Part shown: positions 1 to 64,000 of the stretch, piece after piece
Numbering within the stretch: the stretch's first letter is position 1
Layout: each line of letters begins with the position of its first letter
From: Streptomyces sp. ITFR-21
Lineage (GTDB): Bacteria > Actinomycetota > Actinomycetes > Streptomycetales > Streptomycetaceae
Direction: 5' to 3'
Assembly: GCF_031844685.1 (NCBI RefSeq)
Contig: NZ_CP134605.1
Span: 620,001 to 684,000, forward strand
Length of the DNA stretch: 64,000 nt
Notes under the pieces: model-generated
Seen by the model: the letters and a program-made list of their open reading frames with translations, nothing else
Databases searched by the model: none
Told to the model about the DNA's origin: nothing
Translations under genes and position numbers: made by a program

Positions 1-569
1 GCACCCACGCGTACGCCCTGTTCGACAAGGACGCCGGCGAGGTGTTCGACGCGGTCGCCACCATCGGCACCGGGCAGGCGATCATCCCGGGCGGCATCGC
101 GCACGAGGAGTTCACCACCCTCGACGGGCTGCGGCGTACCGCCGACCTGCTCAACGGCTTCGCCGTCAAGGCTGCCGGGCGCGGACTGCGGATCGGCTAC
201 CACAACCACTGGTGGGAGCTGGAGCCGCGGTTCGAGGGGCGGACCGCGCTGGAGGTGCTGGCCGACCTGCTGGCGCCGGAGGTGTTCCTGGAGGTCGACA
301 CCTACTGGGCGCAGGTCGGCGGCGCGGACGTGCCGCGGCTGCTCGGCGCGCTCGGCGACCGGGTGACCGCCCTGCACGTCAAGGACGGCCCGGGGGTGAA
401 GGACGAGCCGCACACCGCGGTCGGCAAGGGGGTGATCGACGTGCCGTCGATCCTGGCGGCGGCGCCGGACGCGGTGCGGATCGTCGAACTCGACTCCTGC
501 GCCACCGACGTCTTCGAGGCCGTCGCGGAGAGCCACAGGTATCTGACCGCGCTGGAGGACCGCTCATGA
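1..569 (+). CDS. Sugar phosphate isomerase/epimerase (TIM barrel), 5' truncated by the window edge
   Basis: The reading frame is open from base 3, so the start lies outside the window; an internal GTG at 42 is not the real start. About 188 residues of a xylose-isomerase-like TIM barrel are visible. Family-type metal and substrate segments are HNHWWELE, FLEVDTYWAQ and ALHVKDGPG, with a glutamate near the C-terminus (RIVELDS). Proteins of this kind isomerise or epimerise sugars or inositol derivatives in the cytoplasm. The stop overlaps the next start as ATGA (566-569), so it is translationally coupled to the Gfo/Idh/MocA oxidoreductase, a common pairing in sugar or inositol catabolism. The substrate cannot be read from sequence. 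Confidence 0.85.
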   Translation, partial: THAYALFDKDAGEVFDAVATIGTGQAIIPGGIAHEEFTTLDGLRRTADLLNGFAVKAAGRGLRIGYHNHWWELEPRFEGRTALEVLADLLAPEVFLEVDTYWAQVGGADVPRLLGALGDRVTALHVKDGPGVKDEPHTAVGKGVIDVPSILAAAPDAVRIVELDSCATDVFEAVAESHRYLTALEDRS

Positions 570-1684
570 GCGTCGCACCACGGGGGCGGGGGCCGGTCGG
601 CGTCGCGCTGGTCGGCGCCGGGGTGATCAGCACGCAGTACCTGACCGCGCTGTCCGCCTTCCCCGACGTCCGGGTGCTGGCGGTGGCGGACCTCGACGTG
701 GACCGGGCCCGCGCGGCGGCCGAGGAGTACGGGGTGCCAGCGGCCGGCGACGTGGCCTCGGTGCTGACGATCCCCGAGGTGGAGATCGTCGTCAACCTGA
801 CCGTTCCGGCGGCGCACGCCGAGGTGGCCACGGCCGCGCTGCGGGCGGGCAAGCACGTCTACGGCGAGAAGCCGCTGGCGCTCGCCCCCTCGGACGGGGC
901 GAAGATCCTGGCCGAGGCGCAGTCGCGGGGACTGCGGGTCGGCAACGCGCCGGACACCTTCCTGGGCGCCGGACTCCAGTCGGCGGCGCGGGCGCTGGCC
1001 GCGGGGGTGATCGGCGAGCCGGTGAGCGCGACCGCGGTCACCCAGGGCCCCGGGCCCGAACGCTGGCACCCCAGCCCGGAGTTCCTCTACCAGTACGGTG
1101 CCGGGCCGCTCTTCGACATCGGGCCGTACTACCTCACGGCGCTGGTCGCGCTGTTCGGGCCGGTGGCGCGGGTGGCGGCGACGGCCCGGCGGGCGAGGGA
1201 CCGGCGGGTGATCGGCTCCGGGCCGCGGGCGGGCACCGGCTTCGCGGTGGACGTGCCCACCCATGTGCACGCGCTGCTGGACTTCGCGGGCGGACCGAGC
1301 GCGTCGGCGACGTTCAGCTTCGACTCGTCGGTGCCGCGCCGCGTGATCGAGATCACCGGCACCGAGGGCACCCTCTCACTGCCGGACCCCAACACCTTCG
1401 GGGGGCCGCTGCGGGTACGGGCACTCGCCGACGAGGAGTGGCGGGAGCTGCCGGTGACCGGTACCACCGCGGGGCGCGGGATCGGTGTGCTGGACCTGGC
1501 GCGGGCGCTGCGCGGTGGCACCGGGCACCGGGCGTCGGGTGAACTGGCCCAGCACGTGCTGGACCTGATGACCGGCGTGACGGACTCCGCCGAGCGGCAC
1601 GGCTTTGTGGAGCTCGACTCGAGCGCGCCGGAGGTGCGGACGCTTCCGGCCGACTGGGACCCGGTGGCAGCGACGCTGGCCTGA
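566..1684 (+). CDS. Gfo/Idh/MocA family NAD(P)-dependent oxidoreductase
   Basis: A 372-residue dehydrogenase starting at ATG 566, inside the stop of the upstream isomerase. The N-terminal Rossmann fold shows GVALVGAGVIS; GEKPLAL is the conserved EKP motif of the family, whose Lys is catalytic. The C-terminal half is the alpha/beta domain that binds the sugar. The family oxidises sugars or inositols at a ring hydroxyl using NAD(P). Coupling to an isomerase/epimerase suggests both act on one carbohydrate. No transporter or regulator is visible within the window to name that substrate. Longer frames starting at 212 are shadows of the upstream gene. Confidence 0.9.
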   Translation: MSVAPRGRGPVGVALVGAGVISTQYLTALSAFPDVRVLAVADLDVDRARAAAEEYGVPAAGDVASVLTIPEVEIVVNLTVPAAHAEVATAALRAGKHVYGEKPLALAPSDGAKILAEAQSRGLRVGNAPDTFLGAGLQSAARALAAGVIGEPVSATAVTQGPGPERWHPSPEFLYQYGAGPLFDIGPYYLTALVALFGPVARVAATARRARDRRVIGSGPRAGTGFAVDVPTHVHALLDFAGGPSASATFSFDSSVPRRVIEITGTEGTLSLPDPNTFGGPLRVRALADEEWRELPVTGTTAGRGIGVLDLARALRGGTGHRASGELAQHVLDLMTGVTDSAERHGFVELDSSAPEVRTLPADWDPVAATLA

Positions 1685-1755
1685 CCCGGCGCCGCCGCCA
1701 CCGAAAACCGGGCCCGCGGCCCCCGGTTGCCCGGCCGGCCCACCCGTGGGGGGAT

Positions 1756-1797
1756 GGGTCGGCCGGGTGGGGTTTTTGCGGCCGACCCCCTTTTTTT
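1756..1797 (+). terminator. Intrinsic terminator after the isomerase/oxidoreductase operon
   Basis: A perfect 10-bp stem (GGGTCGGCCG at 1756-1765 with CGGCCGACCC at 1779-1788) and a 13-nt loop are followed by CC and seven T (1791-1797). This is the classic rho-independent form, about 70 bp after the stop at 1684. Foldback repeat A starts directly at the T run. Confidence 0.8.
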
Positions 1798-2605
1798 GCC
1801 GCCGCTTCGCTCCCGGGCCACCTCCTTTTGCCGCCGGTTCGCCTCCGGGCCCACCTCCTTTTGCCGCCGGTTCGCCTCCGGGCGCTTCGGTCCGGTGTCG
1901 ACGGGGCGCCCATAGGTGGGTGCCGTCCAGCGCTACGGCACCGCCCATCCCCCTTTTTTTGCCGCCGGTTCGCCTCCGGGCGCTTCGGTCCGGTGTCGAC
2001 GGGGCGCCCATAGGTGGGTGCCGTCCAGCGCTACGGCACCGCCCATCCCCCTTTTTTTGCCGCCGGTTCGCCTCCGGGCGCTTGGGTCCGGTGTCGACGG
2101 TCGACCGTGCTCACTCGCTCGTACCTCGCTCACTGCGCGCGCTCTCCCTTTCGACACCGGCGCGCCCTTCGGCTCACCGGCTACCCGGCCGAACGTCGGG
2201 CGCCAGGTGGACGTGGGGGCGGACCCTACGGCGCCAGATGGACGCGGGGGCGGACCCTACGGCGTGAGGTGGGCCCGGCGGCCGACCGTACGGCGCCACG
2301 CAGGGCAACCCAGCCCCCGAGCCTGGGCCCCCTTAGGTGCCCTGACGCCCGACGGCACCCGCCAAAGGGGCACCCTCACGCTGCCGGGCACCCGCCCACG
2401 GCACCGATACCGCCTGGGGTTCGCCGGTAGCCGGCGAGCCGAAGGGCGCGCCGGCGTCGAAAGGGACGAGGAGAAGGAAGCGACGAAGGAGCGACCGTAC
2501 GACGAGGACCGTCGACACCGGACCCAAGCGCCCGGAGGCGAGAAGGCGGCAAAAAAGAACTCCCGGAGGCGAGAAGGCGGCAAGCAAGGCCTGGGCGGCC
2601 CCTCT
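1791..2605 (+). repeat. Foldback repeat element, copy A
   Basis: About 800 bp of non-genic repeat between convergent genes. From the left it holds about three 33-bp units beginning TTTTGCCGCCGGTTCGCC (1791-1890). Then come two tandem 98-bp units (1916-2013 and 2014 onward), each ending near GTCGACGGGGCGCC or a variant. A core of about 390 bp follows. The right end (2508-2557) is a reverse-complement copy of the left unit (2051-2101), so the element can fold on itself; the inverted similarity continues inward (TTTCGACACCGGCGCGCC against TTTCGACGCCGGCGCGCC). A 31-bp tandem duplication near 2203-2264 is absent from copy B. Open frames in all phases here are by-products of high GC. No transposase is present. 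Confidence 0.8.
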
Positions 2606-2634
2606 GTCCTGGGTGAGTACTGCCCCTGCCTGTG

Positions 2635-4890
2635 TTAGGGGAAGCTCACCAGGTCCGTCACCTGATGACCGTTGTTGACCGCGGCTCCGGTGTTGTTGAT
2701 GACATGGCTGATGGTGCCGGTACCGCCGAGCGAGACGGTCACCATGTCGTGGAACGTGACCCCCGCGTTCTGCGGCACCTCGAAGGAGTGCGCCGCGACC
2801 ACCGCCGGGTTGCTGGAGAAGTAGCAGTAGCTGCCGAGCCCCCACGCCTCATGGCTGGTGACGCTGTCGGCGACCTTGTAGGCGGGGTAGCCCTGCGAGG
2901 AACCGTTCATCCAGGACGCCTGGTTGGGCGGGTCGTAGGGCATCTCGTTCTGGAAGAAGTACGTCCTGCCGCCGTTGCCGTTCCAGATCACCTGGGTCTG
3001 CTGGTAGTGCTCGACGAACAGGCCGTACGCCGTGACGTTCTGGCCGTTGACGATCACCCCGTTGGCCGCGGTGTTGGTGGTCCAGCCGACCGTGCCGCCG
3101 TTGCCGTGGTCGGCCCGCCAGGCCCAGGTGTGGTCGATGACCGTGTTGTTGCTGTTGACGATCAGCGACTGGGTGGCCTTGCCGACGGTGGCGCCGCCGA
3201 TCCGGAAGAAGACGTCGGACAGGCTGGTCGGGTCGGCCGCGTGGTTGGCGGACGAGCCGGCCGGGCCGATCTGCATCAGCGACTGGGAGTTGGTGGTGCC
3301 CGCGTCGATCAGCAGGCCGGCCAGCTTGATGCCGTCCACGTCCGAGGTGCTGATCGCCGTGATGCCGTTGTCCGGCACCAGCGTGGCCAGGCCCAGGCCC
3401 AGCACCACGGTGTCCGGGCGGGTGATGTCCAGCGTCTGGTTGAGGTGGTAGACGCCCGGGGTGACCAGCAGGTTCTTGCCGGCCGCGAGGGCGGCGTTGA
3501 TGGTGGCCGCGGTGTCACCCTGCTTGGCCACGTAGAACTGGCTGATGGGCAGCGACTGCCCGGCCGCGGTCTTGCCGCTCCAGGTGGTGCCGGCCGCGTT
3601 GGACTGCAACGCCGGGACGAACACCTGGTAGTTGCCGCCGCCGTCCACGTACAGGAACGGGTTCTCCCGGTTGACCGGGGCCGAACCGACCGTGGTGTAC
3701 GGCGGGTTGGGGAAGGAGTTGCCCGGGGCACCCTGGTCGCCGACGTAGACCATGTTCCAGTTGGAGCCGCTCCAGGAGCCCATCTGGGTGGTCTTGGTCA
3801 GGAACTGCTGCTGCGAGCCGGACTGGATCTGCCCGTCCACCTTGGTGTCGGAGATGAAGCCGCCACTGGACCAGCCGCCGTCGTCCAGCTGGAGGTTGCC
3901 GCGCACGTGCACCCGGCGGAACGGCGCCGCCTGCGAGACCGCCCAGCGGTCGCTGCCGCCGCTCGGGGTGATCGACAGGTTCTCCGCGTCGCGCCAGAAG
4001 TTCTGGGTGGCGTTGCCCTGGAACCAGTCTGCCTCGGCGTGCACCGCGCCGTTGATGGTCACGTCGTCGGGGTTCAGGCCCAGGCCCGCGACCTCGGTGT
4101 AGAAGCCGACGTTGACGTCCGCGCTGTAGGTGCCGGGCTTGAACAGCACCGCGTAGCGCTGGCTGCCGAACTGGTTGGTCTCCTGCTGGCTGAAGATCGA
4201 GTTCAGCCGGGACTGGACGGTGGCCGCGGGCATCGACGGGTCGAAGACGACCACGTTGGGGCCGAGGTCCGGGTTGCCGCCGGAGGGCGGCGGGGTGGTG
4301 GTGCCGCCCCCGGTGCTGCCGCTGACGTTGAAGGACTGCGCGGCGGTGCCGTTGCAGGTGTACTGCTGGAGCTGGACGCTGTCCGCGGTGGAGGCGGCCG
4401 GCACGTCCAGGCACTTGCCGCTGCTGCGGTTGACGAAGTGGAACGAGCCGGCGGCCTCGGCGACGGGCTGCCACTGCTGGTTGGCGCCGCTGCCGTAGAG
4501 CCACAGCTGGGTGAGGGCGCCGTCGGCGGCGGAGACGTCGGTCTCGTCCCAGACCTGGTTCGGCGCGCCGGCCGCGCCGACCCGGTAGTAGCCGCTGTCG
4601 GTGGCGGTGAACTGCCAGGACTGGGCGGCGGAGCCGTTGCAGGTGTACTGCTGCACGGCGGTCCCGTTGGCGGTGGACGCGGCACGGGCGTCGACGCACT
4701 TGCCGCTGCCCACGTTGGTGACGGTGGCCGGCGCGGTGGGGATGGTGGCGGCGCCCGCGCCCGAGGCGGAGAACAGCGCGATACAGGCGGAAACCGGCAG
4801 CGCCACGGCCGCCACGATGGCGGCGGTGACGCGTCTGCGGTTGCCTGGGGGGCGGATGAGCGTGCCGGACACTGCGGGTACCGGGGTCAC
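2635..4890 (-). CDS. Secreted RICIN-lectin / GH55-type exo-beta-1,3-glucanase
   Basis: A 751-residue exported protein starting at GTG 4890 behind GAGGAGA. Residues 1-48 are a signal peptide ending near SGAGAA. Residues about 55-185 are a ricin-type beta-trefoil (CBM13) with repeated CNGSAAQSW/CNGTAAQSF motifs, followed by a short Gly/Pro/Thr linker. Residues about 200-750 form a double beta-helix region beginning DLGPNVVVFDPSMPAA. From memory this closely resembles the Streptomyces GH55 enzyme SacteLam55A, including FFQNEMPYDPPNQ, which should carry the catalytic Glu. Expected role: release of glucose from beta-1,3-glucan such as fungal wall laminarin. The family is often mis-annotated as a coagulation factor or adenylyl cyclase protein. 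Substrate specificity is inferred. Confidence 0.75.
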   Translation of the reverse strand: MTPVPAVSGTLIRPPGNRRRVTAAIVAAVALPVSACIALFSASGAGAATIPTAPATVTNVGSGKCVDARAASTANGTAVQQYTCNGSAAQSWQFTATDSGYYRVGAAGAPNQVWDETDVSAADGALTQLWLYGSGANQQWQPVAEAAGSFHFVNRSSGKCLDVPAASTADSVQLQQYTCNGTAAQSFNVSGSTGGGTTTPPPSGGNPDLGPNVVVFDPSMPAATVQSRLNSIFSQQETNQFGSQRYAVLFKPGTYSADVNVGFYTEVAGLGLNPDDVTINGAVHAEADWFQGNATQNFWRDAENLSITPSGGSDRWAVSQAAPFRRVHVRGNLQLDDGGWSSGGFISDTKVDGQIQSGSQQQFLTKTTQMGSWSGSNWNMVYVGDQGAPGNSFPNPPYTTVGSAPVNRENPFLYVDGGGNYQVFVPALQSNAAGTTWSGKTAAGQSLPISQFYVAKQGDTAATINAALAAGKNLLVTPGVYHLNQTLDITRPDTVVLGLGLATLVPDNGITAISTSDVDGIKLAGLLIDAGTTNSQSLMQIGPAGSSANHAADPTSLSDVFFRIGGATVGKATQSLIVNSNNTVIDHTWAWRADHGNGGTVGWTTNTAANGVIVNGQNVTAYGLFVEHYQQTQVIWNGNGGRTYFFQNEMPYDPPNQASWMNGSSQGYPAYKVADSVTSHEAWGLGSYCYFSSNPAVVAAHSFEVPQNAGVTFHDMVTVSLGGTGTISHVINNTGAAVNNGHQVTDLVSFP

Positions 4891-4933
4891 ACGTGTCTCC
4901 TCAGTCGCGTTGTGGGGTCGCGATGCGGTCTGG

Positions 4934-4963
4934 ACGCTAGGCGCCGCCCGCCGGAGGAGTCAA
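4934..4963 (-). promoter_or_regulatory. Predicted promoter of the GH55 gene with a GGTCTGGAC half-site
   Basis: On the minus strand TTGACT (4958-4963), an 18-bp spacer and TAGCGT (4934-4939) form a housekeeping-sigma-type promoter about 45 bp before the start codon. GGTCTGGAC at 4927-4935 overlaps the -10 and matches the core of chitinase direct repeats and DasR sites, although its flanks do not. Confidence 0.45.
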
Positions 4964-4999
4964 TACACATCAAAAAATAAGTCGTGAACTATGCATCGG

Positions 5000-5836
5000 T
5001 CAGGCGTCGATGGTGTTGGTCGCGAGCAGCCCGATGACGACGAGGCCGATGACGATCCGGTAGATCACGAAGGAGTTGAAGGAGTGCTTGGCGACGAAGC
5101 GCAGCAGCCAGGCGATGGAGGCGTAGGCGACGACGAAGGACACCAGGGTGCCGACGGCGAGCGCGGGCACGCCGACGCCCCCGCTGGTGGCGTCCTTCAG
5201 CTCGTACAGTCCGGCGCCGGTGAGGGCGGGCAGACCGAGGAAGAACGACAGGCGGGTCGCGGCCATCCGGTCCAGGTCGCGGATCAGGGCGGCGGAGATG
5301 GTGGCACCGGACCGGGAGAAGCCGGGGAAGAGCAGGGCGAGGATCTGCGAGGTGCCGACCACCATCGCGTCGGCGAACGTCACCTGCTCCTCACCGCGCT
5401 TGAAGCGCGCCATCTGTTCGGCGCACCACATGACGACGCTGCCGCCGATGAGGGAGAAGGCGACCACCCACAGCGAGCCGAGCGGCCCGTCGATGAGCGG
5501 CTTGGCGGCCAGGCCGACGACCACGATCGGGATGGTGGCGTAGATCACCCACCAGGTGAACTTGTAGTCGTGGTTGTCACGCTCCCGCTTGTCGGTCAGT
5601 CCGCGCAGCCAGGCGCCGACGAACCGGGTGATGTCCTGGAAGAAGTAGACAAAGACGGCGGCGATGGCGCCCACCTGGATCACCGCGGTGAAGGCGACCA
5701 CCGAGTCGTCCTTGACCGGGATGTTCATCAGTCCCTCGGCCATCTTGAGATGGCCGGTGGAGGAGACCGGCAGGAACTCGGTCACTCCCTCCACGATGCC
5801 GAGAATGACGGCCTGGCCGACGCCGATGGCACTCAT
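5000..5836 (-). CDS. uppP: Undecaprenyl-diphosphate phosphatase UppP (BacA)
   Basis: A 278-residue polytopic membrane protein with both family signatures: EGVTEFLPVSSTGH near the N-terminus (first catalytic loop) and PGFSRSG in the second half. It dephosphorylates undecaprenyl pyrophosphate on the outer face of the membrane, recycling the lipid carrier for peptidoglycan and teichoic acid synthesis, and can raise bacitracin resistance. It starts at ATG 5836 and lies between two secreted glycosidase genes on the same strand, with its own 145-bp upstream gap. Streptomycetes often have more than one copy, so this need not be the sole one. Confidence 0.95.
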   Translation of the reverse strand: MSAIGVGQAVILGIVEGVTEFLPVSSTGHLKMAEGLMNIPVKDDSVVAFTAVIQVGAIAAVFVYFFQDITRFVGAWLRGLTDKRERDNHDYKFTWWVIYATIPIVVVGLAAKPLIDGPLGSLWVVAFSLIGGSVVMWCAEQMARFKRGEEQVTFADAMVVGTSQILALLFPGFSRSGATISAALIRDLDRMAATRLSFFLGLPALTGAGLYELKDATSGGVGVPALAVGTLVSFVVAYASIAWLLRFVAKHSFNSFVIYRIVIGLVVIGLLATNTIDA

Positions 5837-5980
5837 GGGTGGTCCCGTCCCCTGGTCTTCCGATGGAGGAACCGGGCGTGCCCTCGTACGGGCACGCCCG
5901 GTCCACTCCGACTACATTTGTGTAGACGCTCGGTCAGACTCTAGAGGACGCGCGCGGCGCCCGCTAAGCCGGGGCGGTCG

Positions 5981-7762
5981 TCAGGCGATCGAGAAGTCGT
6001 CGCCGTAGACCGCGCCCTGGCCGTACCAGCCGTGCAGGTAGACCGTCACCGTACCGGTGGAGCCGGTGGTGAAGGGCACCGTGAGCTTGGTCCAGGAGCT
6101 GCCCGAGGCCCAGGTGCTGGCGGTGGCGCCGCCGGAGACGCCGGCGTACGCGTAAGGGCCCTGCACCCAGGCGGTCAGCGTATAGGAGTGGTTCGCCTGG
6201 AGCGCCACCGACTGGTCGCACTCCCCGGTCTGCGAGGAGGAGGGCACCACGTGCAGCGCGTGGCTGCCGGCGTGCGCCGGGCTGGCGACCACGCCGCCGC
6301 CGGGCTGGCAGGTCCACGGCGTCAGGCTGCCGGTCTCGAAGCCGCCGTTCACCACGCTCCCGCTCGGATTGCCGGTCCCGCCGGTGACGGTCAGCGCGTA
6401 CGTCGCCGCGTGGGATCCGGAGCCCGCCGAACCGTTCACCGAGAGGCTGTACGTGCCGGGGGCCGCGGCCGAGGTGGTGGTGACCGACAGGGTGGCGGTG
6501 CCGCCCGCGGTGACCGAGCCGGGGCTGACCGAGGCGGTGACGCCCGCCGGGGCGCCGCTCACCGACAGGGCCACCGACTGGGCGGAGCCGGCGGCGACGG
6601 CGGTGTGCACGGTGGAGGTGGCGGAGCCGCCGGGCGCGACCGACCCGGAGGACGGGGACAGCGACACCGAGAAGTCGTTGGCCGGCGGGGGCGTGGTGGT
6701 GCCACCGCTGAACGGTTCGAAGATGTGGCTGAACTGCCAGGTGGTCTGCGGGGTGCCGGAGCAGGAGTCGGAGCCCCCGGTGCCGTTGCAGTTGCCGTTG
6801 TCCCGTTGCAGGGCCCAGAAGGAGAGGGTGTTGACGCCCTTGCTGACCGCCCAGTTGTAGACGGTGGTGGCGTTGGCGGTGGTGAAGGTCTCGGCGGGCC
6901 CGTAGTCGTCGATACCGGGCATCTCGATGATGCCGGTCATACCCCACAGCTGGGCGTCGGTCTTCGACGGGTAGAGCTGGGCCAGCTGGTTGTGCAGCCC
7001 GGTGATCGCGGTCTGGGTGTCGGTCGCCATGTCGTGCGTGGCGCCGTCGTAGTAGTCGAACGTCATGAGGTTCACGACGTTGAGGTTGACGCCGTTGGAC
7101 ACCGCGTTCTGCAGCACCGCCAGACCGCTGCCGGAGCCGACCGAGCCGCTGGTCAGGCCACTGGTGGTGGTCGGCAGGGTGTAGGAGAACTGCAGCGGGC
7201 GGCCGTTGGCGGCCGCCCAGTCCTGGACGATCTTGACCGCCTTGTTGCGGCGGTCGATGCCGGCCGCGTTGGTCAGCGAGTTGTCCTCGATGTCCAGGTC
7301 GATCCGGCTGATGTCGTAGGTGGTGACGACGCTCTCGTACGCGGCGGCTATGGAGTTGACGTTGGTGCAGCTGTCCGCGATCTCGGTACCGCTGTTGTCG
7401 GCCGCGTAACCGCCGAAGGACGGGATGACGTCGCCGCCGCCGGCCTGGATGGTGTCGATGTCGGCGCCGAAGTGGGACTGGCTGATGGACAGCGAGGTGT
7501 CGCCGTTCCAGTACGGCGTGCAGGAGCCGACGGACGGGGTCTGGACGAAGGCCATCGTCAGGTACTTGTTGCCCGAGGCGGTGGCCAGCCCGGACAGGCT
7601 GTCGCCGTTGTACGCCTCGAAGTAGGGGGCGAAGACGTGGGCGGGCAGTGCGGTGGCCGCCTGGGCGGCGCCGGCGCCGGTGAGGGCGAGGCCGGCCGCC
7701 GCGGCGACCGTGGCGAGGCCGGTGATCAAGGCGCGGATGGGTCTGCGAACGGGTCCGGTCAT
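5981..7762 (-). CDS. Secreted GH18 chitinase with Ig-like and carbohydrate-binding modules
   Basis: 593 residues from ATG 7762, chosen because GAAGGGAG precedes it and a signal peptide ([12 protein letters not shown] to GAAQA) follows at once; a longer frame to 7828 would read through the operator. Residues about 35-345 are a GH18 barrel with the catalytic DLDIED motif (DxDxE) plus LMTFDYYDG and [10 protein letters not shown]. After a Thr/Pro linker, about 365-470 is an Ig-like beta domain. About 475-593 is a lectin-like module beginning [14 protein letters not shown], like CBM4/16-type binding domains. It should hydrolyse chitin outside the cell. It is probably controlled through the direct repeats just upstream. 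Confidence 0.88.
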
Positions 7763-7796
7763 GGACCGCGCTCCCTTCGACATGGGGGGACGCATT

Positions 7797-7839
7797 TTGG
7801 TCTGGACCAATATGTTGGTCTGTACCACCCAACTGTCAA
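7797..7839 (-). promoter_or_regulatory. Chitinase-type direct-repeat operator and promoter
   Basis: TTGGTCTGGACCAA (7797-7810) and TTGGTCTGTACCAC (7815-7828) lie 18 bp apart, just before the GH18 gene. Streptomyces chitinase promoters are known to carry 12-bp direct repeats of the type TGGTCCAGACCT, and DasR sites share the GGTCTAGACC core. On the minus strand TTGACA at 7834-7839 is a good -35, placing the repeats over the -10 region, as expected for repression. Confidence 0.75.
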
Positions 7840-7995
7840 GAGCCCTTACAGATAATCGGGTTGGCCGCCGCGCGGGGGGTGCCCCCGGTCGTAGCCCGTC
7901 GTTCCGGCGCCGCCCGGCCGCGGTCGCCGCCGCGCCGGGAAGGGCGCGGCGGGGAGGGGTGGGCGCGGTGAGACCCGTCGCGGGGCCCGGCCCGC

Positions 7996-9399
7996 TCAGC
8001 GCGGCCGGGCCGCCGCCGCGAGCGCCGGTACGAACCGGGCGGCGTCCGGCGTGCCGACGCCGGTGGCCAGGTCGTAGCCGCGCACCGCGGTGTAGCCGGG
8101 CACGCCGTCATAGGTGGTGTCGGTGCCGTCGTCGACGTCCACGATCCCGGTGGACCCGACATCCCCCTCGGCCAGCGCGTACAGCGCGGTGTGGATGTCG
8201 CCCAGCCGGCGGCCGGCGAACTGGTCGGCCAGCGCGACGATGCCGGCGAAGAGCGGGCTGGACTCGCTGGTACCGCCGTAGACCTCCCAGCCGGCGGCGG
8301 TCGGGTCGTAGCTGGAGTACACCCACGCGCCGCCGTCGACGGCCGCGCTCATCGAGATGTCCGGGGTGCCCCGGCGGTCGCCGACGACGTTGCGCACCCC
8401 GTCCTGGTACGCGGGGCGGGGGAAGACGTTCGACCGGCCGCCGCCGCCCGCCCCGTAGTCGTTGTACACGCTGTCCGGCGCGGTGCGGTCGCCCTCGGCG
8501 TCCAGGTGCAGCCGGGTGCCGCCGACCGAGGTGACCAGCGGGTCGGCGGACGGCCAGGAGTTCACCGGGTACGGGTAGTCGGTGCGGCCGTCCTCGGCCG
8601 CGTCGGTGGCCCCGCCGTCCCCGGAGGAGGCCAGGACCGTCACCCCGCGCCGCCGCGCGTCCTCGAAGGCGTACCGCAGCCGCCGGATGCTGGAGAAGTC
8701 CCCCTGCCCGAAGCCGGGGAAGGTGTTCTCGGTGGCCCCGAAGCTCTGCGTGACGACATCGCCGACACCGTGGTCGATCAGGTACTTCTCGGCGTCCATC
8801 ATCTCCGGCAGCCCGGTGACACCCTCGGTCTCGGCGACGCCGGTCTCCACCAGCACGATGCGGGCGCCGGGCGCGACGGCGTGCGCCATCTCCACGTCCA
8901 GCGTGCTCTCCCCGGCCCAGCTGGTGTGGTCGTTGTCGGCCGGGTCGAAGGCCGGCACGTCGCCCCACTTGACCACCTGCACCGTGGTACTGGGCAGGCC
9001 GAACTGCTTGCTGTACACGTCCAGGTCGTGCTGGATCGTCGGCGAGCCGAACGAGTCCACGACCACGACGGTCCGGCCCCTGCCGGTGATCCCGGCCCGG
9101 TACAGCGGGTCCAGGCCGTACGCCCGGCGGTACTGCAGGGGCGTGTAGCAGCTGATGCCCCAGGTCGCCCGGCACTGCTCGTCGCTCAGCGGTTCGTCGG
9201 CGCCCTTGACGAGCCGGTGTCCGGCGACGGCCGGCACCGGCCGGACCGCGGGCCCGGCGGCGGCAGGCGCGGGGGCCGCGGGGGTGGCGGCGGCGGTGGC
9301 GGTCCCGGTGAACGGGGCGGCGATCAGGGCGGCGGCGGTCAGGGCCGCGGCCCCGGCCGCCGCGGTCACGGCGCATGGCCGCGGACGAGGTGTGCGCAT
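7996..9399 (-). CDS. Secreted S53 (sedolisin) serine-carboxyl peptidase lacking a large prodomain
   Basis: 467 residues from ATG 9399, which has AAGGAG about 5 bases upstream and a signal peptide (residues 1-36). Sedolisin residues are visible: ESTLD (catalytic Glu and Asp four apart), GTSESSP (nucleophile Ser) and [10 protein letters not shown] (C-terminal calcium-site Asp). The catalytic fold starts at about residue 75 ([15 protein letters not shown]), so the usual 150-200-residue Pro-kumamolisin domain is missing. Only a short segment with two Cys precedes the enzyme. It should degrade proteins outside the cell at acidic pH. It sits with glycosidases on the same strand but with a separate upstream region. 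Confidence 0.9.
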
Positions 9400-9464
9400 G
9401 GACTCTCCTTGGGTGGGGAGCACTCCTCCCGCGGACTGCGACCGCGCGGAGCAGCTGACCGGAT

Positions 9465-9480
9465 CACATCGACAGATGTG
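9465..9480. repeat. Short inverted repeat upstream of the S53 peptidase
   Basis: CACATC-GACA-GATGTG forms a 6-bp palindrome 66 bp before the start codon. The position suits an operator, but no regulator is identified. Confidence 0.3.
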
Positions 9481-9581
9481 CCCGGGGGAGAGGCGTACGT
9501 CGTCCACCGCCGCGTGCCGTACCCGATCGGCCGATCCGCTGCTGTTTCGTGGTCATGACATGACGACGGGCCGGGAGCTCC

Positions 9582-10471
9582 TCAGGACACGATGTCCTTG
9601 GTGCGGAAGCCGCGGAAGGCGAGCGCGGTGAGCACCACCGCGTACGAGACCGAGACCGAGGCGCCCTGGACCATCCCGGTCCACTCCACGGTCGGCTGGA
9701 TGGCGTCCAGCCAGGAGAACTGCCAGTGCGCGGGCAGCACGTCGCGCCACGAACCGAGCGCGGTCACCGCGTCCAGCACGTTGCCGACGATGGTCAGCCC
9801 GACCGCGCCACCGACCGCGCCCAGCGGTGCGTCGGTGATGGTGGACAGCCAGAACGCCAGCGCCGCGGTGACCAGCTGGCCGACGAAGACATACGCCACC
9901 GCGACCGCCAGCCGGGGCAGCGCGCCGCCCGATCCCAGCGCCCCGCCGGCCGGCAGTTCCAGATCGCCCCAGCCGTACGCCACGGTGCCGGCCGCCAGCG
10001 CCACGGCCGGCAGCAGCACCAGGGCGACCGCGCTGAAGCCGAGCGCCACGGTCAGCTTGACCGCCAGCAGCCGGGCCCGCGGCACCGGCGCCGCCAGCAG
10101 GTAACGCAGGCTGGACCAGCCGGCCTCCGAGGCCACGGTGTCCCCGCAGAACAGCGCCACCGGCACCACCAGGACGAAGCCCGCCGAGACGAACAGGCAG
10201 GTGGCGGCGAAGTTAACGCCCGAGGCGGTGGCGGTGTCGATCAGTGTCGGGCCGGCCGCGCCGCTGTCGTGCGGGGTGCCGCCGATCGCGAAGGCCGCCA
10301 TCAGGATGAACGGCAGCGCGGCGAGCAGTACGCCGACGATGATCGTGCGGCGCCTGCGCAGCTGGCGGCGGGCCTCCACGCGCAGCCGCAGGGTGCGGCC
10401 GGGCCGGTAGCCGGGCGCGGTGGCGGCGGGCGGCGCGGCGGGGCCGGGCGCGGGTACGGGGGTGGCGGCGC

Positions 10472-10475
<4 letters not shown>
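9582..10475 (-). CDS. ABC-2 type transporter permease
   Basis: 297 residues with a Pro/Ala-rich cytoplasmic N-terminus, a basic segment (RRQLRRRRT) and about six predicted membrane helices (residues about 45-65, 90-115, 145-170, 195-215, 225-245 and 270-288). The start overlaps the stop of the upstream ATPase gene by ATGA (10472-10475), so the two are coupled and should form one exporter. The permease resembles the YhgE/ABC-2 group. No substrate can be inferred; the unusual partner suggests a link between extracellular hydrolysis and export. Confidence 0.82.
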
Positions 10476-13246
<2,771 letters not shown>

Positions 13247-13850
13247 CCCCCGATCCTAGGGTCTGCCGTGGGGATCCGCGGGGGTGGCGGAGCGTGGTGC
13301 GGTGCGGCCGCCCGGCGGATGAGGGAACCGGCATGGTACGTCGCCGACCGGCGGGAAGGCGGCGGACGTGCGGGCCGGGGCTCACGACGCCGCCCGGATC
13401 CGCCCGACGACCGACCCTGGACGCCGGGCGGCACGGGGTGGCGGGGGGTCGGCGTTTCCCCGGCTTTTCCCGGGCGCCGGGCGCGGGTCCGCGATCGGCG
13501 GCGGACACCGGTTCCGGACTTTCCCCGGGGCATCCGTCGAGCCGCTCGACAGGCGCGATGACGGGGGGCGTATCGGCCGTCAGGGAAACGGCCGCGGCGC
13601 GGTTCGGCGGTTGTTCGCCGGTGTGTTCGGCGCGATGTCCGCCGGGCGGCTTACGGCGAGATGACGGGGCCCGTACGCGTCCGGGACGAGCCCCTCCGGG
13701 GGTGTTCCGGCCGGCCAGCGGTGCGTTCGCGCCGACCGCGCCGACCACACCGGACGCGGTCGCCGGCAACTGGGCGGCGGGCAGCGCGCGGCGGACAGCG
13801 GAATGCGGGACACGGCCGGGTCGTCGGTGCCCGGCGGTAGAGTCCACGGC
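13247..13850. other. Divergent intergenic region without a convincing gene
   Basis: About 600 bp of GC-rich DNA between two divergent, apparently leaderless genes. Its edges hold TAGGAT (minus strand, 13253-13258) and TAGAGT (plus strand, 13838-13843). The open frames inside are Arg/Gly/Pro-rich in every phase and have no recognisable family. Confidence 0.5.
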
Positions 13851-14507
13851 GTGGCGAAGGCGCTCTCGGCAGCTCAGCGCAAGGCGGTGACCGGTTCGGA
13901 GCCGGGCACCGGCCGGTTGTCGGCGCGCCCCGAGGTCTGTACGGCGCTGGTGGCGGCGGGACTCGCGGTGCCGCACGGGCGCGGCGGCCACCACGCGTAC
14001 TACCTCAGCTCCGAAGGACGGCGGCTGCGGGCCGAGTTGGCGGCCACCCGGGCGGGCTCCGCCGCGGGCGTGGAACCGGCACCGGCCGCGGCACCGGCGC
14101 GCGGCGGCTTCACGGCGGACGACGGCACCGGCGGGGCGCCACCGGGCGGTGCGGCGCGGCGGGCGGCGGAGGTCGCGACGGCCTGGGAGGGACTGCGGCA
14201 GATCCGGGCGGTGCTGCTCGACGGCGTGACGGACGTACCGGCGCCCTGGGAGCGCGAACGGCCGGTGCACGCCGTGGCGTTGGCGCTGGAGGCGGCGGGC
14301 TGCCCGCCGGCCCGGCCGGACACGGCGGGCTACCGGGTGACCCCCGCGGTCGAGCCCGGCATGGCCGAGGTCACCTGGTCCGCGCCCGGCCCGGCGCCGG
14401 CGGCGCTCGCCACGTGCGCGTCCCTGCTGGGCTCCTGCGGCTGGCAGTGCACCCAGCACCGCACCCGCGAAGGACGCCCCTTCCTCGTCGCCTCCCCCCG
14501 GCGCTGA
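13851..14507 (+). CDS. Conserved hypothetical protein, possible winged-helix N-terminus
   Basis: 218 residues from GTG 13851, chosen over the ATG at 13803 because TAGAGT (13838-13843) ends seven bases upstream, the spacing of a leaderless streptomycete transcript. The N-terminal 60 residues (ALVAAGLAVPHG, YYLSSEGRRLR) look like the end of a winged helix. A variable Ala/Gly-rich linker follows. The C-terminal half (about 100-218) is a compact alpha/beta domain with a pair of Cys near GSCGWQCTQH. I do not recognise a catalytic motif. Related hypothetical proteins occur in streptomycetes, to my memory. It is monocistronic. Confidence 0.65.
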   Translation: MAKALSAAQRKAVTGSEPGTGRLSARPEVCTALVAAGLAVPHGRGGHHAYYLSSEGRRLRAELAATRAGSAAGVEPAPAAAPARGGFTADDGTGGAPPGGAARRAAEVATAWEGLRQIRAVLLDGVTDVPAPWERERPVHAVALALEAAGCPPARPDTAGYRVTPAVEPGMAEVTWSAPGPAPAALATCASLLGSCGWQCTQHRTREGRPFLVASPRR

Positions 14508-14521
14508 CGCCGCTCGCACCC

Positions 14522-14590
14522 CGCGCCGCACCGGCCACCCGCACCGGCCACCCGCACCGGCCACCCGGCCCGGCCACCCGGCCCGCCTAC
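14522..14590. repeat. Short GC-rich tandem repeats
   Basis: Several near-identical copies of CGCACCGGCCACC or CCCGGCCACC lie in tandem just after the hypothetical gene. They give open frames in both directions and are most likely replication-slippage repeats. Confidence 0.5.
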
Positions 14591-14771
14591 CGGCCCGCGC
14601 CCGCGGCCACCGCGGATCCCGAACACCCCGCCGTCCGCCGCAGGTCGGCCCGCCGGCCTCGCCGGCTTCCGTCCCTGGTACGGGTGGTGGACCGGCCCGG
14701 TGGCCCGGAACACGATGACCGTCTTACGTCTCGGATATTGCGAAGAATTATCGCTGTTTTGCACAGACTCA

Positions 14772-14800
14772 TGGACTTACTGCGACCGCGCTCGTAGTCT
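14772..14800 (+). promoter_or_regulatory. Predicted promoter of the GH87-type gene
   Basis: TGGACT (14772-14777), a 17-bp spacer and TAGTCT (14795-14800) fit the housekeeping-sigma consensus. They lie in an unusually A/T-rich patch (14715-14800) about 60 bp before the chosen start codon. Confidence 0.45.
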
Positions 14801-14861
14801 CTCCACGCCCGGCCGGGTGCTCCCCCCTTCCCCTCACCCCCGACCGCAAGGACGTGTGCCT

Positions 14862-17774
14862 GTGTCGCACTCACCTCGCAGTGATGCCCTCAGCGATGCC
14901 AGAAGTCTCCGTTCGCACCGCCATACCAGGCGGCGCGGTTTCGCCGCCATCGTGTCCTTCGCCGTCGCCGCGGCGGCAGCGCTGACCGCTGTGACGCTGG
15001 CGGGCGCCCCCACCGCCAGCGCCGCCGGGGTGCCCGCGCCCTCGCCGATCGGCATTTCGGGCCGCGGCGCCAACGTGCCGTTCACCGAGCTGGAGGCGGA
15101 GTACGCCAATACCAACGGCACGCTGATCGGACCGGACCGGCTCTACGGCCACCTGCCCTCCGAGGCGTCCGGCCGACAGGCCGTCACCCTCGACGCGGTC
15201 GGCCAGTACGTCGAGTTCACGCTGACCAAGCCGGCCAACGCGGTGTCGCTGCGCTACAGCCTGCCGGACACCGCCGACGGCAAGGGCCGCGACGCCACCC
15301 TGGGCGTGCTGGCCAACGGCACCTCGGTCAAGACGCTGCCGGTCACCTCGCGGTACAGCTGGTACTACGGCGGCTACCCGTTCAACAACAACCCGGGTGA
15401 CACCAACCCGCACCACTTCTACGACGAGGCGCGGACCCAGCTCGGCAGCACCTACCCGGCGGGCACCAAGATCCGCTTCCAGGTGACCTCGACCGCGCAG
15501 TCCCCGACCTTCACCATCGACCTGGCCGACTTCGAGCAGGTGGGCTCGGCGATCGCGCAGCCCGCCGGATCGATCAACGCTGTCACCGACTACGGGGTGG
15601 ACCCGACCGGTGCCACCGACTCCACCGCCAAGCTGCAGGCGGCGGTCAACGCGGGCCAGGCGCAGGGCAAGGTCGTATACGTTCCACAGGGCATCTACAC
15701 CCTGTACAGCCACGTGATCGTGGACGGAGTGACCGTCCAGGGCGCGGGCCCCTGGTACACGGTCTTCGGCGGTCGCGACCCGGTGAACCGGTCCAACGCG
15801 GCGGGCTTCTACGGCAAGTACGTCGGCCAGGGCGGCCCCAGCCAGAACGTCCAGCTCAAGGACTTCGCGATCATCGGTGACATCACCGAGCGCAACGACA
15901 ACGACCAGGTCAACGGTATCGGCGGCGCGCTGTCGAACTCGACCGTGGACGACCTGTGGATCCAGCACGTCAAGGTCGGCGCCTGGATGGACGGTCCGAT
16001 GGACCACTTCACCATCAAGAACAGCCGCATCCTGGACACCACGGCCGACGGTGTGAACTTCCACATCGGCGTGACCAACTCGACGGTGACCAACACGTTC
16101 GTCCGCAACGTCGGAGACGACGGTCTGGCCTCGTGGCCGGAGAACCAGCCGAACGTGAACGACAGCTTCGACCACAACACCGTCGTGCTGCCGATCCTGG
16201 CGAACAACATCGTCACGTACGGTGGCAAGGACTTCAACATCTCCGACAACGTGATGGCCGACACCATCACCAACGGCGGCGGCCTGCACATCGCCAACCG
16301 CTACCCCGGCGTCAGCGCCGGCCAGGGCACCGCGGTCGCGGGCACCATCACCGCCGCCCGCAACACCCTGATCCGGGCCGGCAACAGTGACTTCAACTGG
16401 CAGTTCGGCGTCGGCGCCATCTGGTTCGACGGGCTCCAGGGCCAGGTCAACGCCAACATCCAGATCAGCGACACGGACATCCTCGACAGCTCCTACGAGG
16501 CGATCCAGTCGATCGAGACCGGTGTCACCGGCGTCACGATGAAGAACGTCAACATCGACGGCGCGGGCACCTACGCCATCCAGGCGCAGGCCGCGGCGAA
16601 CATGACCTTCATCAACGTCAAGGCCAAGAACATCGGCCAGGCGGCCACCCCGATCCACAACTGCGTCGGCACCTCCCTGCAGATCACCGACGGCGGCGGC
16701 AACTCCGGCTGGAACGTGGGCCAGACCTGCACCGGCACCTGGCCGACGCCGATCTGGACCAACGGCGGCGTGCCCACCGGCGGCAGCGGCGGCACGACCG
16801 GTGGCGGCACCACCACGCCTCCCACCACTCCCCCGACCACTCCCCCGACCACCCCCCCGACGACGCCTCCGACCACGCCGGCCAGTGGCAACCTGGCACA
16901 GGGTCGTCCGGCTTCGGCGTCGTCGTCGGTGCAGAACTACGCCGCGGGCAACGCGGTGGACGGCAACGCCGCCACCTACTGGGAGTCCGACGGCAACGCC
17001 TTCCCGCAGACACTGACCGTCGACCTCGGGTCCACCCAGCCCATCGGCAAGGTCACCCTCAAACTCCCGCCGTCCACCGACTGGGCCACCCGCACCGAAA
17101 CACTCGGCGTCCTCGGCTCCACCGACAACAACACCTGGGCCACCCTCAAAGCCTCCGGCGGCGTCACCTTCAACCCCGCCTCCGGCAACACCGCCACACT
17201 GACCTTCACCACCGCCAACGCCCGCTACGTACGCCTCAACATCACCGCCAACACCGGCTGGACCGCAGCCCAGCTCTCCGAGTTCGAGGTCTACGCGGCC
17301 ACCGGCGGCTCCACCACTCCTCCCCCCACCACTCCTCCCCCCACCACCCCGCCCCCCGGCAACCCGAACCTGGCACAGGGCCACCCGGCGAGCGACACCG
17401 GCCACTCCGACGTCTACACCGCGTCGAACGCCGTGGACGGCAACGCCGCCACGTACTGGGAGAGCACCAACAACGCCTTCCCACAGTCGCTGACCGTCGA
17501 CCTCGGCTCCGCCAAGACCGTCGGCCGGCTGGTGCTGAAGCTGCCCGCCGGCTGGGGCACCCGCACCGAGACGCTCAGCGTCCTCGGCTCGACCGACAAC
17601 AGCACCTACAGCACACTGAAGGCGTCGGCCGGTTACACCTTCGACCCGAGCAGCGGTGACAGCGTCACCGTCACGCTGACCCCGGCCTCCGCCCGGTACC
17701 TCCGGCTCACCTTCACCGGGAACACCGGATGGCCCGCCGGCCAGCTGTCCGAACTGGAGGCGTACGCCTCCTGA
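14862..17774 (+). CDS. Secreted GH87-type alpha-1,3-glucanase / mycodextranase with two F5/8C domains
   Basis: 970 residues from GTG 14862, which has AAGGA nine bases upstream; longer frames to 14700 read through the promoter. Residues 1-53 are a signal with twin-arginine character (TRRRGFAAI, then a hydrophobic stretch). About 60-220 are a CBM-like beta-sandwich containing RYSWYYGGYPFN. About 225-590 are a right-handed beta-helix with TTADGVNFH and VGDDGLASW, the positions where GH87 enzymes carry catalytic Asp residues. Thr/Pro linkers separate two C-terminal discoidin (F5/8 type C) modules that are clearly related to each other. It should cleave alpha-1,3 or alpha-1,3/1,4-glucan of fungal walls. 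The precise linkage is inferred. Confidence 0.78.
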   Translation: MSHSPRSDALSDARSLRSHRHTRRRGFAAIVSFAVAAAAALTAVTLAGAPTASAAGVPAPSPIGISGRGANVPFTELEAEYANTNGTLIGPDRLYGHLPSEASGRQAVTLDAVGQYVEFTLTKPANAVSLRYSLPDTADGKGRDATLGVLANGTSVKTLPVTSRYSWYYGGYPFNNNPGDTNPHHFYDEARTQLGSTYPAGTKIRFQVTSTAQSPTFTIDLADFEQVGSAIAQPAGSINAVTDYGVDPTGATDSTAKLQAAVNAGQAQGKVVYVPQGIYTLYSHVIVDGVTVQGAGPWYTVFGGRDPVNRSNAAGFYGKYVGQGGPSQNVQLKDFAIIGDITERNDNDQVNGIGGALSNSTVDDLWIQHVKVGAWMDGPMDHFTIKNSRILDTTADGVNFHIGVTNSTVTNTFVRNVGDDGLASWPENQPNVNDSFDHNTVVLPILANNIVTYGGKDFNISDNVMADTITNGGGLHIANRYPGVSAGQGTAVAGTITAARNTLIRAGNSDFNWQFGVGAIWFDGLQGQVNANIQISDTDILDSSYEAIQSIETGVTGVTMKNVNIDGAGTYAIQAQAAANMTFINVKAKNIGQAATPIHNCVGTSLQITDGGGNSGWNVGQTCTGTWPTPIWTNGGVPTGGSGGTTGGGTTTPPTTPPTTPPTTPPTTPPTTPASGNLAQGRPASASSSVQNYAAGNAVDGNAATYWESDGNAFPQTLTVDLGSTQPIGKVTLKLPPSTDWATRTETLGVLGSTDNNTWATLKASGGVTFNPASGNTATLTFTTANARYVRLNITANTGWTAAQLSEFEVYAATGGSTTPPPTTPPPTTPPPGNPNLAQGHPASDTGHSDVYTASNAVDGNAATYWESTNNAFPQSLTVDLGSAKTVGRLVLKLPAGWGTRTETLSVLGSTDNSTYSTLKASAGYTFDPSSGDSVTVTLTPASARYLRLTFTGNTGWPAGQLSELEAYAS

Positions 17775-17830
17775 CCGCCTCCTGACCACCGTTCGCCGCG
17801 CGCCGGGGTGACGATCTAGAGTCGATCACC

Positions 17831-18835
17831 ATGGACTACCGTCACCTCGGCCGCAGCGGCCTGGTCATCAGCGAGATCGCCTACGGAAACTGGCTCACCC
17901 ACGGCTCCCAGGTGGAGGAGGACGCGGCCACCGCCTGTGTGGCCGCGGCGCTGGAAGCGGGCATCACCACCTTCGACACCGCCGACGTCTACGCCCAGAC
18001 CCGCGCCGAGTCGGTTCTCGGCAAAGCATTGAAGGGTGAGCGCCGCGAAGGGCTGGAGATCTTCACCAAGGTCTACTGGCCCACCGGCCCCGGTCGCAAC
18101 GACCGGGGCCTTTCGCGCAAGCACATCACGGAGTCCGTCAACGGCTCGCTGCGGCGGCTCCAGACCGACTACGTCGACCTCTACCAGGCGCACCGCTACG
18201 ACCGCTTCACACCGCTGGAGGAGACGATGGAGGCGTTCGCCGACATCGTGCACAGCGGAAAGGCGCTCTACATCGGCGTCTCGGAGTGGACCGCGGACCA
18301 GATCCGGCGAGCCCACGCCCTGGCCCGCGAGCTGCACATCCCGCTGGTCTCCAACCAGCCGCAGTACTCGGCTCTTTGGCGGGTCATCGAGGGCGAGGTC
18401 ATCCCCGCCTGCGAGGAACTGGGGCTGGGACAGGTCGTCTTCTCCCCGATCGCGCAGGGCGTGCTGACCGGCAAGTACCGTCCCGGCCGGCAGCCGCCGG
18501 CGGGCTCGCGGGCCACCGACGACAAGGGCGGCGCCGACATGATCAGCCGCTGGATGCGCGACGAGGTGCTGGAGCAGGTGCAGCAGCTGCAGCCGCTGGC
18601 CGCCGAGGCTGGTCTGACCCTGGCGCAGCTGGCCGTGGCATGGGTGCTGCAGAACCCGAACGTGTCCGCGGCGATCGTCGGCGCCTCCCGCCCGGAGCAG
18701 GTCGCGGAGAACGCCAAGGCGGCCGGGGTGCGTCTGGAGGCGGATCTGCTGGCCCGGATCGAGAAGGTCCTGGAGCCGGTCGCGGTCACCGATCCCAAGC
18801 GGGTGCACGAGAACGTGCCGACCCGGCGTCCGTAG
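17831..18835 (+). CDS. Aldo/keto reductase (Kv-beta-like)
   Basis: 334 residues with the AKR barrel and catalytic tetrad context: FDTADVYAQ (Asp, Tyr), FTKVYWP (Lys) and YQAHRYD (His). The C-terminal NADPH-binding segment is AIVGASRPEQV. Length and motifs match the group related to the potassium-channel beta subunit, which reduces aldehydes and ketones with NADPH. TAGAGT (17817-17822) ends eight bases before ATG 17831, so the gene is probably leaderless and monocistronic. Its physiological substrate is unknown. Confidence 0.9.
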   Translation: MDYRHLGRSGLVISEIAYGNWLTHGSQVEEDAATACVAAALEAGITTFDTADVYAQTRAESVLGKALKGERREGLEIFTKVYWPTGPGRNDRGLSRKHITESVNGSLRRLQTDYVDLYQAHRYDRFTPLEETMEAFADIVHSGKALYIGVSEWTADQIRRAHALARELHIPLVSNQPQYSALWRVIEGEVIPACEELGLGQVVFSPIAQGVLTGKYRPGRQPPAGSRATDDKGGADMISRWMRDEVLEQVQQLQPLAAEAGLTLAQLAVAWVLQNPNVSAAIVGASRPEQVAENAKAAGVRLEADLLARIEKVLEPVAVTDPKRVHENVPTRRP

Positions 18836-18842
18836 GCGCGGG

Positions 18843-19547
18843 GTGCCCCGTACGGCGGCGGCCGGGGTCCGGTGGCCCAGGCCGCTGCTCCCGGCCGGCC
18901 TCGCCGCCGCCCTCGGGGCGCTGGCCTGGCTGGTGCTGGCACGGCATGGCGTCCCCTACGCCTTCGACAGCGGTCCGCACCGCTGGGCCGTCGCGCACCG
19001 GCCGCCCGCGGCGGTGACCGCGGCCAGGATCGTCACCGGTGCCGGCACCGGCCCGTACCCGCCCCTGGCGGCGGCGCTCGGCGGATGGCTGGCCGGCGGC
19101 CGGAGCACGGTGCGGCGCCGGACCCGGTCGACGGTACTGGCGGTGCTCGTCCTGGTCGTCGGCCAGGGGCTGCGCACTTCGCTGATGGCCGCCGCGCACC
19201 GGGCCCGGCCGCCCGTCGCGGACTGGGCGGCGCAGACCTCGGGGTACTCCTTCCCGTCCGGCCACACGGCTTCCGCCGCGATGGCCGCCGGGCTGCTCGC
19301 GTGGGGACTGCGCCGGGTCCTGCCGCGCGGGCCGGGCGGCGTCGCCGCGGCGGTGTGCGCGGCCGTCGCGGTGGCCGTGGGGTGCTCGCGGGTGTACCTG
19401 GGCGTGCACTGGCCGAGCGACGTGCTCGGCGGCTGGCTGCTGGCCGCGGGTTGGCTCGCCGTCACCCTGCCGCCGCTGACCGCCTACCTGGACGCGGGCG
19501 GCGGCCCCGGCGGCGAGCCCGCCGGCCCGGCGGACGGCGGCTCCTAG
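18843..19547 (+). CDS. PAP2-family membrane phosphatase
   Basis: 234 residues from GTG 18843, eight bases after the aldo/keto reductase. About five or six membrane helices are predicted. Phosphatase motifs 2 and 3 are present: FPSGH, and SR-x5-H-x3-D within SRVYLGVHWPSD. Motif 1 should read K-x6-RP but here has Met in place of Lys (MAAAHRARP), which may weaken phosphate binding. Such enzymes act on lipid phosphates such as undecaprenyl pyrophosphate or phosphatidic acid. Activity is therefore likely but not certain. Confidence 0.82.
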   Translation: MPRTAAAGVRWPRPLLPAGLAAALGALAWLVLARHGVPYAFDSGPHRWAVAHRPPAAVTAARIVTGAGTGPYPPLAAALGGWLAGGRSTVRRRTRSTVLAVLVLVVGQGLRTSLMAAAHRARPPVADWAAQTSGYSFPSGHTASAAMAAGLLAWGLRRVLPRGPGGVAAAVCAAVAVAVGCSRVYLGVHWPSDVLGGWLLAAGWLAVTLPPLTAYLDAGGGPGGEPAGPADGGS

Positions 19548-19664
19548 AGTCCGCAGCGCCCCCGCTACGGTGCCGGAGGCGCCGCGGCGGCCCACGACGA
19601 GGACGCCAGCCCACCGCCTCGCGACCCGGGGAGCCCCTCCCCCGGACGAAGCGGCGGGGAGCAC

Positions 19665-19705
19665 CGCACGGCGCCGCCCGCCCTCCGGGCGGGCGGCGCC
19701 GTGCG
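19665..19705. terminator. Bidirectional hairpin terminator
   Basis: A perfect 19-bp GC-rich stem (19665-19683 with 19687-19705) and a 3-nt loop lie between the convergent PAP2 and muralytic genes. There is no T run, which is common for actinobacterial terminators. Confidence 0.7.
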
Positions 19706-19716
19706 ACGGACAGGCC

Positions 19717-20919
19717 CTAGACCGACACGCCGTGGGCCCGCAGGTAGTGCAGCGGGTCGATGTCGTCGCCGTATTCGGGCCCGGTGCGTATCTCGAAGTG
19801 CAGATGGGGTCCGGTGGCGTTGCCGGTCGCGCCGGAGCGGCCGATCCGCTGGCCCTCGGTGACACGCTGGCCGGCCTTCACCGAGATCTGCGACAGGTGC
19901 CCGTACTGGCTGTAGTCGCCGTCGGCGTGCCGGATGACGATCTGGTAGCCGTACGAACCGCCCCAGCCCGCGGTGACGACCGTGCCGGCCGCGATCGAGT
20001 GCACCGCGGTGCCGGTGGAGACCAGGAAGTCGACGCCGGTGTGGTAGCCGCTGGCCCAGCTGCTGCCCCCGGTGTGGTAGTGCGTGCCGATCGGGGCGTG
20101 CTCGACCGGCAGCCGGTAGCCGCCGTGCTTGGGCGCGGCGACCGGTTTGGCCTGCCGCTCCAGCGTGCGGGTGCCGCCGGCCGGCTTGGCGGCGGGCTTG
20201 GGGGCCGCCTTCGGCGCGGCCTTGGGAACCGCCTTGACCGGCGCGGTCAGCGCGAGGTGCTGGCCGGGGAAGATCAGGTCGGGGTCGTCGCCGACGACGG
20301 TGCGGTTGGCCGCGTACAGCTCCGGCCAGCCGCCGCGCACCTGCTCGTCCGCGGCGATGCCGGACAGCGTGTCGCCGGCCCCGACCGTGTAGCGCTCGTG
20401 TCCGGCGGCGGGACGGGCGGGCGCCGGCTTGCCGGCGGCCTTGACCGGCACGGCCTCGGCGAGGTGCTGGGGAGCCACCGGCCCGGCCTTGGGCTTCGGC
20501 TTGGACACCGGTACCCGCACGATGTGCGAGGCGGAGGCCGCCTGGCGGGTGAGCCCGGCCTCCACCGAGCAGACCGGCCAGGCGCCGGGGCCCTGGCTGC
20601 GCAGCACCTTCTCGGCGATCGCGATCTGCTGGTTCTTCGACGCAAGGTCCGCGCGCGGCGCGTAGACCGTGCCGCCGAAGGACTTCCAGGTACCGGCGTT
20701 GAACTGCAGGCCGCCGTAGAAGCCGTTGCCGGTGTTGATGTTCCAGTCTCCGGAGGACTCACAACTGGCCACCTTGTCCCAGACGTTGCCGGCGGCGGCG
20801 TGCGCGGTGCTGAGTCCGATCAGTGGCAGGGCGAGTCCCGCACCGCCCGCCGTGACCGTCAGCGAGGCTTGGGACACCCGGTTCGGGCGGTAACGACGAT
20901 GGCGTCCGCGTAAGGGCAT
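19717..20919 (-). CDS. Secreted Rpf-like / LysM / M23 cell-wall hydrolase (RpfD-like)
   Basis: 400 residues from ATG 20919 (GGAGAGGA upstream), with a basic signal peptide ending near AHAA. Residues about 45-120 are an Rpf transglycosylase-like domain (VWDKVASCESSGDW, GLQFNAGTW). About 170-220 are a LysM domain (YTVGAGDTLSGIA), followed by a Lys/Ala/Pro spacer. About 300-390 are an M23 endopeptidase with the zinc-ligand motifs HTGVDF and HLHFEIR. It should cut both glycan strands and peptide bridges of peptidoglycan. S. coelicolor has a resuscitation-promoting factor with this domain set (RpfD, from memory). Foldback repeat B occupies its upstream region. Confidence 0.9.
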   Translation of the reverse strand: MPLRGRHRRYRPNRVSQASLTVTAGGAGLALPLIGLSTAHAAAGNVWDKVASCESSGDWNINTGNGFYGGLQFNAGTWKSFGGTVYAPRADLASKNQQIAIAEKVLRSQGPGAWPVCSVEAGLTRQAASASHIVRVPVSKPKPKAGPVAPQHLAEAVPVKAAGKPAPARPAAGHERYTVGAGDTLSGIAADEQVRGGWPELYAANRTVVGDDPDLIFPGQHLALTAPVKAVPKAAPKAAPKPAAKPAGGTRTLERQAKPVAAPKHGGYRLPVEHAPIGTHYHTGGSSWASGYHTGVDFLVSTGTAVHSIAAGTVVTAGWGGSYGYQIVIRHADGDYSQYGHLSQISVKAGQRVTEGQRIGRSGATGNATGPHLHFEIRTGPEYGDDIDPLHYLRAHGVSV

Positions 20920-20995
20920 GGCAGCAGTCCTCTCCGGTGGCCGGCCGCGCCAAAGATAGGCCCCCGCCGACCCCGCCACAAGAGCGCCCGCAACC

Positions 20996-21612
20996 CTACA
21001 GCCCGCCCCGGGGCGATGACGTGCGGGAACGGGGTGCCCTTTTTTGTCTTTCGCCGGCGCGCCCTTCGGCTCGCCGGCTACCGGCGAACCCCAGGCGGTA
21101 TCGGTGCCGTGGGTGGGTGCCCGGCAGCGTGAGGGTGCCCCTTTGGCGGGTGCCGTCGGGCGTCAGGGCACCTAAGGGGGCCCAGGCTCGGGGGCTGGGT
21201 TGCCCTGCGTGGCGCCGTACGGTCGGCCGCCGGGCCCACCTCACGCCGTAGGGTCCGCCCCCACGTCCACCTGACGCCCGACGTTCGGCCGGGTAGCCGG
21301 TGAGCCGAAGGGCGCGCCGGTGTCGAAAGGGAGAGCGCGCGCAGTGAGCGAGGTACGAGCGAGTGAGCACGGTCGACCGTCGACACCGGACCCAAGCGCC
21401 CGGAGGCGAACCGGCGGCAAAAAAGGGGGATGGGCGGTGCCGTAGCGCTGGACGGCACCCACCTATGGGCGCCCCGTCGACACCGGACCCAAGCGCCCGG
21501 AGGCGAACCGGCGGCAAAAGGAGGTGGGCCCGGAGGCGAAGCGGCGGCAAAAGGAGGTGGGCCCGGAGGCGAACCGGCGACAAAAGGAGGTGGACGGCAA
21601 AAAAGGGAATCT
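20996..21612 (-). repeat. Foldback repeat element, copy B
   Basis: About 600 bp, reading on the minus strand with the same order as copy A: 33-bp units (about 21500-21612), one 98-bp unit plus a partial one, then the core down to about 21055. A stretch of about 150 bp, matching 2053-2202 of copy A, appears identical by eye apart from one base in a T run. The outer part of the inverted arm is missing: T-rich sequence at 21040-21050 joins directly to TCTTTCGCCGGCGCGCCC. It fills the divergent region between the muralytic enzyme and LLM genes and ends about 30 bp before the latter's start. There is no transposase or obvious target duplication. Confidence 0.8.
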
Positions 21613-21639
21613 CCCGGGCCCCCCGGCGTTGAAGGTGGG

Positions 21640-22653
21640 GTGAGTTCCGTACTGGGCGACACACCGTTCTCCGTCCTCGACCGGTCCCGTGTCCGCGAGG
21701 GCGAGGACGCTCCGCGGGCGCTGCGCGACACGGTGGACTTCGCCCGGGAGGCGGAGGCGCTGGGGTACCACCGGTTCTGGGTCTCCGAGCACCACGGCGT
21801 GCCCGGGGTCGCGGGGTCGGCCCCCACCGTGCTGGCCGCCGCGGTGGCCGCGGCGACCAGCCGGATCCGGGTCGGCACCGGCGGGGTGATGCTGCCGAAC
21901 CACCGGCCGCTGGTGGTCGCCGAGCAGTTCGGGGTGCTGGAGGCGCTTTTCCCGGGCCGGATCGACATGGGCCTGGGCCGCTCGGTCGGCTTCACCGACG
22001 GCGTCCGCAAGGCGCTGGGCCGCGGCAGGGAGGCGGGCCGCGAGTTCGACGGGCAGCTGACCGAGCTGCTGGGCTGGTTCGACGGCACCCAGCGGACGTA
22101 TCCGCAGGTGCGCGCGCTGCCCGCCGAGGGGCTGCGGCCGGCGCCCTTCCTGCTGGCCGTCGGGCGGGGCGCCGAACTGGCCGCGGCGCACGGGCTGCCG
22201 CTGGTGATCGGCGGTGTGCACGGCGAGGACGCGCTGCTGCGGGCGGTGGACCGCTACCGCGGCGCCTTCCGCCCGTCCTCCTGGGCCGCCGAGCCCTACG
22301 TGGTGCTGTCCGGTACGGTCGCGGTCGCCGCGGACGGCGAACGGGCCCGCCGGCTGCTGGTGTCCGAGGCGTGGTCGACCGCCTACTCCCGCACCCACGG
22401 GGTGTTCCCGCCGCTGGCGCCGGCGGAATCGATCGCCGCGCGTGCCATGACCGGGCCGGAGCGGGAGCGCTTCGACGCGGCGATGACGGGGCAGCTGCAC
22501 GGCACGCCGGAGGACGTGGCCAAGGCGCTGGAGTCGCTGCTCACCCGGAGCGCGGCCGACGAGTTCCTGGTGACGACGAGCACCTACGACCGCGCTGAGC
22601 TGCTCGATTCGTACCGGCTGCTGGCCGGGATGCGCGGCGGAGGTGCTGGGTAG
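21640..22653 (+). CDS. LLM-class flavin-dependent oxidoreductase (MsnO8 type)
   Basis: 337 residues from GTG 21640, preceded by GAAGG. Earlier in-frame starts lie inside the repeat and give low-complexity sequence. Luciferase-like monooxygenase features include a TIM barrel with FWVSEHHGVPG near the N-terminus, GTGGVMLPNH, and the long GRIDMGLGRSVG strand that contacts flavin. Members use FMN or F420 to oxidise varied small molecules. The TAG stop (22651-22653) forms the first half of a TAGGGT -10 for the next gene. Repeat B lies immediately upstream, so any native promoter must be in or beyond it. Confidence 0.87.
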   Translation: MSSVLGDTPFSVLDRSRVREGEDAPRALRDTVDFAREAEALGYHRFWVSEHHGVPGVAGSAPTVLAAAVAAATSRIRVGTGGVMLPNHRPLVVAEQFGVLEALFPGRIDMGLGRSVGFTDGVRKALGRGREAGREFDGQLTELLGWFDGTQRTYPQVRALPAEGLRPAPFLLAVGRGAELAAAHGLPLVIGGVHGEDALLRAVDRYRGAFRPSSWAAEPYVVLSGTVAVAADGERARRLLVSEAWSTAYSRTHGVFPPLAPAESIAARAMTGPERERFDAAMTGQLHGTPEDVAKALESLLTRSAADEFLVTTSTYDRAELLDSYRLLAGMRGGGAG

Positions 22654-22662
22654 GGTCGCCTG

Positions 22663-23508
22663 ATGACTCAACGACTGCGCGGCGGGTTCGACGTGCGCTG
22701 GCACGCGGGATGGCCGTCGGCCAAGCACGATCCGGCGCCGGAGATCCAGGTGCACGCCTATGACGAGAGCACGCTGATCCTGAGGCAGAGCATGTCGGTG
22801 CACTTCGAGGCGCCGTTCATGTTCCTGCTGCTGGGCGAGGAACGGGCGCTGCTGCTGGACACCGGGGCCACCGCGGACCCGGCGTACTTCCCGCTGCGGC
22901 GAGTGGTCGACGAGGCGGTGGCACAGTGGCTGGAGTGGCATCCGCACCCGGCGTACGGGCTGGTGGTCGCGCACACCCACGGCCACCGGGACCACATCGC
23001 GGGCGACCCGCAGTTCGCGGACCGGCCGCACACGGTGACGGTCGGCCCCGGGTTGGACGCGGTGACCGCGTTCTTCGGGCTGCGTCGCTGGCCGGAGGGC
23101 ACCGCCTCGGTGGACCTCGGCGGCCGGGTGCTGGACGTCATCCCCGGCCCCGGGCACGAGCCGGCCGCCGCGGTCTTCCACGACCGGCGCACCGGGCTGC
23201 TGTTCACCGGGGACACCCTCTACCCGGGGCGGCTGCACGTCCGCGACCTGGCGGCGTACACCGCGACCGTGGACCGGCTGCTGACCTTCTGCGAGCGCCA
23301 CCCGGTCACCCAGCTGCTGGGCTGCCACATAGAGATGACCGGAACGCCCGGCGACGACTACCCGCGGGGCACCACCCACCAGCCCGACGAGCCGCCGCTG
23401 CAGATGCACCCCGGTCATCTGCGCGCCCTGCGCCGGGCGCTGACCGAGACGGCCGGCCGGCCCGGTGTACACCGCTACGCGGACTTCCTGCTGCACATCG
23501 AGGAGTGA
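22663..23508 (+). CDS. MBL-fold metallo-hydrolase
   Basis: 281 residues. Metal-binding motifs are HTHGHRDH, PGHEP, GDTLYPG and GCHIEMT, the standard order for a two-zinc metallo-beta-lactamase fold. TAGGGT (22651-22656) ends six bases before ATG 22663, so the transcript is probably leaderless. The substrate is unknown; lactone, thioester or phosphodiester hydrolysis are all possible for this fold. It lies nine bases after the LLM oxidoreductase gene on the same strand. Confidence 0.87.
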   Translation: MTQRLRGGFDVRWHAGWPSAKHDPAPEIQVHAYDESTLILRQSMSVHFEAPFMFLLLGEERALLLDTGATADPAYFPLRRVVDEAVAQWLEWHPHPAYGLVVAHTHGHRDHIAGDPQFADRPHTVTVGPGLDAVTAFFGLRRWPEGTASVDLGGRVLDVIPGPGHEPAAAVFHDRRTGLLFTGDTLYPGRLHVRDLAAYTATVDRLLTFCERHPVTQLLGCHIEMTGTPGDDYPRGTTHQPDEPPLQMHPGHLRALRRALTETAGRPGVHRYADFLLHIEE

Positions 23509-23671
23509 CGGCTCGCCGGCGGGCGGGGCGGCGGCCCGCCGCGGCCGGGCGGGCGTGATGACGGGCCGTCGGGTCCCGGGGGTTCCGCCGTCACCCGGAG
23601 GCGGGCGGCCCTCATCCGGATGGGCCCCGCCGCCGTGCCGGGTGTGCGGGGACGTTCCTAACGTGAGCGGC

Positions 23672-24946
23672 ATGACTGCTTTCCGTCCTCCGCCCCGCCC
23701 GGCCCGTGTACGTACCCGCGTCACCCGCGTCGTGCGCTCGGGCGGCGCGGTCGTCGCGGCCTGCTGTCTGACGGCGCTGTCCGCCGTGTCCGCGCTGCCC
23801 GCCGCGGCCGTCTCCGGTGACGGCCGCGGCCCGGCGTCGGCCGCGTCGGCGGTCGGCGGTCCGCTGCTGGCCCGGCCCGGCGTGCAGGTACGGCCGCGGG
23901 CCGGGGTGCCCGCGCTGCCGGCCGGGCTGTCGGCGCTGTCCTGGACGGTTTCCGACGCCCGTACCGGACAGGTGCTCGCGGCCAAGGACGCCCACCGGCG
24001 GCTGCCGCCGGCCTCCACCCTGAAGACGCTGTTCGCGGTCACCGTGCTGCCCCGCTTCCCGCGGGAGGCCACCCACCGGGTCACCGACGCCGACCTGGCC
24101 GGCGTCGGCGAGGGCAGCAGCCTGGTCGGTGTCCAGCCCGGACAGACGTACACGGTCGCCGACCTGTGGCGCGGGGTGTTCCTCAGCTCCGGCAACGACG
24201 CCGTGCACGTCCTGGCGAACATGAACGGCTCGGTGCCGAAGACGGTGGCGCAGATGCAGGCCAGGGCGAGGATGCTGGGCGCCGACGACACGCACGTGGT
24301 CTCCCCCGACGGCTATGACCGGCCGGGCCAGGTGTCCTCGGCGTACGACCTGGCGGTCTTCGCCCGAGCCGGGCTGGCCGACGCCGACTTCGCCGACTAC
24401 GCCTCGACGGCCGAGGCGCAGTTCCCCGGCGGCTACGACGCGCATGGCACGTATGTGCGGTCCTTCGGCATCCGCAACACCAACCGGCTGCTGACCGGAG
24501 CCGACGGGGTGGGGGCGTACCCGGGGGTCATCGGGGTGAAGAACGGTTACACCACGAACGCCGGCAACACACTGGTCGCGGCGGCCCGGCACGGCGACCG
24601 TACGCTGATCACCACCGTGATGAACCCGCAGTCCGGTGTGCCGCAGGCGGTCTACCGCGAGGCGGGCGAGCTGCTCGACTGGGGTTTCGCGGCGGCCGGC
24701 CGCACCGCCTCCGTCGGCACCCTCAACGCCGCCCGCCCGGCGGCGCTCCAGGGCTCCCCGGCGCACGCCCCGGCCGCGCCGCGCGGCGGCGCGCCCGCGG
24801 CGGCCACGCCCTCGGTGCCCTCCTCGGCGCACACCGACTCCGCCGCGGAGTCCCCGACCGCCTGGTACGTGGGCGGCGCGCTGGCCCTGGCGGCGGCGGT
24901 GTCGGTGCTGCTGCTGCGCCGGCGCTCGACGGCCAGGCCGCGATGA
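23672..24946 (+). CDS. D-alanyl-D-alanine carboxypeptidase (peptidase S11), membrane-anchored
   Basis: 424 residues from ATG 23672; TAACGT seven bases upstream suggests a leaderless start. A signal peptide covers residues 1-45. The penicillin-binding core has STLK (SxxK, within PPASTLKTLF), SSGND (SxN) and KNG in VKNGYTTNAG in place of the usual KTG. A Pro/Ala-rich tail leads to a C-terminal helix (WYVGGALALAAAVSVLLL) and Arg residues, so it stays anchored outside the membrane. It should trim the terminal D-Ala of peptidoglycan stems. The stop overlaps the next start (ATGA at 24943-24946). Confidence 0.9.
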   Translation: MTAFRPPPRPARVRTRVTRVVRSGGAVVAACCLTALSAVSALPAAAVSGDGRGPASAASAVGGPLLARPGVQVRPRAGVPALPAGLSALSWTVSDARTGQVLAAKDAHRRLPPASTLKTLFAVTVLPRFPREATHRVTDADLAGVGEGSSLVGVQPGQTYTVADLWRGVFLSSGNDAVHVLANMNGSVPKTVAQMQARARMLGADDTHVVSPDGYDRPGQVSSAYDLAVFARAGLADADFADYASTAEAQFPGGYDAHGTYVRSFGIRNTNRLLTGADGVGAYPGVIGVKNGYTTNAGNTLVAAARHGDRTLITTVMNPQSGVPQAVYREAGELLDWGFAAAGRTASVGTLNAARPAALQGSPAHAPAAPRGGAPAAATPSVPSSAHTDSAAESPTAWYVGGALALAAAVSVLLLRRRSTARPR

Positions 24947-26499
24947 GCACCGCGCCGCGAGCCGCGGCGCCGGGCGGCGGACCGCTGTGCCTGGTGACCG
25001 GGGCCACCGGTTACATCGGCGGCCGGCTCGTCCCCGAACTGCTCGCGGCCGGCCACCGGGTGCGGTGCGCCGCCCGTTCGCCGGGCAAGCTCCGCGACCA
25101 CCCGTGGGCGGCCGAGGTAGAGACGGTCCGCGCCGACGCGCTGGACGCCGACTCGACGGCGCGGGCGATGCGGGGCGTCGACGTGGCGTACTACCTGGTG
25201 CACGGGCTGGGCGGTGGCAGCAACTTCGAGCGGACCGACCGCGAGGCGGCCCGGGTCTTCGCCGCGCAGGCGCGGGCGGCGGGCGTCCGGCGGATCGTCT
25301 ACCTCGGCGGTCTGACCCCCGCCGCGGTCCCCGCCGAACGGCTCTCGCCGCACCTGCGGTCCCGTACCGAGGTGGGCCGGGTACTGCTGGACTCCGGGGT
25401 GCCGACCGCGGTCCTGCGGGCCGCGGTCATCATCGGCTCCGGCTCGGCGTCGTTCGAGATGCTGCGCTACCTCACCGAGCGGCTGCCGGTCATGGTCACC
25501 CCGGGCTGGGTCCGCACCCGGGTCCAGCCGGTCGCCGTACGGGACGTGCTGCGCTACCTGGTCGGCAGCGCGCGGCTGCCCGCCGAGGTCAGCCGCACCT
25601 TCGACATCGGCGGTCCTGACGTGGTGACGTACCGCGACATGATGCGGCGTTACGCGGCGGTCGCCGGCCTCAACCGGCGGCTGATCGTGCCGGTCCCGAT
25701 CCTCACCCCCGCGCTGTCCAGCCACTGGGTGGGCCTGGTCACCCCCGTCCCGGCGTCCATCGCCCGCCCGCTGGCCGAGTCGCTGCGGCACGAGGTGGTG
25801 TGCGCCGAGCACGACATCGCCCGCTACGTGCCCGACCCGCCGGGCGCTCCCGTCGGTCTCGACCGGGCCCTCACGCTGGCGCTGCACCGGGTCAGGGACG
25901 CCCAGGTCGCCACCCGCTGGTCGTCGGCGTCGGTGCCCGGCGTGCCGAGCGACCCGCTGCCGACCGACCCGGACTGGGCCGGCGGGAGCCTGTACTGCGA
26001 TGTACGGGAGCTGCACGTCCGGGTCCGCCCGCAGGCGCTGTGGCAGGTGGTGGAGGGCGTCGGCGGCGAGCACGGCTGGTACTCCTTCCCGCTGGCCTGG
26101 GCGGTACGCGGCCGGCTGGACCGGCTGGTCGGCGGGGTCGGCCTGCGCCGGGGCCGCCGGGACGCCCGGCATCTGCGGGTCGGCGACTCGCTGGACTTCT
26201 GGCGGGTGGAGGAGATCCGGCCCGGCCGGCTGCTGCGGCTGCGTGCGGAGATGCGGCTGCCGGGCCTGGCCTGGCTGGAGATGGCGGTCGAACCGGGCGA
26301 CGTCCCGGGCCGCGCTTACTACCGCCAGCGCGCCCTGTTCCACCCGCGCGGGCTGCTCGGCCACGCCTACTGGTGGGGCGTCTCCCCCTTCCACGCGGTG
26401 GTCTTCGGCGGCATGGCCCGCAACATCGCGGCAGCGGCGGTCCGCCGGGACCTGTCCGCCCAGCCGGCGTCCACGGCCCGCCGCACACCGCCCGGCTGA
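24943..26499 (+). CDS. NAD(P)-binding SDR with C-terminal DUF2867
   Basis: 518 residues. The N-terminal about 290 residues are an atypical short-chain dehydrogenase/reductase with VTGATGYIGGRLV (nucleotide-binding glycine motif), like UbiG-independent NAD(P)H-binding epimerase-type proteins. The C-terminal part (about 330-490) matches DUF2867 (SRPBCC-like fold; HGWYSFPLAWAVRG, LLRLRAEMRLPG). It is coupled by a 4-base overlap to the carboxypeptidase gene, so it may serve envelope metabolism, but no reaction is known to me for this two-domain family. Confidence 0.83.
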   Translation: MSTAPRAAAPGGGPLCLVTGATGYIGGRLVPELLAAGHRVRCAARSPGKLRDHPWAAEVETVRADALDADSTARAMRGVDVAYYLVHGLGGGSNFERTDREAARVFAAQARAAGVRRIVYLGGLTPAAVPAERLSPHLRSRTEVGRVLLDSGVPTAVLRAAVIIGSGSASFEMLRYLTERLPVMVTPGWVRTRVQPVAVRDVLRYLVGSARLPAEVSRTFDIGGPDVVTYRDMMRRYAAVAGLNRRLIVPVPILTPALSSHWVGLVTPVPASIARPLAESLRHEVVCAEHDIARYVPDPPGAPVGLDRALTLALHRVRDAQVATRWSSASVPGVPSDPLPTDPDWAGGSLYCDVRELHVRVRPQALWQVVEGVGGEHGWYSFPLAWAVRGRLDRLVGGVGLRRGRRDARHLRVGDSLDFWRVEEIRPGRLLRLRAEMRLPGLAWLEMAVEPGDVPGRAYYRQRALFHPRGLLGHAYWWGVSPFHAVVFGGMARNIAAAAVRRDLSAQPASTARRTPPG

Positions 26500-26530
26500 C
26501 CACCGGCGGCTGGCGCCGGGTACGGGGGCG

Positions 26531-27635
26531 GTGACGGCCGCGCTGTACGCGTCGCAGGTCTGGCCCGAGGGTCTGCCCCGCCAGGTGTCCGCCTCCTTCG
26601 AACCGCCGGAGCGGCGGCTGCTGCTCAACACGGACCGTGGTCTCGCACGGCGGCGGGCAGGACGGCGACGAACCGGACCTGCTGGCCGTGGATCCGCTGG
26701 AGTTCGAGGAGCTGGTCGCCGAGCTGTCCCGGGCGATGGGCATGCAGGCGGTCACCACCGTGCGGTCCGGCGACGGCAGGGTGGACGTGGACGCGCTCGA
26801 CCCGGACCCGATCCACGGCGGGAAGATCGCGGTACAGGTCAAGCGTTACCGCAGGACGGTGCCGCCGACGGCGGTGCGCGACCTGTACGGCACCGTGCGG
26901 AGCATCGGCGCCGACAAGGGCGTGCAGGTCACCACCTCGGGCTTCGGCCGCAGCTCCTACGTCTTCGTCAGCGGCAAGCCGATGACGCTGGTGTCCGGCA
27001 CGGAACTGGTGGACCTGCTGCACCGGTACGGGTTGCGCGAGCGGCCGGGTACGGCCGCGGGGGACGCGGCCGCGACAGACGAGGGCCGGGCGCCGGCGCC
27101 GGGGACACCGATGACCACGGCGGGGCGGACGACGCCGACGCGAGCGTGCCGGGTATGTGGTGGGGCGGCGCGGTACGGCTCGACGTGTGTGCGCTGGTGT
27201 GCGCTGGTGTGCACGGGTGGCCGGGCGCTTGGTGACGACCACTTCGTCTTCTACGACAACCCGGCCACGCCCGACGGGACGGTACGGATGATGCCCGCGC
27301 TCGGCGAGGACAAGGCTGCGGTCTGGGTGAGCTTCGACCGCCTGCCGGCTCGGGCGGACCGGGTGGTGCTGGTCGCCGCGATCGACCCGGAGGCGGATCC
27401 GGACGCAGACCTGTCCGGCTTCACCGACGCCCGGATCCGGCTGACCGACCCGGCGGGCGCCGAGGCGGACCGGCTGGAGGTGTCCGACGGGCGGCCCGGC
27501 GAGACCGCGCTGCTGCTCGGCTCGTTCCGCCGGCGGTCCGACGGGAACTGGGCCTCCGTGGCCGGTGGCACGGGATATCAGGGCCAGGAGGGACAGCTCA
27601 ACCCGGTGCGGGGGCATGGCATCGAGGTGGAGTGA
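26531..27635 (+). pseudogene. Decayed Mrr-type endonuclease / TerD fusion gene
   Basis: The pieces of one protein lie in two frames. N-terminal residues (VTAALYASQVWPEGLPRQ, from GTG 26531) are in frame 2. The endonuclease part (DLLAVDPLEFEELVAE, DGRVDVDAL, IAVQVKRYRR) is in frame 3 from 26637. The TerD start (VPGMWWGGAVRLDVCALVC) returns to frame 2, and the rest of TerD (DDHFVFYDNPATPDG to the stop) is in frame 3. A 10-bp tandem duplication at 27191-27210 explains the last shift: removing one unit restores RLDVCALVCTGGRALGDDHF. In intact relatives, as I remember them, a longer middle region separates the N-terminus from the nuclease, so a deletion is also likely. One open frame from 26637 to 27635 remains and could still make a scrambled protein. 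Confidence 0.6.
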
Positions 27636-27658
27636 GACGGCCCCGGTCGTCGGCGTGC

Positions 27659-27926
27659 TAGGATTACGTTAGGGACGTACGGTCCGCGCCCATCAGTGGC
27701 GCCGGTCCCTGTTTTCCCCGGGGGTCTGTTTCGATCCCCTTGCTCGAACCCTCCCGTGCGCACCGGTGTTCCGGTGACTTCTCGCGGTACGTGGAGCGTG
27801 TTGTGTCCGCTCGCGCCGCATCTTCCTCGCGTGTGCTGTTCTCCGTGTTCCGCCCCTGTTCCTCCCGGCCCTGCCCGGCGTTCGCCGGCCGGCCGGAGGC
27901 CTCCGTCCTCGAAAGGACGACGATTC
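27659..27926 (+). promoter_or_regulatory. Long C-rich leader of the Rho gene
   Basis: A TAGGAT -10-like hexamer at 27659-27664 would give a leader of about 255 bases. Between about 27720 and 27880 the strand is rich in C and T and poor in A, with runs such as TTCCGCCCCTGTTCCTCCC. This is the kind of C-over-G stretch (rut site) on which Rho loads. E. coli rho is autoregulated by Rho-dependent attenuation in its leader, so the same is plausible here. No tRNA or riboswitch fold was recognised. Confidence 0.4.
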
Positions 27927-29072
27927 ATGACCGACATTCTCGAACGCCCGCGGGTGCAGCGGGATCCGGCGCCTACCCGGGTGTCCGGCGTACTGGAGGT
28001 GAGCGGCGGCCAGTCCGGCCGGCTGCGTGGCTCCGGGTGGTCCGCCGCACCCGATGACGTCCAGGTGTCCGCGACGCAGATCCGCAAGGCGGGCCTGCGT
28101 AAGGGGGACCTGGTGGAAGGGGTGGCCGACCGGCCCGGCGCCCTCGGTGAGGTCCTGCTCGTCAACGGGCTGCCGCCGGGCGGGTGGCGGCCGCACTTCG
28201 CGGACCTGACCCCGCTGCACCCGCGGCAGCCGCTGCGGCTGGAGAGCGCGCTGCTCAAGGGCTCAAGTGCCGCCGCCGGCCGGATCATCGACCTGATGGC
28301 GCCGGTCGGCAAGGGCCAGCGCGGGCTGATCGTGGCGCCGCCCAAGGCCGGCAAGACGATGCTCCTGCAGAGCGTCGCGGCGGCCGTCGCCGCCAACCAC
28401 CCCGAGTGCCACCTGATGGTGGTGCTGCTGGACGAGCGGCCCGAGGAGGTCACCGACATGCGGCGCAGCGTGCGCGGCGAGGTGATCTCCTCGACCTTCG
28501 ACCAGCCGGCCAAGCAGCACATCGCGGTCGCCGAACTGGCCGTGGAGCGGGCCAAGCGGCTGGTGGAGCTGGGGCAGGACGTGGTGATCCTGCTGGACTC
28601 GCTGACCCGGCTGTGCCGGGCGTACAACACGGCCGCGGCCGGCGGGGGCCGTACGCTGTCCGGCGGTGTGGACGCGGCGGCGCTGCTCGGCCCTAAGCGG
28701 CTGTTCGGCGCGGCCCGGCGCACCGAGGAGGGCGGCTCGCTCACCATCCTGGCCACCGCCCTGGTGGACACCGGTTCGCGGGCCGACACCTTCTTCTACG
28801 AGGAGCTCAAGGGCACCGGGAACATGGAGCTGCACCTGGACCGGTCGCTCGCCGAGCGGCGGGTGTTCCCCGCCGTCGACCTGCTGACCTCCGGCACACG
28901 CCGCGAGGAACTGCTGCTCCCGGCCGCCGAGTTGTCGGTGGTACGCGGTCTGCGGCGGGCCCTGCACGGGCGCGACGCGCAGTCCGGCCTCGGGGTGCTG
29001 CTGGAGCGTATCCGGCAGACCCCGGACAACGCGGCCTTCCTGCGGCAGGTCCAGGGGACGCTGCCGGCCTGA
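27927..29072 (+). CDS. rho: Transcription termination factor Rho, short form
   Basis: 381 residues from ATG 27927 (AAAGGA nine bases upstream). The RecA-like motor is complete: APPKAGKTM (Walker A, about residue 138), LLDERPEEVTD, DVVILLDSLTRL (Walker B), RTLSGGVD (Q-loop region) and KGTGNMELHLDR (R-loop region). The N-terminus is only about 105 residues: the helical N-terminal domain and the long Arg/Asp-rich insert of the main streptomycete Rho are absent. The cold-shock-like RNA site is degenerate (SGRLRG where a YAFLR-type motif is expected). It is therefore probably a paralogue with altered primary RNA binding rather than the housekeeping Rho. Confidence 0.88.
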   Translation: MTDILERPRVQRDPAPTRVSGVLEVSGGQSGRLRGSGWSAAPDDVQVSATQIRKAGLRKGDLVEGVADRPGALGEVLLVNGLPPGGWRPHFADLTPLHPRQPLRLESALLKGSSAAAGRIIDLMAPVGKGQRGLIVAPPKAGKTMLLQSVAAAVAANHPECHLMVVLLDERPEEVTDMRRSVRGEVISSTFDQPAKQHIAVAELAVERAKRLVELGQDVVILLDSLTRLCRAYNTAAAGGGRTLSGGVDAAALLGPKRLFGAARRTEEGGSLTILATALVDTGSRADTFFYEELKGTGNMELHLDRSLAERRVFPAVDLLTSGTRREELLLPAAELSVVRGLRRALHGRDAQSGLGVLLERIRQTPDNAAFLRQVQGTLPA

Positions 29073-29184
29073 GCCGGACCCGGCGGGCCGCCCGGCGCCG
29101 CGGTGGTCGCCGGCCCGCCCGGGAGCGTGCCGCGGGGCGTCGAACCCGCCGGCCCCCGCCCGGCGCCGCACGCGATGATCCGGG

Positions 29185-29283
29185 ATGGACGAGGACGCGA
29201 TGGAGCGGGACTTCCTGCGGGACGGATTCGTCAGGATCGAGGGTGCCTTTCCGGCGGGGGCCCCGCCTGCCGCCGGGCGGTGC
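29185..29283 (+). pseudogene. N-terminal remnant of a phytanoyl-CoA dioxygenase (PhyH)-like gene
   Basis: ATG 29185 opens with MDEDAMERDFLRDGFVRIEG, then GAFP, matching the start of PhyH-family proteins (DGFVxxxGAFP). After a one-base frame change the text continues as ACRRAVL, which fits the next family helix. It is then cut off by the end of the opposite-strand GNAT gene at 29284. Only about 33 codons survive; the metal-binding HxD/H residues are gone. Confidence 0.5.
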
Positions 29284-30300
29284 TCAGAACGTCCCCGGCG
29301 CGCCGCCGATCCGCGGGTCCAGGGTCCGGCTGAGGCGGTACGCCACCGCCCGGAACCCGAAGGCGGGCCAGTGGCCGGCGGCCGACGGGGACGCGGAGGG
29401 CCAGCGTGCCGCCATGTAGCGGTGGCCGTTGTCGTACGCCCAGGCCAGCGCGGTGGCCAGCAGTACCCGGCTGATGCCCTCGCCGCGGGCGGCGGGCGCC
29501 ACGTACGCCTCGGCCAGCTCCACGCAGGACTCGGGTACCACCGGGTCGGCGACGGCCGGGTGCAGCAGCACCATGCCGATCTCCTCGCCCCGGCGGGAGG
29601 CGATCCAGGCGCCGCAGCGGGGGTCGGCGAGCGTGTCGGCGTACCGCAGCCGCAGGGCGGCGAGGCCGGCCTCGGGCTGCGGCTGGAAGATCGCGGCCTC
29701 GCGCTGCCGGCGGGAGGACTCGGCGGCCATCCGGCCGATCTGCGGCAGATCGCCGGGGCCGGCCCGGCGGATGCCGAGTCCGTCGACGCCGCGGGGCTGC
29801 CGGCCGCGCGGTTTGACGGCCATCAGGCCGTGCACCGTTTCGCGGCCGAAGCCGAGGTCGGACCAGGGCGCGGTGGCGGTCTCGCCGGCCGGCACCCACG
29901 CGTAGTGCACCAGGCGGCGGTCGGCGACGAGCCGGGCGGCGACTGTGACATAGAGCGCGCGCAGCACCTCGCTCTCCCGGCCGGACGGCAGCGCGTGGCC
30001 GCCGTGCGGGACGAGCGCGGAGCGCGGGTGGGTGTGCAGCGCGGCCGGGTCGTCGGCGCTGAGGTCGACCGGGATCGCGGCGAGGTGGCCGATCAGGTTG
30101 CCGTCGCCGTCCACGGCGCGGCAGCCCTCGAACCCGGCGGCGGTGTGGAGCTTGCCCAGCAGCTCCTCGCCGCGGACCGGCCCGTCGGCCAGCCACGACC
30201 GCTGGGACAGCGGGCGGCGGGCGCGGGCGAACCAGCGGTCGTACCGCTGTGCGGCCTCGGGTATGTGCTCGGTGGTCAGCGGCGCGACGGCGACAGTCAT
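29284..30300 (-). CDS. GNAT-family N-acetyltransferase (Eis-like, two-domain)
   Basis: 338 residues from ATG 30300. TAGCGT at 30312-30317 (minus strand) lies 11 bases upstream, so the leader is very short or absent. The C-terminal half holds the acetyl-CoA site, EAYVAPAARGEGISRVLL (the R-x-x-G-x-G/A-type loop), and SFGF-like NGHRYMAARWPSA. The N-terminal half is a second acetyltransferase-like fold (LRALYVTVAARLVADR, LGFGRETVHGLM). A two-GNAT layout is seen in small-molecule and antibiotic acetyltransferases, but the acceptor cannot be predicted. Confidence 0.82.
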   Translation of the reverse strand: MTVAVAPLTTEHIPEAAQRYDRWFARARRPLSQRSWLADGPVRGEELLGKLHTAAGFEGCRAVDGDGNLIGHLAAIPVDLSADDPAALHTHPRSALVPHGGHALPSGRESEVLRALYVTVAARLVADRRLVHYAWVPAGETATAPWSDLGFGRETVHGLMAVKPRGRQPRGVDGLGIRRAGPGDLPQIGRMAAESSRRQREAAIFQPQPEAGLAALRLRYADTLADPRCGAWIASRRGEEIGMVLLHPAVADPVVPESCVELAEAYVAPAARGEGISRVLLATALAWAYDNGHRYMAARWPSASPSAAGHWPAFGFRAVAYRLSRTLDPRIGGAPGTF

Positions 30301-30386
30301 GGTGCTCGTGGACGCTAGCGGGGGGCGCGGCCCCACGGCAAGGCGGGGCCGCAGCGGTACGGGTCCGGCGGCGGGCGGCCGCGGGT

Positions 30387-31022
30387 TCAGCCGGTCCAGG
30401 CGGGGTGCCGGGGGTCGTCGGCGCGTACCAGGGCATCGGCGGTCTCTTCGGGCAGCGCCTCGCGGGCGTACCGGTCGTAGGCGGGCAGTGTCCAGTGCTG
30501 CTCCGCGGGGGTGCGGCGCTCCAGCGCGGCCCAGGAGAGCCGCAGGTGCACGGTCAGGTCGAGCGGCAGCCCCTGGCCGAGCAGGAGCGGGCCGTCCAGC
30601 ACCAGGACGCCGCCGGGGGGCAGGTCGACGTACTCGGCGCGGGTGGCGCGGTCCGTGGCGGGGTCGCGCAGTGACGGCAGGGCGCGTCCGGTGCCGCCGG
30701 GGCCCAGCGGTTCGAGCACCTCGCGGCGCAGCGCGCCGGTGTCCAGCCAGAGCCGGTAGTACGCGTCGGCGTCCCGGTGGCCGTACTCCAGCCGCAGCGA
30801 GGCGGGCCGGAGGAAGCTCTCGGCGCGGACCCGGAGCGCGGGGTGGCCGAGGGCGGGCAGCGCGGCGGCGAGGGCGTCGGCCAGCTCCGCGGTGCCGGCC
30901 GCCGGGGCGCCGTCCACCGCGACCCGCCACCAGGGTCCGGGCGGCGGGGCGGTCGCGACGCGGTCCGCCAGTGCCTGCGCCAGGCGGGGCCAGCTGATCG
31001 GGGTGAGCTGCACACCGCCCAT
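30387..31022 (-). CDS. Uridine kinase-like protein with a degenerate P-loop
   Basis: 211 residues from ATG 31022; a GTG at 31013 is an alternative start. The fold follows uridine kinase: an N-terminal P-loop strand, FLRPASLRLEYG and DADAYY in the substrate region, VLVLDGPLLL (Walker B-like), and a C-terminal helix with YDRYAREALPEETAD. The Walker A lysine is missing: GAPAAGTAE stands where GxxGxGKS is expected. Streptomycete relatives show the same loss, as far as I recall, so the protein may bind nucleotides weakly or serve another role. It is monocistronic. Confidence 0.7.
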   Translation of the reverse strand: MGGVQLTPISWPRLAQALADRVATAPPPGPWWRVAVDGAPAAGTAELADALAAALPALGHPALRVRAESFLRPASLRLEYGHRDADAYYRLWLDTGALRREVLEPLGPGGTGRALPSLRDPATDRATRAEYVDLPPGGVLVLDGPLLLGQGLPLDLTVHLRLSWAALERRTPAEQHWTLPAYDRYAREALPEETADALVRADDPRHPAWTG

Positions 31023-31318
31023 CCTGCCCGAGGCGGGCCGGGCGGGCGAAGGGGGCCCGCCCAGGGCTGTCCGGGGGTATCTGCTCACCCTTTCGGAGGG
31101 GTTGTCCCGCGGCCCGGGGGGGCGGCCGGAAACGGCCGCGGCCGCTGCCGGGGGGCGGGCGGGAGCCGCGCCGACGCCTGTCGGGCGGGGCCCGCCGCCG
31201 CGCCCGCGGGATGGAGCCGGCCACGGATCACCCGTTTGCCAGTGAGCGCGATCCGCTACCTTTTGTGAGCCTGGGAGAACTGAAGGTGACCGTCCCCATC
31301 ACCCAGGAGAAGAGCCCC

Positions 31319-31513
31319 ATGATTCTTTCCATCTCCGGCGTCGTTCTTCTCGGCGTCATCTGCTTCCTGTTCTTCCGCAAGGACGGCCTGAAGGTGTCGC
31401 ACGGGCTGGTGTGCACCCTTTTCGGCTTCTACCTCGCGGGCTCCGCGATCGCCCCGAGCATCAAGGCGAGCGGCCAGAGCCTGGCCAGCCTGATCGGCGG
31501 GCTCAGGATCTAG
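31319..31513 (+). CDS. Small conserved membrane protein (64 residues)
   Basis: Starts at ATG 31319 with AGGAGA about nine bases upstream; the frame is open further to 31211, but the hydrophobic protein begins here. Two membrane helices: ILSISGVVLLGVICFLFF at the N-terminus, then a short KDGLKVSHG loop, then LVCTLFGFYLAGSAIAP. The tail is Ser/Ala/Gly-rich. I remember near-identical small proteins next to FtsK-like genes in other streptomycetes, and an FtsK-like gene follows about 380 bases downstream. A helper role for that ATPase is an inference. Confidence 0.8.
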   Translation: MILSISGVVLLGVICFLFFRKDGLKVSHGLVCTLFGFYLAGSAIAPSIKASGQSLASLIGGLRI

Positions 31514-31890
31514 GGACCTGTCGTCGGGCTGTGCGGGTGGCGGAGCGGGGTCCGGTGCGGTGCGGTACGAGGCCGAGGCCGAGGAGGGAGGCGACGCGGT
31601 GTGTCGCCGACCGGCGGGAACGCGGCGGATCCGCGCACCGGGCCGCGCGGCACCGGCGCGGACCTCCGCGCCGGGCACCGCGGCGCCGCGGAGATCCCCA
31701 CGGCAGGCCCTCGGGTCCGAGACACGGCGCCGTCCGCCCGCGGGGCGGGACCCGCGGCCTCCGGTGCTCCCCCCGCCCGCCCGCACCGGGCCCGCACCCC
31801 TCCCCCGGCCCGCCCGGCCCCGGACCCGTCCCGCGGCGAACAGCAGGGCCCCCGCCCGTCCCCACCCCCGAAGCACCCGATGGAGCACCC
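31514..31890 (+). other. Intergenic spacer without a supported gene
   Basis: About 375 bp of Arg/Pro-coding-like GC-rich DNA between the small membrane protein and the FtsK-like gene. Open frames exist in several phases but none resembles a known protein. I see no clear terminator or promoter in it. Confidence 0.4.
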
Positions 31891-33498
31891 GTGGCCAGGC
31901 GTCCCCTTCCCAGCATCCTCAGCAGCCGGCCGGCGCTTGTCCGCGGCCGCGACCTGGCGCGTACCGCGGCCGACGGCGCGACCGACGTGCTCCACCCGGT
32001 CATCACCATCGCCAAGGGCATGCGCCGGCAGGCCGCCTGGGCGGGCGGCTGGTGGGGCCGGACCCCGAAGGAGCAGCGCGCGCCCGCACTGCTGCTGGCG
32101 GCGGCCGGCGTCGTCATCGTGGCGATGATGCCGTACGGGCCGGTCCTCGGCGTGGTCGCGCTGACGGCGTCCGCGGCGTGGCTGGGCCGGGACCGCGCCG
32201 GCGCGGCGCCCGCCGGGCCCAGCCAGGCGGAGGCGGTGCGGCTCCAGTCGCTGTACGAGGCGCTGGTGCCGTACCTGTCCGACGCCGCGGACCCCGCGCC
32301 GCTCTACACGCACGACGGCAGCTGGGACAGGGCGTTCGGCGCGCACGAGTTCCGGGACGGCCGGCTGGTGCGGCTGCGCCTGCGGTATCCGGCGTACTTC
32401 ACCGACGGCGAGGCGGACTCCCGGGCCCGGGTGGAGCAGTTGCTGCACGCGAAGGCCGGGCGGGGCCGGGAGTACCGCTTCGACTGGAACGAGGAGGAGA
32501 ACCACCTCACCCTCACCGCGCTGCCGCCGCTGCCGACCGACGTGGTCGCGCAGCGGTTCGTCACGTCTCCGGGTGAGACGGTGCTCGGGTTCACCGGCGC
32601 CGACGCCGTGCAGCGGACCGTGCCGGTCACCGCGGGCGGGCGCACGCAGGACGCGCCGCCGGTGGTGTGGCGGACGGGGGCGCGCTCCACCGAGCCGCAC
32701 CTGCTGGCCCTGGGCCAGCCCGGCACCGGGACGACCAGCCTGCTGCGGTCGATCGCGCTCCAGGCGTTGGTACACGGGGACGTCGTGGTGATCGACGGCA
32801 GCGGTACGGGCGAGTACGCGTGCCTGGCCGGGCGTCCCGGGGTGCTGGCCGTCGAGGACGGGCTGCTCGGCGCCGCCGCGACCCTGGAGTGGGCCGCGCA
32901 CGAGACCGAGCGGCGGCTGATCACCGTCAACCGGTCGCGGCAGTCCGGTACCGCGGTGCCCGACGACGTACGGCGGCCGCTGTGGATCCTGGTCGACCGG
33001 CCGACCGCGCTCACCCAGCTGGCGATGGCGGAGGGCCGGCCCGATCCGCAGGCCCTGCTGGACGTGCCGCTGCGGCACGGGCGGACGGCGAACGTCGCGG
33101 TCGCGGTGGCCGACCGGCTCGACGCCACGGAGACGCTGGCGCCGGCGGTCATCGCGCAGACCCGGGCGCGGGTGGTGCTCGGCCCGCTGGCGCCCGACCA
33201 CGTCGCGGCGGTGCTCGGCGCCGCGCAGCGCACCACGCCCGCCTCCGACGTGCCCCCGGGCCGCGGCTACGCCCGGCTCGGTACGGGGCCGGTGCTCCGC
33301 CTCCAGGTCCCGGCGACGCCCGACCCCTACGACGAGGAGACCTCTCCGGCCGAACGCGACGCCGTACTGGCGCTGCTGCCGGGCGCTCCGCCGGCTTCCG
33401 GCCCGGTCCCCGAGCCGACCGCGGCGCCGGGCCGCGAGCCGGTCGTCCTCGGCAAGGACGCGGTCGTGCGTACCGTCGCCGACCTGGAACCGGGCTGA
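31891..33498 (+). CDS. FtsK/SpoIIIE-like ATPase with atypical Walker A
   Basis: 535 residues from GTG 31891 (VARRPLPSILSSRP). Two hydrophobic helices lie near residues 65-95 (ALLLAAAGVVIVAMM, GPVLGVVALTAS), so the N-terminus is membrane-bound. The ATPase part begins near 265. At about 275 the P-loop reads GQPGTGTTS, with Thr in place of the catalytic Lys. The Walker B-like strand is RPLWILVDRPT. It then shows the FtsK-like RHGRTANVAVAVADRLD and PPGRGYARLG. It may couple with the small membrane protein upstream. Relatives in streptomycetes share the altered P-loop, from memory, so it may be a non-hydrolysing relative of DNA translocases. Confidence 0.75.
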   Translation: MARRPLPSILSSRPALVRGRDLARTAADGATDVLHPVITIAKGMRRQAAWAGGWWGRTPKEQRAPALLLAAAGVVIVAMMPYGPVLGVVALTASAAWLGRDRAGAAPAGPSQAEAVRLQSLYEALVPYLSDAADPAPLYTHDGSWDRAFGAHEFRDGRLVRLRLRYPAYFTDGEADSRARVEQLLHAKAGRGREYRFDWNEEENHLTLTALPPLPTDVVAQRFVTSPGETVLGFTGADAVQRTVPVTAGGRTQDAPPVVWRTGARSTEPHLLALGQPGTGTTSLLRSIALQALVHGDVVVIDGSGTGEYACLAGRPGVLAVEDGLLGAAATLEWAAHETERRLITVNRSRQSGTAVPDDVRRPLWILVDRPTALTQLAMAEGRPDPQALLDVPLRHGRTANVAVAVADRLDATETLAPAVIAQTRARVVLGPLAPDHVAAVLGAAQRTTPASDVPPGRGYARLGTGPVLRLQVPATPDPYDEETSPAERDAVLALLPGAPPASGPVPEPTAAPGREPVVLGKDAVVRTVADLEPG

Positions 33499-33511
33499 GC
33501 CGACCGGGGCG

Positions 33512-33553
33512 GACCGGGGCCGGCGCCGCGGGCCGCCCGCGGCGGCGCCGGCG
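33512..33553. terminator. Imperfect long hairpin between convergent genes
   Basis: GCCGGCGCCGCGGGC pairs with GCCCGCGGCGGCGCCGGC, with three extra bases on one side, between the FtsK-like gene and the MocR gene. This is the usual place for a bidirectional terminator. No T run. Confidence 0.5.
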
Positions 33554-33559
33554 CCGGGG

Positions 33560-35050
33560 TCAGGCCACGAAGAGGCCGGCGCCCTCGGTGTCGGCGGCGC
33601 CGCCGGAGCGGACGAGGTCGGCGGCGCGGGCCAGGCGGGCCGCGGCCTCGGTGGCGCGGGCGCCGCTGACCGTGAACGGGATCCGGACGAAGGACTCGAA
33701 GGCGCCGTCGACGCCGAAGCGGGGGCCGGAGGGGACCCGGACGCCGAGCCGCTCGCCTGCCACGGCCAGCCGGGAGCCGGAGACGTCACCGGTGCGCACC
33801 CACATGGTCATGCCGCCGCGCGGCACCGTGAAGTCCCAGTCGGGCACGTGCAGCCGGAGCGCCGCCGCCAGGTCGTCCCGGCACTGCGCGGCCCGGCGGC
33901 GGCGGGCCGCGAGCGCCTGCTCCCAGCCGCCGCCGCGCAGCAGCCACGCCACCACCAGCTGGTCGATCACCGGCGAGCCCAGGTCGAGATAGGCGCGGGC
34001 CGAGACCAGCCGCCGGACCACGTCGGGGGTGCTGCGCACCCAGCCGATCCGCAGCCCCGCCCACACCGCCTTGCTCGCGGAACCGACCGTCATCACCGTG
34101 CCGCCGCGGTCGAAGGCCGCCATCGGCCGTACCCCCGACTCCGCGCCGTCCAGCACCAGTTCGGTCATCGTCTCGTCGACCACCAGCACCGTGCCGGCCG
34201 CCCGCGCCGCCTCCACCAGCTCGCGCCGCTCGTCGTCGCCGACCAGCGTGCCGGTCGGGTTGTGGAAGTCCGGCATGACGTACGCCATCGGCGGCGCGGC
34301 GTCCCGCAGCACCCGCCGCCAGGTGTCCATCTCCCAGCCGCCCAGGTGCTCGCGCAGCGCCACCGGCACCAGCCGGGACCCGGTCTCCCGGAACAGCTCC
34401 AGCACGTTGGCGTAGCTGGGCGACTCCACCGCGACCCGCTCCCCGAGGCCGACCAGCCGCCGGGTGACCGCGCCGATCGCGCCCATCGCGCCGGTGGTCA
34501 CCATGATCTGCTCGGGCATCGTGGGCACCCCGCGGGCGGTGTACCGGTCGGCGATGGCCTCGCGCAGCACCGGGAGCCCGGCCGGGAAGTCGCCGTGGGT
34601 GGCCGCGTACGCGGGGAGCTCGGCGAGCGCGCCCTCCATCGCCCGGGTCAGCCACGGCTCCGGCGCCGGCAGCGAGGCGGTGCCGAGGTCGATCGAGGAG
34701 CCCGCCGCGTCCGGCGGCAGCGGCTCCAGGCTGCGGGAGGGCAGTACATGCCCCTCGGGGATCGCGGTCCAGCTGCCGGCGCCGCGCCGGGACCGGGCGA
34801 AGCCCTCGGTGCGCAGCGCCTCGTACGCCGCCGCGACGGTGGTCCTGCTGACGCCGAGGGCGAGTGCCAGTTCCCGCTCGGCGGGCAGCCGGGCCGCCAC
34901 CTGCACGCGGCCCTCCAGCACCAGCAGCCGTACGCCGTCGGCCAGCCCTCGGTAGGCGGGCAGTTTCCTGCCACCACCGCCGGTCCTCGGCAGCGGTCGG
35001 AGCAGCCGGGCCAGGTGCGCCGCACCCACCGACGCAGTCCACTGCGACAT
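33560..35050 (-). CDS. MocR-type GntR regulator with aminotransferase-like PLP domain
   Basis: 496 residues from ATG 35050; the frame extends further but gives low-complexity text. Residues about 25-95 are a GntR winged helix (LPAERELALALGVSRTTV, AAYEALRTEGF). The rest is a fold-type I aminotransferase domain with the PLP-lysine in GSASKAVWAGLRIGW, and DFHNPTGT and VVDETMTEL upstream. MocR proteins sense PLP or an amino compound and regulate vitamin B6, GABA or membrane-protein genes, usually divergently encoded. Here the divergent neighbour is rbpA, 586 bp away, so the target is not obvious. Confidence 0.92.
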   Translation of the reverse strand: MSQWTASVGAAHLARLLRPLPRTGGGGRKLPAYRGLADGVRLLVLEGRVQVAARLPAERELALALGVSRTTVAAAYEALRTEGFARSRRGAGSWTAIPEGHVLPSRSLEPLPPDAAGSSIDLGTASLPAPEPWLTRAMEGALAELPAYAATHGDFPAGLPVLREAIADRYTARGVPTMPEQIMVTTGAMGAIGAVTRRLVGLGERVAVESPSYANVLELFRETGSRLVPVALREHLGGWEMDTWRRVLRDAAPPMAYVMPDFHNPTGTLVGDDERRELVEAARAAGTVLVVDETMTELVLDGAESGVRPMAAFDRGGTVMTVGSASKAVWAGLRIGWVRSTPDVVRRLVSARAYLDLGSPVIDQLVVAWLLRGGGWEQALAARRRRAAQCRDDLAAALRLHVPDWDFTVPRGGMTMWVRTGDVSGSRLAVAGERLGVRVPSGPRFGVDGAFESFVRIPFTVSGARATEAAARLARAADLVRSGGAADTEGAGLFVA

Positions 35051-35548
35051 CGAGATCAGTCCACCTTCCGACGATTGGCCGCGGACGGAGCGCGTGTACA
35101 GGCCACAGACTGCCACGGCCCCGGTCGGGTCACCAGGGGGTTCGGGTCCCGTCTCCAGTGTCGGCCGGTGCCGCCGGAGGCGCGTCGCCGTCCACGCGGT
35201 CGCCGCCACCGCCGTGTCCACCGCCGTGTCCGCCGCCGTGCCCGCCGCCGTGCCCAGCCGGTCCGACGCCCGCCGGGCGCAATTCGATCTCCGGCGGGTT
35301 CCGCGCCCGGCGGCCGGGGTAGGAGTCGCATCGGCGCGCCGGGCGATCACGGGCGCCCGTTCGATGCGGGGCGATTTAGCCCCGGATGGTGCGGACGGGT
35401 AGTGTACGCGGTTGGCCCTGCGGCTTGACCGTTACTGCAAGGAAAAGATTGCGACGACACCGGATGACTTCTCCGCCCAGGTGTGACAAACCGGGCACCG
35501 GCGGGTACAAACAGGGCTGACACGACGGGCGACGCATATCCCGCAACG
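35051..35548. other. Long divergent intergenic region with a 12-bp tandem repeat
   Basis: No gene is supported between the MocR and rbpA genes. Four tandem 12-bp units of the form CCGCCGTGTCCG or CCGCCGTGCCCG run from 35209 to 35256. A relatively A/T-rich patch around 35420-35460 (CTTGACCGTTACTGC) could contain a second rbpA promoter, but I cannot align a convincing -10. Confidence 0.4.
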
Positions 35549-35574
35549 GGAATCTTCACCGCCGACCGGACGTT
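35549..35574 (+). promoter_or_regulatory. SigR-type promoter of rbpA
   Basis: GGAAT (35549-35553), exactly 18 bases, then GTT (35572-35574) match the SigR consensus GGAAT-N18/19-GTT. In S. coelicolor rbpA belongs to the SigR thiol-stress regulon. The start codon lies 63 bases further on. Confidence 0.8.
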
Positions 35575-35636
35575 GACCGGATGACGACGACAGCGACACC
35601 TGTCCTGTGGGCGACCAAGCCCGGGAGGCACGATTC

Positions 35637-36011
35637 ATGAGTGAGCGAGCTCTCCGCGGCACGCGACTCGGGGCCACCAGCTACGAGACCGACCGCGGTA
35701 TCGATCTGGCCCCGCGCCAGACCGTTGAGTACGCATGCCGGAACGGCCATCGCTTTGAGATGCCGTTCTCGGTTGAGGCCGAGATTCCGCCGGAGTGGGA
35801 ATGCCGCGCCTGCGGCCAGACCGCGCTCCTGGTGGACGGAGAGGGCCCGGAGGAAAAGGCGGTCAAACCGGCGCGCACGCACTGGGACATGCTCATGGAA
35901 CGGCGGACGCTGGAGGAGCTGGAGGAGGTGCTGGCCGAGCGGCTGGCCGTCCTGCGCTCCGGAGCGATGAACATCGCGGTGCATCCGCGGGACAACCGCA
36001 AGAGCGCCTGA
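35637..36011 (+). CDS. rbpA: RNA polymerase-binding protein RbpA
   Basis: 124 residues from ATG 35637, with GGGAGG upstream. The zinc-ribbon ligands sit at Cys34, His38, Cys56 and Cys59, the same positions as in S. coelicolor RbpA. The basic linker and the sigma-interacting C-terminal helix (THWDMLMERRTLEELEEVL) follow. RbpA binds the housekeeping sigma factor and core RNA polymerase, stabilises the open complex, and supports growth and rifampicin tolerance. The SigR promoter upstream links it to disulphide stress. A strong terminator follows. Confidence 0.96.
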   Translation: MSERALRGTRLGATSYETDRGIDLAPRQTVEYACRNGHRFEMPFSVEAEIPPEWECRACGQTALLVDGEGPEEKAVKPARTHWDMLMERRTLEELEEVLAERLAVLRSGAMNIAVHPRDNRKSA

Positions 36012-36084
36012 CCCCAGGCCCCGGTGCCCGACACCAGCGGGGCTTCCCCCGGACCGGATCCGGGGAAGGCCCCCCGACACTTCC

Positions 36085-36130
36085 CGCCCGGCGCGGGAGC
36101 GCGAAAGACGCTCCCGCGCCGGGCGTTTTT
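36085..36130 (+). terminator. Strong intrinsic terminator of rbpA
   Basis: A perfect 17-bp stem (36085-36101 with 36109-36125), the loop CGAAAGA, and five T at 36126-36130. A second, imperfect hairpin (about 36038-36073) precedes it. The site lies between rbpA and the convergent fxsA gene. Confidence 0.9.
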
Positions 36131-36138
36131 CTGCCCGC

Positions 36139-36735
36139 TCAGCGCTTGTCGTCGGGGTCGACGACCTCGCCCTGGATGACCTTGCCGTCGGGGCGGTGGA
36201 TCCGGGACCGCTCGTCGGCCTCCCGCGCCTGCTGGAACAGGTCGCCGATGGAGCCGGGGTCGCCCGCCGACGCGACCCGGCGCAGCAGCAGCCGGTCCAG
36301 ACCCCTGCCGGTCAGTTTGCGGGTCGGCGGGAAGAGCAGCAGCAGCGCCACCGCGTCCGAGACGAACCCCGGGATGATCAGCAGCACGCCGCCGAGCATG
36401 TGCAGCCCGGCCCGGCTGCCGGCGGCGGGCAGCGCCGGGGCGCCTTCTGCCGGGGGCGCGCCCGGCGTCCCCGGCTGCTGCAGGGTCGCCGTCAGGTTCC
36501 GCCACGCGCTGCGCCCGGCCCGCTTCACCGCCGCCGCGCCCAGCACGAGCCCGGCGAGCAGGCACAGCAGCACGACGAATCCGCCGGCCGCGTCCGCCAC
36601 CACGACCAGCAGCCAGATCTCCAGCGCCGCCCAGACCGCGAGGGCCAGCGGCACCGCGGTACGGGCGCGCGAACGCCGCCGCGCGGGCCGGTTGGCCTGC
36701 TGCTGACGGGCCGGGGGCGGTGAACTCGAGGTCAT
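36139..36735 (-). CDS. fxsA: FxsA family membrane protein
   Basis: 198 residues from ATG 36735. After a basic N-terminus come membrane helices near 30-45, 50-68 and 110-135, the last containing the family hallmark LGGVLLIIPGFVSDAVALLLLFP, followed by PPTRKLTGRGLDRLLLRR. FxsA was found in E. coli as a suppressor of F exclusion of phage T7; its role in actinobacteria is unknown. The C-terminus is charged and cytoplasmic (VIQGEVVDPDD). It is encoded convergently to rbpA. Confidence 0.9.
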   Translation of the reverse strand: MTSSSPPPARQQQANRPARRRSRARTAVPLALAVWAALEIWLLVVVADAAGGFVVLLCLLAGLVLGAAAVKRAGRSAWRNLTATLQQPGTPGAPPAEGAPALPAAGSRAGLHMLGGVLLIIPGFVSDAVALLLLFPPTRKLTGRGLDRLLLRRVASAGDPGSIGDLFQQAREADERSRIHRPDGKVIQGEVVDPDDKR

Positions 36736-36835
36736 GGGTCCAGTGTGCCGCAGTCGGCCAAGAGACGGTAAAGCGCGGGGGCGTACGGCCGGTCCGCGGT
36801 GGACGCGGACGGCCGGCGGCGGCCACGATGACGGC

Positions 36836-37645
36836 GTGACCCACACCCCCGGCGGCCGGGACGAGCCGACTCCGCCCGACCCCGGTCCGCCCGCCGTCCG
36901 CGGTGAGCTCACCGAGCGGCTGGCCAGGATCGAGGCCCTGCTGCTCACCCCGGCCCGGGGCGGGCTCACCGGGGCCGAGCACCGGTTCGAGCCGGCCTGG
37001 CGGCGGGCCACCCGGGGGGAGACCCGGTGGGCGTCCTCGGCGGCGGTGCTGCTGGTGGCGGTGGTGCAGCTGACGCTGCCCGCCCGGCTCTCGGTGCAGC
37101 CGCGGCCTTTGATGCCGGCCGTCGAGGTGGCGCTGCTGGTCTGCCTGGTCGCGCTCAGCCCGTACCGGATCGAGCGCCGCTCCCCGCTGTACCGGGGGCT
37201 GGGCCTGGTGCTGACCTTCACCGTCGGCGGCGCCAACGCGTACTCGGTGGTCCGGCTGGTGGACGGCCTGGTGCGCGGCACCGAGGGCGGCTCGGCGGGC
37301 CGGCTGCTGCTGACCGGCGGGACCGTCTGGCTGATCAACATGGTGATCTTCGGGCTGGGGTACTGGGAGCTGGACCGCGGCGGTCCGGCGGCCCGCGCGC
37401 ACGGCGAGCGCCCGGCCCCGGACTTCCTCTTCGTCCAGATGCAGTCCCCCGAGCTGGCCCCCGAGCACTGGGAGCCGGCCTTCCTGGACTACTTGTACCT
37501 GTCCTTCACCAATTCCACGGCCTTCAGCCCGACCGACGTGATGCCGATGACGCGGACCGCGAAGGTGTGGATGCTGGTGCAGTCCGCGGTGTCGCTGATC
37601 ACCCTGGTACTGGTGGTGGCGCGGGCCGTCAACATCCTGGGCTGA
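36836..37645 (+). CDS. DUF1345-like membrane protein with a channel-like C-terminus
   Basis: 269 residues from GTG 36836; the frame upstream is not protein-like. Four or five membrane helices follow a Pro-rich cytoplasmic N-terminus. The last loop and helix, LYLSFTNSTAFSPTDVMP then MTRTAKVWMLVQSAVSLIT, have the spacing of a potassium-channel pore (filter, P, TxxGK), but the filter TVGYGD is replaced by AFSPTD. DUF1345 proteins show this pattern. Ion conduction is possible but unproven. It is divergent from fxsA. Confidence 0.72.
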   Translation: MTHTPGGRDEPTPPDPGPPAVRGELTERLARIEALLLTPARGGLTGAEHRFEPAWRRATRGETRWASSAAVLLVAVVQLTLPARLSVQPRPLMPAVEVALLVCLVALSPYRIERRSPLYRGLGLVLTFTVGGANAYSVVRLVDGLVRGTEGGSAGRLLLTGGTVWLINMVIFGLGYWELDRGGPAARAHGERPAPDFLFVQMQSPELAPEHWEPAFLDYLYLSFTNSTAFSPTDVMPMTRTAKVWMLVQSAVSLITLVLVVARAVNILG

Positions 37646-37710
37646 CGGCCGGCCCGCCCCGTACCGCCCGGCACCGGGCCCGCCGGAGCCCTGCGCGGTG
37701 GCGGCGCCCC

Positions 37711-38481
37711 TCAGACGCCGCGGCCGGTGATCCTGCCGGCCCTGGCGCCCACGCCCCAGGCGGTGATCCGCCACAGCGCCTCGACCACGATGTTGCGGCT
37801 CATCTTGCTGTCGCCGTGCTCCCGCTCCACGAAGGTGATCGGCACCTCGACGACGTGGAAGCCGGCCTTGACCGCGCGCCAGGCCAGGTCGACCTGGAAG
37901 CAGTAGCCGGCAGAGGCGACCTCGGCCATGCCGATGCCCTCCAGGGTCTCCCGGCGGAAGGCCCGGTAGCCGCCGGTGACGTCGCGGATCGGCACGTCCA
38001 GCATCAGCCGGGAGTACGTGCTGCCGCCGCGGGAGAGCATCTCGCGGGACTTGGGCCAGTTCACCACCCGGCCGCCGGGGATCCAGCGGGAGCCGAGCAC
38101 CAGGTCGGCGCCCTTCAGCGCGGTGAGCAGCCGGGGCAGCTCCTCGGGCTGGTGGGAGCCGTCGGCGTCCATCTCGACCAGCACCCCGTAGCCCTCGTCC
38201 AGGCCCCACTGGAAGCCGGCCAGGTAGGCGGCGCCGAGGCCCTCCTTGCCCCTGCGGTGCAGGACGTGCACCTGCTCGTCGGGGCCGGCCAGCTCGTCGG
38301 CGAGCTTGCCGGTGCCGTCCGGGCTGTTGTCGTCGGCGACCAGGACATGGGCCTGCGGCACCGACGCCCGGACACGCCTGACGATCGGCTTGATGTTCTC
38401 GGCCTCGTTGTACGTCGGGATGATGACGAGGACCTTGCCGAGCGGGCCGAAGCTCCGCTGCTCGCCGTCGTTCGCTGTCAC
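37711..38481 (-). CDS. ppm1: Polyprenol monophosphomannose synthase (Ppm1-type GT2)
   Basis: 256 residues from GTG 38481. GT2 glycosyltransferase motifs are [22 protein letters not shown], the metal-binding DADGSH (DxD) and [11 protein letters not shown]. It matches dolichol-phosphate mannose synthases and should transfer mannose from GDP-mannose to polyprenol phosphate on the inner membrane face. The product is the donor for protein O-mannosylation and lipid-linked glycans. The start overlaps the lnt stop by four bases (38478-38481); in mycobacteria these two functions are fused in one Ppm1 protein. Confidence 0.92.
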
Positions 38482-40154
38482 TGCTGCCTTTGCCCCTTCA
38501 CCATGCCTGTGCGGTCGCGCCTGCCGATCGCGACCGCGGCCGCGCAGGACAGGAGCCCCACCATAGCGAGAGTCCACTCGGGAACCGCACCGACGCGATC
38601 GGCGACGGTCCTGCCGTCGCGGAGCGGGAGGTCGGCGCTGAGCACCTGCCGGGTGAACTCGCGACTGCGCTGCTCGACCTTGCCGTCCGGGGCCACGATC
38701 GCGCTGATCCCGCTGGTCGCGGCGGTCACCACGGCCCGGCCGTGCTCCACGGCGCGCAGTCTGGACATGGCCAGCTGCTGCTCCGGCTGCCCGGTTCGGC
38801 CGTAGGTGGCGTTGTTGGTCTGGACGACGATCGCGCGGGCGCCGGCGTTCACGGTGTCGCGCACGATGCCGTCGTAGGCGACCTCGAAGCAGATGACGTC
38901 GCCGAGCCGGGCCGGCCCGATCTGCAGGACGCCGGTGGTTTGGCCCGGGTAGAAGTCGCGCGGGATCTCGTCCAGCCGGCTGATGACCTTGGTCAGTTCC
39001 TCGCGGAAGGGCACGTACTCGCCGAACGGCACGGGGTGCTGCTTGGTGTAGTGGGCGCCGGGCCCGGTGACCGGGTCCCAGACGATGCCCTCGTTCTGCA
39101 CGTGGTCCTTGTCCGGGCCGTCCACCAGCGCGCCGACCAGGACGGGGACGCCGACCGCCTGCACGGCCCGGGTGATCCTGTCGTACGCGGCCGGGTTGGA
39201 GAACGGGTCGAGGTCGGAGGAGTTCTCCGGCCACAGCACCAGGTCCGGCTTGGGCACCCGGCCGGCCTTGATGTCGGCGGCGAGCTTGAGGGTGGCGTCG
39301 ACGTGGTTGTCGAGGATCATCATCGGCCGGCCGAGGAAGTCCAGTCCCGGCTGCTGGACGTTGCCCTGGACGACGGCGATGCGGACGTGGTCGGCGGCGC
39401 CGGTGGGCACCGGTACGAGCAGGCCGGCCAGCAGGACGCCCGCCGACAGCACGAGGGCGCCGGCGGCGCTCAGGGCGGTACGCAGGGCCCTGGGGCGCTC
39501 CCGTGGCAGCTCGGCCGCGGCGAGCGCCGCGGCGGCCAGCAGGGTGCCACTGAGGGCCACCGCGAAGGTCACCAGCGGAGCGCCGCCGAGGGCGGCGAGC
39601 GGGGTGTAGGGCGAGCCGGTGTTGGCGAAGGCGAGCCGGCCCCAGGGGAAGCCGCCGAAAGGCAGCCGGTCCCGGGCCAGTTCCTCGGTGACCCACAGGC
39701 ACGCGGCCCACAGCGGCCCTCCGGGCAGCCTCCGGCTGAGCACCAGGCAGGCGCCGAGCGCGGCCAGGAACGCGGCCTCGATGGCGGACAGGCCGATCAC
39801 CGCGTCCCAGCCGACCACGTTCAGCCAGGCCAGCAGCCAGACGAAGAAGGGGAACCCGAAGGCGAACCCGAGCCAGGCGCCCTGCCCGACGGTCCGGCCG
39901 CGCATCAGCAGCGACAGCGCCGCGACCGCGACGATCGACAGCGGCCAGACGTCGTACGGCGGGAACGCGAGGGTCAGCAGCAGCCCGGCGACGACCGCCA
40001 CGGCCGTACGCGGCGCCGCCGCGCGGCACAGGGCGGCAAGGCGCCGGCGCCGCGGGGCCCGCGGCGCCGGCACGGGCCCCCCGGCGGGCCGCGCGAGCGG
40101 CGGCCCGGGGACCGCCGGGGGCGCCGCGGGCGCGGTTTCGGGACGCAGGCGCAC
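38478..40154 (-). CDS. lnt: Apolipoprotein N-acyltransferase Lnt
   Basis: 558 residues from GTG 40154, chosen for GGAAGG eight bases upstream; an ATG at 40208 is an alternative. Six to eight N-terminal helices (about 30-230) precede a nitrilase domain. Catalytic residues appear in order: Glu in LWPENSS, Lys in [13 protein letters not shown] and Cys in [13 protein letters not shown] last helix lies near the C-terminus. Lnt adds the third acyl chain to lipoproteins. The gene is translationally coupled to ppm1, so lipoprotein acylation and polyprenyl-mannose supply are co-expressed. Confidence 0.92.
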
Positions 40155-40699
40155 GTTCGCGGCCTTCCTGCAGGTGGAGAGGTGGTGAAGGCGACCGTAC
40201 CCCGTCATGTCCGAAGGATGGGTCGCGGGTGGGCAAAGCATCCCCCAGGTCGGCGGCCGCGGCGGGCGCGCCCGTCGGTTTCCGGCCGCCCGCGGCCGCG
40301 GGGCGCTCGGACGGCGGCGGGCGGGGGCGGCGGCGGGCGGCCGGACGGCGGCGGGCGGGGGCGGCCGGGCGGCGGTGTCCACGGGGCGGCGGGCGTGCGG
40401 AACGGGCCCGGATGCCCTTCGGGCCGACCTGGGGCCCGCTGGCTGCGAGTCGGTACCAAGGCCGTTGTCTACTGGGCGTCCGGGCCCTTTCCGGGTCACA
40501 CCTGCCGATCGGGCGGCCCTCCCCCTCCGTTCCCTCGCGGGTGGAGGGGCCCACGGGCGGGCCGCGTTCCGTGTCGTGCCCGCTGGGCCTGGCTGCCAGT
40601 GGCGGCGTGCACGTGCGGCGCGGCGCCCCATGGCCCAGCGGTGGTCGACGCGGGCTGCGGAGTGCCCCCGGTCCGACGTCCTCGTGGTGGACTCGGCCG
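40155..40699. other. Unusually long GC-rich region upstream of lnt
   Basis: About 545 bp without a supported gene between the predicted lnt promoter and its start codon. It is rich in GGCGGGCGGGGGCGG-like runs around 40315-40380. If the promoter is right this would be a very long leader. Frames in all phases are low-complexity. Confidence 0.4.
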
Positions 40700-40730
40700 A
40701 ACCTACCCGCCCCCGACCAGCAACTGTCAA
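40700..40730 (-). promoter_or_regulatory. Predicted promoter for lnt-ppm1
   Basis: On the minus strand TTGACA (40725-40730) and TAGGTT (40700-40705) are separated by 19 bases. The -35 is perfect, but the spacing is one or two bases longer than ideal. It lies in the only A/T-richer stretch of the gap. Confidence 0.4.
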
Positions 40731-40738
40731 CACCCCTG

Positions 40739-40771
40739 TGACCTGCTGGCTTTCGCCAAATCAGCAGGTCA
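40739..40771. repeat. 10-bp inverted repeat, possible operator or hairpin
   Basis: TGACCTGCTG (40739-40748) and CAGCAGGTCA (40762-40771) are perfect inverted copies 13 bases apart. The site lies just upstream of the predicted lnt promoter and downstream of the amidohydrolase stop (40850). It could be an operator or a terminator hairpin. Confidence 0.55.
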
Positions 40772-40849
40772 GTACCGACCACCGGCCGACCCGCGACACG
40801 CCGGTGCCCGGCCAGGGCGCACCGTTCGGCGGCATGGGGAAACCGCAGC

Positions 40850-42523
40850 TCACCCGTTCGGCCCCGGGTACACCGTCCGTCCGCCGACCACCGTACGCAA
40901 CGCCGTGGGGAGTTCGCCGCCGGGTGTCACGTCGGGCAGGCCGGGGGTGCCGGAGCGCGGGTCGGTGGACCAGCCCGCGACCCGCTCGTCCGGGGCCTGT
41001 ACGACCAGGTCGCCGACGCTCCAGACCGCGTAGTCGGCGGGCGCGCCGGGCACCAGGACGCCCGCGTCGTCCCGGCCGACGGCCCGCCAGCCGCCGCGGG
41101 TGTGGGCGTTGAAGGCGGCGCGGGCGGAGATCCGGTGCCCGGGGGTGCGGTGGAAGGTGGCGGCCCGCACCGCGCCCCACGGGTCGAGCGGGGTGACCGG
41201 GCTGTCCGAGCCGAGCACCAGCGGCACCCCGGCCCGGGTCATCGCGGCGAAGGGGTTGAGGGCCGCGGCCCGCCCGGCGCCGAGCCGGCGGGCGTACATG
41301 CCGTCCGGGCCGCCCCAGGCCGCGTCGAAGGCGGGCTGTACGGACGCGACGAGCCCGAACTCGGCGAAGGCGGCGATGGACCGCGCACTGATCAGCTCGG
41401 CGTGCTCCACCCTGTGCCGCAGCGCCCGTACCCGGTCCAGGCCGGCGGCCTCGGCGGCGGCCCGTACTCCGTCGACCACCGCGTCGACCGCCGCGTCGCC
41501 GATGGCGTGGAAGCCGGCCTGGACGCCCGCCCGGGTGCACAGTGTGAGGTGGCGGGCGATGGTCTCGGCGTCCAGGTGGGCGACGCCGGTGTGCGGGGCG
41601 TCGGCGTACGGCGCGTGCAGGCGGGCGGTGTGCGAGCCGATGGAGCCGTCCACGAACAGGTCGCCGCCGGCGCCGGTCGCCCCGAGGTCGCGGATCATGT
41701 CCAGGTCCTCCGGGCGCTGCCAGGGCTGCGCCCAGTAGCCGTGGACCCGGGGGCCCGCCTCGGCCGCGGCCAGGGCCAGCAGGCCGGTCAGGTCGTCCTC
41801 GCCGGAGATCTCGGGCCCGGCGCACTCGTGGACGGATCCGATGCCCTGGGCGGCGGCGTGGGCCAGCGCGGCGCGCTGCGCGGCCGTCCGCTGGGCGGGG
41901 GTGACGGCGGCGTAGGCGGCGCGGCGGACCGCGTGGTGGGCGTCGCGGGTCAGCGGGGCCAGCGGGTCGTGTCCGGGCAGCGCCTCGAGGCCGGGTACGA
42001 GGGCGGCCAGCGCGCTGCCGACCACCGCGGAGTGCACGTCGGTCCGGCTCAGGTAGACCGGCCGGCCGCCGGTCGCCCGGTCCAGTTCGGCGCGGGTCGG
42101 CGGGCGGCGCTCGGGCCAGCGGGTCTCGTCCCAGCCGTGGCCGAGCAGTACCCGGTCGGCGGGCCGGGCGGCGGCGTGGGCGGCGGTCCTGGCCAGTGCC
42201 TCGCCGAGCGAGCCGGCGTCGGTGAGGTCCAGCCCGGTCAGCGCCAGGCCGGTGGCGGTGGTGTGCACGTGCGCGTCGGTGAAGGCCGGGGTGACCAGGG
42301 CGCCGTCCAGTCGGACCACGGCGTCGACGCCGTCGGCGAAGGAGTCCGCGGCCCCTTCCGAGCCCACCCAGGCGACGGTGCCGCCGTCGACCACCATCGC
42401 GGTGGCGAAGGGGTCGGCGGGGCTGTGGACGAAGCCGCCGCGCAGCAGCACGGTGCCGCTGGGCGCGGGGCCCTGGGGGTGTTCGGTCGCGTCGGGAGTC
42501 CGCGTCGCGGAGGTGTCGTGCAT
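40850..42523 (-). CDS. Amidohydrolase family protein (YtcJ/NfdA-like)
   Basis: 557 residues from ATG 42523. Metal-dependent amidohydrolase motifs are [10 protein letters not shown] (HxH), [19 protein letters not shown] (His) and LGSDSPVTP (Asp). Length and layout fit the YtcJ group (amidohydrolase 3), whose members hydrolyse formamides or other N-acyl groups. There is no signal peptide, so it acts in the cytoplasm. It shares its strand with a downstream lnt operon but is separated by about 700 bp, and its upstream neighbour is an Lrp-type regulator gene reading the same way. Confidence 0.87.
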
Positions 42524-42628
42524 GGGGTCCAGTCTCCCCCGGCGCCCGCCGCCCGCGGGGCGCGGGGGGTGCGGGTGCGGGTGCGGTACGGCGCGCGGGG
42601 GTCGTGCCTCGGCCGGGGGGAGCGGCCG

Positions 42629-43069
42629 TCAGACGCGCGGCGGCCTGGCCTCGTAGGCCGTGGAGAGCACCACCGTGGTGCGGGTGGAGACTCCGGCCAG
42701 GCTGCGGATGCGGCCCAGCAGGTGCTCCAGCTCGATGGGCGTGGCGACGCGGACCTTGAGGATGTAGTTCTCGTCGCCGGCCACGCTGTGGCACGCCTCG
42801 ATCTCGGGCACGCCGGTGAGCCGGTCGGCGATGTCGTCGGGGGCGCTGGGGTCGAACGGCTTGACGGAGATGAACGCGGTGAGCGACAGGCCGATCGCCT
42901 CGGGGTCGATGAGCGCGGCGTAACCGCGGATCACCCCGCGCTGTTCGAGCCGCCGCACCCGCTGGTGCACCGCCGAGGTGGACAGGCCGGTGGCTTTGCC
43001 CAGGTCGGTGTAGCTCATCCGCCCGTCGGCGACGAGAAGTTCCACGATGTGCCGGTCCAGCTCCTCCAC
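42629..43069 (-). CDS. Lrp/AsnC family transcriptional regulator
   Basis: 146 residues from GTG 43069. Residues 1-60 are the AsnC-type HTH (LDRHIVELLVADGRMSYTDL, STSAVHQRVRRLEQRGVI). The rest is the RAM ligand-binding domain with VKPFDPSAPDDIADRL and CHSVAGDENYILKV. Such regulators sense amino acids or their products. It lies 106 bp upstream of the amidohydrolase gene on the same strand and 47 bp downstream of the alditol oxidase gene, so it may control either. Confidence 0.93.
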   Translation of the reverse strand: MEELDRHIVELLVADGRMSYTDLGKATGLSTSAVHQRVRRLEQRGVIRGYAALIDPEAIGLSLTAFISVKPFDPSAPDDIADRLTGVPEIEACHSVAGDENYILKVRVATPIELEHLLGRIRSLAGVSTRTTVVLSTAYEARPPRV

Positions 43070-43115
43070 AGCGGACGACCTTACCCGTTGTGAGGGTCTC
43101 GGCGGCAGATGGACA

Positions 43116-44654
<1,539 letters not shown>

Positions 44655-44656
44655 TC

Positions 44657-45097
44657 ATGCGTAACCATGTGCGCCGCAATGGCAGCGAGCGGACCCTGTC
44701 CGCCTTCGAGGAGGGCGGCGAACGCGAGTTCGCGCTCGCGCTGGCGGAGGAGGCCGACGACGACGAGGCGTTCGACGACGAGTCCGGCGGTGTCGTCCGG
44801 CTGGCCTGCCCGGACTGCGGGCGGCCGATCGCGGTCTTCGAGGACGAGGACAGCCTGCCGCAGCACGCCCTGTGCCCCACCCCCTGGAACCCCTTCGGCC
44901 TGACGGTCTGCGGCGGCTCGGGCCGCGCGGTCGCCGAGGCCCGGCCGGTGGACGGCCCGGAGCCGGTCGAGGAGCAGGAGCTGGCGGTGCTGCTGACCCT
45001 GCCCGCCGAACTCGACTGGCGCACCCAGCCGTTCTCGCACGTCGGCGGCCCCGGCTCGCGGCCGGTCCGGATCCCCGCGCCCGGTCTGGCGGCCTGA
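44657..45097 (+). CDS. Hypothetical acidic protein with zinc-ribbon-like Cys pairs
   Basis: 146 residues from ATG 44657, with GGGGGAG nine bases upstream. A basic N-terminus (MRNHVRRNGSER) is followed by a very acidic stretch (ALAEEADDDEAFDDE). LACPDCGRP has CxxC and is followed 24 residues later by a single Cys in HALCPTPWNP and one in LTVCGG, so a zinc site is possible. I recognise no family. It is monocistronic and precedes a 340-bp gap. Confidence 0.68.
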   Translation: MRNHVRRNGSERTLSAFEEGGEREFALALAEEADDDEAFDDESGGVVRLACPDCGRPIAVFEDEDSLPQHALCPTPWNPFGLTVCGGSGRAVAEARPVDGPEPVEEQELAVLLTLPAELDWRTQPFSHVGGPGSRPVRIPAPGLAA

Positions 45098-45440
45098 GCC
45101 CACCCGGTCACGCGTCGGGCGCGCCGGGCCCACCGGGCGCGCCGGCCACGCGGGCCACGCGGGCCACGGCAAGCGGCACGGTCGGCGACAGGCAAGCAGG
45201 CGGGCGGGCGGGTAAGTAGGCGGGCGGGCAGTGCGGTCAGCGGCAGGCGCCGCGGACCGTGCGGGGACCCCGGGCCGGCGTCCCCGCACGGACCCCGAAC
45301 CAGCCCCGCACCGGCCCGGCACGGCCCGGTCGGTACCGGGAAGGCGCCCCGCGGGTCCCCCGGCCGGCGCCGGAGGGCCCGGCGGCCCGCCGAGGGCGGC
45401 GCACGGCGGGCGCGCGGCGGGCGCGCGGTGCGCGCGGGGG
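45098..45440. other. GC-rich intergenic spacer with short direct repeats
   Basis: Between the hypothetical gene and the convergent acyl-CoA dehydrogenase gene. It holds GCGGGCCAC repeats (about 45145-45170) and GGCGGGCGGG repeats (about 45198-45232). No gene is supported. The position suits termination in both directions, but no single clean hairpin stands out. Confidence 0.45.
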
Positions 45441-46631
45441 TCAGTCGCGGGACTCCGGGCCCGCGAGATGGCGGGCGATGACCATCCGCTGGATCTGGTT
45501 GGTGCCCTCCACGATCTGCAGCACCTTGGCCTCGCGCATGTAGCGCTCGACGGGGAAGTCCGCGGTGTAGCCGTAGCCGCCGAGGAGTTGGACGGCGTCG
45601 GTGGTGACCCGCATGGCGGTGTCGGTGCAGAAGAGCTTGGCCATCGCCGCCTGCCGGGTGAAGTCCTCGCCCGCGTCGCGCAGTCGGGCCGCCGTCAGAT
45701 AGAGCGCGCGGCCCGCCTCGATTTGGGTGGCCATGTCGGCCAGGGTGAAGCGCAGGCCCTGGAAGTCGGCGATCGGCCGGCCGAACTGCCGCCGCTCCAG
45801 GGCGTAGCCGAGCGCGGCGTCCAGCGCCGCCTGCGCCAGACCGACGGCACACGCGGCGATGCCGAGCCGCCCGGAGTCCAGGGCGGCCAGCGCGATGGCG
45901 AAGCCGTGTCCCTCGTCGCCGATCCGCCGGGTGTCCGGCACCCGCACCCCGTCGAAGGTCACCTGCGCGGTCGGCGAGCCCTTCATGCCCATCTTCCGCT
46001 CGGGCGGCGCGGCGGTCAGCCCGGGTGTGTCGCCCGGTACGAGGTAGGCGGAGATGCCGTGCGCGCCCTGGCCGCCGCTGCGCGCCAGCACCGTGTAGAA
46101 GTCGGCGACGCCGCCGTGGGTGATCCACGCCTTGGTGCCGTCGACGGTCCAGGTGTCGCCGTCGCGGACCGCCCGGGTGCGCAGGTTCGCGGCGTCGGAG
46201 CCCGAGGCGGGCTCCGACAGGCAGTAGGCGCCGAGCAGGCCGCCGCCGAGCATCGCCGGCAGGTGGTCGGCGCGCTGCTCCTTGCTGCCGAAGGCGGCCA
46301 GCGCGTGGCAGGCCAGGGTGTGCACACTGACCCCGAGGGCGACGGTGAGCCGGGCCGCGGCCAGTTCTTCGAGCACCTGGAGGTACACCTCGTACGGCTG
46401 CCCGCCGCCGCCGTGCTCCTCCGGGTAGGGCAGGCCGAGCAGTCCTGCCCCGCCGATCAGCCGGAACGTCTCGCGCGGGAAGTGTCCGGCCTCCTCCTCG
46501 GCCGCCGCCGAGGGCGCGATCTCCCGCTGGGCGATCTCCCGGGTCAGGGCCAGCAGCGCGCCGGCCTCCTCGGTGGGCGGCCGGCGGAAAACGGGCTGCG
46601 GGCCTCGCGGGCCGTGGCCGTGCTGCGGCAT
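45441..46631 (-). CDS. Acyl-CoA dehydrogenase
   Basis: 396 residues from ATG 46631. FAD and substrate motifs are AYCLSEPASGSDA, KAWITHGGVADFY and RRQFGRPIADFQGLRF. The catalytic base is Glu in LQIVEGTNQIQR, the position of short/medium-chain and butyryl-CoA dehydrogenases. It should oxidise acyl-CoA in beta-oxidation or branched amino acid breakdown, passing electrons to ETF. It is monocistronic and divergent from the protein kinase gene. Chain length preference cannot be told. Confidence 0.93.
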   Translation of the reverse strand: MPQHGHGPRGPQPVFRRPPTEEAGALLALTREIAQREIAPSAAAEEEAGHFPRETFRLIGGAGLLGLPYPEEHGGGGQPYEVYLQVLEELAAARLTVALGVSVHTLACHALAAFGSKEQRADHLPAMLGGGLLGAYCLSEPASGSDAANLRTRAVRDGDTWTVDGTKAWITHGGVADFYTVLARSGGQGAHGISAYLVPGDTPGLTAAPPERKMGMKGSPTAQVTFDGVRVPDTRRIGDEGHGFAIALAALDSGRLGIAACAVGLAQAALDAALGYALERRQFGRPIADFQGLRFTLADMATQIEAGRALYLTAARLRDAGEDFTRQAAMAKLFCTDTAMRVTTDAVQLLGGYGYTADFPVERYMREAKVLQIVEGTNQIQRMVIARHLAGPESRD

Positions 46632-46895
46632 TGCGGCACATCCTCCCTGTCGGGGGCGACGGCGGCACCGCTGTGGGTGAGGCGGAACCGTCCGGTGGGC
46701 GATACCCCATTCCCGATCCTCCCCTGCCGGGTCGCGGCAGACGGGTGATCCACGGGTCTGGCCGTTGGAGTATGCCCGATCGGCGCCTCTTCGTCACGAC
46801 CGTCTCCGGCTGTCCCGGTCTGTTCCCGGCCACCGGCGGGCGCCGGTTCGGGAAAGCGGCGGGGACGGTGCGGAACGGCGTCGTACGCTTCGGAC

Positions 46896-48629
46896 ATGGA
46901 GAGTTTGGGGGACGCCGATCCGCGTTCGGTCGGCGGGTATCCGCTGTTCGCGCGGCTCGGCGCAGGGGGCATGGGCCAGGTGTATCTGGCACGGACACCG
47001 GCCGGGCGGGCGCTCGCGCTGAAGACCGTACGGTCGGAGTTCGGACTGGATCCGGCCTTCGGGGAGCGCTTCGCCCGGGAGATCCGGCACGCGGACCGGG
47101 TGCGCTCGCCGTGGACCGTGGCGGTGGTGGACTTCTCGCCGGCCGGCACCAGTCCGCAGTGGCTCGCCACCGAGTACGTGGCGGCGCCGTCGCTGGCGGA
47201 ATGGGTGGGCGGGCACGGCCCGCTGCCGGAGGCGAGCCTGACCGCGCTCGCCGCCGAACTGTGCGAGGGGCTCCAGGCGGTGCACCAGGCCGGATTGGCG
47301 CACCGGGACGTCAAGCCGTCCAACGTGCTGCTGCCGGGCACCCGGCCGCTGCTGATCGACTTCGGCATCGCCCGCGCGGCTGAGGACTCGCGGCACACCC
47401 GCACCGGCGGGGTGATCGGCTCCCCCGGCTACATGGCGCCCGAGCAGGCCACCGCGGGCGTGTCGGCGGAGCCGGGCGACGTCTTCGCCCTGGGTGCGCT
47501 GCTGGTGTACGCGGCCACCGGCCGGGGCCCGTTCCACCGGTTCGGCGAGGAGCCGTCCGCACCGGCGCTGCTCTACCGGGTGGTCCACGAGGAGCCCGAT
47601 CTGGCCGGGGTGCCCGCGGCGGTGCTGCCGCTGGTGCGGGCCTGCCTGGTGAAGGAGCCCGGGGAGCGCCCGACCGCGCGCGCCGCCGCCGGGCTGCTGC
47701 CCGAGGCGGACCGGGCGGCCGGCGGCTGGGCGGCCCGCAGGCCGCCGGAGCTGGCGGCCGAGCTGCGGGCCCTCGAGGCCGAGATGAAGGCGGCGCTCGG
47801 GGAGGCGCCCGCGGCCGGGGCCGAGAGGCCCGCCGCCACCGCGCCGCTCACCGCCCCGACCGGCTCCACCTCGCGGAGCGCCGCCGGGACCGCGCTCGGC
47901 CCGTCCCCGTACGCCCCCGCCGGCACCCGCCCGGCGGCGGCGTACCACCCGGCCTACCAGAGCGGGACGGCCGCCCCTCTGCGGCGGCCGAACGGCGGCG
48001 GCTGGGGCGCGGCGCCCCGGCCCGCGCCGCAGCCCGCGCCGCAGCCCAGGCCGCGGCCGGCGGGCGTCGGACGCAAAGTCCCGCTGGTCGCGGCGGCCGT
48101 GGGCGCCGCGGTGGTGCTGGTCCTGGCCGGCCTGCTGATCCGTCATCTGCGCCACCCCGGCACCGGCGACGACGCCGCCTCCGGCGGCGGCAGCGGCACG
48201 CCGTCCACCTCCGCGCCGGCGAGCGGCGGCACGGACGCCGACGCACTGCCCGCCTCCTGGGTCGGCACCTGGCTCGGCAACGGCCCCGGCGACCCGCAGG
48301 GTTCGCTGCTGTCCCCGCGTACCGACAGCTTCAAGGTCACCTTGACGCTGCGGGCGGGCAGGCGCGGCGAGATCGTCGGGCAGCAGGTCAGCGACGTCCA
48401 CGACGTGGACACCGGCGCGAACGACGGGTGCACCGAGTCGCTGGAGCTGTCCCAGGTCAACGGGGACACCATGGTGTTCGCGGCGCGCTCGCCGCACCCC
48501 ACCGACCCGTCCGCCACCGATTCCTGCCCGACCGGCAACAGCTACACGGTGACCATGGTCGGCGGCGTGCTGCGGCTCGACCCCGGTTCGCAGTCCGCCG
48601 GTTCGCCGAGCACCTTCGCCAAACTCTGA
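46896..48629 (+). CDS. Ser/Thr protein kinase, PASTA-less, membrane-anchored
   Basis: 577 residues; TACGCT (46884-46889) six bases before ATG 46896 suggests a leaderless start. Residues about 14-270 are a Hanks-type kinase with GAGGMGQVY, Lys in ALKTV, HRDVKPSN, DFGIA and GSPGYMAPEQ, so it should be active. A Pro/Ala-rich juxtamembrane region leads to a helix at about 396-415, then an outer domain of about 160 residues with two Cys (NDGCTESLEL, TDSCPTGNS). This lipocalin-like sensor domain is frequent in streptomycete kinases; its signal is unknown. Confidence 0.92.
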   Translation: MESLGDADPRSVGGYPLFARLGAGGMGQVYLARTPAGRALALKTVRSEFGLDPAFGERFAREIRHADRVRSPWTVAVVDFSPAGTSPQWLATEYVAAPSLAEWVGGHGPLPEASLTALAAELCEGLQAVHQAGLAHRDVKPSNVLLPGTRPLLIDFGIARAAEDSRHTRTGGVIGSPGYMAPEQATAGVSAEPGDVFALGALLVYAATGRGPFHRFGEEPSAPALLYRVVHEEPDLAGVPAAVLPLVRACLVKEPGERPTARAAAGLLPEADRAAGGWAARRPPELAAELRALEAEMKAALGEAPAAGAERPAATAPLTAPTGSTSRSAAGTALGPSPYAPAGTRPAAAYHPAYQSGTAAPLRRPNGGGWGAAPRPAPQPAPQPRPRPAGVGRKVPLVAAAVGAAVVLVLAGLLIRHLRHPGTGDDAASGGGSGTPSTSAPASGGTDADALPASWVGTWLGNGPGDPQGSLLSPRTDSFKVTLTLRAGRRGEIVGQQVSDVHDVDTGANDGCTESLELSQVNGDTMVFAARSPHPTDPSATDSCPTGNSYTVTMVGGVLRLDPGSQSAGSPSTFAKL

Positions 48630-48654
48630 CCGGCCCGCCGCCCCCGGAAGGTCC

Positions 48655-48690
48655 GCCGCCCGGGGGCGGTCAGCCGCCTGGGGGCGGTCA
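48655..48690. terminator. Tandem hairpin-forming 18-bp repeats between convergent genes
   Basis: Two 18-bp copies (48655-48672 and 48673-48690), differing at one base, each contain the small palindrome CCGCC-GGCGG. They lie after the kinase gene and overlap the stop codon of the permease gene (48688-48690). Probably transcription-ending hairpins for both directions. Confidence 0.5.
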
Positions 48691-49938
48691 GCCGATCCGC
48701 AGGCCCGCCCAGAGCGCGACCGTGGCCGCCACCAGCGTCGGCGGCACGGTCAGCAGGCCCAGCCGGGTGAAGGTGCGCAGCGACGCGTCCGTGCCGTGGT
48801 CCTGGAGCACTCGCCGCCACAGCAGGGTGGCCAGCGAGCCGGCGTAGGTCAGGTTGGGGCCGAGGTTGACGCCGACGAGGACGGCCAGGACCGGGCCGGG
48901 GCCGCCGCCCTCGACCAGCGGGAGCAGCGCCAGCACCGCGGGCAGGTTGTTGATCAGGTTGGCGAGTAGGGCGGCGAGCGCGGCGACGCCGAGCAGGGCG
49001 GGCAGTCCGTCGCCGTCGGGCAGCACCCGCCCGGCGCCGTCGGCGAGCCCGTTGTCGACCACCGCCTTGACGACGACGCCGAGGGCCAGCACGAACAGGC
49101 AGAACAGCGGTCCGGCCGCCGCCACCAGCCCGGCGGCGGTGGTCCGGCGGCGGCGCAGCGCCCGGCCGGCCAGGACCAGCGCGCCCGCCAGCGCCGCCCA
49201 GGCGGGGTTGAGGCCGGCGAACGAGGTGACCGCGAAGCCGGCCAGCGTCAGCGCCAGCACGACGAGGGTGAACACCGGTACGGCGGGCGGCTCGCCCGGC
49301 TCCGGCGGGTGCCCGGTGACCGCGAGGTCGGCGGCGAAGTACCGTCGGAGGACCGCGTACTCGATGGCGACGGCCAGCAGCCACGGCACCGCCATCAGCG
49401 CCGCGAAGCGGGTGAAGGACACCCCGGCGGCGGTGAACGCCAGCAGGTTCGTCAGGTTGGACACCGGCAGCAGCAGCGACGCGGAGTTCGACAGGTGCGC
49501 GGTGGCGTAGACCGGGGGCCGCGGCCGGGCGCCGGCCCTGGCCGCGGTGGCGATGATCACCGGGGTGAGCAGCACCACGGTGGCGTCCAGGCTCAGTACC
49601 GCGGTGACCAGGGCGGCCACGACGAACACGCCGGCCAGCAGCCGCCGCGGCTCGCCCTGGCAGGCGCGGGCCACCGCGTCGCCGGCCGCGGTGAACAGCC
49701 CGTCGTCGGCGCAGAGTCCGGCCAGCACCAGCACGGCGGCGAGGAAGCCGACGACGGGCGCCAGCTGCCGGGTCTGCGCCCAGGCGTCCGAGCGGCCCAC
49801 CGCGCCGACCGCGACGAGCAGTCCGGCGGCCGGTACGGCGGCGAGCGCCTCCGGCAGGCCGCGCGGCCGCGCCACGGCGAAGGCGAGGACGGCGAGCAGG
49901 CAGGCGACGGACAGGACCTCGGCTGCGGCGGGGTTCAG
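48688..49938 (-). CDS. SLC13/ArsB-like membrane permease, probable CTG start
   Basis: 416 residues if it starts at CTG 49938. A GTG at 49875 would remove the first membrane helix (AEVLSVACLLAVLAFAVARP), which is continuous with the family fold. GGAGT lies five bases before the CTG. About ten further helices follow, with the paired re-entrant motifs of the ArsB/NhaD superfamily (SLDATVVLLTPV, ANLINNLPAVLALLPL, NLGPNLTYAGSL). Substrates in this superfamily include arsenite, organic anions and sodium/proton. No ars genes are nearby. Confidence 0.82.
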   Translation of the reverse strand: MNPAAAEVLSVACLLAVLAFAVARPRGLPEALAAVPAAGLLVAVGAVGRSDAWAQTRQLAPVVGFLAAVLVLAGLCADDGLFTAAGDAVARACQGEPRRLLAGVFVVAALVTAVLSLDATVVLLTPVIIATAARAGARPRPPVYATAHLSNSASLLLPVSNLTNLLAFTAAGVSFTRFAALMAVPWLLAVAIEYAVLRRYFAADLAVTGHPPEPGEPPAVPVFTLVVLALTLAGFAVTSFAGLNPAWAALAGALVLAGRALRRRRTTAAGLVAAAGPLFCLFVLALGVVVKAVVDNGLADGAGRVLPDGDGLPALLGVAALAALLANLINNLPAVLALLPLVEGGGPGPVLAVLVGVNLGPNLTYAGSLATLLWRRVLQDHGTDASLRTFTRLGLLTVPPTLVAATVALWAGLRIG

Positions 49939-50050
49939 CGGGACTCCAGAGTGCGGCTCGGAGGGCGAGCCCGGTCACCGGGCCGCCCGCGCGTACCGGG
50001 GAATTCCATCACGCCGCCCGCCGCCGGCCGCCCTTCGGGCGCCGGACCGG

Positions 50051-52222
50051 TCAGCCGGCGTCGGCCAGGGTGAGGGCGTGCAGCAGTTCGGGCGGGCCGG
50101 GGCGGCCGTAGTACCAGCCCTGCCCGGTGTCGCAGCCCAGCGCCCGCAGGTGCTCGGCCTGGTGGCGGGTCTCCACGCCCTCGACGGTGACGGTGAGGTC
50201 CAGCGCGTGGGCCATCGACACGATGCCCTCGACGATCTTCAGGTCGACCGGGTCGGCGGGCTGCTCGCGCATGCCGAGGGTGAAGGCGCGGTCGAGCTTG
50301 AGCACGCTCAGCGGCAGCCAGCGCAGCGCGGACAGGTTGGAGTAGCCGGTGCCGAAGTCGTCCAGGGCTATCGACACCCCGAGGTCGGCGATCCGGCGCA
50401 GCGGCCTGAGCTGTTCCTCGTCGGCGCCGATCAGCGCGCTCTCGGTGACCTCGAGGCACAGCGACTCGGGGGCCAGTCCCGTCTCGTCCAGCACCCGGGC
50501 GACCTCGACCACTAGGTTCGGGTGGTGCAGCTGGATCGGCGAGAGGTTGACGTTGACCCGCGGGGCGCGGCCCCCCTCGTGCTGGCACTGCCATGCGCGG
50601 GCCTGCCGGGCGGCCTGCTCCAGCACCCAGCGGCCGAGCGGCACGATCTGCCCGGTGTGCTCGGCGAGCGGGATGAACTGGTCGGGGCCGAGCACGCCGT
50701 GCACCGGGTGACCCCAGCGGACCAGGGCCTCGGCGCCGCGGACGGCGCCGTCGTCCAGCCCGATCAGCGGCTGGTACTCGATGAAGAACTCCCCGCGCTC
50801 CAGGGCACTCGGCAGCCGGTTGGTCAGGCCGTGCCGGGTGATGGCGCGGGCGTCGGCGTCGGGGTCGGCGACCTCGTAGCGGTTGCCGCCCAGCTCCTTG
50901 GCGCGGTACATGGTGATGTCCGCACTGCGCAGCACGTCGGCGGCGGCGCGGTCGCCGACCGGGCCGTGCACGATGCCGATGCTGCCGTGCACGGTCAGTT
51001 CCCGTTTGTCGAGCGGCACCGGGGCGGCCAGCGCGTCGAGGATCCGGCCGGCCAGGTCGGTGACCTCGCGCAGGCTCGGCGGGTCGGTGTAGAGGGCGAC
51101 GAACTCGTCGCCGCCGATGCGGGCGACGAGCTGGTCCGGTGAGGTGAGGCAGCCGCTCAGCCGCTCGGCGACGGCTACCAGCAGCCGGTCGCCGACCTCG
51201 TGGCCGAGGCTGTCGTTGACGGCCTTGAAGCCGTCCAGGTCCAGGTAGCAGACACCGATCCGGCTGGTGCCGCCGTTGTCGGCCAGCGCCTGGTCGAGCC
51301 GTTCGAAGAACAGCGCGCGGTTGGGCAGGCCGGTGAGCGCGTCGTGGGTGGCCTCGTGGCGCAGCCGGTCCAGCAGGCCGCGGCGTTCGGTGATGTCCTC
51401 CAGCAGGGCGAGCTGGTACTGCGGCCGGCCGGCGTCGTCGCGCAGCAGGGACACCCGGACGTTGGCCCACAGCACCGAGCCGTCGGCGCGCGGGTAGGCC
51501 TTCTCGGTGTGGTAGCCGTCGCGTGCGCCGCGGACGAGTTCGGCGTTGGGGACGTGGTTCCCCGCCCGGTCGTCGGCGTGCACCCAGTCGGTGACGTTGC
51601 GCCGCATGACGTGCGCCTGGCCGCCGAACATCCGGGCCAGCGCGTCGTTGACCTCCAGGATGCGGCCGTCGAGACCGGCGATGCCGATACCGATGGCGGC
51701 GCCCTCGAAAACCGCGCGGAACCGGGCCTCGCTCGCGGCCAGCGCGCGTTCGGCGTCGGTCTGCGCGGAGAGGGCGGCGCGGGAGAGCGACTCCTGTTCG
51801 CGCAGGGTGCGTTCGCGCAGCGCCTGGGAGAAGCCGACGGCGACCGCGTGCTGGAGGCGGGCGCAGCGGGCGCGGCTCTCGTCGAGCGGCAGGCCGGGCT
51901 CGGGCGGGCAGTAGAGCACCAGGTAGGCCTCGATGACGCCGAGGATATTGGGCAGCGACTCGGGGTCGGTGCAGTGCGCGGCGACCAGCGCGGTGCCGAC
52001 CGGGACGGCGGCGCGCGGGTCGAAGCGCCGGGCCCGCAGCGCGTCGCGCAGGATCCGGGCCTGCGGCACCAGGTGGTCCTCGAACTCGGCGCGGGTCATG
52101 GAGGTCGCGGTGGCCGGGTAGATCGCCCGGCTCCAGATGGCGGCGAACCGGCGCAGGCTGTCGTCCTGGTCTGTCCCGCCGGCTCCGGTCTCCTGGTCGC
52201 CGTCGGCCGGTCCGCTGGTCAC
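50051..52222 (-). CDS. PAS-GGDEF-EAL bifunctional c-di-GMP protein
   Basis: 723 residues from GTG 52222. After an N-terminal helical domain (about 20-130), about 160-285 are a PAS domain (RFRAVFEGAAIGIGIAGLDG, DITERRGL). About 290-460 are GGDEF with an intact IGGDEF near residue 370 and LDLDGFKAVND. About 470-720 are EAL with GAEALVRW near 496, VNVNLSPIQL, ESALI and DDFGTGYSNL, so both cyclase and phosphodiesterase sites look active. It makes and breaks c-di-GMP, which controls development in Streptomyces. The start overlaps the methyltransferase stop (52219-52222). Confidence 0.95.
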   Translation of the reverse strand: MTSGPADGDQETGAGGTDQDDSLRRFAAIWSRAIYPATATSMTRAEFEDHLVPQARILRDALRARRFDPRAAVPVGTALVAAHCTDPESLPNILGVIEAYLVLYCPPEPGLPLDESRARCARLQHAVAVGFSQALRERTLREQESLSRAALSAQTDAERALAASEARFRAVFEGAAIGIGIAGLDGRILEVNDALARMFGGQAHVMRRNVTDWVHADDRAGNHVPNAELVRGARDGYHTEKAYPRADGSVLWANVRVSLLRDDAGRPQYQLALLEDITERRGLLDRLRHEATHDALTGLPNRALFFERLDQALADNGGTSRIGVCYLDLDGFKAVNDSLGHEVGDRLLVAVAERLSGCLTSPDQLVARIGGDEFVALYTDPPSLREVTDLAGRILDALAAPVPLDKRELTVHGSIGIVHGPVGDRAAADVLRSADITMYRAKELGGNRYEVADPDADARAITRHGLTNRLPSALERGEFFIEYQPLIGLDDGAVRGAEALVRWGHPVHGVLGPDQFIPLAEHTGQIVPLGRWVLEQAARQARAWQCQHEGGRAPRVNVNLSPIQLHHPNLVVEVARVLDETGLAPESLCLEVTESALIGADEEQLRPLRRIADLGVSIALDDFGTGYSNLSALRWLPLSVLKLDRAFTLGMREQPADPVDLKIVEGIVSMAHALDLTVTVEGVETRHQAEHLRALGCDTGQGWYYGRPGPPELLHALTLADAG

Positions 52223-53034
52223 GCCTTCAGCCCCACACCGGCGAGGCCGTGGTGTACGGCGGGGTCGTCGTCGTCGCCGGGGGGCGTGTCGGGGCGCCAG
52301 AAGGGCAGCGGGACGATGCCGGGTTCGACGATCTCGAAGCCGTTGAAGAAAGGTTGCAGCTCGGCGGTGGAGCGCATGATCAGCGGGGTCGCGGTGCGCT
52401 GGTACGCCTGCTGTACGCCCTGCTGGCCGGCCGCCTTGGGTCCGCTCTCGTCCGTGGCGTGGGTGATGACGACGATGCTGCCGGGAGCCAGCGCGTCCCG
52501 CAGGGTGGCGATGATCTCGGCCGGGCGGTCCTCGTCGGGCAGGAAGTGCACGACGGCGATCAGCATCAGGGCCACCGGCCGGTCGAAGTCCAGCATCCGG
52601 CGGGTTTCGGCGTCGTCCAGCACCGACCGCGGGTCGCGCAGGTCGGCGCGGGCGATCGTGGCGCCCTCGTTGTCCTCCAGCACCGCGCGGCTGTGGGCGA
52701 CGGCCACCGGGTCGTTGTCGACGTAGACCACGCGGGAGCCGGGGCTGGCGGCGTGGGCGACCTCGTGCACGTTGCCGAAGGTGGGGATGCCGGAGCCGAT
52801 GTCCAGGAACTGGGTGATGCCGAGGTCCACCGCGAAGCGCACCGCGCGGCGCATCACCGCCCGGTTGGCCTGGCCGATTTTGGGGATTCCGGGAAGTGCC
52901 TGGAGCGCGACCCTGGCGGCTTCCCGGTCCACCTCGAAATTGTGCGAGCCACCGAGGAAGTAGTCGTAGATCCGCGAGACGCTGGGCACGGTGAGATCGA
53001 TGCCCTGCGGGGCCCAGGAAGGACGGTCGGTCAC
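52219..53034 (-). CDS. SAM-dependent methyltransferase (PF04672)
   Basis: 271 residues from GTG 53034 with GGAGA upstream. This actinobacterial family opens with WAPQGIDLTVPSVSRIYDYFLGG and has FLDIGSGIPTFGNVHEVA (SAM-binding glycine motif), VYVDNDPVAVAHS (acidic residue for ribose) and ALMLIAVVHFLPDED. The substrate is unknown; many streptomycetes hold dozens of copies. It is the first gene of a two-gene unit with the c-di-GMP protein, the reading frames overlapping by four bases. Confidence 0.93.
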   Translation of the reverse strand: MTDRPSWAPQGIDLTVPSVSRIYDYFLGGSHNFEVDREAARVALQALPGIPKIGQANRAVMRRAVRFAVDLGITQFLDIGSGIPTFGNVHEVAHAASPGSRVVYVDNDPVAVAHSRAVLEDNEGATIARADLRDPRSVLDDAETRRMLDFDRPVALMLIAVVHFLPDEDRPAEIIATLRDALAPGSIVVITHATDESGPKAAGQQGVQQAYQRTATPLIMRSTAELQPFFNGFEIVEPGIVPLPFWRPDTPPGDDDDPAVHHGLAGVGLKA

Positions 53035-53406
53035 GGTCGGTGTCTCCAGGTCATGAGGCTCAACGGACGCGTCTGAAGCGGAGGTTCGCCGAATGCAGGC
53101 CGCACCGGGCGAGGGACTGAGAATGCACGGTGCCGGGCACGAGGCTACTGATCACCTGTTCGGAGTGAAACACGAAACCGGAGACGCGGCGTCCCTTTTC
53201 GGCCAACAAACACCGGCATGCGCATATGCGAAAACGCGCATTGCAGGGACGCGCACAAGGCACGGCGGGCCCGCGGCTGCTGTTCGCCGCGGGCCCGCCG
53301 TCGATTTCAGGACAGTGTCAACAGTGCCGGGGGGCCGCCGGTCCGCCGTCCCCCGGCGGCCGTCGGCCGGGGGCGGGCGGGGACCGCCGGGGCCGCGGCC
53401 CCGGCG
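53035..53406. other. Intergenic region with a CGCATATGCG palindrome
   Basis: About 370 bp upstream of the methyltransferase gene and downstream of the chitinase gene. The 10-bp palindrome CGCATATGCG at about 53220-53230 sits in A/T-rich DNA (GCGAAAACGCGCATTGC). No gene is supported, and the -10/-35 boxes are not clear. Confidence 0.4.
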
Positions 53407-54648
53407 TCAGCAGGCGCCCTCGTCCTGCCACACGCCCCACTGCCCGGTGGTGCCGGGCTCCTCGTTGGTGGTCCACCACTTGGCCAGCCACTTGTGGCCG
53501 TTGTGGGCGACCTCGTTGCCGCCGACGTAGACCGCGGAGGCGGTCCACTGGGTGAGCGTGCCGCAGTTGCCGCCGGGCGGGGTGGTCGGCGGCTCGGTGG
53601 TCGGCGGCGTCGTGACCGGCGGGGTGGCGCCGGCGAACCGCACGCTGTACTTGGCGAAGTCCCAGGCGCCCTGGGCGACGCTGCTGCACGTACCGGAGGT
53701 GGTGCCGTTGTCCGGCGGGTTGCACTGCCGGTCGCGGTTGAGCGACCAGAAGGTGAAGCGGCCCATCCCGTGGCTGGTCGCGTAGTCCAGCACGGTCTGG
53801 AAGTCGGCCTGGTAGAAGTACTCGCCGGAGTCGCTGCGGCCGTTCATCCCGGAGAAGCCCTCGTGGGCGTACGCGGTCGCGGTGTCCCAGCCGAAGGTAG
53901 TCTTGAGCAGGCCGTTGAACGCGGTGAGCGCGCTGGTCTGGGAGGCGGCGCCGTTGAAGCCGCCGTCGAAGGGCATGATGGAGAAGTTGTTGGGCGTGAA
54001 GCCCTGCGACTTGGCCTCGTTGAGCATCTGCTGCCCGAACCAGCCGGTGCCGGCCGCGGTGCCGGCGGTGGTGACCGAGATGTAGATGCCGGGGTTGTTC
54101 TGCTGGAGGATCTTGGCCGCGCCGATCTCGTGCGCGACCGCGGCGGTGTTCTCGTACTCCGGCTCCTCCAGGTCGAAGTCGATCGCCTTGAGCTGGTACT
54201 TGTTGACCACCTGCTGGTACGCCGCGGCCGTCGAGGCCGCGTCGGAGCACGCCTGGCCCAGCTTGGTGCCGCCGTAGCCGCCGATGGAGACGGACACGTC
54301 GCCGCCCTTGGCCCGGATCGCGGAGATCACGCCGCCCACCGCGGTGTCGGAGGACACCGCGCCGGTACCGCCCCAGGTGGGGCTACAGCCGCCGCCGTTG
54401 GGCGCGAGGATGAAGGCGAGCTGGAAGGCCTTCAGCCCGGTGGCGTCCATGATCTGGCCGGCGTCCGGCGGGTTGTTGTCCAGCGGCATCAGGTAGGGCG
54501 CGGCGGCGTACCAGCTGCTGCTCAGCGCGTTCGCCGCCGTCGTGGCACCGCTGGCCTGCCCGGCGCCGAGCGCCTGGACCGTGCCGAGTCCCGCGACGGC
54601 GAGCACGGCGGCGGCGACACCCGTCCCGAGCGCTTTGAGTCGTCTCAC
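53407..54648 (-). CDS. Secreted GH18 chitinase with CBM5/12
   Basis: 413 residues from GTG 54648; the frame to 54705 would run into the regulatory region. A signal peptide covers residues 1-36 (ending SGATTA). About 42-330 are a GH18 barrel with IDFDLEEPEY (the DxDxE motif), VSIGGYGG and FTFWSLNRDRQC. A Pro/Thr linker (TTPPTTEPPTTPP) leads to a C-terminal CBM5/12 chitin-binding module (WTASAVYVGGNEVAHNG, then WWTTNEEPG). The domain order resembles secreted endochitinases of Streptomyces. The operator upstream holds an exact copy of the known TGGTCCAGACCT repeat. Confidence 0.92.
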   Translation of the reverse strand: MRRLKALGTGVAAAVLAVAGLGTVQALGAGQASGATTAANALSSSWYAAAPYLMPLDNNPPDAGQIMDATGLKAFQLAFILAPNGGGCSPTWGGTGAVSSDTAVGGVISAIRAKGGDVSVSIGGYGGTKLGQACSDAASTAAAYQQVVNKYQLKAIDFDLEEPEYENTAAVAHEIGAAKILQQNNPGIYISVTTAGTAAGTGWFGQQMLNEAKSQGFTPNNFSIMPFDGGFNGAASQTSALTAFNGLLKTTFGWDTATAYAHEGFSGMNGRSDSGEYFYQADFQTVLDYATSHGMGRFTFWSLNRDRQCNPPDNGTTSGTCSSVAQGAWDFAKYSVRFAGATPPVTTPPTTEPPTTPPGGNCGTLTQWTASAVYVGGNEVAHNGHKWLAKWWTTNEEPGTTGQWGVWQDEGAC

Positions 54649-54715
54649 GTCGGACCTCTTCGTTGTAGGGGGAGGGAGCAGCAGAATCCTGCCCATGGCG
54701 TGCACCCGTCAATGA

Positions 54716-54760
54716 TTTGGTCCAGACCTTTAGAGCAATCCACAAATTGGTCTCTACCAC
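54716..54760 (-). promoter_or_regulatory. Chitinase-type direct repeats upstream of the second chitinase
   Basis: TTTGGTCCAGACCTT (54716-54730) contains TGGTCCAGACCT, the 12-bp repeat described for Streptomyces chitinase promoters. A second related copy, TTGGTCTCTACCAC, is at 54747-54760. They lie 70-110 bases before the start codon in A/T-richer DNA. Confidence 0.78.
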
Positions 54761-54876
54761 TTGGCACCCACCAGGCCGCCCCTCACCAGGAGAAGTCCCT
54801 TGTCACGGTGCGGGCGGTCCGGCCGGGGACCGGACCGCCCGGGCGGGGACCGGACCGCCCGGGCGGGCGGGCGCGG

Positions 54877-56271
54877 TCAGACGACGCCCACCGAGGCGAG
54901 GGCGCGGCGCTGGGCCGGGGACGGCTTGGCGGGGAAGTAGAGGTAGCAGATCCCGCCGGTACCGCTGGAGACGCCGCCGGAGGCGTTGATCCGCTTGGTC
55001 CGCAGCCAGACGGTCTCGAACTGCGCCCGCCGGTAGACGTTGCGGACCGCGGCGTCGTCGGCGCTCGCCGGGTCGTTGGCCACCACGTCGCCGTCGGCCG
55101 TGAAGCCGACGACGCACATCAGGTGCCCCGACGTGCCGTACCCCGCGCCGTCCAGCTCGCTCGCCAGGAAGGACTGGGAGGTGATCACCGGGATGCCGGC
55201 CCTGGTCAGCCGCTCGACCTCGTTCAGCGAGCGCAGCCGGGTGACCACGCCCTGCAGGTCCGGGTAGGTGGCCGCGTAGGCGGCGTTGAAGGGCCAGTTG
55301 CCGCAGCCCTCGTACTGGTAGTCGTACGTGTGGCGGGCGGCCTGGTCGACCTGCGGGTCGGCGTAGGCGGGGTCCACCCAGGCCAGGTCGGCCGCGGACG
55401 GCCCGCGGCCCCAGTACTCGACGACCATGGTGGACGAGGTGGGGCTGCACCACGCCTCGCCGCCGTTGTCGTACTGCGGGTACTCGCCCTTGTGGATCTC
55501 CTGCGAGTAGCGTGGCACCGGCAGTTCGGTCCCGGCACCGGCGCCCGGCACCGAGGCGGGCACCGTGTAGCGGTCGGGGATGTCGGAGGCCATCGCGCCC
55601 AGCCGCCACACCGTCGGGGTGAGCCGGCTGCCGGGCCGGCGCAGCAGCGTCAGCCGCAGCCGGTACGAGGCGAGCAGCGGGCCGGCGCCCGCGTCGTCGA
55701 CGGCGAAGGTGTCGGTCCCGATACTGCTCCGGCCGTCGCTCTGGCCGTCGACCGAGGTGCGGCGGATGTCCTGCGGTCCGTCGCCCGCTGTCCAGCGGCC
55801 CATGACGTAGGCGGGGGTCGCGGTGCCGTCGGTGTACGTGCCGAGCAGCTCGACCTGGATCCAGGTGCCGGCCGGGGTGTCCGCGTTCCAGGAGGCGATC
55901 AGCTCGCTCGCGGGCCGCGGCACCCGGCGCGCCGGGGAGGTCCAGATCGCGGTCTCCCAGGTCGCCGTGGTGCCGGTGTGCGGGTCGGCGTAGTCGAAAG
56001 TGCCGGTCGCGCGGGCGATCCGCACACCGGGCCGCCGGCCGGGCACCGGGAGGGTGCCCTGGTGCGTGCCGAACAGCCAGTCGGGGTACGACGTCCAGCC
56101 GTGGTAGTCGACGGGGGCGGGGTCGGGCACGGGCCCGCCCGGGTGCCGCGGCCCGGGGGCGGCGGCGCCGGCGGGCGCGGGGGCGGCGTCCGCCGTGGAC
56201 GCGGTGGCGGCGGCGGCGGCCACCGCGATGGCGGCGGTGAGTACGGTACGCCGGGGCGCGTTGTCGGTCAT
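54877..56271 (-). CDS. Secreted C39-like cysteine peptidase
   Basis: 464 residues from ATG 56271. The N-terminus has a double Arg and hydrophobic stretch (PRRTVLTAAIAVAAAA), a possible Tat or Sec signal. The first half is a beta-rich domain (about 55-250). About 260-440 are a peptidase_C39-type papain fold: catalytic Cys in GGEAWCSPTSST, His in SGHLMCVVGF and Asp in VVANDPAS. The family cleaves peptides or Gly-Gly leaders when linked to transporters; none is nearby, so an extracellular peptidase or amidase role is more likely. A dre-like site lies 142 bp upstream. Confidence 0.82.
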   Translation of the reverse strand: MTDNAPRRTVLTAAIAVAAAAATASTADAAPAPAGAAAPGPRHPGGPVPDPAPVDYHGWTSYPDWLFGTHQGTLPVPGRRPGVRIARATGTFDYADPHTGTTATWETAIWTSPARRVPRPASELIASWNADTPAGTWIQVELLGTYTDGTATPAYVMGRWTAGDGPQDIRRTSVDGQSDGRSSIGTDTFAVDDAGAGPLLASYRLRLTLLRRPGSRLTPTVWRLGAMASDIPDRYTVPASVPGAGAGTELPVPRYSQEIHKGEYPQYDNGGEAWCSPTSSTMVVEYWGRGPSAADLAWVDPAYADPQVDQAARHTYDYQYEGCGNWPFNAAYAATYPDLQGVVTRLRSLNEVERLTRAGIPVITSQSFLASELDGAGYGTSGHLMCVVGFTADGDVVANDPASADDAAVRNVYRRAQFETVWLRTKRINASGGVSSGTGGICYLYFPAKPSPAQRRALASVGVV

Positions 56272-56412
56272 GGCGTGAGGTCCCTCGACTTCCCTCGACG
56301 TGAACGGGAAAGGCCCGCCCGCGCTTTCGCGGCACGCGGTGGCGGATGGCGACCACTATTGCCGTTCGCCCGGCCTTTCCACCAGAGTTCCCGGCCGTGC
56401 CCTGCTGTGATT

Positions 56413-56428
56413 ACTGGTCTCGACCATT
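56413..56428. promoter_or_regulatory. DasR-like operator (dre)
   Basis: ACTGGTCTCGACCATT matches the dre consensus ACTGGTCTAGACCATT at 15 of 16 bases by eye. It lies upstream of the C39-like peptidase gene (start 56271) and only six bases past the stop of the Xaa-Pro peptidase gene. Confidence 0.7.
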
Positions 56429-56433
56429 GGCGG

Positions 56434-57576
56434 TCAACCGGGGAGAACCACCAGGTCACGCCCAGTCAGATTGAGTCGTTCCCCGCCGTCCTCGGTACAA
56501 ATCACGATGTCCTCCACCCGGGCGCCGAAAGTGCCGGGGAGATAGATGCCGGGTTCGACCGAAAAGGCCATCCCGGCCGCCAGCGGGCGGGTACTGCCCG
56601 CGACGATGTACGGCTCCTCGTGTGTTTCCATGCCGATGCCGTGGCCGGTGCGGTGGACGAAGTGCTCGCCGTAGCCCGCCGCGGTGATGAGGTCGCGGCC
56701 CACAGCGTCGAGTTCCTCGGCGGTGACGCCGGGCCGTACCGCCTCGGTCTGCGCGGTCTGGGCGCGCAGCAGCACGTCGTACAGCTCGCGGAAGGCTGCG
56801 GGGGGCTCGCCGACCGCGTAGGTGCGGGTGGAGTCCGAGCAGTAGCCGTCGGGGGTGGTGCCGCCGATGTCGACCACCACCGGGTCGCCCGCCCTGATCA
56901 CCCGGTCGGAGACCTCATGGTGCGGGCTGGCGCCGTTCGGGCCCGAGCCGACGATCACGAAGTCCGCGGTCGCGTGGCCCGCGTCGAGGATGGCGGCGGC
57001 GACGTCCCGGGCGACCTCGCGCTCGGTGCGGCCGGGCCTGAGCCACTCGCCGATCCTGCGGTGCACCCGGTCGATCGCCGCGCCGGCCCGGCGCAGCGCG
57101 GCGACCTCGGCGGGGCTCTTGCGCATCCGCAGCACGGACAGCACGTCGCCGGCCAGGCCCGGCTGCGCGCCGGGCAGCGCGGCCTGGAACGCGAGCAGCT
57201 TCTCCGCCCACATGTGGTTGTCCACCGCGAACAGCCGGGTGTTCGGCGGCAGCCGGCGGGCGATCAGGCGGTAGGCGTCGTCGGTCTCGCCGAACCCGGT
57301 GATCTCGATCCCGAGGTTCCCGGCCGGCGACGCCTGCGCGGCCGGCTTCTCCAGCGCCGGCACCACCAGGAACGGGTCGCCCTCGGCGGGCACCACCAGG
57401 CAGGTCAGCCGCTCTGTCGCCAGGGCGTGGTACCCGGTCAGGTACCGCAGGTCGGCGCCGGGCGTGACCAGCAGCGCGTCGAGCCCGGCGGCAGCGGCGG
57501 CGCGGCGGGCGAGGGCGAGGCGTTCGGCCGTGAAGAGGTCCGCTGCGCGGGGCTCGGTCTGTGTCACGCTGCTCAC
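56434..57576 (-). CDS. Xaa-Pro aminopeptidase (M24B)
   Basis: 380 residues from GTG 57576, with AGAGGA upstream; in-frame sequence before it is Gly/Arg-rich and not part of the fold. The five metal ligands are visible: two Asp around DIGGTTPDGYCSDSTRTY, His in HRTGHGIG, Glu in FSVEPGIYLPG and Glu in ARVEDIVICTE. A creatinase-like N-terminal domain (about 1-140) precedes them. It should remove N-terminal residues before proline, in the cytoplasm. The gene is followed at once by the dre-like site. Confidence 0.92.
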   Translation of the reverse strand: MSSVTQTEPRAADLFTAERLALARRAAAAAGLDALLVTPGADLRYLTGYHALATERLTCLVVPAEGDPFLVVPALEKPAAQASPAGNLGIEITGFGETDDAYRLIARRLPPNTRLFAVDNHMWAEKLLAFQAALPGAQPGLAGDVLSVLRMRKSPAEVAALRRAGAAIDRVHRRIGEWLRPGRTEREVARDVAAAILDAGHATADFVIVGSGPNGASPHHEVSDRVIRAGDPVVVDIGGTTPDGYCSDSTRTYAVGEPPAAFRELYDVLLRAQTAQTEAVRPGVTAEELDAVGRDLITAAGYGEHFVHRTGHGIGMETHEEPYIVAGSTRPLAAGMAFSVEPGIYLPGTFGARVEDIVICTEDGGERLNLTGRDLVVLPG

Positions 57577-57860
57577 GGTAATCCTCTTTCCCCCGCCACC
57601 GCCCCCCGTCCACCGTCCGGCGCTCGCCCTCCCGGGGGCGGGTCGCCGTTCGCGAGGGCGCACGCGGCGTCCGCCGGACCGCGGCCGCCCTGGCGGGCGC
57701 GGCCCACCGCCCGGCGCCCGGACCACGACAGCGGCGGCCCTTCCGGGCCGGCGCCCGGGTCCGGCCCCGTCGCGGCCGGCCGCGCGGTTCCCCCGCCCCT
57801 GCTCGGCCGCCGGCGGCAGGACCACCCCAGGACCCCGGGGACGCCCTCGCGCCAGGACCG

Positions 57861-57945
57861 TACGCCCCCAGGGGCGCGGGGAACTGCGAGTGCCAGTCCC
57901 CAGTCGTCGACCCCGCAGTTGTACGCCCCCAGGGGCGCGGGGAAC
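57861..57945. repeat. Two copies of a dispersed streptomycete GC-rich repeat
   Basis: An identical 24-bp segment starting TACGCCCCCAGGGGCGCGGG occurs at 57861-57884 and 57922-57945. This CCCC-AGGGG-bearing sequence is widely scattered in streptomycete intergenic regions, from memory. The rest of the 525-bp gap (57577-58100) shows no gene. Confidence 0.7.
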
Positions 57946-58100
57946 CGCGCGCACCACCCACCGCCGGCCAGTGACCCGGACACGAGGCAACAACCCCACC
58001 GCGACCGGCCACGCCGCCCGCCGCGGGGGCTAGACAGGACCGGTCCGGCGCCGGGAGGCGCGCAGGCGGGGGGAGGGAGGGGGACGTAGGGTCGGGGGGT

Positions 58101-58715
58101 ATGGAGGAGTTGACGATCGCGCGGCTCGCCACCCTGCTGCCCGTGCTCGCGCCGTCCTGCGGCGCCGTGCGGCTGGTCGGTGTGGACGGCCACGCGGGGG
58201 CCGGGAAGACGACGCTGGCGCGGCGGCTCGCGGCGGAGCTGGGGGGCGCTCCGGTGGTGCACACCGACGACCTCGCCACGCACGAGGAACCGTTCGGCTG
58301 GGTGGACCGGCTGACCGGCCAGGTACTGCGGCCGCTGGCGGCGGGCGCCACCGCCCGGCACGAGGTGTACGACTGGGTGACCCGCCACTTCGTCGGCCGG
58401 CGGGAGGTCCCCGCCGCGCCGGTGGTGCTGCTGGAGGGCGTCGGCACCGGCCGCGCCGCCGTACGCCCGCACCTCGCGCTGCTGCTGTGGCTCGAGGTGG
58501 ACGCCGACACCGCGCGGCAGCGCGGCCTGCGCCGCGACGGCCCGGAGCTGGCCCCCTTCTGGACCGGCTGGACCCGCGAGGAGGACGCCCACTTCGCCGC
58601 CGACCCGTCCCGGCCTTTCGCCGATCTGCTGGTCCACCAGACGGCCGACGGCTACCGGGCGGTGACCGGCGGTGCCGTACGCGCCGTCCCGGCCCTGCGC
58701 TCTCACCGTGCGTGA
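58101..58715 (+). CDS. Uridine kinase-like P-loop protein
   Basis: 204 residues from ATG 58101; TAGGGT (58087-58092) ends eight bases upstream, so the transcript is probably leaderless. An intact Walker A, GHAGAGKTT, is followed by VVHTDDLATHEEPFGW (substrate Asp), VVLLEGVGTGR (Walker B-like) and a lid helix with RRDGPELAPFW. It belongs with AAA/uridine kinase-type small P-loop kinases and should phosphorylate a small metabolite. Contrast the degenerate relative at 30387-31022. Confidence 0.82.
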   Translation: MEELTIARLATLLPVLAPSCGAVRLVGVDGHAGAGKTTLARRLAAELGGAPVVHTDDLATHEEPFGWVDRLTGQVLRPLAAGATARHEVYDWVTRHFVGRREVPAAPVVLLEGVGTGRAAVRPHLALLLWLEVDADTARQRGLRRDGPELAPFWTGWTREEDAHFAADPSRPFADLLVHQTADGYRAVTGGAVRAVPALRSHRA

Positions 58716-58776
58716 CGACCCGGCGGCGGCCCGCATCGGTGGTCGGCCAGGAAGCGCGTAGGCCGCCCGACATCGC

Positions 58777-58806
58777 TTGACCACCCGGGTATCCAGCAAT
58801 TACGTT
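58777..58806 (+). promoter_or_regulatory. Strong predicted promoter far upstream of the EccA-like gene
   Basis: TTGACC (58777-58782), an 18-bp spacer and TACGTT (58801-58806). A transcript would start near 58813 and carry about 330 bases before the EccA-like start at 59143, or end at the hairpin below. Confidence 0.5.
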
Positions 58807-58811
58807 TTCAA

Positions 58812-58885
58812 CAAGCGGCCGGAAACGGCGGCTCAGCAGACGCGGAGCCCCCGGTTGTTCCCCCGTGACCGGGGGCTCCGCTTTG
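58812..58885 (+). ncRNA. Candidate short structured RNA or attenuator
   Basis: Immediately after the promoter come a small hairpin GCCGGAAACGGC (58817-58828, GAAA loop) and a perfect 14-bp GC-rich stem (58842-58855 with 58868-58881), followed by TTTG. The unit could be a RNA of about 75 nt with its own terminator, a leader attenuator for the EccA-like gene, or a late terminator of the kinase gene. No family is recognised. Confidence 0.35.
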
Positions 58886-59142
58886 CCCGCGCGACCGCTG
58901 TGCCCCCCTTGCCCGCGCGCCCTCCTCACGTACCGTCACCACCCGGGCACCCGTACGTCCTGGCCCCCGCCGTCCCACCGCTTGTCCCGGCACCCTACGG
59001 AGTTCGCAGTTGCCCGGGTACGATGCCGAAAGGGGGGCGGCGCGGTGGCACGGGGGTGCTGCTGGCTGCCTCAACTCCCGCCCGCAGGCCAGGGCTTGGG
59101 GAGGGGTGGAGTCGGCGCGGGGGACGGATTGGTGGGGACTTG

Positions 59143-61038
59143 ATGGACTTCGGCACCGACCGTCCGGGCTCCCCGGCCGATCTGGCCTGGCTGCGCGGGG
59201 TCGACGCGTACACCATGGGGGCCTACGTCCAGGCCGAGGCGCAGTTCAGGTCCGCGGTGCGGATGGACCCCGGTATGGCGGACGCCTGGCTGGGCCTGCA
59301 CGCGCTGCGTGTCGACACCTCGACCGCGCTGCTCCAGATGTACCGGCACCGGGACCGCTTCGGCGAGCAGCGCGCGGCCCACCGCCGTACCCTCAACTCC
59401 TGGTACTGGCTGGGCTGGTGGGTGCAGCCGGTGCTGGAGACCAGCCGCGACCTGCTGCTGGCGCACGCCTCGCACTGGCTGGACGGCCGCCATGTGGCCG
59501 AGCTGGACCGGGCGTTGGCGGACTGCCCGCCGATCGACACCGACCCGCAGGTCCGCTTCCTGCACGCCTGCCGGTCTTATCTGGTCAAGGACTGGGAGCA
59601 CCTGGTCCGGCACACGGAGCCGCTGCTCGGCGACCCCGTACTCGGCATCGAGGCGGGGCTGTTCGGCGGCATGGCCCGGGTCCGGCTGGAGATGTGCGGG
59701 CAGGCCGAGCCGCTGCTGGCCGCCGCCTTGATGCGCTGTCGCAGCGAGCAGCCGCAGCGCAAGGAGCTGCGGTACTGGCTGGCCCGCGCCTACGAGGGCA
59801 CCGGCAGGACCGCCGCCGCGCTGCCGCTCTACCGGGCGGTGCACCGGGTCGATCCGGCCTTCATGGACACCGCCGCCCGGCTGGCCGCGATCCAGGAGGC
59901 CGACGACGGTCTGGACGAGGGCGCGGGACTCGCCGCGGTGTCGCTGGCCGGCACGGGCACCGGCCAGGCGGTCCCCGAGGGCGCCGACCTGGAACCGTCG
60001 GTGCTGGGCGACCCGGCGGGCGGCGTCGGCGCCGGCCCCGACCTGGACGACACGCTGATCGGGCCGGGCCCGCTGGAGGACGACATGCGCGACCGGACGC
60101 CGGGCCCGCCGGCCGGCACGCTGCCGCCGCAGCTGCCGCTCGGCGGCTCCGATCCGGTGCTGCTCGACCAGGCGCTGGCCGAACTCGACCGCATGGTGGG
60201 CCTGGAGCCGGTCAAGCGGCAGGTCAAGGCGCTGTCCGCGCAGCTGCGGATGGCCAGGCTGCGGGCCGGGCAGGGCCTGCCGGTGCAGCCGCCGAAACGG
60301 CACTTCGTGTTCTCCGGGCCCTCCGGCACCGGCAAGACCACCGTGGCCCGGATACTCGGCCGGGTCTTCTACGCCCTCGGACTGCTCGGCGGCGACCACC
60401 TGGTGGAGGCCCAACGCTCCGATCTGGTCGGCGAGTTCCTCGGCCAGACCGCGGTGAAGGCCAACGAGCTGATCGACTCCGCGCTCGGCGGCGTGCTGTT
60501 CGTGGACGAGGCGTACGCGCTGTCCAACTCCGGCTACAGCAAGGGCGACGCGTACGGCGACGAGGCCCTTCAGGTGCTGCTCAAGCGGGCTGAGGACAAC
60601 CGGGACCGGCTGGTGGTGATCCTGGCGGGCTACCCGGAGGGGATGGACCGGCTACTGGCCACCAACCCCGGACTGAGCTCGCGCTTCACCACCCGGGTGG
60701 ACTTCCCCAGCTACCGCCCGTCGGAGCTGACCCGGATCGGCGAGGTGCTGGCCGTGGAGAACGGCGACCGCTGGGACGAGGAGGCGCTGGAGGAGCTGCG
60801 CGCGATCAGCGGGCACGTGGTCGACCAGGGCTGGATCGACGAACTCGGCAACGGCAGGCTGCTGCGCACGCTGTACGAGAAGAGCTGCGCCTACCGCGAC
60901 CTGCGGCTCTCGGAGTACCCGACGACGCCGGGCCGCGAGGAGCTCTCCACGCTGCGCCTGCCCGACCTGATGCAGGCCTATGGCGAGGTGCTCTCCGGCC
61001 GCGGCCCCGGGGTGCCCCCACAGGACCCCGCGGAATAG
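59143..61038 (+). CDS. EccA/CbxX-type AAA ATPase with N-terminal TPR domain
   Basis: 631 residues from ATG 59143, with GGTGGGG upstream. Residues 1-about 270 are TPR-like helices (MGAYVQAEAQFRSAVRMDP, RRTLNSWYWLGWWVQPVLE). An acidic Gly/Pro linker (about 285-345) precedes the AAA module: GPSGTGKTT (Walker A, about 391), VLFVDEAY (Walker B, about 455), LSSRFTTRVDFPSY (sensor and Arg finger) and SGHVVDQGWIDELGNGRLLR. This is the layout of EccA of type VII secretion and of CbxX/CfxQ Rubisco-activase-like proteins. No esx, eccB, eccC or eccD gene is in the window, so the client is unknown. Confidence 0.88.
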   Translation: MDFGTDRPGSPADLAWLRGVDAYTMGAYVQAEAQFRSAVRMDPGMADAWLGLHALRVDTSTALLQMYRHRDRFGEQRAAHRRTLNSWYWLGWWVQPVLETSRDLLLAHASHWLDGRHVAELDRALADCPPIDTDPQVRFLHACRSYLVKDWEHLVRHTEPLLGDPVLGIEAGLFGGMARVRLEMCGQAEPLLAAALMRCRSEQPQRKELRYWLARAYEGTGRTAAALPLYRAVHRVDPAFMDTAARLAAIQEADDGLDEGAGLAAVSLAGTGTGQAVPEGADLEPSVLGDPAGGVGAGPDLDDTLIGPGPLEDDMRDRTPGPPAGTLPPQLPLGGSDPVLLDQALAELDRMVGLEPVKRQVKALSAQLRMARLRAGQGLPVQPPKRHFVFSGPSGTGKTTVARILGRVFYALGLLGGDHLVEAQRSDLVGEFLGQTAVKANELIDSALGGVLFVDEAYALSNSGYSKGDAYGDEALQVLLKRAEDNRDRLVVILAGYPEGMDRLLATNPGLSSRFTTRVDFPSYRPSELTRIGEVLAVENGDRWDEEALEELRAISGHVVDQGWIDELGNGRLLRTLYEKSCAYRDLRLSEYPTTPGREELSTLRLPDLMQAYGEVLSGRGPGVPPQDPAE

Positions 61039-61127
61039 CCTTCCGGGCCCGGGGCGGTCCCCTCCGGCACGGCTGGCGGACGGGGCCGCCCCGGGCCGGC
61101 CGGCCGGTGGGGCCGGACCCGGGTCAG

Positions 61128-61241
61128 CGTTCGAAGGTGCCGGTCAGCCGGGCGCGGCCGAGGACGGGCGGGGTGACGGCGGGCCGGACGCCGCGCAACC
61201 AAAGCGCCGGGTTCCAGGTGGTCGGCCGCCGGGTCGGTCAT
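61128..61241 (-). pseudogene. Possible C-terminal gene remnant
   Basis: On the minus strand a short frame reads NPALWLRGVRPAVTPPVLGR and then ARLTGTFER before a stop, with an upstream stop about 38 codons earlier. It looks like the end of a protein whose body has been deleted, but I cannot name the family. A 16-bp inverted repeat lies directly upstream. Confidence 0.25.
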
Positions 61242-61267
61242 GGCGTCGCACAGGCCGGGCGTCCGGT

Positions 61268-61307
61268 CATACCGTAAGGCTGAACTATCGATCAGCCTTA
61301 CGGTATG
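61268..61307. repeat. Perfect 16-bp inverted repeat with an 8-nt loop
   Basis: CATACCGTAAGGCTGA (61268-61283) and its exact reverse complement (61292-61307) flank ACTATCGA. The arms are only half G/C, unlike nearby DNA, and there is no T run. TetR-type operators can look like this. Confidence 0.65.
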
Positions 61308-61322
61308 TCGGATGGTACGGAA

Positions 61323-61380
61323 CCGCCGTCGGCGAACACCCCGCGCCCGCTGGCGGGTGCGGGGTGTTCGCCGACGGCGG
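61323..61380. terminator. Very long perfect hairpin between convergent genes
   Basis: A 22-bp perfect stem (61323-61344 with 61359-61380) encloses a further 5-bp stem (CCCGC/GCGGG) with a 2-nt loop, so the 58 bases are almost fully paired. It lies after the EccA-like gene and the downstream end of the HlyC-type genes, and should stop transcription from both sides. Confidence 0.75.
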
Positions 61381-61430
61381 GGCCCGCCGCGGAGAAGAGC
61401 GGCGGGCTCAGCCCGAAGCGCGTGATCGGG

Positions 61431-62600
61431 TCACCTGACCAGCTCGCCCGGGTCCACCTCCGAACGCTCCCCCGAGGGCCCCGGCAGGGCACGGGCGCCG
61501 TTGGAGGCGCCCCCGGGGGCGGCCGCACCGTTCAGGACGCGGTCACCGCCGGAGGCGAGGGCCGGGGCGCGGTGGGCGGGGTCGCGGACCTCGCCGACCA
61601 GCATCTCCAGGACGTCCTCCAGCGCCACCAGCCCCAGCACCCGGCCCGTGCCGTCCGCGACCGCGGCCAGGTGGGAGGCGGCCCGCCGCATCGCGGTGAG
61701 CGCGTCGTCCAGCGGCAGGTCGGCGCGGAGCGTGGTGATCGGCCGCCACAGCCGCTGCGGCACCGGCCGGCCCGCGTCCTCCACGTCCAGGACGTCCTTG
61801 ACGTGCAGGTAGCCGAGATAGCCGGGGCCCTCGGCGTCCGGTGCGGCGATCGGGAAGCGGGAGTAGCCGGTGCGTACCGTCAGCTCCTCGACCTCGCGGG
61901 GGGTCGCGCTGGGCGCCAGGGTGATCAGCTCGCCAGGGGTGAGCAGCACCTCCGTCACCGGGCGGGTGCCCAGTTCCAGCGCGTCCTCCAGGCGTTCCTG
62001 CTCGTCGGAGTCGAGCAGCCCCGCCTGCCGGGCGTCCTCGACCAGTACGGTCAGCTCGGCGCTGGTGAACACCGCGTCCACCTCGTCCTTGGGCTCGACC
62101 CGGAAGGCCCGCAGGATCATCCGGGCGCACGCCCCGAGCACCGCGATGACCGGGCGGAAGATCCGGGCGAAGCCGACCAGGCCGGGGCTGAGCCACAGCG
62201 CGGTCTTCTCCGGCGCGGCCATCGCCAGGTTCTTCGGCACCATCTCGCCGATCACCAGGTGCAGCGACACCACCAGCGCGAGCGCCAGCACGTAACCCAC
62301 CGGGTGGACCAGCTCCTCCGGCATCCGCGCCGCCGAGAAGACGGGCTCCAGCAGGTGGGCGACGGTCGGTTCGGCGACCGCGCCGAGGGTCAGCGAGCAG
62401 ACGGTGATGCCGAACTGGGCGGCGGCCATCATCTGCGGCAGGTGCTCCAGCCCGTACAGCACGGTACGGGCCCGGCGCTGCTCGGCGGCGAGCGGTTCGA
62501 CCTGGCTGCGGCGGACCGAGACCAGCGCGAACTCGGCGCCGACGAAGAACCCGTTGCCGAGTACCAGCAGGACGGCGAACAGCAGTCGGAGTGCGCTCAT
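61431..62600 (-). CDS. CNNM/HlyC family membrane protein lacking the CorC_HlyC domain
   Basis: 389 residues from ATG 62600. About 1-190 are the DUF21/CNNM transmembrane domain (LGNGFFVGAEFALVSVRRS, IGEMVPKN). About 200-330 are a CBS pair (EVLLTPGELITL, GLVALEDVLEMLVGEVRD). The tail is Pro/Ala-rich and the usual C-terminal CorC_HlyC domain is absent. Related proteins move magnesium or cobalt ions. Its start overlaps the end of the upstream paralogue (62597-62600). Confidence 0.88.
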   Translation of the reverse strand: MSALRLLFAVLLVLGNGFFVGAEFALVSVRRSQVEPLAAEQRRARTVLYGLEHLPQMMAAAQFGITVCSLTLGAVAEPTVAHLLEPVFSAARMPEELVHPVGYVLALALVVSLHLVIGEMVPKNLAMAAPEKTALWLSPGLVGFARIFRPVIAVLGACARMILRAFRVEPKDEVDAVFTSAELTVLVEDARQAGLLDSDEQERLEDALELGTRPVTEVLLTPGELITLAPSATPREVEELTVRTGYSRFPIAAPDAEGPGYLGYLHVKDVLDVEDAGRPVPQRLWRPITTLRADLPLDDALTAMRRAASHLAAVADGTGRVLGLVALEDVLEMLVGEVRDPAHRAPALASGGDRVLNGAAAPGGASNGARALPGPSGERSEVDPGELVR

Positions 62601-63928
62601 CGCCCGTCCTCCTCCCCCGCGGCGGGACCGGTACGCACGATCCGCACCCGTTCCGCGCGGTGGTGGCCGACCTCCTCGACCCGCAGCCGCCAGCCGGGCA
62701 GCGCGACGGCGTCGCCGATCTCCGGGATGCGGGTCAGCAGGTCGGCGACGAGCCCGGCGACCGTCTCGTACGGCCCCTCGGGCGCGTGCAGGCCGATCCT
62801 GGCCAGGGTGTCGATCCGGCAGCCGCCGTCGGCGTCCCAGGTGGGCAGGCCGTTCTCGGCCGAGGCCTGGGCGAGTTCGGGCAGGTCGGCGGCGTCGTGC
62901 TCGTCGCGGACCTCGCCGACCAGCTCCTCGACGATGTCCTCCAGGGTGACCACGCCCGCGGTGCCCCCGTACTCGTCGACCACGACCGCTATCGGCTGCT
63001 GGCTGCGCAGCATCTCCAGCAGCAGCTGGCCGGGCAGCGTCTCGGGGACGAGCAGCGGGGCGACCGCGATCCGGCCGGCCGGGGTGCGGTCGCGCAGCTC
63101 GGCGGGGACGGCGAGGGCGTCCTTGAGGTGGACCATGCCGGTGATGTCGTCGAGCCGCTCCCGGTAGACGGGGAAGCGGGACAGGCCGGTGGCCCGGGTG
63201 AGGTTGAGTACGTCCGCCGCGGTGGCGGTGTCCTCCAGGGCGGCCACCCGCACCCGGGGGGTCATCACGTTCTCCGCGGTGAGGTGGCCCAGCGACAGGG
63301 TGCGGACGAACAGGTCGGCGGTGTCCTGTTCGATGGCGCCGGCCTGCGCCGAGTGCCGGGCCAGCGAGACCAGCTCACTGGGGGTACGGGCGGAGGCGAG
63401 TTCGTCGGCGGGCTCGACGCCGAGCATCCGCACCAGGCGGTTGGCGGTCCGGTTGAGGAGTTCGATCAGCGGGCGGAAGACGCGGGAGAAGACCTGCTGC
63501 GGTCCGGCGACCATCCGGGCGACGGCCAGCGGCCGGGAGACAGCCCAGTTCTTGGGGACCAGCTCGCCGATGACCATCTGTACGGCGGAGGCCACGACCA
63601 TGCCGAGCACCACCGCCAGGGCGGGCGTGGCGCCGTCCGGTATCCCGGTGGCGGCGAGCGGGCCGGTCAGCAGGTCGGCGAGCGCGGGTTCGGCCAGCAT
63701 GCCGACCACCAGGGAGGTGATGGTGATGCCGAGCTGGGTGCCGGAGAGCTGGAAGGAGAGTTTGCCGAGGGCCGCCACCACACTGCGGGCGCGGCGGTCG
63801 CCTTCGGCCGCGGCGCGTTCGGCGGCCGGCCGTTCCACCGTCACCAGGCCGAACTCGGCGGCGACGAAGAATCCGTTGGCGAGGATCAGGACGAGGGCCG
63901 CTGCGAGCAGCAGCAGTGAGGTGTTCAT
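62597..63928 (-). CDS. CNNM/HlyC family membrane protein with CBS and CorC_HlyC domains
   Basis: 443 residues from ATG 63928. About 1-190 are DUF21 (ILANGFFVAAEFGLVTVERP, IGELVPKN). About 215-335 are paired CBS motifs (NVMTPRVRVAALEDTAT, YGGTAGVVTLEDIVEELVGE). About 350-435 are the CorC_HlyC domain (DGGCRIDTLARIGL, GDAVALPGWRLRVEEVG). The name haemolysin C is historical; the domain set is associated with magnesium efflux or homeostasis. It heads a two-gene operon, the second member of which has lost its C-terminal domain. The 72 bases beyond its start reach the window edge without a clear promoter. Confidence 0.92.
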   Translation of the reverse strand: MNTSLLLLAAALVLILANGFFVAAEFGLVTVERPAAERAAAEGDRRARSVVAALGKLSFQLSGTQLGITITSLVVGMLAEPALADLLTGPLAATGIPDGATPALAVVLGMVVASAVQMVIGELVPKNWAVSRPLAVARMVAGPQQVFSRVFRPLIELLNRTANRLVRMLGVEPADELASARTPSELVSLARHSAQAGAIEQDTADLFVRTLSLGHLTAENVMTPRVRVAALEDTATAADVLNLTRATGLSRFPVYRERLDDITGMVHLKDALAVPAELRDRTPAGRIAVAPLLVPETLPGQLLLEMLRSQQPIAVVVDEYGGTAGVVTLEDIVEELVGEVRDEHDAADLPELAQASAENGLPTWDADGGCRIDTLARIGLHAPEGPYETVAGLVADLLTRIPEIGDAVALPGWRLRVEEVGHHRAERVRIVRTGPAAGEEDGR

Positions 63929-64000
63929 GATGCCGCCGCTCGCTCTGCCGGGGCGGTCGGGCCCGGGTCGGAAGGGGCGGCGCAGGTACTACCGGACGGT

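What the first reader, a model, noticed from the sequence alone, without database searches (positions are those of the whole stretch)
2635..17774. Mycolytic gene set: three glycan types plus protein in 15 kb
GH55 (beta-1,3-glucan), GH18 (chitin), GH87-type (alpha-1,3-glucan) and S53 protease genes cluster here, matching the main layers of a fungal wall. A second chitinase and a C39-like peptidase appear at 53-56 kb.
Basis: partly seen in the sequence, partly recalled or inferred. Interest (0 to 1): 0.6.

Follow-up and report, generated by a model that had tools for sequence, protein, structure and literature searches.

The report
Fungal-wall enzyme locus, swappable glucanase module
A soil streptomycete-type bacterium carries side by side the genes for enzymes that cut chitin, beta-1,3-glucan, alpha-1,3-glucan and protein, most likely to digest fungal cell walls; the enzyme families are ordinary, but the locus is conserved in related species and the working half of its beta-glucanase has been exchanged in place more than once.

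Summary
Within 2635-17774 lie a CBM13-GH55 beta-1,3-glucanase, a GH18 chitinase, an S53 serine-carboxyl protease and a GH87 alpha-1,3-glucanase, each matched to a solved structure and keeping the catalytic residues I could map. One gene of each family within 15 kb is unlikely by chance (4.5e-5 under uniform placement, a post hoc test).

The core GH55-GH18-S53-ABC permease-CocE/ABC is conserved in 11 Actinacidiphila-type genomes. GH87 is absent in four and UppP in two. Elsewhere, relatives of this GH55 clade recurrently sit beside other GH18 genes, in several genomes as a tight GH18-CBM13 / CBM13-GH55 tandem. That supports a real chitinase-glucanase link.

One operator for the whole set is not supported. 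Only GH18 genes carry DasR/chitinase-type boxes (two at 7798-7827). GH55 has its own 31-bp element, invariant in 10 of 11 genomes, and GH87 a third.

The least expected result: the GH55 catalytic module was exchanged at this locus at least twice while promoter, signal peptide and CBM13 stayed (AU test p = 5e-84 for window + DvalAA-14).

Overall: a new member of a known kind (an actinobacterial fungal-wall CAZyme cluster). Enzyme activity and co-induction were not tested.

The parts
2635..4890 (-). CBM13-GH55 exo-beta-1,3-glucanase gene (signal peptide, ricin-type CBM13 about 4330-4725, GH55 catalytic module 2635-4278)
   Evidence: phmmer 4pew/SacteLam55A 2e-214; RicinB_lectin_2 7e-27; active-site residues kept
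4278..4330 (-). linker between CBM13 and GH55: boundary at which the catalytic module differs between species (type A / type B)
   Evidence: window vs DvalAA-14 DNA identity drops from 85-92% to about 71-79% here; trees and AU test
4958..4988 (-). 31-bp conserved element upstream of GH55 (TTCACGACTTATTTTTTGATGTGTATTGACT), includes a -35-like TTGACT; invariant in 10 of 11 genomes
   Evidence: upstream alignment; scan of 4.06 Mb of held sequence
5000..5836 (-). UppP undecaprenyl-diphosphate phosphatase; lies between GH18 and GH55, absent there in two of 11 genomes
   Evidence: NF001392 above cut-off; absent in L275 and L278
5981..7828 (-). GH18 chitinase with Ig-like and CBM4_9-type C-terminus (true start probably 7762)
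   Evidence: PF00704 above cut-off; 9buf, 2dsk; start
7798..7827 (-). two DasR/chitinase-type boxes (TGGTCCAGACCA 7798-7809, TGGTACAGACCA 7816-7827) just upstream of the probable GH18 start
   Evidence: both boxes, some with substitutions, aligned across 11 genomes
7996..9507 (-). secreted S53 serine-carboxyl protease, kumamolisin/sedolisin type (true start probably 9399)
   Evidence: phmmer 1sio 3e-30; Pfam Peptidase_S8 4e-7
9582..10475 (-). ABC-2 type permease, conserved neighbour
   Evidence: PF12730/PF12679; 80-89% in relatives
10472..13246 (-). CocE/S15-like hydrolase fused to an ABC ATPase, overlapping the permease gene; conserved neighbour
   Evidence: Peptidase_S15 and ABC_tran, TIGR00976 and drrA-like
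13803..14507 (+). small conserved hypothetical protein between CocE/ABC and GH87
   Evidence: no Pfam or NCBIfam match; 54-81% in block relatives
14735..14784 (+). 50-bp conserved element upstream of GH87, unlike those of GH55 and GH18
14700..17774 (+). GH87 alpha-1,3-glucanase with two F5/8 type C (CBM32-like) domains (true start probably 14862)
   Evidence: CatAgl_D1/D2 and F5_F8_type_C; 7c7d 3e-121
53407..54705 (-). second GH18 chitinase with CBM5/12
   Evidence: 9buf 1e-41 and chitin-binding chains; CBM_5_12
54718..54759 (-). two DasR/chitinase-type boxes upstream of the second chitinase
54877..56271 (-). C39-like peptidase; a similar box at 56415-56426 lies 144 bp upstream
   Evidence: PF13529 1e-26

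Best explanation
This is a conserved Actinacidiphila locus for secreted digestion of fungal cell walls, built up in steps around a chitinase (GH18) and an exo-beta-1,3-glucanase (CBM13-GH55), with a neighbouring acid-type S53 protease and, in some lineages, a GH87 alpha-1,3-glucanase. Inferred action: GH18 and GH55 open the chitin/beta-1,3-glucan core, GH87 removes the alpha-1,3-glucan of the outer wall, and S53 cuts wall or released protein. The genes are probably independent transcription units: GH18 under DasR-type chitin control (inferred from its boxes), GH55 and GH87 under their own conserved elements. Shown: families, mapped catalytic residues, synteny, distinct upstream elements, and in-place exchange of the GH55 catalytic module while promoter and CBM13 stayed. 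Inferred: substrate, induction, co-operation.
For: Families and catalytic residues. Core synteny in 11 genomes. Recurrent GH18 neighbours of the same GH55 clade in other contexts, including 34-50 bp tandems and an independently composed GH55-GH18-S53 neighbourhood with a different S53 subfamily (L281). Eleven random 20-kb regions held none of the four families. Chance simulation. DasR-type boxes upstream of GH18 genes only, save one GH18/S53 intergenic site in L281 and one CocE-like gene in L170. Published precedent: S. lavendulae induces chitinases and glucanases on yeast (PMC13170338); a GH87 enzyme hydrolyses Aspergillus wall (PMC10696023).
Against: No expression or activity data. No operator shared by the four genes. 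GH87 missing from the block in four genomes; S53 relatives elsewhere stand alone. Outside the block I saw no GH18 or S53 near GH87 orthologues, and GH55 in only two loci. UppP, the ABC genes and the CocE-like hydrolase have no evident wall-degrading role.
Confidence: 0.68

Rival explanations
1. Conserved neighbourhood without joint function: four ordinary secreted hydrolases that came to lie together in the ancestor of these species and were kept by descent, each serving its own substrate.
For: Different upstream elements for GH18, GH55 and GH87; GH87 and UppP come and go; S53 relatives stand alone elsewhere; the 11 genomes are close relatives, so their synteny is one event, not eleven.
Against: GH18-GH55 adjacency recurs in other arrangements with other GH18 subfamilies in other genera and another family; chance placement is unlikely.
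Confidence: 0.2
2. General scavenging of soil polysaccharides (insect or crustacean chitin, plant callose or algal laminarin, bacterial mutan), not fungus-directed.
For: Each enzyme family has such substrates; the DasR-type boxes answer to GlcNAc whatever the source of chitin (PMC6097792); related streptomycetes use mutan (PMC11475409, abstract).
Against: The combination of chitin, beta-1,3-glucan and alpha-1,3-glucan activities fits fungal walls better than any of these single sources (inference).
Confidence: 0.12

Closest known systems
SacteLam55A, GH55 exo-beta-1,3-glucanase of Streptomyces sp. SirexAA-E (PDB 4pew)
   Same: full-length match of the catalytic module and all mapped catalytic, subsite -1 and aromatic-block residues
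   Different: window protein has an N-terminal CBM13; Tyr194 of the long-chain cleft is not conserved
GH87 alpha-1,3-glucanases (PDB 7c7d; Agl-FH1 5zru)
   Same: CatAgl D1/D2 domains and catalytic Asp spacing
   Different: C-terminal pair of F5/8-C domains in the window protein; activity not measured
Streptomyces DasR/chitinase-promoter regulon
   Same: repeated TGGTNNAGACCA boxes in chitinase promoters of this genome
   Different: boxes are absent from the GH55 and GH87 upstream regions examined
Yeast-lytic CAZyme response of Streptomyces lavendulae YAKB-15 (PMC13170338)
   Same: secreted chitinases and beta-glucanases against a fungal wall
   Different: there an expression response that also includes mannosidases; I did not check whether those genes are clustered or homologous to these

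Membership tests
GH55 | two-beta-helix catalytic domain homologous to SacteLam55A over full length | tested here: met
   phmmer 2e-214, residues 205-751
GH55 | general acid Glu502/Tyr505 and proton-relay residues | tested here: met
   E502, Y505, T149, Q174, S198, E480 equivalents present in types A and B
GH55 | beta-1,3-glucanase activity | not testable with these tools
   needs enzyme assay
GH18 | PF00704 above curated cut-off and DxDxE motif | tested here: met
   38 bits vs 29.6; motif in alignment to 9buf
GH87 | CatAgl D1 and D2 domains above cut-off | tested here: met
   169.7 and 65.6 bits vs 27
GH87 | three catalytic Asp (D1045, D1068, D1069 of Agl-FH1) | tested here: met
   D-x22-DD pattern in the alignment to 7c7d; residues named in part in PMC10696023 and otherwise from memory
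S53 (sedolisin) peptidases | homology to kumamolisin/sedolisin with Glu..Asp, Asp and GTS-Ser motifs | tested here: met
   1sio 3e-30, motifs read from the alignment
DasR regulon | dre box (A(G/C)TGGTCTAGACCA(G/C)T, PMC6097792) upstream of the gene | tested here: inconclusive
   imperfect dre-like boxes upstream of GH18, second chitinase and C39 gene; none upstream of GH55 or GH87; binding not tested
Single co-regulated polysaccharide-utilisation cluster | shared operator or operon across the set | tested here: not met
   three different conserved upstream elements; GH87 on the opposite strand
Single co-regulated polysaccharide-utilisation cluster | co-induction by the substrate | not testable with these tools
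   no expression data

The most novel reading that the evidence does not exclude
The locus works as a fixed platform for a replaceable glucanase: an almost invariant promoter element, signal peptide and CBM13 are kept while the GH55 catalytic module is exchanged between two diverged subfamilies (type A and type B, 60-65% identical), possibly tuning the enzyme to different prey walls. Copies of a dispersed repeat just downstream of GH55 in three genomes could serve as recombination partners.
Probability: 0.3. Interest if true: 0.55.

Novelty: new member of a known kind. Interest (0 to 1): 0.42.

Why it matters
It gives a compact, natural enzyme set for testing whether bacteria clear fungal walls by combining chitinase, beta- and alpha-1,3-glucanase and protease. 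Its two natural alleles of the same glucanase gene let one ask directly what exchanging only the catalytic module does to substrate range. No paper describing this locus turned up in the library searched; only open-licence papers are held, so this is weak evidence of absence.

Tried and rejected
GH18-GH55 fusion protein: long open frames of about 1200 aa in L288 and L290 suggested one, but the GH18 reading frame differs and both genes have their own ends, so they are two tandem or overlapping genes. Longest-ORF extraction of query proteins picked wrong frames in this G+C-rich DNA and was replaced by exact match coordinates. A single shared operator for all four genes: not found. Lineage divergence as the cause of the type A/B difference: rejected by neighbour identity, DNA breakpoint and AU test. 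Repeat-flanked mobile island: both flanking repeats belong to a dispersed family and the block is conserved in relatives where I found little or no repeat.

Full report
Check of the observation. The GH55 gene (2635-4890, minus) is missed by Pfam except for its ricin-type CBM13, but residues 205-751 align end to end with the Streptomyces exo-beta-1,3-glucanase SacteLam55A (E 2e-214). The residues listed in PMC10637969 are present: T149, F152, Q174, W196, S198, W444, W446, D449, E480, H481, E502 and Y505; Y194 is not. GH18, S53 (Pfam names it the related S8 family) and GH87 are equally clear. The second chitinase and the C39-like peptidase at 53-56 kb are also real.

Is it more than chance? The genome (7.36 Mb) holds 5 GH55 genes, 8 GH87-like matches counted as 7 genes, 9 GH18-model matches plus the second chitinase, and 4 S53 matches. 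In 200,000 uniform placements, one of each within 15.2 kb arose with frequency 4.5e-5. The families were chosen after seeing them, and chromosome arms may be enriched, so this is a guide only.

Conservation of the block. For DvalAA-14 the sequence begins within S53, so the ABC and CocE genes were not seen next to it. GH87 between the hypothetical gene and the aldo/keto reductase is present in the window, DvalAA-14 (separate contig), A. paucisporea, A. cocklensis, A. alni, G019 and G021. It is absent in G016, G018, G020 and G024, where the hypothetical gene is followed directly by the reductase. UppP is absent in G016 and G024. The window's GH87 is 91% identical to that of A. cocklensis.

Neighbours of GH55 elsewhere. 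A 64-row GH55 tree has a clade of 36 rows that includes the window. From, my tally is 23 of those 36 rows with a GH18 gene within about 6 kb, against none in the other 28. In three Streptomyces genomes and G023 the arrangement is a GH18-CBM13 gene followed at 34-50 bp by a CBM13-GH55 gene on the same strand (L161, L162, L164, L281); in another family of the order the two genes abut or overlap (L259, L285, L288-L291). L281 also carries an S53 gene of a different subfamily. L235, L237 and L159 show other orders. Eleven random 20-kb regions contained none of the four families. Rows are related, so counts are not independent events.

GH87 and S53 elsewhere. Of the 80 GH87 loci fetched, the block loci aside, none showed GH18 or S53 by the window queries within the flank held (up to 10 kb); the S53 query of that call carried a frame error, so for S53 this is weak. 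GH55 was seen in two: L123 (Micromonospora mirobrigensis, GH87 at 10001 and GH55 at 18278, about 6.6 kb apart) and L089 (a GH55 match at the locus edge, within 10 kb). Separately, L251 has a GH55 (9183-10799) 1.6 kb from a GH87-like gene of another type (12393-13793), and the own genome has a GH18 beside a GH87-like gene at 578-584 kb (L168). S53 relatives at 63-75% stand alone in five genomes.

Regulation. Chitinase-type direct repeats, the DasR boxes of PMC6097792, lie at 7798-7809 and 7816-7827 just upstream of the probable GH18 start, before the second chitinase (54718-54759), and once upstream of the C39 gene (56415). In the sampled loci such boxes were upstream of 14 of 35 GH18 matches, 0 of 71 GH55, 0 of 14 GH87 and 1 of 24 S53, the last an intergenic site shared with GH18 in L281. 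Duplicate genomes and overlapping loci are included in these counts. The window's own GH18 is not counted there because the query included the boxes. Alignment of upstream regions shows a 31-bp element before GH55, identical in 10 genomes and with 2 mismatches in G020, and found nowhere else in 4.06 Mb of held sequence. GH87 has a different conserved 50-bp element. The set is therefore not one regulon by shared operator.

Module exchange. DvalAA-14 is the window's sister in a tree of neighbouring genes (100/100), with 84-93% identity in GH18, S53, UppP and gfo, yet its GH55 catalytic module is 65% identical to the window's; the CBM13 is 88%. Window, A. paucisporea, A. cocklensis, G019 and G021 carry type A. 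DvalAA-14, A. alni, G016, G018, G020 and G024 carry type B, whose nearest relatives are GH55 genes of another family of the order. DNA identity between window and DvalAA-14 falls at the CBM13-GH55 linker. Holding window and DvalAA-14 together in the GH55 tree is rejected at p = 5e-84, and A. alni with its type A neighbours at p = 3e-39. The two well-supported conflicts require at least two exchanges; my parsimony count on the neighbour tree gives three, some of its branches being weaker. Both types keep the mapped catalytic residues, so both are probably active.

Flanking repeats. Two copies of a repeat lie in inverted orientation at 1810-2470 and 21052-21597 (93-97%). The family has tens of matches in this genome (91 matched pieces) and shorter matches in the 12 other same-genus genomes searched, none in the eight more distant ones. 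Pieces also lie between GH55 and gfo, or just downstream of GH55, in A. alni and G020.

Mechanism and verdict. The best reading is a locus for digesting fungal walls whose core is the GH18-GH55 pair, with S53 and GH87 as additions. Published work shows Streptomyces inducing chitinases and glucanases against yeast (PMC13170338) and a GH87 enzyme attacking Aspergillus walls (PMC10696023). That these particular genes do so here is inferred. The families are known and the cluster type is known, so I file it as a new member of a known kind. The exchange of the glucanase catalytic module under a fixed promoter is the part a specialist may not expect.

Noticed in passing
window 1810-2470 (+) and 21052-21597 (-): Two copies of a dispersed G+C-rich intergenic repeat, partly palindromic, bracket the gene set in inverted orientation at 93-97% identity; the family occurs in all 13 same-genus genomes searched, strongest in this one.
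   Followed up: partly
window 10472-13246: CocE/S15-like hydrolase with signal-like N-terminus fused to an ABC ATPase, overlapping an ABC-2 permease gene; conserved in the block relatives and also seen in other streptomycetes.
   Followed up: no
window 42-1684 and L166 15200-18723: Next to GH55 on the other side lie a sugar isomerase-like gene and a Gfo/Idh oxidoreductase (kept beside GH55 in most block genomes); further left is a probable ROK regulator, read from sequence only.
   Followed up: no
L168 7111-13126 (own genome about 578-584 kb): A GH18-CBM13 gene directly beside a GH87-like gene, about 40 kb left of the block: a second chitinase/alpha-glucanase-type pairing.
   Followed up: partly
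L251 9183-13793: In G019 a GH55 gene lies 1.6 kb from a GH87-like gene of another type.
   Followed up: no
L123 10001-18278 and L089 3-11620: A GH55 gene within roughly 7-10 kb of a GH87 gene in Micromonospora mirobrigensis and Streptomyces sp. CB01635, outside the block.
   Followed up: no
L205 5845-11923 and L206 9373-16412: A different GH55 clade sits 3-5 kb from another S53 subfamily in two Streptomyces genomes.
   Followed up: no
L164 8713-10200: GH55 of Streptomyces sp. PH10-H1 is split over reading frames (decayed gene or sequencing error).
   Followed up: no
window 18843-24946: PAP2-type phosphatase, transglycosylase/LysM/M23 protein and a D-Ala-D-Ala carboxypeptidase near the block suggest peptidoglycan work close by; they are conserved with it in several relatives.
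   Followed up: no
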